Below are positions 1-64,000 of a DNA stretch of 64,000 nucleotides, piece by piece. The position numbers and the translations under genes are program-made. Numbering within the stretch: position 1 is the stretch's first letter; each line of letters opens with the position of its first letter. The notes under the pieces are model-generated. The model saw only the letters and a program-made list of their open reading frames with translations, did not search any database and had not been told where the DNA came from. Origin of the DNA: Hyphomicrobiaceae bacterium (GTDB taxonomy: Bacteria > Pseudomonadota > Alphaproteobacteria > Rhizobiales > Hyphomicrobiaceae); assembly GCA_022844275.1 (NCBI GenBank), contig JALHMB010000001.1, positions 953,677-1,017,676 on the forward strand. The letters are read 5' to 3'.

Positions 1-1
1 C

Positions 2-412
2 CACTCGATGGCCTCGCAGCTCACAAGCTTCGTCATCGAAGGGGTGCCAGAGCGCTTCCCGCGACTGAAATTCGTATTCATCGAGGGCGGCTACGGCTGG
101 GTGCCGGCCACAACGTGGCGCATGGACCAGCATTTCGAGCGCTTCCGCAGCGAGGTCCCGCACCTGAAGCGCAAACCATCGGAGTACGTGCGTCAGAATT
201 TCTGGTTCACGACGCAGCCCTCGGAGGAACCCGACAACGCCGGACACCTGCGCGCCCTGATCGAATGGATCGGTGTCGATCGACTGCTGTTCTCGTCCGA
301 CTATCCGCACTGGGATTTCGACGATCCCCGTTTTGCGATCCGGACGCCGCTCACAGACTCTGAGCGCACAAAGATATTCAACGACAATGCCCGTCGCGTT
401 TACAAACTCTGA
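2..412 (+). CDS. Amidohydrolase family 2 protein, C-terminal part (cut by window edge)
   Basis: The frame is open to the left edge, so only about the last 136 residues of a longer protein (family usually 280-380 aa) are present. The motif FSSDYPHWD near residue 95 carries the metal-binding Asp typical of amidohydrolase-2 (ACMSD/LigW-like) TIM barrels, and FVFIEGGYGW supplies a core strand. Members are metal-dependent hydrolases or decarboxylases of carboxylated aromatic or enol compounds. The Rieske gene begins 14 bp after the stop, so the two are probably co-transcribed. Family is fairly sure from the motif; substrate is unknown. Confidence 0.8.
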   Translation, partial: HSMASQLTSFVIEGVPERFPRLKFVFIEGGYGWVPATTWRMDQHFERFRSEVPHLKRKPSEYVRQNFWFTTQPSEEPDNAGHLRALIEWIGVDRLLFSSDYPHWDFDDPRFAIRTPLTDSERTKIFNDNARRVYKL

Positions 413-426
413 GCCTGGGGGCTGGT

Positions 427-840
427 ATGAGCCGACATGTCGTTGCCCGCACGTCGGATATTGCGTCGGGTGGGAACAAGGTCGTCACGATAAATAGTCG
501 TGAGATCGTCGTATTCCACGTCAATGGCCGCTTCTTCGCGCTGCTCAATCGCTGCCCGCATGAGGGCGCACCGCTGCACAAGGCGGCGTGCGTCGCGCAC
601 TTGAGCGCCCCAGAGCCTGGCGCCTTCACGCGCACCCGTGTTGGTGAAATGCTGCGCTGCCCCTGGCATGGCTGGGAGTTCGACATGGCGACAGGTCAAT
701 CGTATTTCGATCCGAAAGGCACCAAGGTGCGATCCTATCCCGTGGCCGTCGCAGAGGGGAGAGAACTCGCGAAGGGTCCCTACGTGGCCGAGACGTTCCC
801 GGTTACGGTCGAGGACAGCTACGTGATCGTAGAGGCCTGA
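427..840 (+). CDS. Rieske [2Fe-2S] domain protein
   Basis: A 137-aa stand-alone Rieske protein. The cluster ligands are visible as CPHEGAPLH (about residue 43) and CPWHGWEFD (about residue 78), the CxH...CxxH pattern that binds a [2Fe-2S] centre. The 25-35 residues between the boxes are longer than in classical ferredoxins, as in many small Rieske proteins paired with amidohydrolases. No signal peptide or membrane segment, so cytosolic. It directly follows the amidohydrolase and probably donates electrons or acts as a subunit in the same pathway. It lacks an oxygenase catalytic domain, so it is not itself a ring-hydroxylating oxygenase. Confidence 0.85.
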   Translation: MSRHVVARTSDIASGGNKVVTINSREIVVFHVNGRFFALLNRCPHEGAPLHKAACVAHLSAPEPGAFTRTRVGEMLRCPWHGWEFDMATGQSYFDPKGTKVRSYPVAVAEGRELAKGPYVAETFPVTVEDSYVIVEA

Positions 841-1371
841 CGTCCGCAAATTCCTGCATGGCCGATGCCGGATCGTGCCTGACGAACTTTGGCCATCAAC
901 AAGTATCTCTCAATTCTAACCGCTTGACCAAACAATAGATTTTGGGGGCCGTTTAACGGCCTGAGGCGTAGCGCTTGAGATCCCCTATCCTGCCCCTGGT
1001 CAGACATCGAGCGGACTGCCCACGACATCTGCCGGACATCCAAGCGCTGCATTTGCCAACCCACACCATGCGTCGCTATCGACGGATCGCGCGCCGGAAT
1101 GAGCATCTCCAAAAGCCCAATCAAGCGCATCGCTCTGGTGGCAGACGACACGCGTCGCCCCCCGAGCTCCGGTCTGCGGATTGATCCTGCGTTGAGGTCG
1201 TTGCCCCTGATCGACGGTGGAACGCACAATTTGGTTGCCAGATCGCGCGAGCCGGCGGCACTCTTACTGGCGAGCGGTCTATGCGCTCGAACAACAAGAG
1301 GCTGAAGTGCAGTTCCTGCACATGAGGCTCTGCATCCGTCGATGCCTGATTGATCAAAGGGAGACGTTCAA
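841..1371. other. Intergenic region, no convincing gene
   Basis: About 530 bp between the Rieske gene and dctP. The open frames on either strand have no recognisable motif and overlap each other. A TTGACC hexamer lies near 925 but no matching -10 box is seen at normal spacing. The promoter for the downstream TRAP genes is expected here but I cannot place it. Confidence 0.5.
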
Positions 1372-2412
1372 ATGTTCCACTGGAAACTGGCCGCTGTCAC
1401 GGCCGGCGCCATCGCCGTGTCGGCCGGAACGGCGGCGGCGCAACAGAATATCCGCATGGCGACGTCATGGCCGGGCGGCATTCACTTCGACACCTTCGCC
1501 AAGCGCTTCGCGGCGGAAACGGAGACGCTAACGGGCAAGAAGGTCACTTTCCAGGTTTTCCCAGCCGGCACCATCGGCAGCCCATTGAAAATTACGGAGT
1601 CGGTCCAAAAGAAAGTCGCACAGGCTGGCCACACATGGTCGGGCTATGACTGGGGCATCGATAAGACCGCAGCCCTGTTTGGCGGATATGTCGGCTCGCC
1701 GTCGATCGAGGCGCTCATTCATTGGGTCTACGAAGGCGGCGGCATTCAGCTGTGGCGACAGTGGCGCGATGAAAAATTCGGCGTCGTGGGCTTGCCCTGC
1801 GGCGCGCACTCCGACGAAGTCCACATGCACTCGCGCAAGCCGGTCAAGACACTCGACGATCTCAAAGGCTTGAAGATTCGCACGTCCGGCGCGTGGGCCG
1901 AAGTCGCAACGACACTCGGAGCCTCGACCGTCATCTTGCCCGGTGCCGAGGTCTACCCGGCCCTCGAGCGTGGTGTCGTCGATGCCATCGAATGGGCGAC
2001 GCCTGGGATCAATCTTCCGCTTGGCTTCCACAAGGTCGCGAAGTACGTGATCCTGCCAGGCGTCCACCAGCCGGGCGCGGTCCTCGAGTGCATCATCGAT
2101 AAGGGGCTGTGGTCTCAATTCGACGCGACCACACAGGCTCAGATCGAGGCCGCCGCGAAGAAAGCGACCCTCGACTCTTGGATGTCTAACAACATGCTGG
2201 ATGTCGATGCACTCGGCAAACTGAGGGAGGCGGGCGCCGAGATCGTTCGTGTCGACCAGTCCTACATCGATGGCGTCGCCAAAGCGACCCAGGCCTGGGA
2301 GGACAAATACATCGCCGCGGAGGGGGGCTGGTTCCAGAAGGTCATCGAAAGCCAGCGCGCTTTCGTGAAGAAGTGGGCGCCTGCTTCGCAATACCGCAGC
2401 GAACTCCGCTGA
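1372..2412 (+). CDS. dctP: TRAP transporter periplasmic substrate-binding protein (DctP)
   Basis: 346 aa with a Sec signal peptide (residues 1-25, ending at an AAA-like site before QQNIRMATSW). The start is supported by an AAGGGAG ribosome site about 8 nt upstream. The DctP family scaffold is clear: LKGLKIRTSG near residue 165 provides the conserved Arg that contacts a substrate carboxylate, followed by EWATPGINLPLGFH and PGVHQPGAVLE, segments shared with the TakP/DctP7-type binders of keto acids and related organic acids. It would capture solute in the periplasm for the DctQM permease encoded next. The ligand is not fixed by the sequence. Confidence 0.92.
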   Translation: MFHWKLAAVTAGAIAVSAGTAAAQQNIRMATSWPGGIHFDTFAKRFAAETETLTGKKVTFQVFPAGTIGSPLKITESVQKKVAQAGHTWSGYDWGIDKTAALFGGYVGSPSIEALIHWVYEGGGIQLWRQWRDEKFGVVGLPCGAHSDEVHMHSRKPVKTLDDLKGLKIRTSGAWAEVATTLGASTVILPGAEVYPALERGVVDAIEWATPGINLPLGFHKVAKYVILPGVHQPGAVLECIIDKGLWSQFDATTQAQIEAAAKKATLDSWMSNNMLDVDALGKLREAGAEIVRVDQSYIDGVAKATQAWEDKYIAAEGGWFQKVIESQRAFVKKWAPASQYRSELR

Positions 2413-2425
2413 TCCGCGATCGTCC

Positions 2426-2448
2426 GGCCTCGCTCCGCTGGCGAGGTC
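2426..2448 (+). terminator. Hairpin after dctP (partial terminator or mRNA stabiliser)
   Basis: GGCCTCGC (2426-2433) pairs with GCGAGGTC (2441-2448) across a 7-nt loop, with one G-U pair and further pairing outside. It sits between the binding-protein gene and the permease genes with no T-run. In TRAP and ABC operons such hairpins commonly raise the level of the binding-protein message over the permeases. Confidence 0.5.
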
Positions 2449-2506
2449 GGCCGGCTCGGGCACGCATATAAATCCTGATGCAATCCGAAGTGCGGAGTGA
2501 CGGGCC

Positions 2507-3040
2507 ATGAAGCAATTGGTTCGCTGGATCGATGCGCTGAGTACATTTTTCGGCAAGCTTGCCGCATTGACCGTCGTCGTGCTCGCCATACTCATGCTCT
2601 ACGATGTCGTGCTGAGGTACGCGTTCAACGCGCCGACCACCTGGGGCAACGATCTCAACGCGTTCCTCATGGGCGGCGCATTCGTCATGTCGATTGCCTA
2701 CGCGCTGTCGACCGACAGCCACGTGCGCGTCGATCTCCTCTACACCCAGCGCACCCGACACTACTTGAACTACGTCGACCTGATCGGTCTCTCACTGATC
2801 ATCCTGCCCGTCGTCGCGTGGATCACGTGGGGCCTGTTGGGCTACCTCCTCGAAGGCCTACGGACGGGCGAGCGCACCGGCTCCGGCGGTTGGAACCCCG
2901 TCGTGTGGCCTTTCCGCGCCGTACTCGTTCTGGGCTTCGCGATGTTCACCATCCAGATCTTTGCCGAAATTGTGAAACGCATTGCGGCGATCTCAGGCAG
3001 GCCAATCAATTCAAGCCAAAACGGCGATCACGGCGTCTGA
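2507..3040 (+). CDS. dctQ: TRAP transporter small permease (DctQ)
   Basis: 177 aa with four predicted membrane helices (about residues 15-38, 48-66, 85-107, 130-155), the size and topology of DctQ subunits. The segment LAILMLYDVVLRYAFNAPTTWGND matches the family pattern in which an aromatic/Arg-rich stretch follows helix 1. A GGAG site lies 9 nt before the ATG. DctQ binds the large permease DctM in the inner membrane; it lies between dctP and dctM as in standard TRAP operons. Confidence 0.88.
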   Translation: MKQLVRWIDALSTFFGKLAALTVVVLAILMLYDVVLRYAFNAPTTWGNDLNAFLMGGAFVMSIAYALSTDSHVRVDLLYTQRTRHYLNYVDLIGLSLIILPVVAWITWGLLGYLLEGLRTGERTGSGGWNPVVWPFRAVLVLGFAMFTIQIFAEIVKRIAAISGRPINSSQNGDHGV

Positions 3041-3170
3041 CACTCAGCCGCCGGACGCGCCCGCACGGGAAGTCCTCGCCAACCGATCTCGCCACCCACT
3101 GCTCAAGTCGTGCCTTTCCCCTCCCGAACCACACGAGATCCGCACGAGCCATAACCGGAAGGATTTCTTG

Positions 3171-4490
3171 ATGTCGCCACTCTGGATGTTTCCTGCGCTT
3201 TTGGCGGCTATTCTGACGGGCTTCCCGGTTGCACTGACGATGCTTTCGTTGGCCGTCGTCTTCGGTCTCAGCTCATTCGGTTTCGAAGGCCTGCTCTACC
3301 AGTGCATTCAAAAGCTCGAGGAGACGGCGACAGCCCAGGTGCTCGCGGCCGTACCCCTGTTTATCTTCATGGGCGCGATGTTCGAGCAAACCGGGATCGC
3401 CGGACGACTGTTCGACGTCATCCAGATGTGGATCCGGCGCTTGCCCGGAGGGCTCGCGGTCGGCACCGTCGTGATGTGCGTGATCTTCGCCGCCACGAGC
3501 GGCGTCGTTGGCGCCACCGAGACGGTGGTCGGCCTGCTCGCGATACCGCCGATGCTGCGCTACGGCTATAACAAAGGGCTCATTTCGGGAACGATCTGCG
3601 CCGGCGGCTCGCTCGGGACCATCATCCCGCCCTCGGTACTCGCCGTCGTCATCGGCCCAACGGCCAATGCCGACGTCGGCAGGATTCTGCTCGGCATGTT
3701 TATTCCCGGCCTCATGCTGGCAACGGCCTACGTGATCTACATTGTCGCGCGGTGCACGATCCGACCCCAAGATGGCCCGCGTGTCCCGAAATCCGACGAT
3801 GAGCCGCAGCTGGCGCAGAAACTGGTGTTGACCGCGAAGGTGCTGGTACCGCCCTTGGTCGTGATTGTTGCGGTGCTCGGCTCGATGATGGCAGGAGTCG
3901 CGACGCCGACCGAAGCCTCCGCGACCGGCGCGCTCGGCACCGTCATACTCGCGATCGCCTATGGCCGTTTCTCCTTGTCGGTGATGCGCGACGCGGCCAT
4001 GCGGACGGTTCGCATCACGGCCATGATTCTGACCATCGTGGCCTGTGGCCAGATGTTCGCAGCTGTTTTTGTCGGCTCCGGCGGTTTGCAGCTCATTCAA
4101 AGTTTCTTGGCCGAGTTCGGTGTCGGCAAGTATGGGCTTTTGGCCCTCGTCCTGCTGATCGTCTTCATTGCCGGATTCATGCTCGAACCGCTGGTCATCA
4201 TCTTGATGGTGATCCCGATCACGGCGCCGCTGGTCGTCGCGGCCGGCTTCAACCGCGAATGGTTCTGCGTTCTCTTCTTGGTGATGCTGCAGACGGGCTA
4301 TCTCACGCCGCCAATGGCGCCGTCGATCTTCTATCTGCGCGGCATCGCCCCGCCGGAGATCACGTTACGGCACATGTACACCGGCATCTGGCCCTTCATC
4401 GGCTTGCAGCTCTTGGTCGTGGCGCTCATCGTGATTTTCCCGGACTTCGTCACCTGGTTGCCAGATACGGTGCTAACGGCGACGCGATGA
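3171..4490 (+). CDS. dctM: TRAP transporter large permease (DctM)
   Basis: 439 aa, about 12 hydrophobic helices; the sodium-coupled transport subunit of the TRAP system. Family signatures include TSGVVGATETVVGLLAIPPM, a GSLGTIIPPSV loop and TPTEASATGALG. The frame is open back to 2982, but I chose the ATG at 3171: it has GGAAGGA 7 nt upstream, starts with MSPLWMFPALLAAILTGFPV as DctM proteins do, and avoids overlap with dctQ. The 130-bp gap after dctQ is unusually long for this gene pair. Confidence 0.9.
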   Translation: MSPLWMFPALLAAILTGFPVALTMLSLAVVFGLSSFGFEGLLYQCIQKLEETATAQVLAAVPLFIFMGAMFEQTGIAGRLFDVIQMWIRRLPGGLAVGTVVMCVIFAATSGVVGATETVVGLLAIPPMLRYGYNKGLISGTICAGGSLGTIIPPSVLAVVIGPTANADVGRILLGMFIPGLMLATAYVIYIVARCTIRPQDGPRVPKSDDEPQLAQKLVLTAKVLVPPLVVIVAVLGSMMAGVATPTEASATGALGTVILAIAYGRFSLSVMRDAAMRTVRITAMILTIVACGQMFAAVFVGSGGLQLIQSFLAEFGVGKYGLLALVLLIVFIAGFMLEPLVIILMVIPITAPLVVAAGFNREWFCVLFLVMLQTGYLTPPMAPSIFYLRGIAPPEITLRHMYTGIWPFIGLQLLVVALIVIFPDFVTWLPDTVLTATR

Positions 4491-4642
4491 AGCGCGGGCA
4501 GGTGACGGTCAGGACGCCCGGATGGCCGCGGCAATGTGCTGCTGATACAGACCGCCTTGTCGTGACGCGATTGACCGAGCTACGCCGATCTGACCATCCA
4601 TTCCGACCGGTTCTATCAAGTGATCTCGGTGCTTCTGTTTGA

Positions 4643-5002
4643 TTCCGCGCACCCACCCGAGCGTTCTTCGACGCCGAGGATGAGGCGGATCCCACGCTCG
4701 CGAACGCTTCGGAGCCTAGCCCAAAGACTTTGCTGAAGCAGATGAAGGAAGGCTACGACGCAACCTTCGTGGTGGACGCGGTCGGCGGCCTCAGCCAGCT
4801 CGCACATCGCACCGCCATCGAGCGACTTACCGCCGCCGACGCTGCGCCGAACACGGCGGGCGTGTCATTTCGCGGCCTTCCGATGGACGTTGCACTGACC
4901 GGCTCAGATCTCCGATACGCTCCTTGTTGCATGTGCCGTGTGGTCTCTCCTTTCCTAGGGCGCGGGGGCTCGCCGCCGCATCCGATGTTTGGCGGATTGT
5001 AG
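4643..5002 (+). pseudogene. Isochorismatase-family hydrolase, C-terminal remnant
   Basis: The reading frame contains MKEGYDATFVVDAVGG, then SQLAHRTAIERL and a PNT motif (about 4741-4865). These match the C-terminal third of isochorismatase/YcaC/N-carbamoylsarcosine-amidase-type hydrolases, where GY(D/E)..VV.DA.GG..AH..A..R is conserved. Stops and lost similarity lie upstream, and the N-terminal catalytic Asp and the catalytic Cys are absent, so it cannot be functional. It lies between dctM and the formaldehyde dehydrogenase. The family call rests on a short stretch. Confidence 0.45.
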
Positions 5003-5040
5003 CGCCTGGAGGGAGGGCGCCCTTGGCATTCGCCGGTGAC

Positions 5041-6240
5041 TCAGGCCGCCAGTTTCGTCGTGTTGTGCGGATCGATGACGAACTTCTTCGGCGAGCCTTG
5101 GTCGAATATCCGGTACGCCTCGGTCGCCCGTTCGAGCGGGATGACCTCGACGTTCACGACCTTTCCAAGGTACGGCATTCGATCCCAGAGGATCGCCATC
5201 ATCAAATCGCGATTGTAGTGCATGATGGGCGCTTGGCCTGCCGAGATGTGAGGCGACTTGATCCAGGCCTTGCCGAAGTCGATGCGATACCTCCCGGCCT
5301 TGGCGTCCGCGTCGATGGCCTCGGGATCTCCCGCCGTATAAATTCCAGGCGCGCCGATGGCGCCGTTGGCGCGAACGACCTCAATCATAGAGTTTAAGAC
5401 TGCGGCCGGATCCTCTCCGGCGCCGGGGCCATTCCCGTGCGCCTCGAAGCCCACCGCATCGACCCCGCAATCCACCTCCCGATGGCCGAGGATTGCTTCG
5501 ATCTGGTCGGCGAGCGGCGTTTCGGAGGACACATTCACGGTTTCATACCCGGCACTCTTTACAAGCGCGAGCCGCTCGCTGTTGGTGTCGCCCACGATAA
5601 TGCAGGAGGCACCGAGGAGATGGGCGGAGGCGGCAGCGCACCGGCCCACGGGTCCAGCGCCCGCGATATAGACCGTCGAACCGTATTTGACACCAGCCTG
5701 GACGCAGCCATGAAAGCCCGTCGGCAGAATGTCGGACAGCAAGGTCAAATCCTTGATCTTGGCCATTGCCTGATCCTTGTCCGGGAAGCGAAGCAAGTTC
5801 CAGTCGGCAAAAGGAACCATGAGATAGTCGGACTGTCCGCCCTGCCAGCCGCCGAGATTGAAGCCGTAGGCGCCGCAATCGATCTTATCGTTGACGTTCA
5901 TGCAGGTGTCGGTATGGCGCTCCTTGCAATTGCGGCACCGCCCGCATGAGACGTTGAACGGGACCGAGCAAAGGTCGCCCTTCTTGATGAAATGCACGTC
6001 GGGGCCGGTCTCGATCACTTCGCCCGTCATCTCGTGGCCAAGTACCATGCCCTTGGGAGCGGGGAACCGACCGCGATAGATATGCTGGTCGCTGCCGCAG
6101 ATGTTGGTAGTGACGATCTTGAGAATCGCCCCGTGAGGCGCCTTGTTGCCCATGGGATCGACGAGCTTTGGATAGTCGAAGGTTTGCACCTCAAGTGTTT
6201 TTGGCCCCATGTACGTGACAACTCGATTACCTGATGCCAT
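5041..6240 (-). CDS. fdhA: Glutathione-independent formaldehyde dehydrogenase
   Basis: 399 aa zinc-dependent medium-chain dehydrogenase closely resembling Pseudomonas putida FdhA, which oxidises formaldehyde to formate with NAD and no glutathione. Visible are the catalytic zinc ligand region TTNICGSDQHIYRG, GHEMTGEV, the structural-zinc cysteines in CGRCRNCKERHTDTC, and a Rossmann GAGPVGRCAA. The start at 6240 (MASGNRVV) has GGAG 8 nt upstream; an in-frame upstream start lacks such a site. In pseudomonads the enzyme removes formaldehyde released from sarcosine and dimethylglycine, fitting the flavin amine oxidoreductases elsewhere in the window. Confidence 0.92.
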   Translation of the reverse strand: MASGNRVVTYMGPKTLEVQTFDYPKLVDPMGNKAPHGAILKIVTTNICGSDQHIYRGRFPAPKGMVLGHEMTGEVIETGPDVHFIKKGDLCSVPFNVSCGRCRNCKERHTDTCMNVNDKIDCGAYGFNLGGWQGGQSDYLMVPFADWNLLRFPDKDQAMAKIKDLTLLSDILPTGFHGCVQAGVKYGSTVYIAGAGPVGRCAAASAHLLGASCIIVGDTNSERLALVKSAGYETVNVSSETPLADQIEAILGHREVDCGVDAVGFEAHGNGPGAGEDPAAVLNSMIEVVRANGAIGAPGIYTAGDPEAIDADAKAGRYRIDFGKAWIKSPHISAGQAPIMHYNRDLMMAILWDRMPYLGKVVNVEVIPLERATEAYRIFDQGSPKKFVIDPHNTTKLAA

Positions 6241-7028
6241 GACTGTTACTCCGGTTGAAGCCGAGTTCAGCAAAGCCGCCTATTGCCCAGAACACGCTGT
6301 AGCCAAGTGGGAGAAGCTCGGCGCAAATCGCGGAAGACAAGGCAATCCATCGCATCGCGCGCGTGTCTCCAACTTAATCCTTTCGAACCGCCGAACCTGC
6401 GCTCATGGTTCACTCATTCGGGCGGGAACTTGGCCCCGCTGCAATCGCGAACCGCGTCGAGGTCTCGCCGCTGTTCACGCATCAAGTCCCACACGCGAGT
6501 GTGCCGCCATGACGACTGTCAGTTTTCGCGATTCTCCTTTGATGCGCGTCGGACAGGGCGAACCCCCGCGCTTAAGCGCAACATAGCTATTCGCGCCCTT
6601 TATTGCGTTGCAAAGAGCCAGCCGGACCGAGCGACGCAAGACAGCTCACGAGCCCATCGCTTCGGACTCTCGACAGTCGGTTTCGAACACCGCGACACCA
6701 GAGCGGCATGGCCTCTTGGAATCCATCCCCGGCACTCTCAACGCAGTGTCTGCTGTCGAGGGCCGACCATGCTGCGACGATGATTCCTGCACCTTGCTCG
6801 AAGGGCAGCTGACGGCGGCTAACTCTGCGCACAGCGACGCCGGTGACGCGTGCGACACCCATCAGCGGACATCAGCTGGATAAGAAGTTGACCTCAGCCC
6901 CATGGTTAGGCTTAGGCCTGCATCGACGTGAGAAGCGGACGTCTCAGATACTAGAATTGGTCCCTCCTAGACCTTGATCTGATATCGGCACGTTGAAGCT
7001 GGCAAAGCCCATCGAGAGGACATTTGGC
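6241..7028. other. Intergenic region, no gene recognised
   Basis: About 790 bp between fdhA (whose start lies at 6240) and the end of the aldehyde dehydrogenase frame. It must hold the fdhA promoter. Open frames here are short, overlapping and without recognisable motifs. I see no repeat, RNA gene or clear terminator. Confidence 0.5.
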
Positions 7029-9324
<2,296 letters not shown>

Positions 9325-9332
<8 letters not shown>

Positions 9333-11010
9333 CGATATCCTCCCCGAGATAGGCGCGCACGACCTCTGGCTCGGCAAGCGCGAGACGCGGCGTCCCTCGC
9401 GCGATTACGCGGCCAGCGTTCATCACCACACAGCGGTCGCAAAGAGCATGGATCGCGTCCATCACGTGCTCGACCATGATGATGCTGAGACCGTCGTCGC
9501 GCAGCGACTGGATGAGGTCGATGCCTTCCTCGAGCTCGGTCGGATTGAGCCCCGCCAGCCACTCGTCGAGGAGCAGCAGCTTAGGCTCAAGCGCCAGCGC
9601 GCGGGCGAGCTCCAGCCTCTTCTGGTCGATATAGGTGAGATCGGCGGCCGGTATTGCGGCGCGCCGATCGAGACCGACACGCGCGAGCAGCACTTGCGCC
9701 TCCGCCAGCGCGGTATTTCCGGTGACGGGATGAGCGCGGAAAGCAAAGCCGGGGATCACGTTCTCGATAACGCTCATCGAGGGCAGCACGCGCACGAGCT
9801 GGAAGGTGCGCGCGACTCCGAGCCGCGCGATGGTCTCGGGCGTCGAACCGGCGATGGCGCGGCCCATATAGGCGATGTGGCCGGCATCCGAACCAAGCGC
9901 GCCCGAGATCAGGTTGAGGACCGTCGTCTTGCCCGATCCGTTGGGGCCGACGAGGCCGATGATTTCGCCCGGGCGCACCTCGAAGCTCACGCCATCGACC
10001 GCATTGAGGCCGCCGAACGATTTGCGAAGGTCCGCGACGGTAAGAACGTTGGCATCGTGGCTCGCCGGGACGGGCAGCAAAACGGTTGCGGCTTTCTGCG
10101 ACGCCGGCCGCCAGTCCTCTATGAGACCGATCACGCCTCTCGGCAGACCGTAGACGATCAGGATGAACACCGCGCCGAGCAGGATGGAGTAGGCATTGGG
10201 GAAGTTCGCCTGTAGCACCTCGAACAGCAGAACGAGTGGCACGGCGCCGAGCAGCGGCCCGAACAGCGCGCCCGCGCCGCCGAGCAACGCCATGATGACC
10301 ACCTGGAACGAGATCATTGGATTGAAGGCGATCGCGGGATCGATGTAGGTCCAGCGCGGTGCCATGATGGCGCCGGCGAGCGTCATGATCGCCGAGCTGA
10401 AGGCGAATAGCAGGACCTTCGTGCGCGTCGCGTCGATGCCGCTATGGCGGGCGACGACCTCGTCGGCGCCGATGACGCGCGCGGCAAGCCCAAGGCGCGA
10501 TCTCCCGATCAACCAGCCCGCCGCAAGCACCGCTACGGCGAGCGCCAGAAGTTGCCAGTAGATCGTCGACTGGGCCATGCCGAGGAAGATATAGCGCCCG
10601 ACAGTGCCGGCGACGTTGACCTCGTACCATGTGACGAGCTGGCGGATCAGCTCGGTGAGACCGAAGGTGAAAATGACGAAGTACACACCGGAGAGCCTGA
10701 GCGTCGATAGCCCGACGACGAGCGCGACGGCGAACCCCGCGAGCGTCGCGGCGATCAGAACCAGCGGCCACGGCACGGTCTCCGCCATCATTGCCGCCGC
10801 GTAGGCGCCGATACCGAAGAAGGCCGCGCTGGCGAGGGAGATGTAGTGCGTCCGCCCGCAGAAGATCGCCCACGCCGTCGCCAAGATCGTGAAGTTGAGC
10901 ATCCCGATCGCAAGCGAGAGTACATAGCCGCTGGCGACGAGCGGCAGTCCCGCGAGCAGCAGTGCGGCGAGAACCCCCAGCGCGATCAGCGGGGTGCGGG
11001 CGAGCGTCAT
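9325..11010 (-). CDS. LivM-LivG fusion: branched-chain-type ABC permease and ATPase
   Basis: 561 aa. Residues 1-300 form a LivM permease with about eight to ten helices and the GIGAYAAAMMAE and GGAGALFGPLLGA motifs. Residues 325-561 form a LivG ATPase with Walker A GPNGSGKTT and Walker B LLLDEWLAGLNP. Such fusions are common in Rhizobiales. Two oddities: the ABC signature is LTYIDQKRLELARAL instead of the usual LS.GQ..R form, and Walker B is followed by Trp where Pro is normal. It starts within the end of livH (ATGA overlap), implying translational coupling. It powers uptake of an amino-acid-like or aromatic acid ligand. Confidence 0.92.
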
Positions 11011-11882
11011 CTCAGCGCGCTCCCGAACAACCCCTGCGGACGCACCAGAAGTACGATCATGAAGAGCGCATAAGTCACTGCGAGCGTCAGGCCTGGATCA
11101 ACGAGGCGCGTGACGGCGGTTTCGATTACCCCAAGCGCGAGCCCGACCACGAGCGCGCCCATGACGTTGCCGACGCCGCCGACGATGACGACGATCAACG
11201 CCTTCATCGTGAAGACGACGCCCATCGAGGCATTGAAGGTAAGAAACATGCTGACGAGCACGCCGCCGACGGCGACCAGTGCGCCGCCGAGCGCGAACGC
11301 GAAGGCGGAGGCCGTGCGCACGTCGATCGCGACGAGGCTCGCGGCGGTGGGATTGACTGCGATGGCGCGGATCGCCGTGCCGGTTCGCGTCCTCGTTAAC
11401 GCGATGTAGAGCCCGACGCCGATGAGTGCCGCGAACACGAATGCCAGCAACCGGTTAAGCGCCAGAGTGGTGCCGAGAACCGTTACTGGCACCGAGAGAT
11501 AGCCATAGCTGTAGTACTGGCCGCCGAAGATGACGAGCGCGATACCCTGCACGATGAACAGGAGGCCGAAGGTTGCGAGGATGCTGTCGACCTCGAGCTG
11601 GCCGCGGCTCTTCGCGCGGCGCACGAGCGGCGTCAGCAGCCAGCGGTAGATCGCCCAGTTGGCGAGGAACGCGAGCGGCACCGCAAGAACAAGGCCGGCG
11701 AGCGGGCTGATCCCCGGCGCGGTGTAAAGCCAGAATGCAAGGAACGCGGCGCCGACGAGGAACTCCCCATAGGCAAGGTTCATGATGCGCGCGACACCGT
11801 ATTGCAGCGTCAGCCCCATCGAGATGAGCGCGTACATGCCGCCGAGCACGAGGCCCGAGATGAGGATGTCGAGGAGCAGCAT
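11007..11882 (-). CDS. livH: Branched-chain-type ABC permease LivH
   Basis: 291 aa inner-membrane permease with about eight helices. LivH hallmarks are GGMYALISMGLTLQYGVARIMNLAYGEF at the N-terminus, the RAIAVNPTAASLVAIDV coupling loop near residue 175 and VVGGVGNVMGALVVGLALG near residue 240. It pairs with the LivM half of the next gene. It is separated from the binding-protein gene by a strong stem-loop and overlaps the downstream gene by 4 bp. No obvious ribosome site precedes the ATG. Confidence 0.92.
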   Translation of the reverse strand: MLLLDILISGLVLGGMYALISMGLTLQYGVARIMNLAYGEFLVGAAFLAFWLYTAPGISPLAGLVLAVPLAFLANWAIYRWLLTPLVRRAKSRGQLEVDSILATFGLLFIVQGIALVIFGGQYYSYGYLSVPVTVLGTTLALNRLLAFVFAALIGVGLYIALTRTRTGTAIRAIAVNPTAASLVAIDVRTASAFAFALGGALVAVGGVLVSMFLTFNASMGVVFTMKALIVVIVGGVGNVMGALVVGLALGVIETAVTRLVDPGLTLAVTYALFMIVLLVRPQGLFGSALR

Positions 11883-11900
11883 GTTTCAAGCCAGTAATGC

Positions 11901-11946
11901 GCTGGAGCCCTGACTACTCTCCCCCGAAAGCAGCCAGGGCTCCAGC
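11901..11946 (-). terminator. Strong stem-loop between binding-protein and permease genes
   Basis: A perfect 12-bp inverted repeat, GCTGGAGCCCTG at 11901-11912 and its complement at 11935-11946, with a 22-nt loop. It lies 12 bp after the binding-protein stop and has no T-run on the minus strand. It probably stabilises the upstream message or reduces read-through so that binding protein exceeds permease. Confidence 0.6.
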
Positions 11947-11958
11947 AAATGCTGTTCC

Positions 11959-13170
11959 CTATTTCGCCCATTCCGGCTTCGGGAACAGCGGTGACTTGGC
12001 CCCTTCGTAGCTGGTCGGCGCTAGGCCGACGAACTCACCCTTCTGCCACTGCCCGACCCACCACACCACCGGCATGATGTTGTCGGCGAGCTTGATCTTG
12101 CCCATGATCGTGTCGAACGTGCCGGTCTGCAGCTCCTTGATGATCGCGGCATGATCGATCTTGCCGACACGCTCGATGGCCTGCTGCAGCATCTGAAGGC
12201 TGACGTACGTTACCGGGCTCGCCCAGCGATCGGGCTCACGGCCGATCACTTCGGTGTGGCGCTTGAAGTAAGCCTGGAGCGCCGGGCTGTCGACGTTCCA
12301 GCCGCCGACTCCCATGACGCCTTCCGCGCTGGCGCCAAACTTCCCCTTGAACACGGGGAAGGCCGTCCCGACCGCCGTGTAGTAGACCCTAGGATTGTAG
12401 TTGAGGATGCGCGCCGCGTCGGTGATCGCGATCGTGTCCGGGGGATAGCTGAAGGCAACGAACGCATCGGCGCCCGTTGCCATGGCGTCCTTCAGGAGCG
12501 CTTGCATGTCCTGCGTGCCGATCGGGTATGTCTTGTCGAGCGCGAGCTCGAGCCCCGCGGATTTGAAAGCGGCACGGGCCGCCGTCGCGAGCTCGATGCC
12601 GAAGGCGTCCGCGACGGAAATCATCGCGACCTTGGCACCGATCTTGTTCTCCGACTTAAGCTTGCCGAGAACTTCGGAGAGCGCCGCCGCGCCGGCCTTC
12701 GACGGCCCGAGGAACCAGAAGCTGTTCGGCCAACGCTTGGCCATCTCGGGCGCGCGATCCGTTGCCGCGGTCACCGCGAGGTGCGGATAGCCGAGCCGGT
12801 TGAGTGTGGGGCCAACAGCGAGATTGAGGCCGGTCCCCCAGGGCGGCAGGATGATGTCGACCTTGTCTTGCGTGCCGAGGCGCTCGATGGCCTTGACGGC
12901 TTCCTCCGAATTCGAGCGGTCGTCGTACTCGACGATCTCGATCTGGAGCTTCTTGCCACCGACGCTGATGCCGCCCGCAGCGTTCACATCCTTCACCCAG
13001 AGCTGATAGTTCGGGAGTGTCGTCACGCCGGCGCCGCCGGCGAATGGGCCGGTCTTCGAGATCGCGTAGCCAATTCTGATCTTGTCTTGAGCCTGTGCGA
13101 GGCCGATCTGGCCCACGAGTGCCGACACGGCTGCAACCAGTGCCAGGCGGCTGAGTGACATCCGCAGCAT
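11959..13170 (-). CDS. ABC transporter substrate-binding protein (LivK/Peripla_BP_6 type)
   Basis: 403 aa with a signal peptide (MLRMSLSRLALVAAVSALVG, cleavage near AQAQ before DKIRIGYAIS). The start at 13170 is chosen for its GGAGGA site 9 nt upstream. The two-lobed binding-protein fold is recognisable from ISKTGPFAGGAG, the VEYDDRSNSEEAVKAIERL strand-helix and the ATGADAFVAFSYPPD hinge region. It would deliver ligand to LivH/LivMG/LivF. The family binds branched amino acids, amides, urea and many aromatic acids; with an aldehyde dehydrogenase in the operon an aromatic or short-chain acid or amide is plausible. Confidence 0.9.
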   Translation of the reverse strand: MLRMSLSRLALVAAVSALVGQIGLAQAQDKIRIGYAISKTGPFAGGAGVTTLPNYQLWVKDVNAAGGISVGGKKLQIEIVEYDDRSNSEEAVKAIERLGTQDKVDIILPPWGTGLNLAVGPTLNRLGYPHLAVTAATDRAPEMAKRWPNSFWFLGPSKAGAAALSEVLGKLKSENKIGAKVAMISVADAFGIELATAARAAFKSAGLELALDKTYPIGTQDMQALLKDAMATGADAFVAFSYPPDTIAITDAARILNYNPRVYYTAVGTAFPVFKGKFGASAEGVMGVGGWNVDSPALQAYFKRHTEVIGREPDRWASPVTYVSLQMLQQAIERVGKIDHAAIIKELQTGTFDTIMGKIKLADNIMPVVWWVGQWQKGEFVGLAPTSYEGAKSPLFPKPEWAK

Positions 13171-13312
13171 ATCGAAGGTCCTCCTCAATCCGTCGGCAGC
13201 AGGACGTGCCAACGTCCCACTCGACGGGGTTCCTCTCCTTTAAGTCGGGCTCTTGTGGCGATTGCTCAGGCCCGCGCTTGACCGAGTGAATACCATATGG
13301 TGGGGTGCTAAA

Positions 13313-14320
13313 ATGGACGCAACTGCCGAAAAGATGCACAAAACATCGCGCAGAGGGAGATCAGACCTCTTATTGACGCGTTCGGCGAGCGTTCTGCCGC
13401 AAGCCGCCTCGAAGTCAGAGAGGCCTGCCGAGGTCATTGCTACCCGCCTCCGCTCGGTTGTTGTCGAAAGCCACTTCGCGGCCCGTGAGTGGCGCCTCGA
13501 CAGCGGCGTATCGAGCGGCTTCGATCACTGCCTGGTTCTGCAGTCGGGTGAGGGGTGGCTCCATGCCGGAGGCGAGCGTCTGCACGTGCTGGGCCCCGCC
13601 TTTGTCTGGAGCCCTGGCAATTCGGCAGAGAGGCTGGTCATCGAGGCGGGCGGAAGCGGCCACATCGTCCACATTCGACGGGATCTCATCGAGCAGACCT
13701 TCCGTCAGATTCCCGAAGCCGGCGACCTCATCAACCTGCTCGGCGCCGAGCAGCCGCTGGCGCTGGCGATCGAGCCGCAGAGTGCCGCACATCTTGCACA
13801 TCTTCTCGCCCTCATTTTGCATGAGCTGAACGAGCCGCGCCCGGGGTCGGAGACAGTGATCTCGGCCGTACTTCTGATTTCATTCGTGCAGCTTTGGCGT
13901 CATGTCGGTGCGCGGGCGCTCGCGTTCGGCGAAACTGTCGGTGCTGCGGCGCTGCTGATGCGGTTTCGGCAGCTCGTGGAAGAGCGCTTCCGAGAGCAGT
14001 GGACTGTCGCACGCTATGCCGAAGTGCTGGGCGTCACGCCTGGCCGCCTCCACGCGATTGCCACGCGCACACTCGGGCGCACGCCGCGTGCGCTCATTCA
14101 GCAGCGGCTCATCTACGAAGCGGCCGTCCGCCTCGAACGCTCGGCCATCACGATCAAGCAGCTCAGCCACATGCTCGGCTTCAAGGATGCTGCCTACTTC
14201 AACAGATTCTTCGCCAAGCATGTCGGGCTGCCCCCCGCGCGCTATCGGCGAGCGATTGTTCACCGCAATGTCGCGGGGCGTGCGCCGCACTCACCCTTCA
14301 CCTTCTACGACTGGCCGTAA
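13313..14320 (+). CDS. AraC-family transcriptional regulator
   Basis: 335 aa. Residues about 40-150 form a cupin-like sensor half; residues about 235-325 are an AraC/XylS DNA-binding domain with two helix-turn-helix units, the second in ITIKQLSHMLGFKDAAYFNRFF followed by GLPPARYRR. It is divergent from the ABC importer operon, with 142 bp between the starts, so it probably activates that operon and perhaps itself. A 10-bp palindrome ACCATATGGT at 13292-13301 lies just before the start. ATG 13313 is preferred to an upstream GTG that lacks a good ribosome site. Confidence 0.88.
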   Translation: MDATAEKMHKTSRRGRSDLLLTRSASVLPQAASKSERPAEVIATRLRSVVVESHFAAREWRLDSGVSSGFDHCLVLQSGEGWLHAGGERLHVLGPAFVWSPGNSAERLVIEAGGSGHIVHIRRDLIEQTFRQIPEAGDLINLLGAEQPLALAIEPQSAAHLAHLLALILHELNEPRPGSETVISAVLLISFVQLWRHVGARALAFGETVGAAALLMRFRQLVEERFREQWTVARYAEVLGVTPGRLHAIATRTLGRTPRALIQQRLIYEAAVRLERSAITIKQLSHMLGFKDAAYFNRFFAKHVGLPPARYRRAIVHRNVAGRAPHSPFTFYDWP

Positions 14321-14502
14321 CGATCGGCCACCGTATAGGCATTTCGCGATGGTGAAGGGGACGTCACAGTTTCCCGACCTGCGGGGGATACAGTTGCCGG
14401 GCGCGATGTCCGCTTTCCCTGGAGGCTGTGTGACATCGGCGACGGCTCGGTCGCTGGCGAATATTCAGCCAGAACTGGTCTTCCGGTGGGCATTCGAGGT
14501 CT

Positions 14503-14825
14503 CGACAGTTCGCACCATGTACTCGCCATGGAGCATGAATAACTTAAGCCTGCTGTCGGAATCGGCGAACAGACCCGCTTTGCCACATCCTCAGGTGCAG
14601 GCTGAGGTGGCGGCGTACCATCGCGCTCCTCACGCATGTGGGCGAGGTTCCCCGCCACCAGACCGCCGCACAGGCGCCCGCAGTACCTGATGCGGTGGCA
14701 GCCCTCGGTAGTACGTGCAGGCACCGACGTACTCATGGGGGCGAGCATCGAGGTTTTGTCCCAGTTGGTTATTCGATCCGGTAGTCCCTGACCCGCAACT
14801 TGACGCTCCTCTCGTCACGGATCAG
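14503..14825 (+). repeat. 323-bp dispersed repeat, copy 1
   Basis: Nearly identical to 56158-56480 in the same orientation and of equal length; by eye about seven mismatches. Both copies start at CGACAGTTCGCACCA and end at CACGGATCAG, with unrelated flanks. I see no long terminal inverted repeats and no target duplication. It may be a non-autonomous mobile element or a fragment left by recombination. Confidence 0.8.
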
Positions 14826-14984
14826 CAGGAACCCAAGGCCTAGTTCTTCCGCTCGATTGCATCCGGATTGGAAGCGCCTGCGCTTCGATTGGAGGGGCAC
14901 TGCGACGTTTGCCCGCCCGTCTCTGGATTGCGGGCGACTGCGGGCCCCGATCCGTTCGCGAAGCCTGGCGAAAAAGCAGGCTTG

Positions 14985-15002
14985 ATTTCACTGACATGAA
15001 AT
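14985..15002 (+). promoter_or_regulatory. Operator-like palindrome upstream of dctP
   Basis: ATTTCA and TGAAAT form a perfect inverted repeat around a 6-bp spacer. The core TTCACTGACATGAA agrees at 11 of 14 positions with the palindrome found before hyuA and before the XRE-cupin gene. It lies about 74 bp upstream of the dctP start, so this gene probably belongs to the same regulon. Confidence 0.5.
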
Positions 15003-15075
15003 CCGACAGTAGTGCGCGCTCGGCGAAAACCGCAGCCACGCGCGAATTCGGCAAGCAAGTGAAAGGTGGACGGTC

Positions 15076-16203
15076 ATGCGATCAAGGATTTTGATAGGTT
15101 CGTTCTGCGCGCTTGCACTCGCCGCAACCTCGGCTATGGCAGCTCGCGAGTTCAACGGGAGCATCTGGTTCCCGGACACCCATCCGCTGACCAAGGCGTA
15201 CCTCGACTGGGTCAAGCGGCTCGATGCGGCCTCTAAGGGCGAACTCAAGGCCAAGATCTTCACGGGCACCGCGTTGCTGCCGCCCAATGCGCATCTCTCG
15301 GGGCTCAAGGACGGCATCGCTCAAGTCACTTACCACGCGGGAACATATACACCGACCGACCTGCCCGAAGACAACGTCGTGTCGATGCTGGCACTCGGCT
15401 ACTCGGACACGATGGCCCTCACGTTCGCGGTCACCGACTTCTACATGACCGATCCTGAGATGATGGAGCGCTTCAAGCGACACCGGATCGTGTTCGCCGG
15501 CGGATATGCGACGCCGCCCTACAATCTGATGTGCACGAAAAAGGTTGCAACTCTCGCTGATTTCAAGGGCCTGAAGATACGGATGCCGGGCGTGATCCAC
15601 GCCGATTGGGCCAAATCCGTCGGGGCGGTGCCTGTGAGTGTCCCTTCGACCGAAATGTTCACGGGCCTCGAGAAAGGCCAACTCGACTGCGCCGCCAACG
15701 CCGCGAACGACCTCAAGAGCCGCTCACTCTGGGATGTCGCCAAGCACACCAGCCAGATATCGGTCGGAGTCTACTGGGCGGGCTGGCAGTGGGCCTTCAA
15801 CGGCGGCTTCTGGAAGGAGCTGAAGCCAGCCGAGCGGCGCATCCTGCTCGATACCATTGCCGACAGCATTCCGCCGATGGCGCTCGGCTATATGAAGGAC
15901 TCCGATGACGCCATTGCGGAAGCTCCATCCAAAGGCGTGACCGTCTACCCGGAGACCGATGAAATGCGCAAGTCCGTGCAGGACTTCAATGCGAAAGTCG
16001 CAAGGGCCCAGGCGATCGAGCAGGGCGCGTCCAAGTTCAAGCTCAAGGACCCCGAAGGATTGATCAAGCGCTTCGAGGCGACGATCGCCAAATGGGACGG
16101 CGTACTCAAAGGCGTCGACCGCAAGGATCCGGTGGCGCTCGCCAAGGTGCTCAAGGACAATCTCTACTCGAAGATCGACGTCAATACGTATGGCGTCTAC
16201 TGA
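15076..16203 (+). CDS. dctP: TRAP transporter substrate-binding protein (DctP), separated from its permeases
   Basis: 375 aa with a signal peptide (MRSRILIGSFCALALAATSAMA). An AAAGGTGG site precedes the ATG by about 8 nt. DctP features: WFPDTHPLTKAYLDWVKRL at the N-terminus, DFKGLKIRMPG with the ligand-binding Arg near residue 165, and FTGLEKGQLDCAANAAND. It is clearly different from the dctP at 1372. No permease gene follows on this strand; dctQ and dctM of matching age lie convergently on the other strand beyond the C-N hydrolase gene. It is probably the receptor for that permease. Confidence 0.9.
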   Translation: MRSRILIGSFCALALAATSAMAAREFNGSIWFPDTHPLTKAYLDWVKRLDAASKGELKAKIFTGTALLPPNAHLSGLKDGIAQVTYHAGTYTPTDLPEDNVVSMLALGYSDTMALTFAVTDFYMTDPEMMERFKRHRIVFAGGYATPPYNLMCTKKVATLADFKGLKIRMPGVIHADWAKSVGAVPVSVPSTEMFTGLEKGQLDCAANAANDLKSRSLWDVAKHTSQISVGVYWAGWQWAFNGGFWKELKPAERRILLDTIADSIPPMALGYMKDSDDAIAEAPSKGVTVYPETDEMRKSVQDFNAKVARAQAIEQGASKFKLKDPEGLIKRFEATIAKWDGVLKGVDRKDPVALAKVLKDNLYSKIDVNTYGVY

Positions 16204-16211
16204 GATCGTCG

Positions 16212-16241
16212 GCGCCTGGCGGGGCACATCCCGCCCGGCGC
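16212..16241. terminator. Hairpin between convergent genes
   Basis: GCGCCTGGCGGG (16212-16223) and CCCGCCCGGCGC (16230-16241) pair at 11 of 12 positions around a 6-nt loop. It lies between the dctP stop and the oppositely oriented hydrolase stop. There is no T-run on either side, so it would act as a weak bidirectional terminator or 3'-end protector. Confidence 0.55.
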
Positions 16242-16251
16242 TGCGCCCGCG

Positions 16252-17139
16252 TCACGCCCGGCCTTGCAGGACGGGATAGAGTTCCGGACGGCGCTGCTCC
16301 ATCAACGGGTAGCGCCGTTTCACTTCGGCGATGAAATCAAGATCGATATGGGCGGTCACCAGCCCTTCCTCATCCGAGGCGGTGGCGACGATGGTGCCCC
16401 ACGGATCGACGACCATGCTGCGGCCAACAAATGCGAGGCCCGATTTCGGCTCCTTGCCATACTGACCGGCGGCAACGATGAAGCACTGGTTCTCGCAGGC
16501 GCGGGCACGGAGGAAGAACTCCCAATGATCGAAGCGCGGCGACAGAAACGCGGACGAGCAGGTCATGATCTCCGCGCCCTTCAACGCCAGCTCGCGGTAT
16601 AGCTCTGGAAAACGCAGATCCGAGCAGATCGTCATGCCGATCCGGGCGAGATTGGTCTCGAACACGTCGACTGCGCCGCCCTTGCCGACCTTCGCACTCT
16701 CGATGAAACCCGGAGGAATGTCGGCCCGATTCGGTGCATCGAAAAGATGCGTCTTGCGGTAGATGCCGAGAACAGCGCCATCGGGCGAGATCAGCGGCGA
16801 GGTATTGTAGTAGGTGTCGGCGGCGCGCTCGTACATCGATCCCGAAAGATACATTCCGTACTTGCGGGCGCGCTGGCCAAGCGCCGCCGTGATCGGACCC
16901 GGGATCGGCTCGGCGATCTCGCGGTAGCCGGTTTCGTTCGAGAACTCGATGCCGGTCCACATTTCGGGGAGAACGCAAAGATCGCTGCCGCGCGCGCCCG
17001 CCTCGTCGATCAAACGGAACAATTTCTCGACGTTCTGCGACTTCTCGCCGTCGACCGCGGTGATCTGTATCGCCGAGACCACCAGCGTCCGGCGGCGATG
17101 GGCTTCGGTCTGCAAGGACGTCTCTGCCTTGTCCATCAT
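16252..17139 (-). CDS. Carbon-nitrogen hydrolase (nitrilase superfamily amidase)
   Basis: 295 aa. The Glu-Lys-Cys triad is visible: Glu in LCVLPEMWTG, Lys in GIYRKTHLF, Cys in GMTICSDLRFPELYR. The arrangement is that of aliphatic amidase, N-carbamoyl-amide hydrolase and omega-amidase branches, not of nitrilases proper. GAGAGG lies just before the tandem ATGs. It is the last gene of the operon after dctM (22-bp gap), so it could hydrolyse the carbamoyl or amide product released by the HyuAB enzymes upstream. Cytosolic. The exact substrate cannot be read from sequence. Confidence 0.88.
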   Translation of the reverse strand: MMDKAETSLQTEAHRRRTLVVSAIQITAVDGEKSQNVEKLFRLIDEAGARGSDLCVLPEMWTGIEFSNETGYREIAEPIPGPITAALGQRARKYGMYLSGSMYERAADTYYNTSPLISPDGAVLGIYRKTHLFDAPNRADIPPGFIESAKVGKGGAVDVFETNLARIGMTICSDLRFPELYRELALKGAEIMTCSSAFLSPRFDHWEFFLRARACENQCFIVAAGQYGKEPKSGLAFVGRSMVVDPWGTIVATASDEEGLVTAHIDLDFIAEVKRRYPLMEQRRPELYPVLQGRA

Positions 17140-17161
17140 GCGCGCCTCTCAGTTCTTTTTG

Positions 17162-18469
17162 CTATTTCATCAAGCTCGGCAGCACGAGGGCGAGCCACGG
17201 AAATGCGACGATCAGGGTCAGTGTGATCATGTCGGCAACGACGAACCACGCAATACCACGAAAGATCGTCGACAGTGGAATCAAGGATCCCAGGGCACTT
17301 TTCATCACGTACACGTTGAGGCCGACCGGCGGCGTCACGAGACCGATTTCCAAGAGCTTGACGAGGATGATGCCGAACCAGATCAGGTCGGCTCCGACGG
17401 CCCTGGCGATGGGCATGATGATCGGCATCGTCAGCAGCAGGATGCTGATCGAATCGAGGAAGCAGCCGAGGATCAGATAGAGGACCACCACCATCAGGAC
17501 AACGGTGAGCTGGTCTCCGCCCATGCCGAGCAGCCACTTCGAGATCACCTCCGGCACTCCGGTCAGCGCCATCATCTTGCCGAGGAGCACCGTCCCGATC
17601 ACGACCATGAAGATCGACGCCGTACCGGACAGCGCGCTGAGGCTGGCCTCCTGCAGCACGCGCCAGCTCAACGTTCCCTTGATCGCGGCGAGCACAATGG
17701 CCAGCGCCGCACCGACTGCCGCGCCCTCAGTGGGCGTGAAATAACCGACGAAGATCCCGACGAGCACGCTGATGATGAGGATCGGCAGTGGCCAGACGTC
17801 GGCAAGCGCCGCCCGTCTTTCCTCGGGCTTGAACTCCTCTGTGACCGGTGGGGCGAGCGTCGGGTCGAGCTTGACGCGGATGATGATCATCGCCGCGAAC
17901 ATAAAGGCTGACATGATGCCGGGGATGAAGCCGGCCATGAACAGCTTGGCGATGGAGACGTCGGCGAAATACCCGTAGAGCACCATCAATAGACTGGGCG
18001 GGATCATCGATCCCAGCGTGCCGGCGGATGCGATGACGCCGGCCGCCAGGCCAGGATCATACTTGTATTTGAGCATCTCCGGCGTCGCGATCCGGGCCAT
18101 GGCGGCCGACACGGCTACCGACGAGCCGGATGCCGCCGAAAGGAAGGCACAGGCCGCGACACTTGCGATGGCGAGGCCGCCCGGCAACCAGGACAGCATC
18201 ACGCGCATCGCCTGGAATAGCCCCGCGGTGAGGCCGGCGGAGAACGCAATGTATCCCATGAGCAAGAACATCGGGATGGCGGTGAGATTCCAATCACCGA
18301 CGAAGTTGAAGGGTATAGCTGTGACCATTCCCCATGCCGGCCGCCAGCCGAGAATGGTCGCGATACCGAAGAAAGACACGATGCCGAGCGCGACCCCGAT
18401 CTGGATCCGAAGCGCGATGAGGATCACCCCCGCGCCGGTTGCCATCATCCCGATCGTGAACTTGTCCAT
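17162..18469 (-). CDS. dctM: TRAP transporter large permease (DctM)
   Basis: 435 aa with about 12 membrane helices. Family signatures are SAASGSSVAVSAAMARIATP, GTLGSMIPPSLLMVLYG, FTPTEGAAVGAALA and VTPPVGLNVYVMKSALG. It forms the transport channel with the dctQ product encoded 10 bp upstream. Its sequence differs clearly from the DctM at 3171, so the two TRAP systems probably handle different substrates. Placement between hyuB and the C-N hydrolase ties the transporter to the cyclic-amide operon. Confidence 0.92.
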   Translation of the reverse strand: MDKFTIGMMATGAGVILIALRIQIGVALGIVSFFGIATILGWRPAWGMVTAIPFNFVGDWNLTAIPMFLLMGYIAFSAGLTAGLFQAMRVMLSWLPGGLAIASVAACAFLSAASGSSVAVSAAMARIATPEMLKYKYDPGLAAGVIASAGTLGSMIPPSLLMVLYGYFADVSIAKLFMAGFIPGIMSAFMFAAMIIIRVKLDPTLAPPVTEEFKPEERRAALADVWPLPILIISVLVGIFVGYFTPTEGAAVGAALAIVLAAIKGTLSWRVLQEASLSALSGTASIFMVVIGTVLLGKMMALTGVPEVISKWLLGMGGDQLTVVLMVVVLYLILGCFLDSISILLLTMPIIMPIARAVGADLIWFGIILVKLLEIGLVTPPVGLNVYVMKSALGSLIPLSTIFRGIAWFVVADMITLTLIVAFPWLALVLPSLMK

Positions 18470-18479
18470 CGGGTGAGCC

Positions 18480-19016
18480 TCAGTTCCGGGCCTGATTGGC
18501 CATGTCGGGCGACTCGGGCGATGGCGCGAATGTGGGGTCGGTCGCGGCCTTCCAAGCGTGCAGGAGCACCTGGAGCAGCATCACGAAGAACCCGATCGGC
18601 AGGAGGAACTTGGCCGGCCATACCGTGATGTAGATCGATGACATCAAAATCTCACCGATCGCGTAGGCTTCATAGGCGTCCTTTGCGGTCTGGTAGGTGA
18701 GGAGAGCGAAGAAGACGGCGCAGACGACGTATCCTATGACCATGATGATCCGACGCGCGATCGCCGGAAGCCTTTCGACCAGCAGATCCACCGTGATGTG
18801 CTCGTGCCGTCTCTCGACCAGCGCCAGCGGCAGGAATACGACCGCCACCATGTGATAGACGGAGACAATCTCGAGGCTGCCTTCGATCGGTCGGCGGAAG
18901 AAATTGCGCATCGCTACGTCGACCACCATCTGCACCATCATCAGGAACAGCGCCACCATCGCGATGCCCATCAGCAGGCGCGCAAGCACGCTGGTCATGC
19001 GGTCGAGTGTCAGCAT
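18480..19016 (-). CDS. dctQ: TRAP transporter small permease (DctQ)
   Basis: 178 aa with four hydrophobic helices, starting MLTLDRMTSVLARLLMGIAM. The region VDVAMRNFFRRPIEGSLEIV after helix 1 and HITVDLLVERLP after helix 2 follow the DctQ pattern. It lies 34 bp downstream of hyuB and 10 bp upstream of dctM in one minus-strand transcription unit. Confidence 0.88.
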   Translation of the reverse strand: MLTLDRMTSVLARLLMGIAMVALFLMMVQMVVDVAMRNFFRRPIEGSLEIVSVYHMVAVVFLPLALVERRHEHITVDLLVERLPAIARRIIMVIGYVVCAVFFALLTYQTAKDAYEAYAIGEILMSSIYITVWPAKFLLPIGFFVMLLQVLLHAWKAATDPTFAPSPESPDMANQARN

Positions 19017-19050
19017 CGCCTACTATCCCCGATGATCGCGCCGTCTCTCG

Positions 19051-20739
19051 TCAATCGATGTTGGGTCCAAGCTTGCCGTTGGCCTTGTCGGCACGACGGG
19101 CGTCGTCGCTGCGTGCGGACGGCGGTCCGTAACCGCCGGCGCCCGCGGTCTCAATCACCAGCTTGTCCCCCGGCGAAAGCTGCGTCACGATTTTCGACGG
19201 GATCGTCTCGCTGGAACCATCCCGTCGCATGATCCATGACCTCGCAGCCGTGCCTGCTGCTCCGCCTTTAGCCCCCACGGCCGGCACGAAGTGGCGCTCG
19301 CCTCGATGCGAGAAAGAGAGCGACCCTTCGATGTCGTCGAGTATCTCGTATTCCTTCACCTGCCCGAGGCCGCCGCGCCATGTGCCATCGCCGCCCGAGC
19401 CGGCACGAAGCGTCCAGCGATTGACGCGGATCGGGGCTTCGAGCTCCATCGCCTCCGCCGGCAGATTCATGCAGTTGGTCGCGTCGGTCTCGATCGCGTC
19501 GACGCCGTCGAAGCCGTTTCCCGCGCCGCTGCCGCCCGCCAGCAATTCGCCCGTCACGAAATTTTCACCACCCTTTCGGCGACCACCGAACGCCATCACC
19601 AGGAGCTGGCCGGCGCTCGGCGCGGGCACGCGATCGGGCGCGGCGCCCGCCAATGCCGCGAGCATGCACCCGGTGATCCGCTTGATGGTTGCCGTGCGCG
19701 CATTGACCGGTGCCGGCGCCTGCGGATCGACAAGACTTGCCGGCGGCAGCCGCAGTGAGATGGGGCGAAAGCACCCGCCGTTGTTTGGGATCATCGGATC
19801 CGTGATGGCGCGAACCGCGAAACAGGCCGCCGCGAGGCTGCCCGACGGCACGCAATTCACCGGCCCCTTCACCTGGCCGCTGGTTCCCGTCAGATCGAAT
19901 GAAATGGTGCCGTCGCCCGGCAGCGTGACGGCCACTTCGACGCGGATTCTGCGATCGAGATCGATGCCGTCGTTGTCGAGGTAGTCGACATGCCGCCATG
20001 TGCCCTGCGGAAGCAGCTTCAATGCCGCGCGTGTCATCGCTTCCGAGCGGTCTAGCAGCAGACGGAACGCCGTCAGAAGCGTCTCGTCGCCGAGGCGATC
20101 GGCCGTCTCGCGCAAACGCACGCCGGCGATCTTGCACGCGGCGACCTGGGCATTGAGATCACCGATGAAGATGTCCGGAATTCTGACGTTCTGCCGCAGG
20201 ATCCGCGTGAGCGTCTCGTCGAACACGCCTTCGCGCGCCCACTGCACGGCGGGCAGGCGAATGCCTTCCTGGAAGATCTCGGTCGAGTCGGTCGGCACCG
20301 ATCCCGCGGACTTCCCCCCGACGTCCTGATGGTGCGTCATCGTTGCGGCGAGCGCCACGGGCCCCGCGCGACTTAACACCGGCATCACCACGGCGACATC
20401 AGGCAAGTGCGTGCCGCCGCAGTAGGGATCGTTGAGAATGTAGGTATCGCCCGGCTTCATCGTTGCGACCGGAAAGACACGGATGATCTCGGCAACAGCC
20501 GGAATGAGCGTGCCGAGATGGATCGGAATGGCGCACGCCTGGGCGAGTGTCGTGCCGTCGAGCGTGAAGATCGACGCCGACGCGTCGAGACCTTCCTTGA
20601 CGATCGGCGAGCACGAGCTTTTCAGCAGCGCCGTCTCCATTTCCTCGGCGATGCAGTCGAGGCGGTGACGCAGCACCTCGAGGGTGACCGGGTCGAACGT
20701 ACTCTGGCTGCTCTGCGTCTTCGCGTGTATAGCCATCAT
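19051..20739 (-). CDS. hyuB: Hydantoinase B/oxoprolinase subunit (second pair)
   Basis: 562 aa HyuB subunit. Family segments: FDPVTLEVLRHRLDCIAEEM at the N-terminus, ILNDPYCGGTHLPDVAVVMP near residue 100, TMTHHQDVGG, NNGGCFRPI and a C-terminal AGAGGYGPP. I use the ATG at 20739, which overlaps the hyuA stop as ATGA and has GGAG 6 nt upstream. With HyuA it forms an ATP-dependent ring-opening amidase (5-oxoproline, N-methylhydantoin, caprolactam) or a related carboxylase. It is about as distant from the HyuB at 22799 as separate subfamilies, so it is not a recent tandem copy. Confidence 0.92.
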   Translation of the reverse strand: MMAIHAKTQSSQSTFDPVTLEVLRHRLDCIAEEMETALLKSSCSPIVKEGLDASASIFTLDGTTLAQACAIPIHLGTLIPAVAEIIRVFPVATMKPGDTYILNDPYCGGTHLPDVAVVMPVLSRAGPVALAATMTHHQDVGGKSAGSVPTDSTEIFQEGIRLPAVQWAREGVFDETLTRILRQNVRIPDIFIGDLNAQVAACKIAGVRLRETADRLGDETLLTAFRLLLDRSEAMTRAALKLLPQGTWRHVDYLDNDGIDLDRRIRVEVAVTLPGDGTISFDLTGTSGQVKGPVNCVPSGSLAAACFAVRAITDPMIPNNGGCFRPISLRLPPASLVDPQAPAPVNARTATIKRITGCMLAALAGAAPDRVPAPSAGQLLVMAFGGRRKGGENFVTGELLAGGSGAGNGFDGVDAIETDATNCMNLPAEAMELEAPIRVNRWTLRAGSGGDGTWRGGLGQVKEYEILDDIEGSLSFSHRGERHFVPAVGAKGGAAGTAARSWIMRRDGSSETIPSKIVTQLSPGDKLVIETAGAGGYGPPSARSDDARRADKANGKLGPNID

Positions 20740-22802
20740 GTGCGCTCCATGAGCAAGGCTCCGCTTGCCAGAACACGCGCCGACCACATCGGTGGCACGA
20801 GCGTCGTCGAATCACTCTGCGCAATGATCGCCGGGCCGACGATCCGGTCGCCACTCTTGAGTGCCGACCGCTGGTGGATCGCGGTCTCGACGGGTGCGGC
20901 GCTTCCTGCAAACCGGACATCGCGGACACGCTCGCGTACCGGCTCCGCGGCCTGCGTCGCCGGACGATCGATCCGGCTTTCCGCCAGCACCGCCGAGTGC
21001 ACGACTCGCAGATTGACGATCTTGGCTGGCGCACCGGTTTTGTGACCATTGAGTTGCGTGTGCTTCGTCTCAAAATCGGCGTAGAGGCGCGACAGCGCGT
21101 CATCCTTGTCGTCGTCCAGCGGCACTTCGATGAAATGGCTTTGGGCAACGTAGCCGATATCGGCGAAGGCTTTGCGGTGCCGGGGCAGACCGTCGACGGC
21201 CTCCTGCCGCATCAAGTCGTCGGCGCGACGATCGAGCACAGCGACCTCGCGGCGGACGTCGGAAAGTTTCGTCGACGCCATGGGCGCGTGGAAGGCGCCG
21301 GCAACCTCGTGCGAGATCGGTGCTGTCAGCAGGCCCGCGGCCGCGAGCACGCCGGGATATCGCGGCACCAGGATACGTTCGATCGACAGTTCGTCAGCAA
21401 CGGCGGTGGCATGGAGGCCGCCGGCACCGCCGAGGGGCAGCAGGACGAACCGGCGCGGGTCGTGCCCGCGGTTCACCGAGACGAGCCGGACACCGTCGGC
21501 CATGCGACCATTGGTGATGCGATGGATGCCGAGCGCCGCCGTGACGACATCGATGCCAAGGGGGCGCGCGATGGTCTCCTCGATCGACGCGTGCGCGAGC
21601 GCCGGATCGAGACTGACCGCGCCACCTGCAAGACCCGACGTGTCGAGATAACCGAGTACGACCGAAGCGTCGGTGACGGTCGGCAGCCGGCCACCACGGC
21701 CATAGCATGCCGGGCCAGGATCGGAGCCCGCGGAGTGTGGCCCGACGCGCAATCCGCCGCCCGCGTCGATCCACGCAATCGACCCGCCGCCCGCGCCCAG
21801 CGTCGTCACGTCGAGCATTGGAACGCGAACGGCGTAGCCCGCGATCTGGGTCTCGGGACGCGCGTGGACGGTCCCGCCTTCGACGAGCGCAATGTCACTC
21901 GACGTACCGCCGACGTCGATGGTGATCAGGTCTTCGTATCCGTCGACCTTGCCGACAGCCGCGCTGCCGATGGCGCCGGCGGCCGGCCCCGAAAGGAACA
22001 GGCGCACCGGCCGCTGCCGGGCGGTTTCGACGCCTGCAAGGCCACCGCGGGACTGCATCACCTGCAACGGCGCCGGCACGCCGGATGCTGCAAGACCCTT
22101 GGCGAGGTTGACGAGATAGCGATCGACGACCGGCTTGATATAGGCGTCGAAGGTGGTGACGACAGTGCGCTCGTACTCGCGGAACGCGGGATCGACCTCG
22201 CTCGACAGCGAGACTTCGACGCACGGCAGAACTTCCTGCACGCGGGCTCTGATCCGCTGCTCGTGCGACGGGTCGAGAAACGAAAACAGCAGACTTATGG
22301 CGATAGCCTCGACCTTTAGCGGCCGCAGTTTTTCGATAGCTGCGTCGATGCTGGCCTGGTCGAGCGGCACAACGACGGCGCCGTGCGCGTCGATGCGCTC
22401 GCGAACCTCGACGCGCCGCTCCCCCGGCACCAGCCAACCCGGCGTCTCGGGCTGCAGGCGCAGATCATACATCTGCCGACGCATCTGCCGGCCGATCTCC
22501 AGGATGTCGCGAAAGCCTTCCGTGGCGATCAACCCGACGCGCGCGCCTTTGCGCTCGATCACCGCGTTCGTGGCAACCGTCGTGCCATGAGCGAAGCGCG
22601 TGATGTCCCGTGGTGAAATGCCATGCTTCGTCGACAGCTCAGTGAGGGCCGCCGCGACGGCATCGCTCGGATTGCCCGGCGTCGAGGCGACCTTGAGCAC
22701 CACCGAACCGCGCGGGCCAATCGCGATGACATCCGTGAACGTGCCACCGATGTCGATCCCGACGCTCCATCCGTGGTGCGGGGCCGGGGAGCCTGATGTC
22801 AT
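20736..22802 (-). CDS. hyuA: Hydantoinase A/oxoprolinase subunit (second pair)
   Basis: 688 aa HyuA subunit, an ASKHA-fold ATPase: the phosphate-binding motif SVGIDIGGTFTDVIAIG is at residue 13, FAHGTTVATNAVIERKGARVG at about 65, and ITIDVGGTSSDIALVEGG in the second half. HyuA phosphorylates the amide for ring opening in partnership with HyuB. Start and stop overlap both neighbours by 4 bp (ATGA), so all four hyu genes are translationally linked except for a 4-bp gap after the first. Confidence 0.93.
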   Translation of the reverse strand: MTSGSPAPHHGWSVGIDIGGTFTDVIAIGPRGSVVLKVASTPGNPSDAVAAALTELSTKHGISPRDITRFAHGTTVATNAVIERKGARVGLIATEGFRDILEIGRQMRRQMYDLRLQPETPGWLVPGERRVEVRERIDAHGAVVVPLDQASIDAAIEKLRPLKVEAIAISLLFSFLDPSHEQRIRARVQEVLPCVEVSLSSEVDPAFREYERTVVTTFDAYIKPVVDRYLVNLAKGLAASGVPAPLQVMQSRGGLAGVETARQRPVRLFLSGPAAGAIGSAAVGKVDGYEDLITIDVGGTSSDIALVEGGTVHARPETQIAGYAVRVPMLDVTTLGAGGGSIAWIDAGGGLRVGPHSAGSDPGPACYGRGGRLPTVTDASVVLGYLDTSGLAGGAVSLDPALAHASIEETIARPLGIDVVTAALGIHRITNGRMADGVRLVSVNRGHDPRRFVLLPLGGAGGLHATAVADELSIERILVPRYPGVLAAAGLLTAPISHEVAGAFHAPMASTKLSDVRREVAVLDRRADDLMRQEAVDGLPRHRKAFADIGYVAQSHFIEVPLDDDKDDALSRLYADFETKHTQLNGHKTGAPAKIVNLRVVHSAVLAESRIDRPATQAAEPVRERVRDVRFAGSAAPVETAIHQRSALKSGDRIVGPAIIAQSDSTTLVPPMWSARVLASGALLMERT

Positions 22803-24496
22803 CCGGCCCGCCCGTAGAATGCGGCAGCCGTGGCGGGTGTTATGATGCCCTCGGCAATGTCTTTCTCGACGAGGGCTGGTTCGCGCTCGGCCGTCGGGCC
22901 ATAGCCGCCGCCACCCGCCGTGTACAACGTGAGGATATCGCCGGCCATCAGATCGACGCGGCCCTTGCTTGGCAGGCTGATCACCTTGCCGCCTCGCTCG
23001 ATCTCGCAGCGCGCCTTCGCCGCTTCCGTGCCGCCGAGCAACCCGGACGGGGCCAGCCGGAAGCGATCCGCGTAGATGGCGAGATTGACGCCGTCCTTAA
23101 GAATCTCGAAACGGCGAAAAAATCCGAGGCCCCCGCGGCGGCGGCCATGCCCGCAGCTATCGGGAATGAGCCCGTAGCCGACGATACGGAAATGCTCGAA
23201 GTCCATGTCGGTAGCTTCGACCGGCGTGTTGGTGCAATTCGACAGCGGGCTGTCGACGGCGTGGCAACCGTCGAGGCGCGGGCCGGCGCCGTAGCCGCCG
23301 CCGAAGACCTCTAGATACACGCGATAGCGGCCGCCATCGAGGTAGGCGATCGACGTCACGTCGGTGGAATCGTTGCCGTCGGCGATCACGCGGTCAGGGA
23401 CGACCTGGGCGAGCGCCTTCAGCACCGCGTTGAAACAGCGATAAGCCGTCAGCATGCGGGCCCGCACGGGCGCGGGATAGGACGGATTGACCAACGTGCC
23501 TTTCGGCGCGGTGATGCGGATCGGTTTCTTGACGCCCTCGTTGAAGGGAATGTCGGGGCTGGTCAGCGCCGATTTCACCGCCGAGAGCGTCGCCGAAATC
23601 GTCGAGGCCCAGGGACAATTGAGGTTCCGGCGCACCTGTCCGACGGTGCCGGTGTAGTCGACGGCGATGGTATCGCCCGAGATCGTGACCGCGGCCCGCA
23701 CGGTCAACGGGTCCGGCGTCAGCCCATCGTCGTCGACGTGCGCCTCGCCGTAGTACGTACCGTCCGGGATCGCCTGCAACGCCGCGCGAAACCGCCGCTC
23801 GGAATAATCGACCAGCTCGGTCATGGCGCGCGTGATCGTCGACGCGCCGTACTTGCCGCAGAGTTGCTTGATGCGTTGCGCGCCGATCGAATTCGCCGCG
23901 AACTGGGCGTAGAAGTCGCCGATGGTCTGGGACGGCACGCGGATGTTGGCGGCGACCAGCCGTTCGAGCGGACCGTCGCACCAGTCGCGCTGGTAGTTGT
24001 AGACCGAAGGCGGGAAGATGATCCCCTCGGCGTGGACATCGACTGCATCCGGCGTGAGGCCGGGATTGCCACCGCCGAGATCGAGATGGTGCGCCGTCGT
24101 GCCGGCAAACGCGACGAGCGTGCCTTCGTAGAAGATCGGCGAATAGATGAAGACGTCCTGGAGGTGCTGGCCACCGCCATAAGGATCGTTGTTGATGTAG
24201 AAATCGCCTTCCTTGAGCGTGTGCACCGGGTGGACGGCGGCACAGGCGCGGAAGATTTCCGACATCGGTCCGAGCTGCATCGGAATGAGCTCGGCCTGGG
24301 CGACGACGTTGCCCTCGCGATCGAACAGTGCCGCCGACGCGTCCTGCGCCTCGCGCACGATATTCGAGTAGGACGAGCGGATCATCTTCGTGCCCATCTC
24401 GCGCGCAGCGGCAATGAGGGCCTGGCTGATGATGGCGTAGTCGACCGGATCGAGCACATCCGCCGCTACTGGCGCCGTTGCGGTCAGCTCCTGCAT
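22799..24496 (-). CDS. hyuB: Hydantoinase B/oxoprolinase subunit (first pair)
   Basis: 565 aa HyuB. Hallmarks are DPVDYAIISQALIAAAREMG, YINNDPYGGGQHLQDVFIYSP, ATTAHHLDLGG-type histidines, FNEGVKKPIRI and the C-terminal TAGGGGYGP. It begins 4 bp after the first hyuA and overlaps the second hyuA by 4 bp. Together with HyuA encoded upstream it should form one of two distinct ATP-dependent hydrolases (or carboxylases) in this operon. Confidence 0.92.
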   Translation of the reverse strand: MQELTATAPVAADVLDPVDYAIISQALIAAAREMGTKMIRSSYSNIVREAQDASAALFDREGNVVAQAELIPMQLGPMSEIFRACAAVHPVHTLKEGDFYINNDPYGGGQHLQDVFIYSPIFYEGTLVAFAGTTAHHLDLGGGNPGLTPDAVDVHAEGIIFPPSVYNYQRDWCDGPLERLVAANIRVPSQTIGDFYAQFAANSIGAQRIKQLCGKYGASTITRAMTELVDYSERRFRAALQAIPDGTYYGEAHVDDDGLTPDPLTVRAAVTISGDTIAVDYTGTVGQVRRNLNCPWASTISATLSAVKSALTSPDIPFNEGVKKPIRITAPKGTLVNPSYPAPVRARMLTAYRCFNAVLKALAQVVPDRVIADGNDSTDVTSIAYLDGGRYRVYLEVFGGGYGAGPRLDGCHAVDSPLSNCTNTPVEATDMDFEHFRIVGYGLIPDSCGHGRRRGGLGFFRRFEILKDGVNLAIYADRFRLAPSGLLGGTEAAKARCEIERGGKVISLPSKGRVDLMAGDILTLYTAGGGGYGPTAEREPALVEKDIAEGIITPATAAAFYGRAG

Positions 24497-24500
24497 GGCG

Positions 24501-26516
24501 TCACCCCTTTCGCGTCAGAATTGTATTGTCGGCCGGATCCCGGCTCGCCGTCCAGCCTGCCGGAACCAGCAGCGTCGAAGTGGGATCTTCGAGGAGTGCC
24601 GGCCCCGGGACCGACGCTCCCCGACGCATCGCCGATCGGCTTTTCAGAACACCGTCATGCCATTCGCGATTGTCGAAGATGCGGATGCGGCCCTCCGCGA
24701 CCGCCCCCGTCGCGCTTTCGGTCAGCAGTGGCAGCTCGCCCAGCGGCAGGATGATGCCGAGGCGGAAGGAGACGAACTCGATCGGCTTGTCGCTGTCCTT
24801 GCCGAAGAAGTAGATCCGATCGTGGGCGTCGAGGAAGCGCTGGCGCACGGTCTGCGCCGACAGGCCATCGATTTCTGTATCGCTGAACGTAACCGGCACC
24901 TCGAAGGCCTGGCCGACGAAACGCATGTCGGCAGTGAATTCGAGCCGCAATGCGCCGGAAAGGCCGAGGGCCTTTGCGCGACCAGTCGCCCGCTCCTTCA
25001 TCTCCGCAAAGACCGACCGGACGAGATCGGCCGCCTCCGGTCCCGCGCGCTCGCGGCGCGTCAGGCTTTCGAACATCACGAAGTCCGACGCGATCAATCC
25101 ATAGGCCGAAATCACGCCGGCGGACGGCGGAATGACGATGGTTTTGATGGCGAGTTCCTCGGCGATCGGCGCCGCGTGTAGCGGCCCCGCGCCGCCGAAC
25201 GCGACCAGCGCATAGTCACGCGGATCGTAGCCGCGTTCCGTCGAGATGAGCTGGATAGAACGCACGATGTTGGCGTTGGCGAGGCGCACGGCACTGTCGG
25301 CGGCAGCCTCTATGCTGAGGCCGAAGCGATCGGCAATCGGCTGCAGGGCGGCGGCGGCGGCCTTCGTATCGAGTTGCATCCGCCCGCCGAGGAACGCATC
25401 CGGACGGACAGTCTGGCGGATGACATGCGCGTCGGTGAGCGTCGGCAGCGTGCCGCCACGGCCATAGCAGGCCGGGCCCGGATCGGCGCCGGCCGAATGC
25501 GGTCCCACCCTGAGCATCCCGCCGTCGTCGACCCAGATGATCGAGCCGCCACCGGCGCCTACGGTGCTTATGTCGAGGAGCGGCACACGAACCGGCAGTC
25601 CATCGATCGCGAACGACGTGGTCAGCTGCGGCTTGCCGTCGACGACGACGCAGACGTCGGTCGATGTGCCGCCGATATCCAGCGTGATCAGGTTCGTGAA
25701 GCCCGAGCGCGCGGCCTGTCGCACGGCGCCCATGACACCAGCCGCAGGCCCGGAAAGCAGCGCATTGATGGCGTTCGCGCGCATACCCGACGCCGGCAGG
25801 CGGCCGCCGTTCGACTGCATCACTGAAAAGCGGCCCTTGAAACCTTCGCGGCTCAGCCGATCTGAGAAGCGCGCGATGTAGCCATCGATGACGGGCTGCA
25901 CGTAGGCCGACAGTGTCGTCGTCGAGGCGCGCTCGAACTCGCGAAACTCCCGTGTGATCTCGGATGAAATGGTGACGTGAAGTTGCGGCAGTTTCGCCGC
26001 CAGCAAATCCCGCAGCGCTCGCTCGTGCTCGGCGTTCACATAGGAATTCAGCAGGCAGATGGCGACCGCCTGGAAGCCGCCGGCCGCCAATGCCGGCACG
26101 AGGTCGTGTGCGGCGCGGTCGAGGTCGAGCGGAGTGAGGATCGAGCCGTCGGCGAGAATCCTTTCTGCCACCTCGAAGCTCGCCGCTCTCGCCACGATGG
26201 GAGCCGGCTTCTGATACTCCAGATCATAGATGTTGTGGCGGCCGTGGCGCTCGAGGATGAGAATGTCCCGAAAGCCCTTCGTCGTGACGAAGGCGGTCGG
26301 ATATCCTTTCCGCTCGAGCACTGCGTTGGTCGCGACAGTCGATCCGTGAGCGAGGTCGTCAATCGCAGCGAACGGTATGCCGCTCTCGATGATCGCGTTG
26401 ATTGCACCAAGATCCGGCGACTTCGGAACACTGGGCACCTTGGTGACGCTGACGCCATTAGGTCCGATCGCAACCAGGTCCGTGAACGTACCACCCACCT
26501 CGACACCGACGCGCAT
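24501..26516 (-). CDS. hyuA: Hydantoinase A/oxoprolinase subunit (first pair), first gene of the operon
   Basis: 671 aa HyuA with MRVGVEVGGTFTDLVAIG at the extreme N-terminus (the usual HyuA start), LAHGSTVATNAVLERKG at about 57, ITLDIGGTSTDVCVVVDG at about 265 and a GGGSIIWVD glycine loop. First gene of the minus-strand unit hyuA-hyuB-hyuA-hyuB-dctQ-dctM-hydrolase. Its upstream gap has a promoter-like pair (TTGCGC, 16 nt, TATTTT) immediately before an XRE-cupin operator, so expression is probably repressed until an inducer binds the regulator. Confidence 0.93.
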   Translation of the reverse strand: MRVGVEVGGTFTDLVAIGPNGVSVTKVPSVPKSPDLGAINAIIESGIPFAAIDDLAHGSTVATNAVLERKGYPTAFVTTKGFRDILILERHGRHNIYDLEYQKPAPIVARAASFEVAERILADGSILTPLDLDRAAHDLVPALAAGGFQAVAICLLNSYVNAEHERALRDLLAAKLPQLHVTISSEITREFREFERASTTTLSAYVQPVIDGYIARFSDRLSREGFKGRFSVMQSNGGRLPASGMRANAINALLSGPAAGVMGAVRQAARSGFTNLITLDIGGTSTDVCVVVDGKPQLTTSFAIDGLPVRVPLLDISTVGAGGGSIIWVDDGGMLRVGPHSAGADPGPACYGRGGTLPTLTDAHVIRQTVRPDAFLGGRMQLDTKAAAAALQPIADRFGLSIEAAADSAVRLANANIVRSIQLISTERGYDPRDYALVAFGGAGPLHAAPIAEELAIKTIVIPPSAGVISAYGLIASDFVMFESLTRRERAGPEAADLVRSVFAEMKERATGRAKALGLSGALRLEFTADMRFVGQAFEVPVTFSDTEIDGLSAQTVRQRFLDAHDRIYFFGKDSDKPIEFVSFRLGIILPLGELPLLTESATGAVAEGRIRIFDNREWHDGVLKSRSAMRRGASVPGPALLEDPTSTLLVPAGWTASRDPADNTILTRKG

Positions 26517-26577
26517 GCCACCCGCTTCCTATGTGCTCCGGCGGAGGCCTCCCCCCAACCGGACAGCATCAGAAATT

Positions 26578-26591
26578 TTCACCACAGTGAA
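26578..26591 (-). promoter_or_regulatory. Operator palindrome at the hyu operon promoter
   Basis: On the minus strand this reads TTCACTGTGGTGAA, with arms TTCAC and GTGAA around TGTG. The same 14 bases occur at 28203-28216. It lies 62 bp before the hyuA ATG and directly after a candidate -10 box TATTTT (minus strand), so a bound protein would block transcription. Confidence 0.7.
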
Positions 26592-26752
26592 AAAATATCA
26601 GAACGCCAGACCCGCGCAAGTCGTAATGCCGTGCACAATTGTCGCGTCGTGCCCATGTTGCTGGCACGCTCCAGCGCTTGATGATCCTGTCAGGACCGCA
26701 AGCGCTTCGTTAGCGGATATCGGGCCCGCCGCAAAACAAATGTCGCTTAGCC

Positions 26753-28060
26753 TCAGGCCAGCCCGCCGTCCTGCATACTGTACCACGCGACGATCGCGGC
26801 GAAGTACGCCTGACGCAAACCATGCAATGGCAGCGGCTTGATGGTCATAGGTGGACGCGGCAGCGTATTGGGACGGCCGGTTGCCACGTAGTCCGCCATC
26901 GCGCGGCCCATCGCCGTCTGGACACCGACACCGCGCCCCATGCATCCGATGTCGATGAGAAGTCCTGGCTCGGGCTCATGAAGATGGGGCAGAAAATCCT
27001 GCGTGATCGCGACGCGACCGCACCAGCGATAGGCAATGGGGACGTCGCGCGCCTGCGGGAACAGCTTGCCGATGATCCGCTCGAGGTGCGACCAGTCTTT
27101 GTCGGATTTCGGCTCGCGATACGGTCCGCGGCCACCCATCAGTAAACGATTCTGGTGGTCAAGCCGGAAATAAAAAAGGAGCTGGCGTGTATCGGACGAG
27201 ACATGCCCTTCGGGCAGGATCGCAGCGGCGAGATTGCTCGATAAAGGTTCCGTTGCGACCTGATAGGAATTGGGCGCGATGATCGTCGTGGAGAGGCGCG
27301 GCACCAAGCCTGCACCATAGGCATTCGTACACACGACGACCCGATCTGCCGAAACCCGTGCGCCGCTCTCAGTCGTCGCGATCCACTTGCCGCCGTTGCG
27401 CGCGAGAGCGGTAACGGGACTACGGCCATAGATCGATGCGCCTGCCCCCAATGCGGCGCGCGCCAGACCACGCGCAAATGCCAGCGGCTGTATGGCGCCG
27501 CCTCGCGGATCGACCCAGCCGCCGAGATATCGGTCGCTGCCGATCAGACCGCTGGCTGCTGCGGAATCTAGGATGCGCGCGCCGGCCACGCCGCGCCGCT
27601 GCCACTGCTCGGCGCGACGCTTGACCAGTTCGACACCGGCCGGCGTATGAGCTGCTTGAATCCAGCCCGACCGCTTCCGCGGCACATCCATACGGTATCG
27701 CTCGATCAGATCGAATACAGTGTCGGCTGTCCCGGCGCCGAATGCCGCAAGCCGCCCGCCGATCTCCGGCCCGAATTTCTCCTCAAGCTCGTCGGGATCG
27801 TATTTCAGGCCGGGAATGACCTGGCCGCCATTGCGACCGGACCCGCCCCATCCCGGCTCCTGCGCCTCGAGCACAACGATCTCAGTCCCGCGCTCGGCAA
27901 GGTGCAGAGCCGTCGAGAGGCCGGCGTAGCCAGCACCGATGACCACCACGTCGGCCGATCGACTCTCGTTCAGCGGCGGCGTCGCCGGCGCCGGCGGTGC
28001 TGTCGCTGCCCACAACGATGGACTGAGAGGGAACGGCTCCGACATGATGACCGCGGTCAT
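26753..28060 (-). CDS. FAD-dependent amine oxidoreductase (DAO family, PuuB-like)
   Basis: 435 aa. The FAD-binding GxGxxG motif DVVVIGAGYAGLSTALHLAERG starts near residue 37, followed by GWGGSGRNGGQVIPGLKYD, the pattern of gamma-glutamylputrescine oxidoreductase and glycine/sarcosine oxidase-like proteins. C-terminal DIGCMGRGVGVQTAMGRAMADY closes the FAD site. It oxidises a primary or secondary amine. It is on the same strand as the hyu operon but 236 bp upstream of hyuA, with a promoter in between, and is divergent from the XRE-cupin gene. In PuuR-type systems such a regulator neighbours its oxidoreductase. ATG 28045 is an alternative start; neither has a clear ribosome site. Confidence 0.9.
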   Translation of the reverse strand: MTAVIMSEPFPLSPSLWAATAPPAPATPPLNESRSADVVVIGAGYAGLSTALHLAERGTEIVVLEAQEPGWGGSGRNGGQVIPGLKYDPDELEEKFGPEIGGRLAAFGAGTADTVFDLIERYRMDVPRKRSGWIQAAHTPAGVELVKRRAEQWQRRGVAGARILDSAAASGLIGSDRYLGGWVDPRGGAIQPLAFARGLARAALGAGASIYGRSPVTALARNGGKWIATTESGARVSADRVVVCTNAYGAGLVPRLSTTIIAPNSYQVATEPLSSNLAAAILPEGHVSSDTRQLLFYFRLDHQNRLLMGGRGPYREPKSDKDWSHLERIIGKLFPQARDVPIAYRWCGRVAITQDFLPHLHEPEPGLLIDIGCMGRGVGVQTAMGRAMADYVATGRPNTLPRPPMTIKPLPLHGLRQAYFAAIVAWYSMQDGGLA

Positions 28061-28202
28061 GGACTGCGTGCGACATAACGAGCACGCGTCTCGTCATGAC
28101 AATCTGACCGCCCGATAGAAGACTCTTGACGTTTGTGCGGCGCGTGCCTTTTGTTCGTAGGTGTCAGTATGCCATCGGAGCAGGAGTTCCGGCAATCAAA
28201 AT

Positions 28203-28216
28203 TTCACTGTGGTGAA
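28203..28216 (+). promoter_or_regulatory. Operator palindrome before the XRE-cupin gene
   Basis: TTCACTGTGGTGAA, identical to the complement of 26578-26591. It is 16 bp before the chosen regulator start and lies in the divergent region shared with the FAD oxidoreductase gene, so it could govern autoregulation and perhaps both genes. Confidence 0.7.
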
Positions 28217-28232
28217 GGCAAGCCTCAGCGCC

Positions 28233-28880
28233 ATGAACATGTCCAAAGCGGTCGCCGACCGAATAAGCACAAACCAGGAGATCGATCGCGTGGTCGGCGA
28301 GCGCATTCGCGAGCTTCGTCGGGCGCGCGGTCTTTCGCTCGAGATCGTGGCCGACCGCTGCGACGTATCGATCGGATTTCTGAGCCAGATCGAGCGCGGG
28401 ATGTCCTCGCCATCGCTGAAACTCCTGACGACGCTGGCCGACGTGCTCGATGTGCATTTCGGCACACTGTTCGTCACCGACGAGTCGGCAACGGTCGAGC
28501 CATCATCGCTTCCCCGAAAGGGCAAAGGCAAAAAGTCAGCGCCGACCTCAGTCGTCATGAGGGCGGGAAAGGGACCACGTCTGAAATTGTGGCGATCGGG
28601 CATTCACAAGCAACTGCTGACGGAGCCCGGTGCTCAGCTGCCCTTCAGCTATTTCACCATGCACATGGAGCCCGGCGCTACGTCGGGCGAGCAGCTTTAT
28701 CAGCACTCGGGGAACGAAGCGGGTCTGGTGCTCGTGGGCCGCCTCAGTCTCACGGTCGAGGATCAGACATGGCTCCTCAGCGAGGGCGATAGCTTCTTCT
28801 TTGCGAGCCACAAGCCACACAGGTTCGTCAATCCGAGCCGTGGCCGCACCAGCGTCGTCATGGTTCACACGCCGACCTGA
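28233..28880 (+). CDS. XRE-family regulator with C-terminal cupin
   Basis: 215 aa. Residues about 15-75 are a lambda-repressor-like helix-turn-helix: IRELRRARGLSLEIVADRC, then VSIGFLSQIERGMSSPSLKLL. Residues about 135-213 form a small beta-barrel cupin (EQLYQHSGNEAGLVLVGRLS, GDSFFFASHKPHRFVNPS) that usually binds a small effector. The architecture matches PuuR and similar repressors of amine and amino-acid catabolism. ATG 28233 leaves the operator just upstream; ATG 28239 is also possible, and no strong ribosome site distinguishes them. It is the likely regulator of the hyu/TRAP unit because identical palindromes precede both. Confidence 0.9.
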   Translation: MNMSKAVADRISTNQEIDRVVGERIRELRRARGLSLEIVADRCDVSIGFLSQIERGMSSPSLKLLTTLADVLDVHFGTLFVTDESATVEPSSLPRKGKGKKSAPTSVVMRAGKGPRLKLWRSGIHKQLLTEPGAQLPFSYFTMHMEPGATSGEQLYQHSGNEAGLVLVGRLSLTVEDQTWLLSEGDSFFFASHKPHRFVNPSRGRTSVVMVHTPT

Positions 28881-29253
28881 GGCGGGCCAGTATGCCCGCA
28901 GCCAGGGCCGGGGTGTTTCGAAGTTGGGAGGCACGCCACCAGATCGGTGCTACACCACATAGAGGCCTTTGGTCTCTGTTTGGTTGCTTCGGCGGCAACA
29001 ACATACATAGATGAAGGATCAAACACTTACGTCGAAGTCGACTTGAGGAGCAAAACCAACTTGTATCCACCATAAAAGGGAAAGTTTGCGGTGTTTGGGT
29101 GGAGGAAGTCCAAGACCCAGCGATGCACGAAATCCGCTACCTGGACAAGCTGGTCGATGAACCGGCGAAGGTAGGCCGATGGATAAGATCCCCGCCGCCA
29201 CTGAGCCTAGGCAATGCGCCGTTCAGCGACTGCGTGCGATCCTCAGACGAGAA
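28881..29253. other. Convergent intergenic region, nothing recognised
   Basis: About 370 bp between two convergent genes. No motif-bearing frame, repeat or clear terminator hairpin seen. Confidence 0.5.
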
Positions 29254-29886
29254 CTATCGCTTGGGCTTGCGCACGGTACGGACCTTGCCGCTGGGGCCGC
29301 CGCCGCAGAAAAAGAGATCGCCGCCATCGGATTCTAGGCCAGACACGACGATGCCGTCCGGCATTGCAATCAGCTCCAGAACTTCGCCCGATTGGGGATC
29401 AATCCGCCGGATATCACTGTTCTCCTCTTCCCACGTGCCGTGCCAAAGCTCCTTGCCTACCCACGTGACACCGGTGACAAAGCGGTTAGCCTCGATGGTG
29501 CGGAGAATCTTTCCGCTATCGGGATCGACTTGATGGATCTTTCGTCTCCGATGCTGACCAACCCAGAGCGAACCTTCGGCCCAAGCCATGCCTGAAGCGC
29601 CGCCTTCGGGCGCAGGAATGCTCGCGACGACGCGACCGCTCTCTGGATCAACTTTCTGTATGCGGTCGCCTGAAAGCTGAAACAGGTGCTTGCCGTCGTA
29701 TGCGGTTCCGGCATGCGCCGGGACATCGAGCGAGCGGACGATCGCACCGCTCTCGGGATTGACCGCCTTCATCGAATCTCCGGCCGCGATCCAAATGTTT
29801 GTGCCGTCATAACTCACTCCGGCCACCTCGCTCACTTCAGGAAACGGACCGTATTCGCGGGAGATGTGTGCTGCTGAGCGCTTCAT
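29254..29886 (-). CDS. Beta-propeller (YncE/glutamine cyclotransferase-like) protein
   Basis: 210 aa made of repeating units of about 42 residues: [28 protein letters not shown], then [46 protein letters not shown] and [25 protein letters not shown]. The D/NPESG turns and L/IW strands are typical of small PQQ/NHL-like propellers. No signal peptide. It is next to the winged-helix/TPR regulator on the same strand (38-bp gap). A ligand-binding or lactonase-like role is possible but not shown. Confidence 0.7.
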
Positions 29887-29924
29887 GATCTACCTACTAT
29901 CGTCATATGCATCGTGTTGGCAGC

Positions 29925-31145
29925 CTAGCTGGCGGACAACGCAGCAGGGAGTAACAAGCTTGTCGGGAAACCAGGGACGGGAGGCGCCATCCACCGGCGC
30001 GCCCGCGCCTTGCCGACGGACTGCACCTTGCCGGCAGCGAGAAGCTCATAGAGTGCGCGCTGCACGGTCCGCTGGCTTGCTCCGAGGGCCAGTGCGAGGG
30101 CCGAACTCGACCAACGCTCGCCATCGCCGAGGAGCGCCAGAACATGTGCATTGGCGTCCTCTGTTAATGGCGCAAGGACGACAAGCCCCTGTCCCCTGCG
30201 CGGTTCGAGTACGAAGCCTTCGCGGGTTGCAACGATGGTGGCGACCGCGCTGAGTATTTTCCGCAGTCTGCCGATTTCAACGCGCAAACGCGCGCGATGT
30301 GAGTCATCCACGTGCCGCGCGCGGAATGCGCGGGAAAGCAACATTTCCCTTGACGCGCTGTGGGGAAATGCTTCCGCAAGTGTACGCACCAGAGCAAACA
30401 AAACGGGGCGCGTCGCGAGCGATATCACTTGGTCTGATTGAACGACGGCGTGGCGGCAAGCATCGACGATGAGGACCCCAGATCCCACTAGTGCCTCGAC
30501 ATCGCCGAGCCGCAGCCTCTCCTCATCGCCACGCGCAATTGCGCGCAAGACAGGAAGATCGAGGTTCTCGGCGACTCCTTCGACTTCAGCAATCAACGAG
30601 GGGATGCGGGACTCTTGCGCGAAGGTGGCTGCACGCTCGAGCGCACGGCGGGCCTCTTTGATACGCAGCCGCCGCATCGCGATGCCGGCGTTGACGACGT
30701 CGAAGGATGCCAACGAAGCATGAGACAGATGCGCGGTATCCAATGTTGCGAGTAGCCGCTCGGATTCATCCAAACGTCCGAGCAATAGCAAATAGCGGGC
30801 CTTCAGATAGCGTGCGTGCGCCGCATTGACGTAATCCCCATTGCGGCTGAGCGCCTGATAGGCAGCATCGAGCGGCTTCATGGGCCAGCGGAGATCGCGG
30901 CTGACTAGGGCGATTTCCGCTTCCGCAGTGACGCATCGCGCGCGAGCAACCGCCTCTCTGGGAGCATATGCACGGGCCGCCTGTCGCAACAGCACCCTTG
31001 CCCGGGCGAGATCGCCAAGCTGCGCCATGGCAATGCCGCGCAGGGCCAGTGCCGGCGGATCATCCCGCAGGGCGATGTAGTTCAAGGCGCCGAGGGCATC
31101 ACCAGATGCGAGCGCCCGAGCGCCAGCTGCAATAAGCGAGTCCAT
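29925..31145 (-). CDS. TPR and winged-helix regulator
   Basis: 406 aa. The first 170 residues are Ala/Leu-rich helical repeats of TPR type (ALRGIAMAQLGDLARARVLLRQAARAY). Around residues 235-305 is an OmpR/SARP-like winged helix (SREMLLSRAFRARHVDDSHRARLRVEIGRLRKIL), and residues 330-385 carry a second helix-turn-helix (SSSALALALGASQRTVQRALYELLAAGKV). It probably controls the divergent DUF899 gene: a perfect 8-bp inverted repeat lies between them. The effector is unknown. No receiver domain, so it is not a classical two-component regulator. Confidence 0.75.
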   Translation of the reverse strand: MDSLIAAGARALASGDALGALNYIALRDDPPALALRGIAMAQLGDLARARVLLRQAARAYAPREAVARARCVTAEAEIALVSRDLRWPMKPLDAAYQALSRNGDYVNAAHARYLKARYLLLLGRLDESERLLATLDTAHLSHASLASFDVVNAGIAMRRLRIKEARRALERAATFAQESRIPSLIAEVEGVAENLDLPVLRAIARGDEERLRLGDVEALVGSGVLIVDACRHAVVQSDQVISLATRPVLFALVRTLAEAFPHSASREMLLSRAFRARHVDDSHRARLRVEIGRLRKILSAVATIVATREGFVLEPRRGQGLVVLAPLTEDANAHVLALLGDGERWSSSALALALGASQRTVQRALYELLAAGKVQSVGKARARRWMAPPVPGFPTSLLLPAALSAS

Positions 31146-31203
31146 GAGAATCCCGACGCACTTGTCACTCCCAGCGAGAGCTTGGGGGGCACTATAGCTC
31201 GAT

Positions 31204-31228
31204 CATGATCAATGCCAGAGTGATCATG
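31204..31228 (+). promoter_or_regulatory. Inverted repeat in a divergent promoter
   Basis: CATGATCA (31204-31211) and TGATCATG (31221-31228) form a perfect 8-bp inverted repeat around 9 bp. It sits between the winged-helix regulator and the DUF899 gene, 45 bp before the latter, and is a candidate operator for both. Confidence 0.5.
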
Positions 31229-31272
31229 GCCAATGTGGCCCTGCCGCTCTGGAACGCAAGCGGAGAACCATT

Positions 31273-32022
31273 ATGACCACGAATGCAATCGTATCACGGG
31301 TGACGTGGCTGGAAGCGCGACGTGATCTCCTTGCGGCAGAGAAGGACCTGACGCGCCGCGGCGACCGGGTCGCCGAGTTACGGCGAAAGCTGCCATGGGT
31401 GCACGTCGAGAAGCCATACGTGTTCGAAGGCCCGAACGGCGGGATCACGCTGGCCGATCTGTTCGCCGGCCGCAGCCAGCTCCTGGTGCAGCACTTCATG
31501 CTGGGGCCGGGTTGGACGGAAGGATGCAAAAGCTGCTCCTACATGGCCGACCACGCCGATGGCATGACACCCCATCTCGCGCAGCGCGGCGTCACCTTCG
31601 TCGCCGTCTCGCGCGCCCCTTACGTCGAGATCGAACGCTTCCATCGACGCATGGGCTGGCGCTTCAATTGGGTGTCCTCGAACGCGAACAGCTTCAATCA
31701 CGATTTCCGGGTGAGCTTCACACCGGAGGAAATCGCCACGGGCAAAATCGACTACAACTTCGGCGGATCTCCGCACCGCAATGACGAACTGCCTGGCGTC
31801 AGCGCATTCGTGAAGGATGAAGCCGGTGAGGTGTTTCACACCTATTCCACTTACGGGCGAGGCGTCGAGGTGATGATGGGTGCCTATCGCATGCTCGACT
31901 TGACGTCCAAGGGCCGTGCGGAGGAAGGCCTTTCCCACACCATGCAGTGGGTACGCCACCATGATCGCTATGAGCTGGATACACCAAGTCAGACAGCCTC
32001 CTGCTGCAGCGGGCAACAATGA
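31273..32022 (+). CDS. DUF899 family thioredoxin-like protein
   Basis: 249 aa. DUF899 members have a thioredoxin-like fold: WVHVEKPYVFEG opens the domain, LLVQHFMLGPGWTEGCKSCSYMAD carries a CxxC motif at about residue 80, and FNWVSSNANSFNHDF and GVSAFVKDEAGEVFHTYSTYGRG are conserved blocks. The C-terminus has CC near the end. Redox function is suggested by the fold only. It overlaps the next small gene by 4 bp and is divergent from a TPR/winged-helix regulator; this grouping looks like a small conserved module. Confidence 0.85.
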   Translation: MTTNAIVSRVTWLEARRDLLAAEKDLTRRGDRVAELRRKLPWVHVEKPYVFEGPNGGITLADLFAGRSQLLVQHFMLGPGWTEGCKSCSYMADHADGMTPHLAQRGVTFVAVSRAPYVEIERFHRRMGWRFNWVSSNANSFNHDFRVSFTPEEIATGKIDYNFGGSPHRNDELPGVSAFVKDEAGEVFHTYSTYGRGVEVMMGAYRMLDLTSKGRAEEGLSHTMQWVRHHDRYELDTPSQTASCCSGQQ

Positions 32023-32309
32023 GGGCTCCCATGCGCAAGTCCGCACTTGGTGTTGCCGGAGACGGCTGCACCAGACGTGGCGAAGCAGCGGGGTGTCCCG
32101 CTGCACGCTTTCTCTCCCTCGCTGCGGCGCCCACTTTTGGGATCATGGCGCTGTGGTCCAGCCTCGGCGACGCATCCGCAGACGCGATGTGCGTCAGCGG
32201 CGGCAGAGCGTTTCCTCTGAGTGGCATGACGATCATGTACGCGCTGATGAGCGCATTTCACGTGCCGCCATGGCTGGCTATGTTGTCCATGATGCGGCAC
32301 GACACGTGA
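32019..32309 (+). CDS. Small membrane protein following DUF899
   Basis: 96 aa, starting at an ATG overlapping the DUF899 stop (ATGA), which suggests translational coupling. A hydrophobic stretch at about residues 32-48 and the ending SGMTIMYALMSAFHVPPWLAML resemble small proteins I associate with DUF899 genes. No enzymatic motif. ATG 32031 is an alternative start. Confidence 0.5.
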   Translation: MRAPMRKSALGVAGDGCTRRGEAAGCPAARFLSLAAAPTFGIMALWSSLGDASADAMCVSGGRAFPLSGMTIMYALMSAFHVPPWLAMLSMMRHDT

Positions 32310-32643
32310 AAGCCGCAGCCCAGAATGTCACGCAGGGCAGGAGCTCCGGCATGTAGCCCTCGATCAGGCAAGGCCCACACCATACTCCGGGAAGAGGCAG
32401 AAGCGGCATCACTTCCACCGCTTGGCCCGAACGCCGACGCGGAAACTCGGCGGTGATCAAGTCAATGAATGCAATGGCACATGTGACCGCACTTGAACTC
32501 GCCGCCTCCGGCGTGACAGGCCAGAATTATTCAAGCACTATAGACGATATTAGGAACGATTTCTCGATCGGCTGCCTAAGGTGCTGGCGGCGTGTTGGGG
32601 AGGATGACGTGCGCCAAGGAACTCGAGACGACGCGATGACCCA
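32310..32643. other. Intergenic region, no gene recognised
   Basis: About 330 bp with no motif-bearing frame. If the following CobW fragment was once complete, its GTPase part should lie here, but I found no Walker A or NKxD motif in any frame. Confidence 0.45.
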
Positions 32644-33090
32644 ATGGGAGGACTTTCGCTTCTGACCATCTCGACTGAAGTCGAATGTCGGCTCCCAAAG
32701 CCACAACGGATCTATCCGGCGCTAGTTCTCCAAGGCGCGCATCGGGCCGCTGCAGTGCGGCACGACGAACTCGCTCATGCCCAGCCGGGCACGTTCTTCA
32801 ATGCGACAGTCCCGATGGAGGAAGCGCTCGATCTCGACGACCTCAATACGATCCTCGGACATCTGCCCGCGAGCGTGCATCGCGTCAAAGGGTTCTTCAC
32901 CGATATTGCAATCGGGCGGACGATGCGCGTCCAGTGCGTCGCCGCAAGGCGCTCGATCTCACCGTGTCCGCACTCCGCGGACAACCCGCCGCCTGCGTTG
33001 GTGGCAATCGGCACTGATCGCAAAGATCTCGACCGGGTTCGCTTGCAGCTTGCGACTCTGGGCGCCGCCACCGATGTGGGGGATGATTGA
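32644..33090 (+). pseudogene. CobW-type C-terminal domain, GTPase part missing
   Basis: The frame encodes LDLDDLNTILGHLPASVHRVKGFF followed after about 45 residues by VAIGTDRKDLDRVRLQL. These match the CobW C-terminal domain (LP..V.R.KG... and a closing (I/V)G..LD....L). A full CobW/COG0523 metallochaperone has about 320-400 aa with an N-terminal P-loop; here only about 149 codons exist and no P-loop is seen. It is therefore either a remnant or a stand-alone C-domain. It ends just before the flavin dehydrogenase start. Confidence 0.45.
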
Positions 33091-33095
33091 TCCGT

Positions 33096-35582
33096 ATGAA
33101 CGGCGAAGCGATCGGAGCCCTGCCTCGAAAGGCGCGCGCGGTGATCATCGGGGGCGGAGTTGCCGGCTGTTCGGTCGCCTATCACCTCTCCAAATTGGGG
33201 TGGAGCGACATCATCCTCCTGGAGCGCAAGCAGCTCACCAGCGGCACGACATGGCACGCCGCCGGCCTGATTGCTCAGCTTCGAGCAACGGCAAACATGA
33301 CGCGGCTCGCAAAGTACAGCCAGGAACTGTACGGCACGCTCGAAGAGGAGACCGGTGTCGCAACGGGGTTCAAGCGTAACGGCTCGCTCACGCTGGCGCT
33401 GACCTCCGAGCGACTGGAAGAGCTCAAACGCGGCGCCTCGATGGCCCGCGCGTACGGAGTCGATATCGAAGTCATATCAGCAGACGAAGCCGCCACCCGC
33501 CATCCACTGCTCGATGCGTCCGGAGCAGCAGGCGCAGTGTATCTACCCAAGGATGGCCAGGGCGATCCCGGCAATATCGCACTGGCAATGGCGAAGGGTG
33601 CACGCAATCGCGGCGTTCGGATCGTCGAGAGCGTCAAAGTCACCGGCATCAGTCATGCCAACGGTCGAGCGACCGGCGTCCTCACGGATCGCGGTGCGAT
33701 CGAAGCCGAGATTGTCGTGAACTGCGCGGGCATGTGGGCCCGCGAGATCGGCCAATGGGCCGGCGTGCCGCTGCCGCTCCAAGCATGTGAGCATTTCTAC
33801 ATCGTGACGGAGGCGTCGGCCGACATCCCGCGCAATCTGCCGGTCCTGCGCGTCCCCGACGAGTGCGCCTACTACAAGGAGGACGCCGGAAGGATCCTGC
33901 TCGGCGCCTTCGAGCCCGTCGCCAAGCCGTGGGCGACAAACGGTATCCCCGAGGACTTCTGCTTTGACCAGCTTCCGGAGGATCTCGATCACTTCGCGCC
34001 GATCCTCGAGAAGGCAACCGCGCGCCTGCCGATTGTGGGCCGCATCGGAATTCACACCTTCTTCAATGGTCCCGAGAGCTTCACGCACGACGATCGCTAT
34101 CTGCTCGGCGAGGCTCCGCAGCTGGCGGGATTCTATGTCGCGTGCGGGTTCAACTCGATCGGCATCCAATCGGCTGGGGGCGCCGGCATGGCGCTCGCGC
34201 AGTGGATCGTCGATGGTGCTCCACCGTTCGACCTTTGGGATGTCGACGTGCGCCGCGTCGTGCCCTATCAGGCGACACGGTCTTTCATCCAGACCCGAGT
34301 CACGGAAACGCTGGGTCTGCTTTACGCCGACCATTTCCCGTTCCGACAATACGAGACATCTCGCAATGTTCGCCATACGCCGTTCTACGATCAGTTGAAG
34401 ACGGCGGGCGCTTGCTTCGGCGAGACGGCAGGCTGGGAGCGCGCGCACTGGTTCCTGCCGGCTGACGCCGCCGCAGACGGCCAGCGACCGGCATGGCAGT
34501 ACGGTTGGGGGCGGCAGGACTGGTTCGCCCACGTCGCGGCCGAGCACCACGCGGTCCGTAACGGCGTCGGCCTGCTCGACATGAGCGCGTTCGGCAAGTT
34601 CCGCGTCGAAGGGCCGGACGCCGAAGCCGTGCTACAAAGGATCTCCGCCAATGATGTCGCGGTCGAAATCGGACGCATCGTTTACACCCAGTGGCTCAAC
34701 GACAAGGGCGGCATCGAAGCAGACTTGACGATCACGAGGCTCAGCGAGTCCTCGTTCCTGGTGATCACGTCAGCGGCCTGCGTCGTCCGAGACTTCGCTT
34801 GGGTGCAGCGCCAGATACCGGATGGCGCCCGGTGCATGGCGCTCGACGTCAGCAGCGGCGAGGCATGTCTTGCTCTCATGGGGCCACGTGCCCGGGACGT
34901 GCTGCAGCCGCTGGTGTCGTGTGATCTGGAGAATGCATCGTTCCCGTTCGGCACGGCGCGAACCATGGAGCTCGGGATGGCGCTGGTGCGCGCGCATCGC
35001 GTGACCTATGTCGGTGAGCTGGGGTGGGAACTCTACATGCCGACGGAGTTCGCGCGCTACGTGTTCGATGTCATTGCGACCGCTGGAGCGCCGCATGGTC
35101 TCAAGCTCGTCGGTGTCAATGCGATGGACACGCTCAGGCTCGAAAAGGCATACCGCCATTTCGGCCACGACATTGCCGACGAGGATCATGTGCTCGAGGC
35201 TGGGCTCGGCTTCGCCGTTAAACCGGACAAGCCACGGTCCAAGTTTGGCGACTTCATCGGTCGCGAGGCGGTGCTCGTGAAAAAGCGGGAAGGCATGTCA
35301 CGCCGGCTCGTCCAGTTCAAACTGGATGACCCCGAGCCGCTACTCTACCACTCGGAGCCGGTCATTGCGGACGGAGCGACGGTTGGCTATCTGACGTCGG
35401 GAGGGTTCGGCCATTCGCTCGGCGCTGCAATCGGGCTGGGTTACGTGCCATGCCGCAAGGGTGAGACTTCGGACAGTCTACTAGCGCGTCGGTTCGAGAT
35501 CGAGATCGCGGGGCGCCGAATTCCGGCTCGCGCCAGCCTCAAGCCGATGTACGATCCGTCGGGACACCGCGTCCGCTCTTGA
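33096..35582 (+). CDS. Dimethylglycine/sarcosine dehydrogenase-like flavoprotein
   Basis: 828 aa. Residues 14-370 are a DAO-type FAD domain (AVIIGGGVAGCSVAYHLSKLG); TSGTTWHAAGL near residue 55 contains the His that carries covalent FAD in dimethylglycine and sarcosine dehydrogenases. An FAO-M linker follows, then residues about 430-820 are a GcvT/aminomethyltransferase domain that binds folate (GGIEADLTITRL, YVGELGWELYMPTEFA, LRLEKAYRHFGHDI). It oxidatively demethylates an N-methyl amino acid, passing C1 to tetrahydrofolate or releasing formaldehyde. ATG 33096 is preferred over an upstream TTG. A monocistronic unit by context. Confidence 0.92.
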   Translation: MNGEAIGALPRKARAVIIGGGVAGCSVAYHLSKLGWSDIILLERKQLTSGTTWHAAGLIAQLRATANMTRLAKYSQELYGTLEEETGVATGFKRNGSLTLALTSERLEELKRGASMARAYGVDIEVISADEAATRHPLLDASGAAGAVYLPKDGQGDPGNIALAMAKGARNRGVRIVESVKVTGISHANGRATGVLTDRGAIEAEIVVNCAGMWAREIGQWAGVPLPLQACEHFYIVTEASADIPRNLPVLRVPDECAYYKEDAGRILLGAFEPVAKPWATNGIPEDFCFDQLPEDLDHFAPILEKATARLPIVGRIGIHTFFNGPESFTHDDRYLLGEAPQLAGFYVACGFNSIGIQSAGGAGMALAQWIVDGAPPFDLWDVDVRRVVPYQATRSFIQTRVTETLGLLYADHFPFRQYETSRNVRHTPFYDQLKTAGACFGETAGWERAHWFLPADAAADGQRPAWQYGWGRQDWFAHVAAEHHAVRNGVGLLDMSAFGKFRVEGPDAEAVLQRISANDVAVEIGRIVYTQWLNDKGGIEADLTITRLSESSFLVITSAACVVRDFAWVQRQIPDGARCMALDVSSGEACLALMGPRARDVLQPLVSCDLENASFPFGTARTMELGMALVRAHRVTYVGELGWELYMPTEFARYVFDVIATAGAPHGLKLVGVNAMDTLRLEKAYRHFGHDIADEDHVLEAGLGFAVKPDKPRSKFGDFIGREAVLVKKREGMSRRLVQFKLDDPEPLLYHSEPVIADGATVGYLTSGGFGHSLGAAIGLGYVPCRKGETSDSLLARRFEIEIAGRRIPARASLKPMYDPSGHRVRS

Positions 35583-35704
35583 ACGCCAGTTGCGAGAGTG
35601 TGGTTGTCGGCCGCATACCAGGACCCTTCTCTGTCTTCGAATGTGAGGACGGTGGTGCGGATCGGTCTTTTCGGCGTTCCAGGGAGCCCGAACGAATGTC
35701 TGGT

Positions 35705-35726
35705 GTGGCCCATCATGTCGGGCCAC
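35705..35726 (+). terminator. Hairpin downstream of the flavin dehydrogenase
   Basis: GTGGCCC (35705-35711) and GGGCCAC (35720-35726) form a perfect 7-bp stem with an 8-nt loop, about 120 bp after the stop. There is no T-run. Confidence 0.3.
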
Positions 35727-35788
35727 CCAAAGTCGGTATTAGGCCATCGCAGCGATCGACCTCGTCGCGGTTGATCCGGCCGTGCTGA

Positions 35789-35813
35789 GGTTCGATTCCC
35801 TTCACCCGCTCCA
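35789..35813 (+). other. 3' end of a tRNA-Gly gene (att-site candidate)
   Basis: These 25 bases comprise a standard T-loop TTCGATT, the following T-stem strand, an acceptor strand CACCCGC, discriminator T and CCA, and match the 3' end expected for a Rhizobiales tRNA-Gly with acceptor GCGGGTG. Sequence 5' of it does not continue as tRNA: the 5' T-stem strand is mispaired and no GCGGGTG occurs at the right distance. Tyrosine recombinases use exactly such 3' tRNA segments as attachment sites, so it may be a scar of an integrated element. No integrase is seen in this window. Confidence 0.55.
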
Positions 35814-35862
35814 ATTTTTAGCGCATTTGGCCCTAAGATCTTGCACCGCTTTTGAACCAGCA

Positions 35863-36366
35863 GTGGCAACGCTCGACGACGAGCCGCGCCTAGCCGTCGC
35901 CGGGACGGTGTTAACTTGGGCGTCGTCGTTCCTCGCCGCCTCGGCTCTGGCGACCCTTTTGATAGGGGGCGTCTACTTCACGTTTTCCGGATTTGTAATG
36001 CAATCACTCGCCCAGTCGGGAGAGGCGGGTATGAAGGTTATGACGAGCATCAACCGTGTCATCCTGCGCTCAACCTTCATGCCGCTGTTCTTTGGCAGCA
36101 CGTTACTATCGGCCGCCTGCGGAGTGTTGGGGCTCTTCCACCTGGCCGAGCCGTCGGGCTGGCTGATGCTGGCGGGATCGGTGATCTTCGTCGCGGGAAT
36201 GTTCGGCGTCACCGCAGCGTTCAATGTACCTTTGAACAACCGACTGAACCAAACGCCCGAGTCCGTTTGGCCTGCGTACCTCACCACTTGGACCGCCTGG
36301 AACCACCTGCGGACGCTTGCCTGCATCGTCGCGGGGAGTCTGTTTCTTGCTGCACTCCTGATCTGA
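35863..36366 (+). CDS. DUF1772 (anthrone-oxygenase-like) membrane protein
   Basis: About 167 aa with four hydrophobic helices. The DUF1772 signature is clear at the C-terminal side: FNVPLNNRLNQ, then WPAYLTTWTAWNHLRTLACIVAG. Members are small integral membrane proteins, some annotated as anthrone oxygenase-like. The frame is open upstream through the tRNA-Gly segment to 35782. I use GTG 35863 as a provisional start that leaves the first helix (FLAASALATLLIGGVYFTF) intact; a start at 35908 is possible. It is followed by a DHFR-like gene. Confidence 0.72.
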   Translation: MATLDDEPRLAVAGTVLTWASSFLAASALATLLIGGVYFTFSGFVMQSLAQSGEAGMKVMTSINRVILRSTFMPLFFGSTLLSAACGVLGLFHLAEPSGWLMLAGSVIFVAGMFGVTAAFNVPLNNRLNQTPESVWPAYLTTWTAWNHLRTLACIVAGSLFLAALLI

Positions 36367-36544
36367 GGAAGTCCTACGATGACCATCCTCACCACCAAGA
36401 GCGCGATGCCGTCCCCTTCGGCCGCACCCGCTGCTGGGGCGCTTTAGATGACCCGGGCACCAGCTCCATCGCGCCTGCATTAAGGGGGCGTCCCGCAGTA
36501 TCGGGCCCGTTCTCGGCAGCTTCATCCCAAGAAAAGAGACATTC

Positions 36545-37133
36545 ATGACCGCACTCTACACCTTCGACGTCTACGCTACCCTCGATGGCTTCGGGTCGTA
36601 TGGCGAGGGTGGCGATTGGGGCGGATACTGGGGCAAGGAAGGTCCGCAGTTTCTGGCACAACGGCTCCACCTCTATCAGCAGCCTCACCGCATCGTTTTG
36701 GGACCGAATACCTTCCGCGAGATGGCATCGATGATCGGTCCAAAGGAGGGCGCTTTCCGCGAACTGGATCCTGTAAACACCGCCTTCCGCAACCTTCCTC
36801 TGACGGTGATTTCCAACTCGATCACCGGCGATCTGGACTGGCCCGATGCCACGCAGATCAAGGACGACGCGATCCACGCGGTGCGGGAACTGAAGTCACA
36901 GTCATCGGTCCCGCTGCTGGTCCCATGGGAGTCTTTCGTTGAACCGCGCGCTGTTGGCTGCGGGTCTCGTCGACGAGATACAGGTCACGATCTTTCCTGC
37001 GATCAGCGGAAGAACGGGCACTTCTCCGATTTTGAGGGGAGCCCAGGACTTCGATCTTGAAATGGTCCGCAGCCACACCTTTGATGGACGAATTCAGGAG
37101 CTCGTCTATCGCCCGACTCTTCGCAAGAAGTGA
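36545..37133 (+). pseudogene. Dihydrofolate-reductase-like (RibD C-domain) gene with a frameshift
   Basis: The first frame encodes TALYTFDVYATLDGFGSYG, IVLGPNTFREMASM, LPLTVISNSI and VRELKSQSSVPLLV. The remainder of the domain, LNRALLAAGLVDEIQVTIFP and FDGRIQELVYRP, is found in the +1 frame from about 36924. Removing one C from the CCC at 36922-36924 would join the halves as ...LLVHGSLSLNRALLAAGL, the expected family sequence. Intact members are about 190-200 aa NADPH-dependent reductases. The break may be a real inactivating mutation or a base-call error. Confidence 0.75.
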
Positions 37134-37145
37134 CGAGAGTGGGCG

Positions 37146-37307
37146 ATGCGCCACCCTTTTCCGATCGAGGCGAAGGAATGGAGATACCTCGAAAACCATA
37201 CCTGTCTTCGGGCCGGGTGGTGGATGCCGTCCACAGTGTCAGAAGCGGACATCGACCTCTGCTTGATTGGTGAGATCGAAGGCTATATCGCCTATGTCTG
37301 CTTGTAA
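37146..37307 (+). CDS. Small conserved-looking ORF of unknown function
   Basis: 53 codons starting MRHPFPIEAKEWRYLENH. Part of it (YLENHT.LRA..WMPS) is paralleled in the same codon phase by a degraded stretch at 58924-58975, with about 43 of 55 bases alike by eye. That suggests both derive from a real gene family. I do not recognise it. It may be a fragment. Confidence 0.3.
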   Translation: MRHPFPIEAKEWRYLENHTCLRAGWWMPSTVSEADIDLCLIGEIEGYIAYVCL

Positions 37308-37399
37308 GGGCATCGCCTGCTCGGGCAATTGTTCCTCTCGCCGACTTCGGAAGTGCCGCCTCCTCTCGATGCCGAGGTGCCGAACGTGCGGATGCTGGT

Positions 37400-38194
37400 C
37401 TAGATCGTCGTCATTCTCTTTAGGCCGACGAGCCTATCGCACACGATCAGCGCGAGCACCGTCGCCAATATGAGCAGCGCCGACGTCGCAGCAACAGTCG
37501 GGTCGGGCGACATCTCGAGCTGGTTCAGGAGCTGGATAGGCAGTGTCTTCGTGTGCACATCGACCAGAAAGATCGAGATCGGGTAGTTGTCGAATGAAGC
37601 GATGAAGGCGAACAGTGCGCCGGACATGACGCCCGGCAGAATGTTTGGCACGAGCACTCGCCACAGCGCCCTTGGGTACGAGCATCCCAGCATCCGAGCG
37701 GCATCGACCATCGAGAAATCGAACATCGACAGACTGGCGAGCACCGTCCGCATGATGAACGGCATAGTGAGCACGACGTGCGCAACAAGCAGGGTGGTGT
37801 AGGCGTCATTCAGGCCGACAAGGCGCGCCGCCTGCAGGAACGCGATACCCAAGACCAGTCCCGGTATCATAAGGGGTGAGGCCATGAAGGTCGCGATTAC
37901 ATCGCCGCCCGGAACCATGCGTCGTACGACAGCGATGGCGCACAGAGTTCCGAGAACGAGGGAAATGAGCGTCGAGATGAAGGCTACCTGCGCGGAGAGC
38001 CACGCAGACGCGAGAAGCCCGTCAGCATTGCGGATCGAATAGTACCATTTGAGCGAGAAGCCCTGCGGCGGAAATGAGAAGACGGCCGACTCCGTGAAGG
38101 ACACCGCCACGACGATCACAATAGGGGTGAACAGAAACAGGAGCGCGAGACTCAGCATCACCCAGCATAGAGCGAATGAGAGGCGCGGTATCAT
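37400..38194 (-). CDS. ABC transporter inner-membrane permease (PotC-like)
   Basis: 264 aa with about six helices. The EAA-type coupling loop is MVDAARMLGCSYPRALWRVLVPNILPGVMSGALFAF. It resembles PotC of the spermidine/putrescine importers, a class that also takes up opines, 2-aminoethylphosphonate and similar compounds. ATG 38194 overlaps the upstream permease stop (ATGA). The reading frame stays open far upstream through the other permease gene, but that extension is not coding. Last gene of the unit. Confidence 0.9.
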   Translation of the reverse strand: MIPRLSFALCWVMLSLALLFLFTPIVIVVAVSFTESAVFSFPPQGFSLKWYYSIRNADGLLASAWLSAQVAFISTLISLVLGTLCAIAVVRRMVPGGDVIATFMASPLMIPGLVLGIAFLQAARLVGLNDAYTTLLVAHVVLTMPFIMRTVLASLSMFDFSMVDAARMLGCSYPRALWRVLVPNILPGVMSGALFAFIASFDNYPISIFLVDVHTKTLPIQLLNQLEMSPDPTVAATSALLILATVLALIVCDRLVGLKRMTTI

Positions 38195-39078
38195 CCCTTG
38201 CGCCCTCTGCGGCTCGCGGGCTCCGCGAAGTACGTGGACGTGAATACGATGGTAACCGCGATGACGAGCATGACGACTGCCATGCTGGCACCCAGGTTGA
38301 AGTCGCGGATGTTGAGGTACGCCTTGGCCATGACCTGCGACATTGTCATGAAGCGATCGCCTATGAGGAGGCCTGGCGTCACGTAAGCAGCCACCGAGAT
38401 CGAGAACACAAGCGAAATGCCAGCGACAACGCCAGGCATGGTCAGCGGCAGCGTAACCCTTCGAAATGTCGTCACCGGCCCCGCACCGAGAGATGCCGCA
38501 GCGTCCGTGAGACGAGGATCGAGCTGACGCATGACTGAATAGATCGGCAGGATCATCAAGGGCAGGAACACATTGATCATGCCGAAGTAGAGCGCGAACT
38601 CCGTGAACACCAGCCGCATCGGCCGATCGATGAAGCCCACGTTGAGGAGCAGCCAGTTGAGGATGCCGTCCCTTCTCATCATGATCGCGAGACCGAACGT
38701 CTTGACGATGATGCTGACCGTCAACGGCAGGAAGATGAGCGCGAACAGAAGCACCTGCAGCCGAGCGGGCGCTCGAGAAAGTGCGAAGGCAGCGGGATAA
38801 CCGATCAGCAGGCTGCCAATCGTGGTGATCAAGCCGAGCTGAAGCGAGTTCCAGATGATCCCAATGTAGTAGGGGTCGCCGAGAACTTTCCGATATCCAC
38901 CGATGCTGAACCCGCCGGCATCTCGGAAGCTGTCGGCAACCAGTATGAGGACGGGGATCGCAAAGGCCACGACCATGAAGACAATACCAGGCAGAACCAT
39001 GATTGCTGGCGTGTCGAGCTGGAAAAAACGGCGACGCGGCTGCGCTTCGGCCTGGGTTCGCATCTCGATCGTCGTCAT
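38191..39078 (-). CDS. ABC transporter inner-membrane permease (PotB-like)
   Basis: 295 aa, six helices after a cytosolic N-terminus of about 25 residues. EAA-type loop LTDAAASLGAGPVTTFRRVTLPLTMPGVVAG near residue 205. It forms a heterodimer with the next permease. It overlaps both neighbouring genes by 4 bp, which indicates tight translational coupling within the importer operon. Confidence 0.9.
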   Translation of the reverse strand: MTTIEMRTQAEAQPRRRFFQLDTPAIMVLPGIVFMVVAFAIPVLILVADSFRDAGGFSIGGYRKVLGDPYYIGIIWNSLQLGLITTIGSLLIGYPAAFALSRAPARLQVLLFALIFLPLTVSIIVKTFGLAIMMRRDGILNWLLLNVGFIDRPMRLVFTEFALYFGMINVFLPLMILPIYSVMRQLDPRLTDAAASLGAGPVTTFRRVTLPLTMPGVVAGISLVFSISVAAYVTPGLLIGDRFMTMSQVMAKAYLNIRDFNLGASMAVVMLVIAVTIVFTSTYFAEPASRRGRKG

Positions 39079-40199
39079 GGCGCCGGATACACCATTGTTT
39101 CAGAGATCGGCCAATACAGCTTGAGCGCAACGCCTTGCGCGATGCCTGAAGGAACACGCGCGACTTCGACCTGAATGCGGTCGTCAGCCCCGGGCGGCTG
39201 AAAATGAAGCGCAGTCTTCGAGCCGAAGAAGACGATGTCGGTAAGCTCGGCTGAAATCTCGTTGAAGTTTGCATCCGGTCGTTCGCCGAGCGCAATGCAC
39301 TCCGGGCGGACGCCAAGCACGACCTTCCCGCTCACACCCGAACCGTCGTGTAGTGGAGCGAGTATCTTACCGAGCGGCGTTTCGACGCTCGCCGTTCCAT
39401 TGAGAGCCGACGCATCAGCGGTTCCACCAATGCGCGTCGATTGGCCGACGAATTCGAGTACATGCAGGCTCGCCGGAGCGCTATAGACCTCGTCGGGCGT
39501 CCCGAGCTGCTCGATGCGTCCTTCGTTCATCACGGCAATGCGGTCGCTCATCACAAGCGCTTCGTCCTGATCGTGTGTCACGAATATGGACGTAATCTCG
39601 AGGTCTCTCAGCAGGTGGCGGAGCTCGATCTGCATGGTCTCGCGCAATTTTCGATCGAGCGCGCTGAATGGTTCGTCCAGTAGCAGGAGCGACGGCTTGA
39701 CGACGAGCGCGCGTGCCACCGCGACGCGCTGCTGTTGCCCACCAGAGAGTGCCGAGATGCGCCTTTCAGCGAAAGCTTGCATGCGCACGAGAGCGAGCGC
39801 GTTCTGTACGCGCGCGCCGATCTCTGCCTTGGGTGTTCTCTGGGCTTCGAGACCGAAAGCGACGTTCTGCTCAACCGTCAGATGCGGAAACAGCGCATAA
39901 TTCTGGAAGACGACACCGATGTTCCGCTTGTGCGCCGGCACCTGCGTGAGATCGCTTCCATTGATCGCGATCCGGCCACCATCAGGTTTCATGAGGCCCG
40001 CGATCAGGCGCAGCAAAGTGGTCTTTCCGCAACCTGACGGGCCGAGCAGCGAGATGAATTCGGAGCGGGCAACGCTGATATTGAGATCCTGCAGAACGGT
40101 CGCCGTCCCGAACCGCTTGGTGACAGCGGCCACGTCCAGGTAGCGCTTGTTTGCGGATGCCGCCCGCTCCCGAGCAGCCTCGGTGGCTACGAGGTTCAC
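39075..40199 (-). CDS. ABC transporter ATP-binding protein (PotA-like)
   Basis: 374 aa. Walker A LLGPSGCGKTTLL, signature ISALSGGQQQRVAVARAL, Walker B LLLDEPFSALDRKLRE, and FVTHDQDEALVMSDRIAVM. The C-terminal 120 residues form a TOBE-type domain as in PotA/FbpC ATPases. It overlaps the binding-protein stop upstream and the permease start downstream by 4 bp each. Confidence 0.93.
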   Translation of the reverse strand: MNLVATEAARERAASANKRYLDVAAVTKRFGTATVLQDLNISVARSEFISLLGPSGCGKTTLLRLIAGLMKPDGGRIAINGSDLTQVPAHKRNIGVVFQNYALFPHLTVEQNVAFGLEAQRTPKAEIGARVQNALALVRMQAFAERRISALSGGQQQRVAVARALVVKPSLLLLDEPFSALDRKLRETMQIELRHLLRDLEITSIFVTHDQDEALVMSDRIAVMNEGRIEQLGTPDEVYSAPASLHVLEFVGQSTRIGGTADASALNGTASVETPLGKILAPLHDGSGVSGKVVLGVRPECIALGERPDANFNEISAELTDIVFFGSKTALHFQPPGADDRIQVEVARVPSGIAQGVALKLYWPISETMVYPAP

Positions 40200-41230
40200 C
40201 TTGCGGAGACCTCCCGCTCGAACCGCTCGATCATGGCGTTACGGTTATCGGCAAAATACTCCCAATCGAGCGACACGAGATCGGGGAACTTGAGGTCAGC
40301 CGGAAGCACCGTCTTGGAGTTGGTGGGCTTCGAGAAGAAAGTACTACCGATGTAAGCCTGGATGTCTGGGCTCAGCATTTCATTCAGGAACTGGATGCCG
40401 ATGTCCTGGTTCGGCCCACCTTCGACAAGTGCAATGCCCGCCGGCATGGCGAGTATGCCCTCTTTCGGCCTGCCTTGATCGACAGGCGCGCCTTTCGACT
40501 TGCGCAGCAGCGTCGTTCGGGAGTCGGGCGCCATGTAGAGATCGCATTCGCCGGTTTCGAGAAGCTGCTGGGCCTGCGGCGCGTTCGTCGAGACCTGGAT
40601 GATGTTCGGCTTGAGCTGCTTCATGCGCTCGATGCCCTGCTGCCAGTCCGGCAGGCACTGATCGAGTGGCTTCTTAGTGACGTATTGCGTTGCCGCAAGC
40701 AGCGGAGCAATGGCCTGCGTAATGCGCATCGAGATGATGATGATGCGCTCTTTGTACTTTGGATCCCAGGCATCAGCGTAGGACTCGAGACCCTTCGGCA
40801 CGGTCTGCGTGTTGTATGAGAAGCTGCACATGGGCTGGCACCAGTTGGCCCACATCGCATCGCGCGGCTTGGCGCCTGCCGGCAGGTCCGCGAGATTTGT
40901 CACGTCCGCGGGTAGCTTCTTGATGACCTTTTCGCGCTCGGCGAGGATGAGCACGGGGTCATCCATCATCGTCAGCGTCATCGTCGGACGCGCCTTGTTC
41001 GAGCGGATCTTCTCGAGATTGATGAGCGAGTTCGTGCCCTCATAGAGCACCTTCACATTGAGCTTTTTCTCGATCAGCGGGAAGAGCCCATCAGTCAGGC
41101 CAGGCGATGCCGGGCCACCGATGAAAATCTCTCGGGTTTGCGCGCGAACGATGTTGGGAAAGCCGACAACGGCTGCTGCCGATGCGCCTGCAAGAACTTG
41201 GCGCCGCGAGAATGTGATCTTCTTAGTCAT
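40196..41230 (-). CDS. ABC transporter substrate-binding protein (PotD-like, Tat signal)
   Basis: 344 aa. The N-terminus MTKKITFSRRQVLAGASAAA carries a twin-arginine motif (SRRQVL) with a hydrophobic stretch and cleavage near VRAQ, so export as a folded protein is likely. Family 1 extracellular binding protein layout (IFIGGPASPGLTDGLFPLIEKK, then GIALVEGGPNQDIGIQFLNEML). It lies 129 bp downstream of the hydantoinase gene on the same strand, linked by a terminator-like hairpin. Probable ligand: a hydantoin, N-carbamoyl compound or another amide, inferred from context only. Confidence 0.88.
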   Translation of the reverse strand: MTKKITFSRRQVLAGASAAAVVGFPNIVRAQTREIFIGGPASPGLTDGLFPLIEKKLNVKVLYEGTNSLINLEKIRSNKARPTMTLTMMDDPVLILAEREKVIKKLPADVTNLADLPAGAKPRDAMWANWCQPMCSFSYNTQTVPKGLESYADAWDPKYKERIIIISMRITQAIAPLLAATQYVTKKPLDQCLPDWQQGIERMKQLKPNIIQVSTNAPQAQQLLETGECDLYMAPDSRTTLLRKSKGAPVDQGRPKEGILAMPAGIALVEGGPNQDIGIQFLNEMLSPDIQAYIGSTFFSKPTNSKTVLPADLKFPDLVSLDWEYFADNRNAMIERFEREVSAR

Positions 41231-41337
41231 CGGGATGTTCTCCTATGGTCCGAAATGTCCCTTAGCGCTTGCCAGATCGCCAATAGGACACACTCATCTG
41301 TGGAATACCGGGATGGCCGGCTAAGTGTCATCACCAT

Positions 41338-41383
41338 GAAAACGTGAAAACCCGGTCGATCAGACGATCTTCCGATCGACCGG
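41338..41383 (-). terminator. Terminator-like hairpin spanning the hydantoinase stop codon
   Basis: CCGGTCGATC (41352-41361) and GATCGACCGG (41374-41383) form a perfect 10-bp stem with a 12-nt loop. Reading in the gene direction it is followed by GGGTTTTCACGTTTTC. The stem includes the last codons and the stop of the hydantoinase gene. It would attenuate transcription into the ABC importer genes. Confidence 0.6.
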
Positions 41384-42808
41384 ATTGAAGGGCGTGGGGA
41401 AGCGGCCGAGCGGCGTGATCTTTTCATAAGGCGCGCGCGCGAGGTATTTGCCGTGCCCAGCCTTCCCGACGACCTTGCCGTCATCGAAGACCGTGACACC
41501 GCGGACAAGCACGCGGATCGGATACCCAGTCGCCTGGTATCCCTCGTAGGGCGTGTAGTCGCCGCCGTGATGCATGACGGCGTTCGTGAGCGTGACCGTC
41601 TTCTTGGGATCCCAAACGACGACGTCGGCATCGCTGCCCGGCGCGATCGCCCCCTTCTTCGGATGCAGTCCGACAAGCTTGGCTGGATTGGTCGAGACGA
41701 GCCGCACGAATGTCGGCGGGTCAATGCGCCCCTTCGTGACGCCCTCGGTGAACAATACCGGCAGGCGCGCGGCGAGGCCCGGGATGCCGTTCGGTATCTG
41801 AGTGAACGGGCCGTCCTCGCCAGCAAACTTCTTGCCCTTGGGATCATCGTACCGTGTCGGCGCATGATCCGACGATATGACCTCGATAATCCCCCTGCGC
41901 ATGTAGTCCCAAAGGGCCTCTTGGTCGGCCTTCGTGCGGGCGGGCGGTCCAAATACGAGCTTGGCGCCTTCGAAACCCGGCTTATCCAGGTCTTCCGCTA
42001 CCAGGGTCAGATAGTGGACGCAGGTTTCGCCCCAGACCTTGAGGCCACGCGCTTGGGCACGCGCGATTTCCTCGGCGGATTGCTTACCCGACACATGGAA
42101 GACCTGGATTGGCACATCCAGCGCCTCCGCCAGCGCGACGATCCGATTGACCGCCTCACGCTCGGCGATCATCGGCTTACCCCAGGGATGATACTTCGGG
42201 GCAGTCAGGCCTGCCGCGACGAGCTGTTCTCCCATCCACGAGATGAGGTCATGGTGCTCCGCGTGCACGCAAACGAGTGCCTTGTTGCGCCGCGCGGCGG
42301 CAAGAACCCGAATAACGGCCGCATCGTCCAGACGGACGCCGTCATAAGTCATGAAGACCTTGATCGAGCGGTTCCCCTCTTCGACGAGCGAGGGCAATTC
42401 CTGATCCAGAACTGCCGGCGTAGCATCGGTGATGGTCAGGTGAAAGGCGTAGTCGACCATCGATTGACGTGCGCGCTGATGGTAGTCCTTCACCACTTCA
42501 GCGAGCGACTCGCCCTTCCCTTGCCAGGCAAAGCAGACGACCGTCGTCGTACCGCCCGCCGCGGCAGACGCGCTGCCCGTACCGAAGTCGTCGCACATTT
42601 CCGGGCCGCGCGACGGCTGAGCTAGATGGACGTGCGTATCGACACCGCCAGGCATGACGAACATGCCACTGGCATCGATAACTTCCCGCGCGCTGCCGAC
42701 GAGCGCACCCACTGCTACGATTTGGCCGCCGGAGATGGCGACGTCAGCCTTGGCCATATCCTGCGACGAGACGACTGTGCCGCCACGTATGAGCAGATCG
42801 TAGTCCAC
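41360..42808 (-). CDS. hydA: Dihydropyrimidinase/D-hydantoinase family amidohydrolase
   Basis: 482 aa cytosolic metalloenzyme that opens cyclic imides (hydantoins, dihydropyrimidines, allantoin-like rings). Metal ligands and catalytic residues are in place: GGVDTHVHLAQP at about 54, the carboxylated Lys in SIKVFMTYDG at about 150, CVHAEH at about 181, FHVSG at about 237 and SSDHAPTRYDD at about 313. The start is a GTG with a purine-rich site upstream. It is divergent from the NHL-amidase-racemase genes, and together they look like a hydantoin or imide utilisation set. Substrate preference cannot be read from sequence. Confidence 0.92.
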   Translation of the reverse strand: MDYDLLIRGGTVVSSQDMAKADVAISGGQIVAVGALVGSAREVIDASGMFVMPGGVDTHVHLAQPSRGPEMCDDFGTGSASAAAGGTTTVVCFAWQGKGESLAEVVKDYHQRARQSMVDYAFHLTITDATPAVLDQELPSLVEEGNRSIKVFMTYDGVRLDDAAVIRVLAAARRNKALVCVHAEHHDLISWMGEQLVAAGLTAPKYHPWGKPMIAEREAVNRIVALAEALDVPIQVFHVSGKQSAEEIARAQARGLKVWGETCVHYLTLVAEDLDKPGFEGAKLVFGPPARTKADQEALWDYMRRGIIEVISSDHAPTRYDDPKGKKFAGEDGPFTQIPNGIPGLAARLPVLFTEGVTKGRIDPPTFVRLVSTNPAKLVGLHPKKGAIAPGSDADVVVWDPKKTVTLTNAVMHHGGDYTPYEGYQATGYPIRVLVRGVTVFDDGKVVGKAGHGKYLARAPYEKITPLGRFPTPFNPVDRKIV

Positions 42809-42832
42809 CGCCTCTTCCCCCTTCCGATATAG

Positions 42833-42878
42833 CTATTCCGGCTGCAATATGAGCATCTAACATGTGCCGGAACAATAG
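42833..42878 (+). promoter_or_regulatory. Inverted repeat in the hydantoinase/NHL divergent promoter
   Basis: CTATTCCGGC (42833-42842) faces GCCGGAACAATAG (42866-42878): the CCGGC/GCCGG cores and CTATT/AATAG outer arms are complementary, with a few extra bases in the right arm. The 23-bp gap puts the halves on the same DNA face. It is placed between the two divergent starts, so it is a candidate operator. Confidence 0.4.
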
Positions 42879-42908
42879 GCATGCATGAAAGGTTTGCAGG
42901 AGGCCGCT

Positions 42909-43754
42909 ATGCAATCAGGCACTCTCTTGGTCGCCCTCGGGGAGCGACGTTATCGCGTCGAGCGGCCTTGGGGTGATCTTCCCGCTGGACCGGTCAGTGA
43001 TGTGACGGTCGACTCGCGTGGCCACGTGTTCGTGATCCTTCGCTGGGATCCGCTTTCCGATACGACCAGCCCGCGTGTCATCGAACTCTCGCCGGAAGGG
43101 AAGCGCCTTGCGGTTTGGGGCGAAAAACTGATTGCCGACTCTCATATGCTCGCTGCCGCGCCCGACGATCGTCTGTTCATTGTCGATCGCGATGTCCACG
43201 AGGTGGTCATCTGCCGGTCCAACGGCGAGCGCATTGGCGGACTTGGCAAGCGGTATGCGCCATTGGAGCCTTTCAATCATCCAACGGACGTGGCCATCAC
43301 GCCGAAGGGCGACATCTATGTTTCTGACGGCTATGCCGGCCATCGCGTGCATCGCTTTTCGCCGGACGGGAAGTTGGTGCGATCGTGGGGGAGCCTCGGT
43401 GAGGAGCCAGGGCAATTCGTCAATCCGCATGCTGTCTGGGTCATGAGCGACGACAGAGTTGTCATCGTCGACCGAGAGAATGATCGCTTGCAGGTGTTCA
43501 CAGCAGATGGCGATCTGCTCGACGTGTGGACGGGATTCCGGAAGCCCTTGGATGTGTGGGGCGACGCAGACGACAATCTCTACGTGACCGATCTCGTGCC
43601 AACGCTCGCAATGCTTGCGCCAGATGGCCGTCGGCTCGGGCGCTGTCGCCCTGTTCTGAATGGCGCTCACGGCATATGGGGTGACAGGCAGGGCCGTCTC
43701 TACCTTGCTGAGCCCAATCCCAGCAGGCTGACGAGGCTGACACCCGTTGCTTGA
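42909..43754 (+). CDS. NHL-repeat beta-propeller protein
   Basis: 281 aa. ATG 42909 has a strong AGGAGG site 6 nt upstream, so the upstream in-frame ATG is not used. Repeats of about 45 residues: PVSDVTVDSRGHVFVILRW, HPTDVAITPKGDIYVSDGYAGHRVHRFSPDGKLVRSWG, NPHAVWVMSDDRVVIVDRENDRLQVF. This is the pattern of NHL propellers such as peptidylglycine alpha-amidating lyase-like and gluconolactonase-like proteins. No signal peptide. First gene of the plus-strand unit with amidase and racemase-like genes; role unclear, possibly a hydrolase or lyase in the same pathway. Confidence 0.82.
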   Translation: MQSGTLLVALGERRYRVERPWGDLPAGPVSDVTVDSRGHVFVILRWDPLSDTTSPRVIELSPEGKRLAVWGEKLIADSHMLAAAPDDRLFIVDRDVHEVVICRSNGERIGGLGKRYAPLEPFNHPTDVAITPKGDIYVSDGYAGHRVHRFSPDGKLVRSWGSLGEEPGQFVNPHAVWVMSDDRVVIVDRENDRLQVFTADGDLLDVWTGFRKPLDVWGDADDNLYVTDLVPTLAMLAPDGRRLGRCRPVLNGAHGIWGDRQGRLYLAEPNPSRLTRLTPVA

Positions 43755-43846
43755 CGGTACTGGGCCGCGAGGCTGGCCCTGCTGCGTGGTCAACAGCGTT
43801 TGGCTGAGCGTCGCGAATGTAAAGAAGCGCTACTGAGGACTGTTCG

Positions 43847-45235
43847 ATGCTTCGCAAGAGCGCGCGAGAGATCGCGACTGCGGTAAATGGCGAGACGGCT
43901 GATCCGGTCGAGGTCACCGATGCGTTCGTAACCCGCATTCTCAAAAGAAATCCCAGCCTGAATGCTCTGGTGCGCTTCGATCCGCAGATGGCCCTCGACG
44001 AAGCGCAGGACGTGCGCCGACGAAGAGACGCCGGCGAAGTCATGCCGCTCGCGGGCGTACCAGTCGTCGTCAAAGACAACATTTGGGTGGCTGGACGCCC
44101 AATCTCGCAGGGTTCGCGGCTCTTCGCGGATCACGTGCCGCAAGGGGATGCCATCGCAGTGGCGCGACTGCGCAAAGCTGGTGCCGTCATCATAGGCATC
44201 GGCAATTCTCCCGAGTTCGCCTGCAAAGGCGTGACGAACAGTCCCCTACACGGGCCGACACAGCATCCGCTGAACGCAACCCTCACGCCGGGCGGCTCTT
44301 CGGGCGGCAATGCTGCCGGGCTTGCCGCGGACTTCGCGCCGATTGCGATTGGGACAGACGGTGGCGGCTCAGGCAGGCGGCCGCCGGCGCATACTGGAAC
44401 GGTTGGCTTCAAGCCGTCGTTCGGCGCCATCCCCTATGGCCCCGGATTTCCGGAGCCCTTCTGGGGAATCTCCGTCCTGGCGCCCATGGGGCGTTCGGTC
44501 GACGATGTTGCGGTTCTCTTTGATGCGATTGTGGGGCCTGACGCGCGCGATGTTGAGAGTGTGCCAATCGAACCTGGCCTAGGTGCCGAACCTAGGAAAT
44601 TGCGTGTTGCATTCAGCCGCGATCTGGGGCTGCGCGCTCCAATCGATGGCGATGTCGATGCCGCGATCGCCGATGGCGTCGAACGCTTGGCCAAGGCTGG
44701 CTGGCGGATCGAGCGCACTCAGGTCCAATGGCCGCAAGGTATTGGCGAAGCTTCGATCATGCCTTTGCAGGCCGCAGGCCTCGCAGCAATTCACGGCGAG
44801 ACGTGGCGCCGGAAAGCAGACCTGTTCGATCCCGATATTGCCGCACAGATCGAGCGTGGAATGTCGCTGACTGGTGCTGATGTGGGCCGTGCACTTGAGG
44901 CGAGCGCCGCAATCAAGCAAACCGTCGCGCAGTGTTTCGAGGAGTATGATCTTCTGCTCTGTCCGACGGCGCCCTGTGTGGCGTGGCCGCTGACCGACCT
45001 CGGCCCCAAGCAAATTGGCGGCGTTAACGTCCCGCCGCGCGGCCACGCAGTGTTCACGCCACTCTTCAATCACGCGCTCGTGCCGGCAATCTCGATACCA
45101 TGCGGCCGCGGGCGCGATGGTTTGCCGGTCGGGCTCCAAATCGTAAGCCGGCGCGGGCGTGATCGAACGGTGCTTGCGGCCGCGATGGATGCTGAGCGCA
45201 TTCTCGCGCCGCTCAATGACTATGCAAGGTGCTGA
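43847..45235 (+). CDS. Amidase signature family protein
   Basis: 462 aa. The Ser-cisSer-Lys triad is visible: Lys in VPVVVKDNIWVAG at about 75, the cis-Ser in LTPGGSSGGNAAG at about 152 and the nucleophile Ser in GTDGGGSGRRPPAHTG at about 177. The family hydrolyses amides, including carbamoyl and acyl amino acids. One oddity is GSGR.PPAHTG where many members have GSIR.PA..CG. It lies 92 bp after the NHL gene and 2 bp before the racemase-like gene. It could process a ring-opened amide from the hydantoinase in place of a carbamoylase. Confidence 0.9.
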   Translation: MLRKSAREIATAVNGETADPVEVTDAFVTRILKRNPSLNALVRFDPQMALDEAQDVRRRRDAGEVMPLAGVPVVVKDNIWVAGRPISQGSRLFADHVPQGDAIAVARLRKAGAVIIGIGNSPEFACKGVTNSPLHGPTQHPLNATLTPGGSSGGNAAGLAADFAPIAIGTDGGGSGRRPPAHTGTVGFKPSFGAIPYGPGFPEPFWGISVLAPMGRSVDDVAVLFDAIVGPDARDVESVPIEPGLGAEPRKLRVAFSRDLGLRAPIDGDVDAAIADGVERLAKAGWRIERTQVQWPQGIGEASIMPLQAAGLAAIHGETWRRKADLFDPDIAAQIERGMSLTGADVGRALEASAAIKQTVAQCFEEYDLLLCPTAPCVAWPLTDLGPKQIGGVNVPPRGHAVFTPLFNHALVPAISIPCGRGRDGLPVGLQIVSRRGRDRTVLAAAMDAERILAPLNDYARC

Positions 45236-45237
45236 AG

Positions 45238-45984
45238 ATGCGAATTCTACTTCTCAATCCGAATACCACGCCTGCCATCACTGATCGGCTCTACCAGGCG
45301 GCGGTCGAGGTCATCGCCCCTGGCACAGAGCTTGTGCCGCTGACAGCGCCGCGCGGCGTGCCTTACATCGCGACGCGCGCGGAGGCGCAGATCGGTGGCG
45401 CGGTGGCGTTAGAAATGCTCGCTGAGGAGCACCGCAATGTCGACGCGGCCATCATTGCCGCTTTCGGAGACCCAGGATTGTTGGCCGCGCGTGAAATCTT
45501 TGATATTCCCGTCATCGGGATGGCGGAGGCGGCGATGCTGGCGGCCTGTATGCTCGGACGTTCCTTCGCAATTGTCACCTTCGCAAGTGCCCTGGGTCCC
45601 TGGTATCGCGAGTGTGTGGAAATGCACGGCCTTTCGGGACGCTGCGCGGGCATCCGCATGCTCGACGGTGCCTTCCGATCGATCTCCGACGTGCAGGAGG
45701 AGAAGGAAGTGTTGCTCGTTGAACTCGCCAATCGCGCGGTCGCGGAACTCGAGGCCGACGTTGTCATCTTGGCAGGTGCCCCTCTCGCGGGACTTGCGAG
45801 GAAAGTAAAGTCTCGCATCTCCGTTCCGGTTATCGATCAGGTGCAGGCCGCCGTGAAGTTCGCGGAGTCGATACTGGCGCTCGGCACCAACAAAGGAATC
45901 GCGGGAACATTTCGTCGTCCGGCGGCCAAGTCGACGATTGGCCTACCGATCGCCCTTCAGCGCCGCATCGAGCACACAGACTAG
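45238..45984 (+). CDS. Asp/Glu/hydantoin racemase-like protein lacking both usual cysteines
   Basis: 248 aa, start ATG 45238 (MRILLLNPNTTPAITDRL) 2 bp after the amidase stop. The fold is that of hydantoin racemase (PF01177). In racemases the first catalytic Cys lies in (A/G)CFGDPGL; here the sequence is AAFGDPGLLAAREI. The second lies in GCAG; here it is ILAGAPLAGLA. Both positions are Ala-like, so cofactor-independent proton transfer by two cysteines is not possible. It may be a decarboxylase/isomerase-like or non-catalytic member of the family. Its context with hydantoinase and amidase still links it to cyclic-imide metabolism. Confidence 0.85.
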   Translation: MRILLLNPNTTPAITDRLYQAAVEVIAPGTELVPLTAPRGVPYIATRAEAQIGGAVALEMLAEEHRNVDAAIIAAFGDPGLLAAREIFDIPVIGMAEAAMLAACMLGRSFAIVTFASALGPWYRECVEMHGLSGRCAGIRMLDGAFRSISDVQEEKEVLLVELANRAVAELEADVVILAGAPLAGLARKVKSRISVPVIDQVQAAVKFAESILALGTNKGIAGTFRRPAAKSTIGLPIALQRRIEHTD

Positions 45985-46126
45985 GCCGAATGGGTAGGGT
46001 TTGTTCGAGTGGGGTCGCTTCGTCGCGGAACGAAGGTTGACGCTCGAGCATGTCTTCTATCGAGGCCATTCGGCACGTCCGGCGGCGAGCGAGTTCGGTG
46101 ACCCACGGCTCACGGCCAAACATTGG
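45985..46126. other. Short gap after the racemase-like gene
   Basis: No gene or clear hairpin seen before the convergent efflux-adaptor remnant. Confidence 0.4.
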
Positions 46127-46555
46127 TTAGTGTCGACGATCGACAAATTCAGGGCGGTCCATCAGGTCGCAAAGAAACAGATAGCACATCCAGCTGTTGG
46201 CCATCATCACGGCCATCCGGATCACAGGCGCAATCTGCACTTGGCCGCTGTACACGGCCGCGCTCCCTTGCGTACCCGCCGGCAATCGTAAGTCGTCGCC
46301 GTCGTCAAGCTTGATACGGACGACAAACCTCGCGTTGTGCGGTGTTTCGATGCCAGGGATGAGACCAGTGGCTGTCAACTGCCCTTCGCTTGCGAGATCG
46401 ATGGTAGTGAGCACCTTTCCCGGAAATACTTGGCCTTGATACATCGGGAACACCGCTTCGGCATAGGCGCCCGGCTGGATCGAGAGGTACGGACCTCGCA
46501 TGAAGCTAGCGACCACGACGCCACAGTTCGTTTTATCGCGATCGCACACGGCCAC
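46127..46555 (-). pseudogene. HlyD/EmrA-type efflux adaptor, C-terminal remnant
   Basis: About 142 codons on the minus strand: GPYLSIQPGAYAEAVFPMYQGQVFPGKVLTTIDLASEGQL, NARFVVRIKLDDG, LRLPAGTQGSAAVYSGQVQIAPVIRM and a short hydrophobic tail. This is the outer beta-barrel part of a membrane-fusion protein (YibH/EmrA-like). The N-terminal membrane anchor, lipoyl and coiled-coil parts are missing, and upstream sequence shows no continuation, so it is a remnant. It is unrelated in detail to the complete adaptor at 59209. Confidence 0.6.
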
Positions 46556-47028
46556 TCCCAGAAGCCGTCATCACCAGCTGTCGACAGCGGAAGCCGATGC
46601 GGCTGTCACAGAAACCGTCTACCTGGTGGCAAGCTTGTCTGCTCTCGCGTAATTCGGAGCTCATCACGACGACACCTAATGCACTCGTGGCGACGGTCAA
46701 TCACGAGATAAGCCTGCTGCTTGCCAACGGGAGTGCCTAAGAGGTGTTGGCGATCGTGAATCCGCTCGATCTCGTGACTACGGATGACCATGCTGCCGGA
46801 ACTCTTCCGTAGGAAGACTGGCGCAAAGTCAGGACGATGATGTCTCTGCAGAGTTTAATGCGCGCAAAGCGCCCGAAGGCTTACCGTTTTGACCGTTCAA
46901 TTGCTAATGCGATTGAGTGACTTCGGGCAAGCTTGCGCCCACACTCACTTGCGCTTTATGGTCTTTCCACTGTCGGACACAACGACGCCGATTGTTTTCT
47001 CATTTGATTGATTTCGGAGCGTATCGGT
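46556..47028. other. Gap between efflux remnant and haem peroxidase
   Basis: About 470 bp. No motif-bearing frame; probably contains the peroxidase promoter. I could not find a convincing -35/-10 pair. Confidence 0.45.
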
Positions 47029-48816
47029 ATGGCGAGCCATGGGGGCGGCATTCCCATTGGATTGGCCAAGCTGCAGCGGCTGTTCAAAGCATTGAAAGGT
47101 GCTGTTGGCGACGGCATTGTCGGCGATGACGATATCCCTGGCTTCTCTCATTTTCTTGATGGCGGCACCGGCGTCCTCAAGCCCGATGATCGCTTCAAGG
47201 TACGCGGCAAGCTGCCAACATTCGATGAGAAGAGCCAAATGGCCCTTCAGGGCCTGATGGGCCGCCTCGGCTATCGCATGTGCGTGCCGTACAAAATTCT
47301 GGACAATCCTCGCATCCCCGCCGGCTACACGTACCTTCTGCAGCTCGTGGCGCACGATATCGTGCAGAGTTCGGTATCTGCTTCCCTCGTCGGTGACCCG
47401 AATGGTCGGGTGCGCAACAATCGGCAATATCGACTTACGCTTGATACCGTCTACGGGTCCGGGCCTGAGGTGAATGCGTTCATCTATGCTATCGATAGCG
47501 CCGCAGCACCCGTCCGCACCACTTTAAGGCTCGGTCAGATGAAATCTCATCTGTCACCATGCCCATATCGCGATATTGGGCGCGTATTGCCGGCGAACCA
47601 GACTGGCTTTGCACTCCGCAGCGGGCTCACAGATGTCCTGATCGCGGACTCGCGTAACGACGACAATGCAATCCTCTCTCAGCTCCTGACGCTCTTTCAT
47701 CTGCTCCACAATGCTTTAGTCGCCAAGATCTCGAAATTCGCGCGTGCCGGCGGAGCGAGTCCGGAGGAGGCCGCGGTTCGGGGCTTTGTGTGCGCAAAGG
47801 CCGCCGTTACCCTGATTTATCGGAACATCGTCCGGAACGATCTTATGGTGAAGGTGCTCCATCCCACTATCTATGAGGCCTATAAGGATGTGATGGATCC
47901 GCAGATGCTCGTGCATCCTCCGGATGGACGCCTCCCGCTGGAGTTTTCACATGCGGCGTTCCGCTTTGGCCATGCGATGATCCGCGACCTCTATCGGATC
48001 AACACACCGCCTGCGGAACTGCCAGGGGGGGCCGTCGACGAACTCGCAATATTCAAGGCTATGATGGTGACCTCCGGTCGCTCACCGAGTGAAATGCCGC
48101 TAGACGCCACCTGGATTGTGAAATGGTCGAACTTCTTCGATATCAACAACAGCAAGCCCAATCTCAGTCAGAAGATCAGGCCAAGCTATAATCGTGGGCT
48201 GATCAAACCCTTCCCCGCACTTGGAGCTGTCGAGGAGCCCGGACTTGCCGGGCGAGATCTCTACAGCAGCGTCCAACTCGGACTCTGGTCGGTGGATCAT
48301 CTCATCGAGCGGCTGCGTCAGACGCCCAAGTTGGGCATTCCAGCCGCAATCGAGAGCTCGCGACTGGCGCGTGACAAAGCCTTTCGCACGGAGGCCATCA
48401 AGCATTGGCTGTCGCAGGAGCGCGCCAAGTGGCGAGACGACGATGTCGACCTTATCGCTGAGGATCCCCCTCTTCTTTTCTACGTCCTGTTCGAGGCGTG
48501 GGCGGATGCAGAAGCGGCGAATGATCCCGACGAGAATAAGACAATCCAGGGTCGGCACCTTGGTATTCTAGGCTCCATCATCGTGGCCGATGTGATCTTC
48601 GGGGCGCTGACAGATCGACTTATGTATGAAGAGAGGGATAAGCCCGAGCCCGGCCCGCCCAAACTCGCCGATAGCCTCAAGAGGCTACATGAAGCATTCT
48701 TCGGTGAAGGCGAAAGCGTCTTCGGCGATGACCCGCCGCCTGAGAACATGGCGCAGCTCGTTACCTACATTGCCAATGTCGCTCGACTACAAAATGCGCA
48801 GCCACCATTTCTCTAA
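47029..48816 (+). CDS. Animal-type haem peroxidase superfamily protein
   Basis: 595 aa with no signal peptide. Peroxidase-cyclooxygenase superfamily blocks: distal histidine in YLLQLVAHDIVQSS (about residue 109), the Arg/Glu-like block in IADSRNDDNAILSQLLTLFHLLHN (about 212-235) and the proximal histidine in SHAAFRFGHAMIR. These positions bind haem and activate peroxide, giving halide or organic-substrate oxidation. Bacterial members are often secreted or linked to regulators; this one appears cytosolic or leaderless. It is followed at 33 bp by a small unknown protein, then by a convergent BTAD regulator. ATG 47029 is chosen over a TTG at 47008. Confidence 0.85.
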   Translation: MASHGGGIPIGLAKLQRLFKALKGAVGDGIVGDDDIPGFSHFLDGGTGVLKPDDRFKVRGKLPTFDEKSQMALQGLMGRLGYRMCVPYKILDNPRIPAGYTYLLQLVAHDIVQSSVSASLVGDPNGRVRNNRQYRLTLDTVYGSGPEVNAFIYAIDSAAAPVRTTLRLGQMKSHLSPCPYRDIGRVLPANQTGFALRSGLTDVLIADSRNDDNAILSQLLTLFHLLHNALVAKISKFARAGGASPEEAAVRGFVCAKAAVTLIYRNIVRNDLMVKVLHPTIYEAYKDVMDPQMLVHPPDGRLPLEFSHAAFRFGHAMIRDLYRINTPPAELPGGAVDELAIFKAMMVTSGRSPSEMPLDATWIVKWSNFFDINNSKPNLSQKIRPSYNRGLIKPFPALGAVEEPGLAGRDLYSSVQLGLWSVDHLIERLRQTPKLGIPAAIESSRLARDKAFRTEAIKHWLSQERAKWRDDDVDLIAEDPPLLFYVLFEAWADAEAANDPDENKTIQGRHLGILGSIIVADVIFGALTDRLMYEERDKPEPGPPKLADSLKRLHEAFFGEGESVFGDDPPPENMAQLVTYIANVARLQNAQPPFL

Positions 48817-48849
48817 GTTGCACGAAGGCAATTTAAGGAGGAGAAGCAA

Positions 48850-49230
48850 ATGCTGGACGACAATTCGAACTGGGTGGAGTGGGGTAAGTTGGTGGTCAAA
48901 TGGGCCGAGCAGCCCAATACGCGACCGATGAGCGTAGAAGACTTAAACAACCAGATGGCAGCAGCGGGCGTGGCGGCGAGCTTCTCGACCGAAGCATTCA
49001 AGCATTTGCACTTGTGTCAGGCTCACGATGATAGGACGCTGCAGATCTTTCTGCCGACCGCAGCGTCGGTCGCTCGGCGTCGGCAGGAGCTCGCTTTACC
49101 GAGCGGCTGGAAGGTGCCGATCTACTATCAGGAGCTGGCGAACATCGCTGCCTTCGATGTGGCCCCGGATAAGAAAGAGGACTTCATGTACTGCCGCATC
49201 GGGGAGTACTCGATCGGCCAGTGCGGCTGA
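48850..49230 (+). CDS. Small unknown protein coupled to the haem peroxidase
   Basis: 126 aa with a very strong ribosome site (AAGGAGGAG about 7 nt before the ATG). It begins MLDDNSNWVEWGKLVVKWAE and ends EYSIGQCG. No membrane helix or recognisable motif; two Cys residues (about 57 and 115) plus the penultimate one. Its close position after the peroxidase suggests a partner, immunity-like or substrate protein. I do not recognise it. Confidence 0.7.
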   Translation: MLDDNSNWVEWGKLVVKWAEQPNTRPMSVEDLNNQMAAAGVAASFSTEAFKHLHLCQAHDDRTLQIFLPTAASVARRRQELALPSGWKVPIYYQELANIAAFDVAPDKKEDFMYCRIGEYSIGQCG

Positions 49231-49244
49231 GGCTGATCGCGGCG

Positions 49245-51281
49245 TCACCAAGCATGGTGGTCCATGCCGCTGTTGGGAAGGCCAGCCCCGGAGAGCCCGT
49301 CTCGGAGGCGCTCCCAGTCACTTCGATTGGCGATCGGAAACAGGTGAAGAGCCCAGTTTGCGATCGCCGTCTTAGTGACGGGCGGCGTGCCTTGCCAAAG
49401 TGGACGCACGCGATCAACGAACCTCCGCGCCTCCTCGCGCCCCATGTCATGGTGGCCCAGGTGAAACATGGCTGCTGCAGTCCATGCGGGAAGATTTAGG
49501 ATGACATCGCTGGCCCGCCGCGCTGCCTCTATGCAGCCTTCGTAGTCGCGGCGCATGAAGCAACTGGTGGCTTCATAAGCCCAGACAGCCCGGCTCGGCA
49601 CGAGGGACAAGTCCAATGAGCGCTTAGCGAGAACTTGGGCGCGCGTCGAAGATCCTATAAACGAGTAGGCCAAGGAAGCGGAGATAGCCGTCCAGGGATC
49701 GCTGTCATTGAGGTCGCAGGCCAAGTCGAATTGCGTGGGCGCCTGATCGTACTGCTTCGCCATCATGTACGCCCAGCCGAGGCAGAGATGAGCACGTGAG
49801 TCCAACGGATCTAGGCGCACAGCCAGCCTCCCGAGCTCGATGGTCTCTTGCTCCCGCTCTCGATTGCGATAGACGCCAGGCTGAACAATGTGGATGAGAT
49901 TATTTATCTGTGCCAGGCTGCTGTAAGCAGGAGAGAAATTTGGCGCGGCGCGAATCGTGTCCCGGAACATCTGCTCGGCGCTGCTCCACTTGTCGGTCCG
50001 AAAGCCAACTATGGTGGCCTGCCCTCGCAACCAGCGATCGTACGCATCGAGCGACACGTCCGGCTGTACGGAGAGGCGGTTGAGGCGTTCCTGAGAAATG
50101 TTTACGTTCAACGCGGTTGCGATACGTCGGACGACATTCTGCTGTGTATCGAACCACCGCTCGAGCCCCAGCTCAAACGTGTGACTCCAGAGGTAGATAT
50201 CGTCATAGATTTGCTTGAGCGTCACCACCAGCTTGACCGCTGTATCGGTCTGGAAGGCAGTGGCTTGAATGTTGTACTGTGATGGGTCGGCAGGCTGTGC
50301 CGCAGTGAAGCTCGAGGCGCCTGTCGCGCGCTGCCCAGCACGATCCGTTACGTACCACTCACGAAATCTCACGAGTGAAGCTGCGAGATGGTGTCGGAAG
50401 CCGTGCACGAGATAGACGTTCTCGTCGCTCACGCCTTCGACGCTGAACGGTTCTATTATCAGGGATATCTTACCTATCTTACCTACCGGAGCGGCAACCG
50501 GCTTCGGTTGCGGTTGCTGTTTTGTCAGCGTCGATTCGAACGCACCTGACTTGATGTCCGCGACAAGCTGCTGGGTGGCAGGCGACGGCTCCATGTCGTA
50601 ATCAGCTTCGAGCAGATCCCACAAAGCTTTATAGGCCCTGAGCGCTCCGGGCAGATCTCCCGCCTCGGCACGCGCGCGCATCAGGAAGCGGCACGCCTCC
50701 TCGTGCGTGGCATCGAGGTTGAGGATTGCCTGAGCGAGCGAAATCTTGCGCGAACTGTCAAACTTCTCGTCGCGTAGCCCATTCTCCAATCCGCGAACAA
50801 TACGATCTTGCACGATCTGGCGCTTAGCGCGCAGCCAATCCTGAAACGAAGGGGCAAGATGGTCATACCCCGCGAGCAACATTTCGCTCAGGCCTGCGGT
50901 TTCGAGCAGCAACGGGTGGGCGCGATGTTCGGCTTCGGCGGCGTGAAGCACTTCGTTCAAATCGAGCTGCAACGTGCGCCGGTCGATTTCGACGGTGAAC
51001 CTTTCCGCTGCGAGCCCGTTGTACCCGCGCGCCGACAACTCCCGATTGAGCACATAAAGTGTTTGGCGAAGGGAGGCGCGCGCCTTGTTTTCCGGAGCGT
51101 CGCTCCAGAACCGCCCGATCAACTCGTCGCGCGAGCAGGCGGAGGCCTCAAGGCAAAGAAATGCCAGTAGCCCTTGGTCCTTGCGATTGCTCAGCTTGAT
51201 CTCGTGGCCAGCAAAGTGCACCCTCATTCCGCCGATGACTGACACGGAAAGGAGGGCGTTGGTGGCTGTTTTTCGGCTCAT
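49245..51281 (-). CDS. BTAD/SARP-type transcriptional regulator with TPR domain
   Basis: 678 aa from ATG 51281. Residues about 5-95 form an OmpR-like winged helix (SVIGGMRVHFAGHEIKLSNRKDQGLLAFLCL, SRDELIGRFW, ASLRQTLYVLNREL), residues about 100-245 the bacterial transcriptional activation domain (EACRFLMRARAEAGDLPGALRAYKALWDLLEADYDMEPS), then an effector region (about 270-390, VYLVHGFRHHLAASLV, LWSHTFELGLERWFD) resembling adenylate-cyclase-associated TolB-like/TPR modules, then TPR repeats to the end (PAYSSLAQINNLI, RAHLCLGWAYMMAKQYDQA). It ends 14 bp from the convergent small ORF. The haem-peroxidase unit is the obvious nearby target. Confidence 0.85.
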   Translation of the reverse strand: MSRKTATNALLSVSVIGGMRVHFAGHEIKLSNRKDQGLLAFLCLEASACSRDELIGRFWSDAPENKARASLRQTLYVLNRELSARGYNGLAAERFTVEIDRRTLQLDLNEVLHAAEAEHRAHPLLLETAGLSEMLLAGYDHLAPSFQDWLRAKRQIVQDRIVRGLENGLRDEKFDSSRKISLAQAILNLDATHEEACRFLMRARAEAGDLPGALRAYKALWDLLEADYDMEPSPATQQLVADIKSGAFESTLTKQQPQPKPVAAPVGKIGKISLIIEPFSVEGVSDENVYLVHGFRHHLAASLVRFREWYVTDRAGQRATGASSFTAAQPADPSQYNIQATAFQTDTAVKLVVTLKQIYDDIYLWSHTFELGLERWFDTQQNVVRRIATALNVNISQERLNRLSVQPDVSLDAYDRWLRGQATIVGFRTDKWSSAEQMFRDTIRAAPNFSPAYSSLAQINNLIHIVQPGVYRNREREQETIELGRLAVRLDPLDSRAHLCLGWAYMMAKQYDQAPTQFDLACDLNDSDPWTAISASLAYSFIGSSTRAQVLAKRSLDLSLVPSRAVWAYEATSCFMRRDYEGCIEAARRASDVILNLPAWTAAAMFHLGHHDMGREEARRFVDRVRPLWQGTPPVTKTAIANWALHLFPIANRSDWERLRDGLSGAGLPNSGMDHHAW

Positions 51282-51810
51282 TGGCCTATCATCGCTAAGT
51301 ACCGCATGAATACTAGCTGAGGGACATCGTTCGTCCAGGTGCCTCGCACACTCCCTCGTCATGATCATCTATCGTGGGTGAACGACTTGTACCAGAGTCT
51401 CTGCCCTCAACGACGCCGATGGAAGGGATACCAGGCGCGCCCGCACGCTTTGGCGCTGTTTGGAGCAGTGCCATGAGACGGCTCCCGATGTTCTGGTAGA
51501 GCTGAGCGGCCTGCGGTTGGCGTTCGATCCGATGCAAATGGGCGGCCGCGCCGCGTCGCACGGGGCGCCAGCCATTCATTTGGCCGCCGTAGTGGCCGTG
51601 AAATGAGCTCGGGGGCCTATTCCGGAGGATGCGCGCCCTCCGGCGCTATTTGGCGAGCCTCACCATTTAGGCCAGCAGCGCTTCGACATCGTCCGGCTCG
51701 AACAGAACCTCCGGCATGTGCTCGGCAATACTTACTAAGAGACACGCGACCAGCACGACAATTTCCCTGGTCGTCGGAGCGACAATAGCGGATACGCGAG
51801 CGCCGCCAGA
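51282..51810. other. Gap between regulator and response regulator
   Basis: About 530 bp. Short frames lack motifs. It must hold the BTAD regulator promoter and the 3' end of the response-regulator message (hairpin at 51622-51643). Confidence 0.45.
51622..51643 (-). terminator. Hairpin downstream of the response regulator
   Basis: CCGGAGG (51622-51628) pairs perfectly with CCTCCGG (51637-51643) over an 8-nt loop, about 170 bp beyond the response-regulator stop. No T-run. Confidence 0.3.
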
Positions 51811-52200
51811 TCAGCTAGCCTCGCCGACGATGGCATGGAGAGCCGCCATGAGCTCTGCCTCGGCAAACGGCTTCTGAAGGTAGGCGATCGGCCTGCTTGT
51901 TGAAGCCGTGGGGTGAGCGTATCCAGAAACGACAACCACGCGGATACCTTGTTCGCTCAGTTCGTCGATGAGGCTCCACGCCATTTCACCTTTCAAATTG
52001 ACATCGACCAGGGCTGCGAGTGGCCGTTGGTCCGCAACAAGTCGTCTGGCTTCGATTGCCGTCGCGGTCGGCCCCAATACAGTTATCTCTAGCTGCTCGA
52101 GGACTCGCTTCAGCGCGTTGGCGACTTGCCACACATCCTCAACCACGAGGATGGACACGCCCTTGAGGGCGCCAGGGTCGAACGCGGTATCAGGATGCAC
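51811..52200 (-). CDS. Stand-alone response regulator receiver protein
   Basis: About 129 aa from GTG 52200, which has GGAGGG 8 nt upstream; an ATG at 52233 further into the kinase gene lacks one. Receiver features: acidic pair in ILVVEDV, phospho-acceptor Asp in AALVDVNLKGEMAW, Thr/Ser-like switch in VVVVSGYA and Lys in YLQKPFAEAEL. No output domain. It overlaps the kinase stop, so the two form a pair; in HWE systems such single-domain regulators relay or compete for phosphoryl groups. Confidence 0.85.
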   Translation of the reverse strand: MHPDTAFDPGALKGVSILVVEDVWQVANALKRVLEQLEITVLGPTATAIEARRLVADQRPLAALVDVNLKGEMAWSLIDELSEQGIRVVVVSGYAHPTASTSRPIAYLQKPFAEAELMAALHAIVGEAS

Positions 52201-55200
52201 GACTAGAACCCTCCGCAGCTTGGTCGGCCGCAATCACCGTCGTCTTTCCCGCGCTAGCTTTGAACTGACCGATGGGTTGTGTGTCCCGTTCGTTTGGATT
52301 TCCCGAGCCATACCATTTCGAATTGTCGGCAGATCGACGGGCATTGACCACCCATCTGGCCGGAACCTCCAATCGGCAGCGCACACCTGCATGCGCATAG
52401 TCGAATTCCACCTTGCCACCAAGCTCATACGGGACGAGGTCATTGATGACGCTCGTTCCATATCCAATTTTGCTGGGAGCCCTGACGGAGGGGCCACCGG
52501 CCTCCTGCCATTCTATGACGAGCCAATCCCGCGCGGTGCCGCTAAGGTGCCAATGCCATTGCACCGATACTCGACCTTTTTGCGTGGATAGCGCGCCATA
52601 CTTCGCAGCGTTCGTGGCAAGCTCATGTAGCACCATGGCCACGGCTTGGCCGGCTTCCGCCATCAGTAGTACGTCGGGTCCATTGATGCGTGTATTGCTT
52701 TGCGTGGAATACGGTGCGAGCTGTCGGCTGAGTAGTTCGTCTAACGGCAGGCCTTGCCATCTTTGAGTGCTCAGCAGCTCATGTGTCGATGCAATAGCTC
52801 TGATGCGTGCATCGAGTGCAGCTACGAAATTTTGCATCGAGCTGCTGGTGTCGAGCGTGCTTGCAGCGACCGCCGCGACAGTAGCGAGCACGTTCTTCAC
52901 ACGATGATCGAGCTCAGCGATCAACACTCTCTGATGTACTTCTGCGCGCCGGCGATCCGTGACATCGATATTGACTCCAATCACCCGCCGCGGTCGATCT
53001 TCTTCATCGTATGATATGAAGCTGCGCGACTCGATCCAGCGCACTTCCCCGCCAGGGCGGACGACGCGATACTCGATCCCGTACTCATCCCGACGTTCGC
53101 GGAAAGCCTCAGTTCTCAGGTGCTCGAGCCAGTCCCGGTCTGCAGGATGAGCTCGGTCCCGCCATGCGCTGCGTGACGTCTCCGTCGTCCCCTCAGGCAA
53201 ACCGTGAAGGGCAGCGTACCCCTCTGTAATCTGCATTGAGTCGGATCCAACATCATAGGCGTAGCTGCCAACACCAGCAGCCTTTCCCGCAAGAGAGAGC
53301 TGCATGTTGCGTTCTTTCAGGGCCCGCTCCACGCGCTTGCGATCTGTGACATCGATATTGGCACCGACAAGCCGTGGTCCATCTCCGTCGTATGTTACGT
53401 AGCTGCGCGACTCGATCCAACGGACATCGCCATCTGGCCGGACAATTCGGTAGTCACAATGGTGATCGTGGCGCCGAGCGGCAATAGTGTCCTTAAAGCG
53501 TGCCTCGAGACGAGCGAGATCGTCCGGGTGAACTCTGGCACGCCAATCAGCTCTGCTGCATTCTTCACTGCCTTCGGGCAAGCCGTGGATTGCCGCATAG
53601 CCCGGCGAGAACTTCATCCGGCCAGGGGTGACATCGAAGGCGAATGTGCCGACGAGAGCCACCTTGCCAGCGAGGTCGAGTTGCATACTTCGCTCGGCCA
53701 AGGCCAGTTCGGCATTTTTTCGCTCACTGATGTCCAGGGTCATGTTTACAACGCCGACGATGGCGCCGCCCGCGTCGTACATGGGCGTAGGGCACGGCAG
53801 TATGGGAACGCGCGTGCCGTCCTGCCGCTTGAGGATGGCTTCCTTACTTCGCACCGAGCGTCCCTGCTTTAACGCGATTTCAGTCGGACAGACCTCGTGA
53901 GACATTGCCATGCCGTCGTTATCGTAAAAGGAAGCGATATCGCACCACTTGTCCTCACCGATTCTCGGCCTTGTCCCCCAGAGTTCGACCGCCGCTTGAT
54001 TGTAGTAGGTGACGTAACCCGCAGCATCCGTCACGTAGACAGCAGCAGGTAGTGCTTCAAGCAGCTCTTGGAATTTGCGCCCCTTCCTCTGGAGCTCACT
54101 TTCGAGTCGTTTACGCTCCGTAATATCGCGCGTAACGCCAAGCAGCTGCACGGGGCGGCCACTGGCGTCGCGGCGGACGGTGCCCTCAAGCGCGACCCAC
54201 CGCTCCAGCGTTGATCCGGCTGTTGGCGCCAAGCGGTACTCGACTTTGTAGTTGCTGCGCGCACGCCCCGAGGCTCGGAATCCATTGTCGATGTGCGCCA
54301 GATCGTCTGGATGAATACAGGATCGCGCTTCCGTGAGAGATGCGGGTGGCGCCGCTATATTGTGTCCGTGAATCTGCCGATCCCGTGCGTCGTTCTCAAA
54401 GCGGCCGGAGCACAAATCGAGTCTCCAGACGCCAAGCTCGGCGCCTTCGACAGCCAATCTCAGCTGCTCGTTGCTCTCCGCGAGCGCGGCCTCATGGTGG
54501 CGTCTCTCAGCAAACAACGCCGCTAGGATGAAGCCACACAGCGAAATAATAAGCAGTGCTGTGCGAGCTGCGTTAACGCGATCGAGATCAGGTACGCTTG
54601 GGTCTCCTAAGCGCCCGACGCCGAATGTGGCGGTCCAGACAATGACCAGCGCTATGGCGAACACACCCATCGCTGCGAACAACGGCCGGCCACGCGCAGC
54701 GAGCCAAAGCATCAGCGGCAGAATGAAGCCCAGCGGTGCAATGGCGAACCAATGGTCTGAAGATGCACTCAGCGCAATGACGCCGACTGCCACGAGCGCC
54801 ACGAGTGCCAGCGTCCCCTCCAAAACCTCACCTGCCTCCGGTAGATCTTGTGTCGTGCGGACGACGCCTACAATCAGCGGAGCTACCGTGATGCCCCCCA
54901 AGGCGTCCGAGGCAAACCAGTTGAGCCAAATGGCCAGAAGCGGCGCATCCATGCTGTGAAACAGCGCGACTCCTATCGCTCCAACGGCGCCCGACGCGGC
55001 AGCAGCGACAGAGGTGGCGGCAAAGAATGTCAGTACCTGCTGAACGCTATCGAAATTGAAATCCGACCCGAAACGCCGCCTGATCAGCCACGCCGTGAAC
55101 AGCGCTTCCCCGGCATTGGCGAATGCGAACACAATGGCACTTGCAATATTGCGATCGCCCAGCAAATTGGCCGCAACCGTCGCGGCCATTACGCTGGCCG

Positions 55201-55438
55201 CAATTGGCAAACGAGCTTTAGGTCCACAAGCAATGAGGACGCCCGAAGCGATGCCGGCGGCCGGCCAAAACACCGCGACACCGTCGGATGGTGTGAGCAG
55301 GAAAAGGCTCAGCCGAGCCGTGAGAAAGTAGCCAATTCCGACAACAATGCAGAGGGATATCGGCGCGACGAGCGGGGACGACGATAGATGTCGCCAAGAG
55401 ACAACGTCTTCCCCCCAAAGCGTGGGCTTTTGCTGCAT
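52190..55438 (-). CDS. MASE1-multi-PAS HWE histidine kinase
   Basis: 1082 aa. An integral MASE1 sensor with eight helices occupies residues about 20-305 (VAVFWPAAGIASGVLIA, FFAATSVAAAASGAVGA). Four PAS/PAC units follow: about 330-445 (LGVWRLDLCSGRFENDA), 450-575 (LPAAVYVTDAAGYVTYYN), 580-700 and 705-830 (DYRIVRPDGDVRWIESRS, EYRVVRPGGEVRWIESRS). The last 230 residues are an HWE kinase core with ELDHRVKNVLATV (His acceptor) and AMVLHELATNAAKYGAL (N-box). Units 3 and 4 look like an internal duplication. Membrane-sensing kinase with unknown signal; partner is the overlapping response regulator. Confidence 0.92.
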   Translation of the reverse strand: MQQKPTLWGEDVVSWRHLSSSPLVAPISLCIVVGIGYFLTARLSLFLLTPSDGVAVFWPAAGIASGVLIACGPKARLPIAASVMAATVAANLLGDRNIASAIVFAFANAGEALFTAWLIRRRFGSDFNFDSVQQVLTFFAATSVAAAASGAVGAIGVALFHSMDAPLLAIWLNWFASDALGGITVAPLIVGVVRTTQDLPEAGEVLEGTLALVALVAVGVIALSASSDHWFAIAPLGFILPLMLWLAARGRPLFAAMGVFAIALVIVWTATFGVGRLGDPSVPDLDRVNAARTALLIISLCGFILAALFAERRHHEAALAESNEQLRLAVEGAELGVWRLDLCSGRFENDARDRQIHGHNIAAPPASLTEARSCIHPDDLAHIDNGFRASGRARSNYKVEYRLAPTAGSTLERWVALEGTVRRDASGRPVQLLGVTRDITERKRLESELQRKGRKFQELLEALPAAVYVTDAAGYVTYYNQAAVELWGTRPRIGEDKWCDIASFYDNDGMAMSHEVCPTEIALKQGRSVRSKEAILKRQDGTRVPILPCPTPMYDAGGAIVGVVNMTLDISERKNAELALAERSMQLDLAGKVALVGTFAFDVTPGRMKFSPGYAAIHGLPEGSEECSRADWRARVHPDDLARLEARFKDTIAARRHDHHCDYRIVRPDGDVRWIESRSYVTYDGDGPRLVGANIDVTDRKRVERALKERNMQLSLAGKAAGVGSYAYDVGSDSMQITEGYAALHGLPEGTTETSRSAWRDRAHPADRDWLEHLRTEAFRERRDEYGIEYRVVRPGGEVRWIESRSFISYDEEDRPRRVIGVNIDVTDRRRAEVHQRVLIAELDHRVKNVLATVAAVAASTLDTSSSMQNFVAALDARIRAIASTHELLSTQRWQGLPLDELLSRQLAPYSTQSNTRINGPDVLLMAEAGQAVAMVLHELATNAAKYGALSTQKGRVSVQWHWHLSGTARDWLVIEWQEAGGPSVRAPSKIGYGTSVINDLVPYELGGKVEFDYAHAGVRCRLEVPARWVVNARRSADNSKWYGSGNPNERDTQPIGQFKASAGKTTVIAADQAAEGSSRAS

Positions 55439-55698
55439 TCGCTAACTTTCCCGCAATTTCGTGTATTCCCCAGTTGGGATGGTCTGCGAAGCAGGCACCC
55501 TTCACGCCTGGACGGTACAGGCGAAGCCGCTTGCCGAAATCAGGGGTAACCCTGAGTCCGCTCGGGAGTAGTCTGTAGTCCGGAGCCAAAAACTGGGCTT
55601 ACGGGGACCGATAAACAATCCCGACACCCGGAAAAGCTGGCGAGTGCGAGCGTCGGCTCCATTGCCGCGCAGCATGGCACCTGTTCGTTCACCGATGC

Positions 55699-55899
55699 TC
55701 ACCAGAACCCAGGGGTGCTCCCCCTGAGATAGTTTATGTTCTTGTCCTGGCGGCAGATTGGGCTGCTACTGGAGGCGTCCAGCCAAATTTCTGCACGCTT
55801 AGGATCGAGATGGAGCAGGGCGAGTTTAGGATGGTCCTTACCGCCTTCATACCATGCGGCCACGTACCGAGTTGAGACCATGGCCTCGTCGATGCGCAA
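55699..55899 (-). pseudogene. Pyridoxamine-phosphate-oxidase-like general stress protein, fragment
   Basis: The minus-strand frame contains YVAAWYEGGKDHPKLALLHLDPKRAEIWLDASS, which matches the C-terminal half of general stress protein 26-type flavin-binding split barrels. After DASS the sequence diverges from the expected continuation and a stop follows; the N-terminal half is not found upstream. A gene fragment. Confidence 0.4.
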
Positions 55900-56079
55900 G
55901 GCACCGAACGCCGCCCGACTCCGACTCTACCTACGTGAAGGGCACGAACAGCAGCGAAGCTCTGCCGCCAGGAAGCGCCGACAGCTCGTCGAAGAACGAA
56001 ACAGCGCCGAAAGTCGGAATAGAGGGCTAGACAAAGTGTCGGAATGAGCAGTGACGCACGCGTAACGCCCTAAATTTAT

Positions 56080-56151
56080 TGGCGCTCCCTACGGGAGGCG
56101 AACCCGTCTATTCAGATTGAAAAGCCTCCTTCACGCTAGACTTTTCAATGC
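56080..56151 (-). pseudogene. tRNA-Glu-like relic
   Basis: On the minus strand the 3' half is a good tRNA: T-stem ACGGG/CCCGT, loop TTCGCCT, acceptor AGGGAGC, discriminator G and CCA. Upstream are TCTAGCG (as in the tRNA-Glu D-arm) and CTTTTCAA (resembling a UUC anticodon loop). The 5' acceptor strand does not pair, the T-loop lacks its conserved A, and a 9-bp inverted repeat (56116-56124 with 56141-56149) has replaced part of the arm structure. It is therefore a decayed tRNA, adjacent to the repeat at 56158. Confidence 0.5.
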
Positions 56152-56157
56152 CGATTC

Positions 56158-56480
56158 CGACAGTTCGCACCAGGTACTCGCTATGGCGCATGAATAACTT
56201 AAGCCTGCTGTCGGAATCGGCGAACAGACCGGCTTTGCCACATCCTCAGGTGCAGGCTGAGGTGGCGGCGTACCATCGCGCTCCTCACGCATGTGGGCGA
56301 GGTTCCCCGCCGCCAGACCGCCGTACAGGCGCCCGCAGTACCTGATGCGGTGGCAGCCCTCGGTAGTACGTGCAGGCACCGACGTACTCATGGGGGCGAG
56401 CATCGAGGTTTTGTCCCAGTTGGTTATTCGATCCGGTAGTCCTTGACCCGCAACTTGACGCTCCTCTCGTCACGGATCAG
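56158..56480 (+). repeat. 323-bp dispersed repeat, copy 2
   Basis: Direct-orientation partner of 14503-14825; about seven mismatches by eye and no length change. It starts 6 bp after the tRNA-Glu-like relic. The flanks of both copies are unrelated, so the ends are well defined. Confidence 0.8.
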
Positions 56481-56660
56481 GCGCGTTATTGCTCCATGAG
56501 GCTCGACCAGCTCGAGACGGGGCGCCGACGCCAGTGGCGCCGCGCTTTCTCGGGCTAAGTTTCCCAGAGAGTTCGATCTAGCGACGACACGGAGCACACA
56601 ATTAAGTTGGCGGACCCAACGCGCGCTGCCCTCTGCGCACGCCGAGGGAAGGTAGCATAC

Positions 56661-56768
56661 CACCGCGCCGAGCTGGAGCAGGGACGCACTGCAAGGGATC
56701 GGCGCTCAGCGCGGTGGCACAAGAGTTATGGTGCTTGGGAGCGCCACCGTCGCTAATGTGTATTAGTT
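56661..56768 (+). repeat. Diverged 108-bp repeat, copy A
   Basis: Starts CACCGCGCCGAGCTGG and ends with a TAATGTGTATTAGTT palindrome; blocks GCGGT(G/A)GCAC, TATGGTG and GCG-CCGTC recur at the same spacing in copy B. Contains CTAATGTGTATTAG at 56753-56766. Confidence 0.5.
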
Positions 56769-57105
56769 AGCATCGTTGGACCGCGACGGCCACCTGAGGA
56801 ACTGATCTCGGATGATTAACGAGATGATGCTTCGGATGCCATCACTGTCCGAAGCTCGCTCAGTACTCTTGAGCACGCAGTCTTCGCGCCAAAGACGCGC
56901 TCCTTCACCTCTACCCAATTCGAGGTGTCGACTGCAATCGCTGCGCTGAGGAGGGATGCAACTGCCAACTGCAGATCGGCCGTCAAAGAGTTCCGCATAA
57001 AAGCTTAGCACCTCGGCTCGCCAATAATTCCTGCGCTCTCGCTGGCGGCAGCGATGATGCTCGCTTCCCCCTGAGATGTGCGAGTAGACGGAGCAGGGGG
57101 ACGCC

Positions 57106-57211
57106 ACCGCGCCGAGCTGGGTCAGGAAGCCGCTTGGGAGCGGGTGCTCGACGCGGTAGCACTCCGACTATGGTGATTCGCGGCGATGCCGTCTCTAATA
57201 TGCATTAGTTC
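57106..57211 (+). repeat. Diverged 108-bp repeat, copy B
   Basis: Partner of 56661-56768, 445 bp downstream and in the same orientation. It carries the more symmetrical palindrome CTAATATGCATTAG at 57196-57209. No gene is associated; it could be a non-coding RNA, a MITE-like relic or a regulatory duplication. Confidence 0.5.
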
Positions 57212-57385
57212 GCGCTTCTAGATTGCGAGATCGTCAAGGAAAGCTGATATCCTGAAAAGGCCGAACACGGATGAGGCCAAGGGACCAGTTCAAGTCGTTT
57301 AGGCTATTCGCCTCTTCACACTGCAAAGGCACGCCCGCAGCCGTGATCGCGCGATACTCGACAACGGAGTTGATGCGAAACGCCA

Positions 57386-58363
57386 TCATCGAGCGGTGCG
57401 TCCTGATCCACTCGAATGAGCAATGTAGTCAGCTAACCGTTCCGCCTCGAGGTCACCCTGCGCCACGGCAGATCGAACCGCGCAACCCGGCTCTATCACG
57501 TGACCACAATTACGAAACCGGCATTGCATAGCTAGGCGCTCGATATCATCGAAGTCCCTCTCATTGGCGTCGTCGGTGTTCCAGAGTTCCAAACCGCGCA
57601 AACCAGGCGTGTCAACAATGGCGCCGCCTTGAGGCCGGACAAGTAGCTGGCGAAAAGTCGTCGTATGTCGACCGCGCCCATCGTGGCCTCGGACTTCCTG
57701 TGTTGCTTGCGCGTCGCGGCCGAGCAGCTTGTTCGTCAATGTCGATTTACCGACGCCCGACGAGCCAACAAATGCAACGGTGCGATTGCCCTGGAAATAT
57801 TGCTCTAGAACATGCAGACCGTCGCCAGCGCGCGCGCCGATTGCATGAGTGGGCACTTCCGGTCCAATTCCGTCGATTGCTCCCGACAATGCGACAATCT
57901 TATCTCCAAGATCCGATTTGTTGACAACGATCACCGGGGCGGCACCGCTTTGCTGCACCAGGGCAAGATAACGCTTCATGCGCGGCAGATTGAAGTCACC
58001 ACCCTGCGCGGTCACGATGAAGACGACATCGACATTGGCTGCAAGTAGCTGCGGCTCCGGCGTCCCTGATGCTTTGCGAATCAAGGCGCTGGTCCGCGGC
58101 AACACGGCCTCGATCGTGGCCGGGCCGTCGCCCTCCGAGAGGCTTACTGCCACGAAGTCCCCCACGCCCGGCAAGTCGGATCGCTGGGCCGCTGTGTTGC
58201 GCAGGCGCCCTGTTGTGCCGGCCGAGAGTTCAGCCACCTCGGTGGCGATCCTGTAATGGCTTCGGTGCTCACCGACTACGCGAGCTGGTACGAGCCCCTT
58301 GAAGATCCGAGCCTCAAACAACTCCTGCCATTGGCCGTTCCAGCCTAAAGTTTCGAGGGACAT
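57386..58363 (-). CDS. rsgA: Ribosome small-subunit GTPase RsgA
   Basis: 325 aa. Circularly permuted GTPase motifs in order: G4 VVNKSDL (about 146), G1 GSSGVGKSTLTNKLLG (about 200), G3 DTPGLRG (about 250); an N-terminal OB-fold (about 40-105) and a C-terminal zinc site CRFRNCGHVIEPGCAV (about 285). RsgA acts late in 30S subunit maturation, releasing RbfA. It follows a small zinc-ribbon gene by 46 bp. The gene is normal in length and looks intact. Confidence 0.95.
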   Translation of the reverse strand: MSLETLGWNGQWQELFEARIFKGLVPARVVGEHRSHYRIATEVAELSAGTTGRLRNTAAQRSDLPGVGDFVAVSLSEGDGPATIEAVLPRTSALIRKASGTPEPQLLAANVDVVFIVTAQGGDFNLPRMKRYLALVQQSGAAPVIVVNKSDLGDKIVALSGAIDGIGPEVPTHAIGARAGDGLHVLEQYFQGNRTVAFVGSSGVGKSTLTNKLLGRDAQATQEVRGHDGRGRHTTTFRQLLVRPQGGAIVDTPGLRGLELWNTDDANERDFDDIERLAMQCRFRNCGHVIEPGCAVRSAVAQGDLEAERLADYIAHSSGSGRTAR

Positions 58364-58409
58364 GGCTCAGCCTCAATGAGCAAGATTCGACTCCGTGCCA
58401 ACATAGTCC

Positions 58410-58628
58410 TCATTGGCTCTTCGAAGATCCTTGGTCGACCGCGCGCAATTGACCGGCAACCACTTGTGCCTGCCATTCTGGATCAAGCGCGACGCCGAGG
58501 ATGGTGTCACACCGATCACACAAGAATAGGAGTACGGGCACTGTTCGCTGCGAGGATTCATCGCGAGCTCTCAGCGTGTCGACCACGATGTTTGGAGTAG
58601 CTTCGCACTTCGGACACTTGCCGATCAT
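58410..58628 (-). CDS. Small zinc-ribbon protein
   Basis: 72 aa starting MIGKCPKCEATPNIVVDTLR; AGGA about 9 nt upstream supports ATG 58628. Two CxxC pairs, CPKC at about residue 4 and CDRC at about 37, are spaced as in a zinc ribbon. Cytosolic, function unknown. Located upstream of rsgA on the same strand, so perhaps co-transcribed. Confidence 0.6.
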   Translation of the reverse strand: MIGKCPKCEATPNIVVDTLRARDESSQRTVPVLLFLCDRCDTILGVALDPEWQAQVVAGQLRAVDQGSSKSQ

Positions 58629-59208
58629 AGTTTTGTTCCTTTGATATCGTGGGCTGTGGCGCGCGCACAAGGCCGCCTTTTGAATTCGCCTCGAAGCAGT
58701 GCCAGACTATCCTCCTCGCCTAGCAACCTGCTGCTCGGATGGTTGTCAACGAAACACACGCCGCGCACCCCCGCGTGCGGCGTCATCGCGCGGCATCTGA
58801 CTTCTGTGATCCGAGCTTCTTCGCCGGATTGATCAAGTTGACTGGTCGAGAGAGCCTGTCTGTGGCGATCGCAGTGATGAAGGCCAACCTTGGCTGGCTG
58901 AACTATCCGACTTTCTCAATCTCATACCTAGCACACTATACCCGACTTCGGGCCAAGTGTTGGATGCCATCCCACAGCATCAATTGCCGACGGCCTGGTT
59001 GCTAGCACGCAATCCGACAGTGCTGCTTAGTTGAGGTTTGCATACGCGCGAGGAGCAGGAGTCCGAAAGCCTGATCTAGCTCTCGGCGACGGCCTATTGC
59101 GACGTGCTCCCGCTGGCCCATGCGACTTGCGCGGCCTCCCGATCGCCTCAAAATGATGCGGCACTCAAATGAGGAAGCAAACAGCCATCGGCGGCTCCAC
59201 CGGCGGGG
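58629..59208. other. Gene-free gap with gene debris
   Basis: No intact gene. The stretch 58924-58975 resembles part of the small ORF at 37146-37307 in the same codon phase, with an extra C that would shift the frame. This is the only structure I see; the rest shows no motif. Confidence 0.45.
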
Positions 59209-60405
59209 CTACTTAGGCGGCGAGGTGGACGTTACGACGGAGGCAGCGGACGTTTGGTACGGACAAGCGGACGTCACCTGATCCGTCATGGACGATGGCG
59301 ACCCGCCCGCCGACCCTGAAGATATCATCGTAGATCCATCGGCCGCGACTACGAGTTTGGGTGCCGACCGGACGAGGCCGGGGACTGTAGCCTTGATGAT
59401 GTCAGTCACGCCGACGCGGCAACCACCGAGATAGCAGCTCGTCAACTGAACCTTCTCGTCGACCGCGAAGTTTTCCGGATCGAGGAGGGCAACGCGAGCC
59501 AGCTGGCCCCGCCCGCGAGCCCTGTTCGGCAGCTGGAATTCTGGCGGCAATGCTTCGGTTACAGGGAGCACCTTGTCGATGCGGCCGGCGACGACGTGCC
59601 CACGGCCCCGCACCCTCAGCTTCTGCCCTTCCGCGACATCAAACATGTAGTTTTCCGGGATGTAGGCGACCACATAGCTCGGGCCCGTGTAGATGTTGGC
59701 GACATCGGCCCGGCCTGAGATGAGCACCTCGCCAACAAGGGCGACCTTGCTGCCGATGTAGCCGCTTGCTGGCGCGGAAAGAAGGCCGCTGCCGTATGCC
59801 TTCTGTGAGTCGGCGTATGCCGCAGCCACCTCGCGCAGAGCATCCTGATTGGAGCTGATCTCGGTTTCGAGAGAGGCTACCTCCTCCTGCAGGGTTAAAT
59901 GCTTGTCCATCGCATCCAGCTTGGCGGCCGTTATGGTCTGGATGGTTCGATCCACGACGATGCCTCTGGTGCGGGCTTTCTGAAGTGTGACCAGGAAAGC
60001 GTTGGTCTGGGCGGCATTGGCGCTTGCCGACGGAAGCAGTGCCTTTACCACCGCCCTGCGCGCGGAGAGCTGGGCCAAGCGGCTGGATACACGAGCCTTC
60101 TCCGCCGCGAGATCGGCCAACAAGCGAGACATCGCTGCCGACTCGACAATTGCGATCTTTTGCCCAGCCTCTACCCAATCGCCGGGACGAACGACGATCT
60201 GGCGCACACGCGCGTCGGGCCATGGCGATGCCACGGCAACCCTGCATCTGGTCACCAACCCATCAGCGTTGAGAAGCACGCTTCCTCCGGCAAGCAAATA
60301 GATACCAACTCCCCCTGATGCGGTCATGAGTGCGGTTGAAAACAGGAACCCGCGCAGCCGCTTCCACTTTATCTGGCTCGCCTGCAGCTCATCGTTCATG
60401 GCCAT
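59209..60405 (-). CDS. HlyD-family membrane-fusion/adaptor protein of a polysaccharide locus
   Basis: 398 aa from ATG 60405 (MAMNDEL). One transmembrane helix at about residues 18-40, then a lipoyl-like half (RVRQIVVRPGDWVEAGQKIAIVES), a long alpha-helical hairpin (about 90-200, AAEKARVSSRLAQLSARRAVV, LTLQEEVASLETEIS) and a second barrel half (SAPASGYIGSKVALVGEVLISG). This is the layout of HlyD/Alg44-type proteins that span the periplasm in polymer export. It lies 19 bp after wecB and is the last gene. The long upstream in-frame extension is not coding. Confidence 0.85.
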   Translation of the reverse strand: MAMNDELQASQIKWKRLRGFLFSTALMTASGGVGIYLLAGGSVLLNADGLVTRCRVAVASPWPDARVRQIVVRPGDWVEAGQKIAIVESAAMSRLLADLAAEKARVSSRLAQLSARRAVVKALLPSASANAAQTNAFLVTLQKARTRGIVVDRTIQTITAAKLDAMDKHLTLQEEVASLETEISSNQDALREVAAAYADSQKAYGSGLLSAPASGYIGSKVALVGEVLISGRADVANIYTGPSYVVAYIPENYMFDVAEGQKLRVRGRGHVVAGRIDKVLPVTEALPPEFQLPNRARGRGQLARVALLDPENFAVDEKVQLTSCYLGGCRVGVTDIIKATVPGLVRSAPKLVVAADGSTMISSGSAGGSPSSMTDQVTSACPYQTSAASVVTSTSPPK

Positions 60406-60424
60406 TGCCGATCTGTTATCCGGG

Positions 60425-61552
60425 TTACGCGGCCAAGAAGGGCCGGGTTTGCGACGTGACGCAGGTAAGATGCGCTGCGATCCTCGTTGAGGAATCGCCG
60501 CTTCCGAACGGATTGGGCGCTTTACGATACTGCGGCTCATTGCCGGCCGTCAGGCGCCGGACGCCCTCGATGATTGCCTTGGAGTTCGAGCCGACCAGAG
60601 TTCCGAAGCCTGCCGAGACAACCTCCGGTCGCTCGGTAGTCTCGCGTGTGATTAGGATTTGAAGCCCGAAAGTCGGCGCTTCCTCCTGGATTCCACCGGA
60701 GTCCGTCACGACCGTCCAAGCCCTGCTGAGCAGATAGACGAAGTCCGGATATTGCAGCGGAGCGAGGAGCCGAACATTGGGAGCGTGCTCGAGATAGCGC
60801 AACACTTCGACACGCACTTGCGGATTGAGATGCACGGGCAGCACAATCAACTTGTCGCCGTCCTGTCCAAGCGTCCGCAGTGCGCGCAGCACGTTGCGGA
60901 GTGGGGCTCCTATGCTTTCGCGGCGGTGGAGCGTCGCCAGCACAAGCTTGCGGTCTGCTGGAAGCGCCGCGACTTCAGGGTCGATCGGCGTATAGTCGCA
61001 ACTCATGTTTGCGCGCGCGTAGAAAAGAGCATCGATCACCGTATTTCCGACCATGAAAATGCGATCGCTTGGCACGCCTTCTCGCAGAAGATTCTCGGAT
61101 CCTTGTAGCGTCGCCGTGAAGTGGAGCGTCGAAGCCCTCCCGATAAGGCGGCGATTGAACTCTTCAGGCCACGGCGATTGCAGATCGCCAGTCCGAAGCC
61201 CCGCTTCGACATGTGCCACGGGGACGCGGCTCATGAATCCCGCTGTGGCTGCTGCGGCGGCGGTTGCGGTATCGCCCTGGACAACGATCCAATCGTAATG
61301 CTTGGCGCGCAGCAACTTTTCGACCTGACCACATATGAGGCTGAACTTGCCGGCGAGACCAAGTTCCCCAAGGATCTGAGACCCGTTGTGCGTCACACGG
61401 ATGCCGAAGAAATCCAGCAATCCTGCCGCAAGCTCGACGTGCTGCTCGGACCAGAATACGTCGAGATCAACCCCCGCCTGCGCGAGCGCCGTGCAGACAG
61501 GCCCTAGTTTGATGATCTCCGGCCGAGTGCCAAACGCCACGAGAACATGCAT
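60425..61552 (-). CDS. wecB: UDP-N-acetylglucosamine 2-epimerase (non-hydrolysing)
   Basis: 375 aa from ATG 61552 (MHVLVAFGTRPEIIKLGP) with GGGAGG 9 nt upstream. Motifs: VVQGDTATAAAAATAGF, AHVEAGLRTGD, WPEEFNRRLIG, LATLHRRES, VTDSGGIQEEAP. Reversible conversion of UDP-GlcNAc to UDP-ManNAc, a precursor of ManNAc-containing polysaccharides. 19 bp separate it from the upstream glycosyltransferase gene and 19 bp from the adaptor, so the three form one unit. The reading frame continues upstream without coding support. Confidence 0.92.
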   Translation of the reverse strand: MHVLVAFGTRPEIIKLGPVCTALAQAGVDLDVFWSEQHVELAAGLLDFFGIRVTHNGSQILGELGLAGKFSLICGQVEKLLRAKHYDWIVVQGDTATAAAAATAGFMSRVPVAHVEAGLRTGDLQSPWPEEFNRRLIGRASTLHFTATLQGSENLLREGVPSDRIFMVGNTVIDALFYARANMSCDYTPIDPEVAALPADRKLVLATLHRRESIGAPLRNVLRALRTLGQDGDKLIVLPVHLNPQVRVEVLRYLEHAPNVRLLAPLQYPDFVYLLSRAWTVVTDSGGIQEEAPTFGLQILITRETTERPEVVSAGFGTLVGSNSKAIIEGVRRLTAGNEPQYRKAPNPFGSGDSSTRIAAHLTCVTSQTRPFLAA

Positions 61553-61571
61553 ATTTTGATGCCTCCCTCGA

Positions 61572-62903
61572 TCACCGGCTGGCGGTCGTAACGTCGTCTG
61601 GAAACTCATGGGATGTCTTCGACCAGGCAATTGGCTTGGTAGCGAGCGCCGATTCGCCGAGATAGATTTTCCAGGCGCGGTAGACGGCGGCCATGTTGAT
61701 ATAGAGCCCGGCCGGCCATCGAAGCGCGGTGCCGATCCAATCGCGCTTTCCATACACCTGGCCGCCCGCCACAACGCGCACGACGTAGCGTGCCATGAAC
61801 GCGAGCACGTTGATCCACATCGAGGCAACGAGAACCGTGCCCATGGGCTCGGGCGTGTCTGCAAGATCGATATAGCCGGAAAGTAGGAGGCACAGCAGAG
61901 CGAGCGATAGCGGTGGCAGGAAGCTGGTGATCATGCCCTTCCGGTCGCGCATGAAGAAGTAGACGTCCCAGGGATCACCTTGCCAGCCAAGCTTGTGCAG
62001 GGCCTCGAAGTTGATCCCGTAGACCCACCTCGTCTTCTGCTTGATGGAGGCTTCGAGCGTCTTGGGAAAGAACGCGCGCGTGGCAATGAAGTCCAAGCCC
62101 GTTTGCGCGCTTTTCGAGATGACTGCGAACGCCGACTTGAAGCCAGAGCGCTTTGCTTCGATCCCGAGGATGTAGTCCTCGGTAACGGTGCCCGACATGA
62201 ACACCTGCCCTCGTGTCTCCAAGAGATGCTTCATGAGCCTCTTGGTCATGCACGTGCCAACACCAGCCGACGGAATAGCCGCGCCGACGGCATTTCGAAC
62301 AACCATCTCCCGCGTATGGCGCTCGGCAAAATCGTCCATGTACGTAGATGCGACGATGGCGCGTCTGCCACGATAGAGCGAGAACACCGGCACCTGGATG
62401 AAGTCGTAGTCCATGGCGTAGGTGGCGTAGACTTGGAATGTGCGGGGATCGATGACGTCCTCGCTGTCGTGCAGGACGACCAACTCCGGGCTGTCGCTCG
62501 CGCTGAAGACTTCCCTGAACATCTCGTTGAGCATCTGGCCCTTTGACGTCGGGCCGGCGAGGCCATTGACGATGACACGCACGCGATCCGGAAAGCGGGC
62601 CTTCAGTTCTCGGGCGACGCGCAACGTGCCGATATCGTTTGGGTAGACCCCGAGATAGAGGGATACCTTTGGGAGCTGGATGCGCGCGAGATTCCTCTCC
62701 ACCATCTTCCCGAGCACGTCCGCCTCGTCCCAGTTCGCCACGAAGACCGCGGTCGATGGTATGGGAGTGTCGCCGTCGCTCATCTTCGGGACGCGATGGC
62801 GAACAATCCCAATCGCGACGAGATCGATGAAGGCGTCGTCGAGCGACGACACACTGATCAGCAAGCTGCCCGCAAAGAGCAGTAAGAGAACGAGCGTGAG
62901 CAC
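61572..62903 (-). CDS. Membrane glycosyltransferase family 2 (NfrB/cellulose-synthase-like)
   Basis: 443 aa. N-terminal helix (1-17), GT-A domain with FVANWDEADVLGKMV (about 53), the DxD-type HDSEDVIDP (about 145), a TED motif in TVTEDYILG (about 242) and QKTRW (QxxRW-like, about 288), then three to four C-terminal helices. The D, D, TED, QxxRW pattern marks processive inner-membrane polymerases. With WecB supplying UDP-ManNAc and an adaptor, it probably polymerises and exports a ManNAc/GlcNAc-type glycan. No outer-membrane exporter is seen nearby. Confidence 0.88.
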   Translation of the reverse strand: MLTLVLLLLFAGSLLISVSSLDDAFIDLVAIGIVRHRVPKMSDGDTPIPSTAVFVANWDEADVLGKMVERNLARIQLPKVSLYLGVYPNDIGTLRVARELKARFPDRVRVIVNGLAGPTSKGQMLNEMFREVFSASDSPELVVLHDSEDVIDPRTFQVYATYAMDYDFIQVPVFSLYRGRRAIVASTYMDDFAERHTREMVVRNAVGAAIPSAGVGTCMTKRLMKHLLETRGQVFMSGTVTEDYILGIEAKRSGFKSAFAVISKSAQTGLDFIATRAFFPKTLEASIKQKTRWVYGINFEALHKLGWQGDPWDVYFFMRDRKGMITSFLPPLSLALLCLLLSGYIDLADTPEPMGTVLVASMWINVLAFMARYVVRVVAGGQVYGKRDWIGTALRWPAGLYINMAAVYRAWKIYLGESALATKPIAWSKTSHEFPDDVTTASR

Positions 62904-63196
62904 AGGTGGCCTATCGGGAGTTGCTAGTCAGGGGCGGGGAACTAGCTTTGCGATGCTCGCAAGCCTTTTCGCGTGGCGTTTGATTGCACTACGGAGCGAA
63001 GCTGATACCAGGCCAACTTCAGAAAAGCATAACCCCGACTCATTCCGCCCACGTCTAACGTGGATTAGCAATTAGCCTCACCTGCTCTCCATCATTCAAA
63101 TTATGCTTCTGATGGCATTAATATCACGATGCGGAAACGGCCCGATGAACTAGCGCTCTTCAGTGCGGGCGCCCCCGTAAATAATTCGCAGCTCTT

Positions 63197-63210
63197 CTAA
63201 TCTGCATCAG
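63197..63210 (+). promoter_or_regulatory. CTAAT-palindrome-like site
   Basis: CTAATCTGCATCAG differs at two positions from the palindrome CTAATATGCATTAG in repeat copy B (57196-57209) and from the copy A form at 56753-56766. It lies about 300 bp before the glycosyltransferase start. Could be a regulator-binding site or chance. Confidence 0.25.
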
Positions 63211-63284
63211 TAATGTGCAGCGGCGACGCAGCTATATTGCTCCCAAGGAATAATACAGGAGTGGTCCTTACCCGGCGCTCCCGT

Positions 63285-63322
63285 GCTTCCAGGAGTCAAG
63301 TTCCCACTCGGCTCCTGGAAGC
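63285..63322 (+). terminator. Hairpin upstream of the polysaccharide operon
   Basis: GCTTCCAGGAG (63285-63295) and CTCCTGGAAGC (63312-63322) form a perfect 11-bp stem with a 16-nt loop, followed by T-rich CACTTTGCTTATTT on the plus strand. It could be a terminator of a plus-strand transcript or a leader structure. Confidence 0.4.
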
Positions 63323-63813
63323 CACTTTGCTTATTTGGTCGTTAGTTTAGCGTCTGAGAGACAATGTACTGCCCGTAGCTATGCAACCTCGGCAACCGCC
63401 GACGAGTGCGGCACGGGTATCGGGGTCGTAAGCGACTCCTCTGCGGCCCGAAAATAGACCGGCGTGCGCACATAGAACGCAGTCGCATTTATTTGTCGTA
63501 GAAATTGCGCCCACTGCTGTTGGTCGATTATTCCGCATTCTAGTTTGCGCTACTGGCGCAATGGAATGGGCCATCACCAGCGTAGTGGGTTGATCAGGTC
63601 GCTTCCGCGCGTTCTTTCGTGAGCCCGATATGCGTCCAATACTATGCCGACGACTGAGCCGATCCTAAATAACTGAAACGGTTAGCAGTCCTCGGCGTAA
63701 GTGCATTGATCATAACAGTCGGAATGTTGTCCGCGTCCCGCCCAAGCCATGGGGCGGGCCAAATTGTTTTGCTATCGGGAGGCTCGCAGTTGAGCATTGG
63801 CAGCGCCTTTGCG

Positions 63814-63891
63814 ATGAAGTTGAATGCATTCATTGAGCTATCGCCAGATGAGCTGAATTTCCTTGCGAAGATTCAGGCGCGATTGATGTGA
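63814..63891 (+). pseudogene. Start of a Crp/Fnr-like frame interrupted by an IS element
   Basis: MKLNAFIELSPDELNFLAKIQARL resembles the first helix of Crp/Fnr-type regulators. The frame then meets a TGA formed at the IS end (63889-63891). Too short for a sure call. The remainder of the gene, if any, would lie beyond the IS, outside the window. Confidence 0.3.
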
Positions 63892-64000
63892 CCCCCGCGA
63901 TTTAGTCCAGAAGGCGCTAGAATCCGGCTCATGGAGAGGAGCCGGAAGATGAAGCGGAAGCGGTTTTCGGAAGAGCAGATCATCGCCATCCTGCGCGAGC
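63889..64000 (+). mobile_element. IS3-family element, left end
   Basis: Starts with TGACCCCCGCGATTTAGTCC, the TG-type inverted-repeat end of IS3-group elements, and contains the beginning of an OrfA transposase. It runs off the window edge, so the right end and target duplication are not visible. Confidence 0.6.
63949..64000 (+). CDS. IS3-family transposase OrfA, N-terminus (cut by window edge)
   Basis: ATG at 63949 encodes MKRKRFSEEQIIAILRE, the standard start of IS3/IS407-type OrfA, whose first helix belongs to a helix-turn-helix that binds the IS ends. GGAG lies about 13 nt upstream, with further purines nearer the ATG. Only 17 codons are inside the window. Confidence 0.8.
   Translation, partial: MKRKRFSEEQIIAILRE

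Follow-up and report, generated by a model that had tools for sequence, protein, structure and literature searches.

How could a TRAP receptor gene oriented opposite to an operon be expressed together with the permease genes inside that operon? The question arises in the window, by which we mean the whole 64,000-nucleotide stretch that was analysed, where dctP lies convergent to an operon of hydantoinase, permease and hydrolase genes and therefore needs a promoter of its own. The initial annotation had proposed a regulon joining transport and ring opening. As a prediction from sequence this regulon is supported, the sites being rare and kept before the hyu operon and dctP of the congener G397. 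In our reading the neighbouring XRE-cupin protein quite probably uses the palindrome TTTCAYNNNNRTGAAA to repress uptake, ring opening and amine oxidation as one unit. Such a regulon would explain how the receptor could be made together with the permease. With it, a gene cluster of no assigned purpose becomes a catabolic unit that can be tested, its regulator, operator and targets all being named.

Enzymes, transporter and regulator

The features are collected in Table 1. The gene list drawn up earlier around the sites needed one addition, the FAD oxidase, which lies between hyuA1 and the regulator gene, is divergent from the latter and faces O3 across a 172 bp gap. Hydantoinase_A and Hydantoinase_B domains are found in both hyu gene pairs and place them in the ATP-dependent hydantoinase/lactamase family. 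The best solved-structure match of HyuA1 is N-methylhydantoinase (439.6 bits). The caprolactamase models for CapAB (NF050156 and NF050157) were rejected, with 468 and 542 bits for CapA and 249 and 217 bits for CapB against cut-offs of 1000. The accessible text of PMC8453981 names caprolactamase CapAB, N-methylhydantoinase and 5-oxoprolinase as members of this family; the proteins here share the HyuA and HyuB domains with them but are encoded by two A–B pairs in a row. The substrate of the cluster is probably a cyclic amide nutrient, and a hydantoin or an N-methyl cyclic amide would suit the HyuAB pairs, the amidase-type hydrolase and the FAD amine oxidases.

Table 1. Genes, candidate promoter and predicted operators of the locus (window coordinates)
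Feature	Position	Strand	Details
AraC-type protein gene	13253–14320		Upstream of dctP
Operator O2 (predicted)	14986–15001		TTTCACTGACATGAAA; 74 bp 5' of dctP start codon
dctP, TRAP solute receptor	15076–16203	+	Convergent to operon
Carbon–nitrogen hydrolase (amidase/N-carbamoyl hydrolase type)	16252–17139	-	Last gene of presumed operon
dctM, TRAP large permease	17162–18469	-	
dctQ, TRAP small permease	18480–19016	-	
hyuB2, second B subunit	19051–20787	-	578 aa from first possible start codon
hyuA2, second A subunit	20736–22802	-	688 aa
hyuB1, hydantoinase B subunit	22799–24496	-	565 aa
hyuA1, ATP-dependent hydantoinase/lactamase A subunit	24501–26516	-	671 aa
Operator O1 (predicted)	26577–26592		TTTCACCACAGTGAAA; 60 bp 5' of hyuA1 start codon
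Candidate hyuA1 promoter	26592–26619	-	TTGCGC (26619–26614), 16-base spacer, TATTTT (26597–26592); read by eye
FAD-dependent amine/amino-acid oxidase (DAO family)	26753–28060	-	435 aa
Operator O3 (predicted)	28202–28217		TTTCACTGTGGTGAAG; one mismatch; between divergent oxidase and regulator genes; shares bases with a possible GTG start codon of regulator
XRE-cupin regulator	28233–28880	+	215 aa; recognition helix VSIGFLSQIERGMSSPS; domain search, alignment, structure model
Possible further site	41326–41341		TGTCATCACCATGAAA; one mismatch; before ABC solute-binding-protein gene; weak

The regulator combines an N-terminal HTH_3 and a C-terminal Cupin_2 domain, both above the Pfam cut-offs, in an XRE-cupin architecture. 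Its structure model has a pLDDT of 83.9 and is best matched in the PDB by entry 1y9q (TM 0.69/0.82). The PuuR equivalog NF007408 is the best NCBIfam match and was rejected, its 77.5 bits falling short of the 211 required; of the earlier description as a PuuR-type XRE-cupin regulator, the architecture stands and the PuuR assignment does not. PuuR of Escherichia coli, a protein linked to putrescine, is likewise XRE-cupin in architecture, but the regulator here lies among hyu, TRAP and oxidase genes. A contig scan with the regulator as query found a single close relative (92%; L053, with the match coordinates of G397 contig C127). The same scan returned one distant Paenibacillus match, which was not used, and among plasmid records there are three matches with 36–42% identity.

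The palindrome in the window, in relatives and in a congener

Reading the sequence confirmed that the 14-mer TTCACTGTGGTGAA, on which the palindrome was originally noticed, is exact at 28203–28216 (+) and 26578–26591 (-) and agrees at 11 of 14 bases at 14987–15000, where the dctP-side site sits within ATTTCA-N6-TGAAAT (14985–15002). As evidence the 14-mer was nevertheless rejected: allowing up to three mismatches, the window contains four matches (the fourth at 14343) versus a shuffle mean of 2.86, which is not above chance, and 30 of 100 shuffles gave at least four. The significance of the palindrome derives from the upstream regions of relatives of the regulator and not from the count of this 14-mer in the window.

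In a de novo search of 34 loci, from which the window and G397 were excluded, TTTCA-N6-TGAAA is the commonest palindrome with five-base arms upstream of these relatives (26 loci, eight of 11 genera). The Y and R of TTTCAYNNNNRTGAAA were fixed after the relatives and the window had been inspected, so that tests with this pattern are not wholly independent. Among 35 loci, with G397 included and the stretches L086, L087 and L103 of the own genome omitted, perfect matches number 31 in 25,025 bp of regulator-upstream sequence versus none in 618,446 bp elsewhere at the same loci. They occur at 25 of these loci and are absent from ten, and a scan of those ten for other inverted repeats gave no common alternative. 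For a set of 70 loci the counts are 43 in 29,050 bp upstream versus two in 211,897 bp elsewhere; the own regulator is left out here, as are the listed matches G294:C23 and G659:C1:3791186, which have no locus.

In the window the hyuA1 and dctP sites match TTTCAYNNNNRTGAAA perfectly and the regulator site O3 has one mismatch. The idea of one palindrome at three places survives as a common TTTCAYNNNNRTGAAA and not as an identical 14-mer, O3 being the weakest of the three and missing from G397. O2 has the highest score in the window (22.7) with a matrix built from the regulator relatives. The possible further site at 41326 is intergenic and scores 18.0; it is missing from the syntenic region of G399, although that genome keeps the neighbouring genes, and none of the regulators found in G399 has the helix of the window regulator. 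Sites of the relatives are often paired about 50 bp apart, whereas those in the window are single: within 160 bp, no second operator at such a distance with fewer than four mismatches was found.

The palindrome is rare in the 6.08 Mb genome, and the random scatter in promoters that would have spoken against a regulon did not occur. Perfect TTTCAYNNNNRTGAAA occurs at four places, namely before hyuA1, before dctP and twice inside open reading frames. There are 23 more places with one mismatch, including O3; at this threshold the pattern read backwards gives eight places in all versus 27 for TTTCAYNNNNRTGAAA. Two paralogs of the regulator were found, both with other recognition helices and without a site of fewer than three mismatches in the 600 bp upstream of their genes.

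In the congener G397 (4.5 Mb examined) there are two perfect places, before hyuA1/regulator and before dctP/oxidase, and none for the control pattern. The palindrome is thus conserved beside the orthologs of the hyu operon and of dctP in this one congener, O1 being kept as TTTCACCACCATGAAA and O2 as TTTCACTCACATGAAA. Homology upstream of dctP between the window and G397 stops 15 bp beyond O2. O3 is missing at the aligned place, and autoregulation is therefore without support as a conserved trait. The oxidase that faces the dctP site in G397 is a different one, 45% identical to the window oxidase, and no oxidase lies between hyuA1 and the regulator gene.

Proposed repression and competing readings

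A dimer of the regulator would bind each site through its helix S-I-G-F-L-S-Q. As first proposed, a plausible -10 box precedes the hyuA1 site: on the minus strand the first base of O1 is the last base of the candidate TATTTT, and the counterpart in G397 reads TTGCAC-N16-TAATTT. Consensus promoter scans returned nothing in 26500–28300 or 14400–16400. Bound at hyuA1, the regulator would cover the start region directly after the -10 box, and a pathway compound in the cupin domain would free it from the DNA. The convergent dctP would then be expressed jointly with the operon hyuA1B1A2B2-dctQM-hydrolase. The TRAP system would import the substrate, ATP-dependent HyuAB would open the ring, the carbon–nitrogen hydrolase would cleave the opened product, and the FAD enzyme would oxidize the resulting amine or imino acid.

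It is improbable that the regulator binds these same sites and activates. There is some precedent in NceR, a member of the XRE family that is reportedly, going by the title of a reference, an activator of ompA. The hyuA1 site, however, begins where the candidate -10 box ends, a position suited to occlusion. In addition, the family members of Pseudomonas aeruginosa, of which seven have defined regulons, are described as inhibitors in the accessible text of PMC7901475, and according to the part of PMC12724383 available, the region that DbuR covers at its own target includes the -10 element. That the dctP site is worked by a different regulator, for instance the AraC-type protein encoded upstream of dctP, without any common regulon, is very improbable: this site has the top window score in a matrix derived from XRE-cupin loci alone, it is kept in G397 although sequence more than 15 bp upstream of it cannot be aligned to the window, and both XRE-cupin paralogs carry other helices.

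A further reading, which we regard as rather unlikely, takes the operators at hyuA1 and dctP alone as real and O3 as a chance or recently arisen match. O3 has its mismatch, is missing at the aligned place in G397 and is one of 23 such places across the genome; its right half is the sequence directly 5' of the regulator ATG, which G397 keeps too. From the genome density, however, only about 0.0007 one-mismatch places are expected in the oxidase–regulator gap. Of the two species that were compared, moreover, just the one with O3 has a divergent oxidase facing this gap.

Known regulons and a proposed operator–helix pairing

Local regulons of XRE-cupin proteins are already known. The accessible parts of PMC7901475 and PMC10965056 describe PsdR, PauR, ErfA and others of P. 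aeruginosa as mostly local repressors of adjoining metabolic and transport genes with palindromic sites. Both traits recur here, the palindrome in promoters beside the regulator gene at the sequence level and the neighbouring enzyme and transport genes as probable targets by gene content near the sites; the P. aeruginosa operators (TTAAGxxxxxCTTAA for PsdR) and pathways differ. For DbuR of Pseudomonas putida, the text available in PMC12724383 gives a 20 bp palindrome lying in a footprint that extends over the predicted -10 element. As in the window, an XRE-cupin regulator is encoded divergently from catabolic genes, there an operon that includes a D-amino acid oxidase and an annotated transporter. 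The DbuR palindrome is instead AATTCTCATATATTAGAATT, and the dbu operon as described in that text consists of an oxidase, a Rid2 protein and an ABC-type transporter, without HyuAB or a separately promoted TRAP receptor gene (PMC12724383). Among the papers listed by our literature search, which did not cover most subscription papers, none deals with this operator in connection with hyu genes.

Less ordinary here are the exchange of oxidases at a shared operator and the way in which operator and recognition helix go together. Tentatively, the operator and not the gene set may be the fixed point of the regulon: the congeners have different FAD oxidases, at different positions in the cluster, under that one operator, and the regulator might recruit whichever oxidase lands beside a site. 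A regulator and a nearby hyuA occur together at six of the 35 loci, with a perfect site in G397 only; among the other five, which are more distant, L100 has two one-mismatch sites and four have no site. No perfect site was seen in the same-family loci examined outside G397 in the 35- and 70-locus sets. An FAD oxidase lies inside the 19 kb stretch at 28 of the 35 loci. Neighbouring hyuA and oxidase genes were counted in these wide-flank loci and not in the 3.5 kb loci of the 70-locus set.

The same tentative reading has the operator in a recognizable pairing, a helix S-I/V-G-F going with TTTCAYNNNNRTGAAA. If true, sequence alone would suffice to read off the targets of many unassigned XRE-cupin regulators, which would open up a widespread family that is mostly without assigned targets and inducers. 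In the 70-locus set a perfect site is present at 21 of 22 loci with phenylalanine 49 (six of seven genera) versus 11 of 48 others, counted as raw loci irrespective of kinship, 11 of the 22 coming from one genus. Clustering gave 193 relatives of the regulator, and all 32 that were aligned carry the S-I-G-F helix. At L084 and L097, two of the ten loci lacking a perfect match and both with the helix S-T-A-Q-L-S-M, the variants are TTTCAGCGTGCTGAAA and TTTCAGCGTCATGAAA.

Organization of the cluster and its palindromes

Being convergent to the hyu–dct operon, which encodes two ATP-dependent hydantoinase/lactamase pairs (hyuA1/hyuB1 and hyuA2/hyuB2), the TRAP receptor gene dctP cannot share the operon promoter. 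Against solved structures, hyuA1 best matches an N-methylhydantoinase (439.6 bits) and next a 5-oxoprolinase (382 bits), and both HyuAB pairs fall under the CapAB cut-offs. The carbon–nitrogen hydrolase resembles Nit2 and N-carbamoylputrescine amidase, with a weaker resemblance to N-carbamoyl-D-amino acid hydrolases. The top NCBIfam model for the oxidase is L-pipecolate oxidase (336 bits, under the cut-off of 600). Both domains are present in the structure model of the regulator, for which 1y9q is the best match.

Features of the cluster and its surroundings (window positions)
Feature	Position	Strand	Remark
ABC transporter ATPase domain + aldehyde dehydrogenase	7029-9377	-	single 782-aa ORF; unusual fusion if real
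dctP site	14986-15001		
dctP	15076-16203	+	direction opposed to hyu–dct operon
hyuA1, hyuB1, hyuA2, hyuB2, dctQ, dctM, carbon–nitrogen hydrolase	26516 to 16252	-	in that order
hyuA1 site	26577-26592		
FAD oxidase	26753-28060	-	at regulator end of cluster
third palindrome	28202-28217		in oxidase–regulator gap
XRE-cupin regulator	28233-28880	+	outer end, beyond FAD oxidase
dimethylglycine-dehydrogenase-like gene	33087-35582	+	DAO and folate-binding domains
operator-like site	41326-41341		one mismatch

The 14-mer described in the initial annotation is indeed found exactly at 28203–28216 and, reversed, at 26578–26591, and the dctP core is identical to it at 11 of 14 positions, as claimed. Allowing up to three mismatches, the 14-mer occurs in the window no more often than expected by chance (four times versus a mean of 2.86, with four or more in 30 of 100 shuffles). 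The dctP site therefore required outside support. An in-frame GTG codon of the regulator lies within the third palindrome (region 28202–28240) and is kept in the congener G397, which makes the start codon of the regulator uncertain.

The hyuA1 palindrome begins where a candidate −10 box ends (TTGCGC-N16-TATTTT, and TTGCAC-N16-TAATTT in G397, both read by eye); a stricter promoter scan did not find this candidate promoter. A regulator dimer bound here would block RNA polymerase, and binding of an inducer via the cupin domain would release it. DbuR is thought to block the polymerase likewise, and its 44 bp footprint is described as containing a 20 bp palindrome and a predicted −10 element (extract of PMC12724383). 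A similar mode fits the XRE-cupin proteins of Pseudomonas aeruginosa, described in an extract of PMC7901475 as mostly local inhibitors, with palindromic motifs for PsdR, PauR and ErfA.

A motif derived from relatives of the regulator

Relatives of the regulator (E of 1e-30 or better) are present in 29 of 397 genomes of the order, its own genome counted. Palindromes were enumerated in the upstream regions of 34 loci, with the window and G397 left out. TTTCA-N6-TGAAA ranks first for five-base arms (26 of 34 loci, 8 of 11 genera) and TTTCAT-N4-ATGAAA for six-base arms when the ranking is by number of genera (6 genera, 12 loci). Both the relatives and the window had been inspected before the working consensus TTTCAYNNNNRTGAAA was fixed, so that the enumeration alone is independent of the window. 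With G397 added (35 loci), the regions upstream of the regulator, 25,025 bp in total, contain 31 perfect matches to the consensus, versus none in the remaining 618,446 bp; such a match is present in 25 loci and absent in ten. A set of 70 loci, pooled from searches of order, genus, family, class and phylum, contains 43 perfect sites in 29,050 bp of regulator-upstream sequence versus two in 211,897 bp elsewhere. Two sites (one sometimes mismatched) are 49 to 52 bp apart in 21 of these 70 loci, as read from the listing; the spacing, about five helical turns, suggests cooperative binding by two dimers. Site pairs are seen upstream of the regulator in L024–L036, L038–L040, L132, L133 and L137–L139. 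The window sites are single, unlike the paired sites of many relatives.

When scored with a matrix made exclusively from the relatives, the dctP site ranks first in the window (22.7), followed by hyuA1 (18.6), the site at 41326 (18.0) and the regulator site (14.4). The background sequence of these loci (576,290 bp) contains no place that reaches the dctP score, two that reach the hyuA1 score and five that reach the score of the regulator site. The 41326 site, which has an amidohydrolase gene on one side and an ABC solute-binding-protein gene on the other, has no counterpart in the syntenic region of another congener, G399.

In the whole genome, perfect consensus sites are confined to four places, namely dctP, hyuA1 and two within ORFs. 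With four perfect sites placed at random, the expected number in the 1.16 kb of non-coding sequence that precedes dctP, hyuA1 and the regulator is about 0.0008, and two are observed (hand arithmetic). One-mismatch sites occur in 23 places, 28202 among them, and 27 places have at most one mismatch versus eight for the pattern read backwards. An earlier window-derived pattern, TTTCACTNNNGTGAAA, gave a weak excess at up to two mismatches (16 matches per strand versus 10 and 11 for the control).

Conservation in a congener and a differing oxidase

G397 (4.5 Mb in 750 contigs, 87% complete) has orthologs of the regulator (92%), both hyuAB pairs (92–95%), dctQ (90%), dctM (94–96%), the hydrolase (88%) and dctP (95%). 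Two of the sites are conserved beside orthologous genes: the only two perfect sites of G397 lie in the hyuA1–regulator gap and before dctP. The other three congeners have one, none and one, both within ORFs. The hyuA1 site differs at two of 16 bp, one central and one at the degenerate R position, and the dctP site at a single central position. Upstream of dctP the alignment ends 15 bp past the site (14971), so that the retained site lies close to the limit of sequence conservation. There is no site in G397 at the position aligned with the third palindrome.

The 388 bp hyuA1–regulator gap of G397 has no gene match where the FAD oxidase stands in the window. G397 instead has a different oxidase, 45% identical, opposite dctP with the dctP site in between, followed by a dimethylglycine-dehydrogenase-like gene. 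Thus, an oxidase faces a site in both species, though not at the same place; the two genomes fit a move, a replacement or a gain of the gene alike. Nothing closer than 46% to the window oxidase is found in the four other genomes of the genus. In other genera, oxidases with up to 67% identity to the window oxidase stand on the opposite strand from the regulator with sites in between, and 28 of 35 loci have an oxidase (at least 38% over 250 residues) in the stretch retrieved for the locus. The third site, with one mismatch, is a predicted oxidase operator, at lower confidence than the hyuA1 and dctP sites, and possibly also the operator of the regulator. The dimethylglycine-dehydrogenase-like gene of the window is 54–60% identical to the one after the G397 oxidase, and may therefore share the pathway.

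The window cluster is thus a well-supported prediction, from sequence comparison, of a local XRE-cupin regulon, a further member of a class already known. The proposed joining of transport and ring opening stands as a prediction, to which the oxidase is added; the regulator's own site is its weakest part.

Recognition helix and reach of the prediction

Where position 49 of the regulator is phenylalanine, as in the window, a perfect site is present in 21 of 22 loci (six of seven genera by hand count), versus 11 of the remaining 48 (Fisher p = 6e-9, uncorrected for relatedness, with one genus supplying 11 of the 22). L084 and L097, with the helix S-T-A-Q-L-S-M, carry TTTCAGCGT-type palindromes upstream of the regulator relative in place of TTTCAY, as though the helix and the inner bases of the operator had changed in concert.

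Among the same-family loci examined, G397 alone, besides the window, has a perfect site near a regulator relative. It is likewise the only one with a perfect site among the six of 35 loci with both regulator and hyuA. L100 has one-mismatch sites directly before the regulator and in the regulator–hyuA interval, and L089, L090, L091 and L101 have no site. The recognition helices of these five differ from that of the window (S-I-S-F in L101), which fits a different operator but is no proof of it. In L090 (9258–18141), from G399, hyuAB is followed by an oxidase gene, with a nearby XRE-cupin gene of different helix that lacks a TTTCAY site; the pathway here may be the same, controlled by a different operator.
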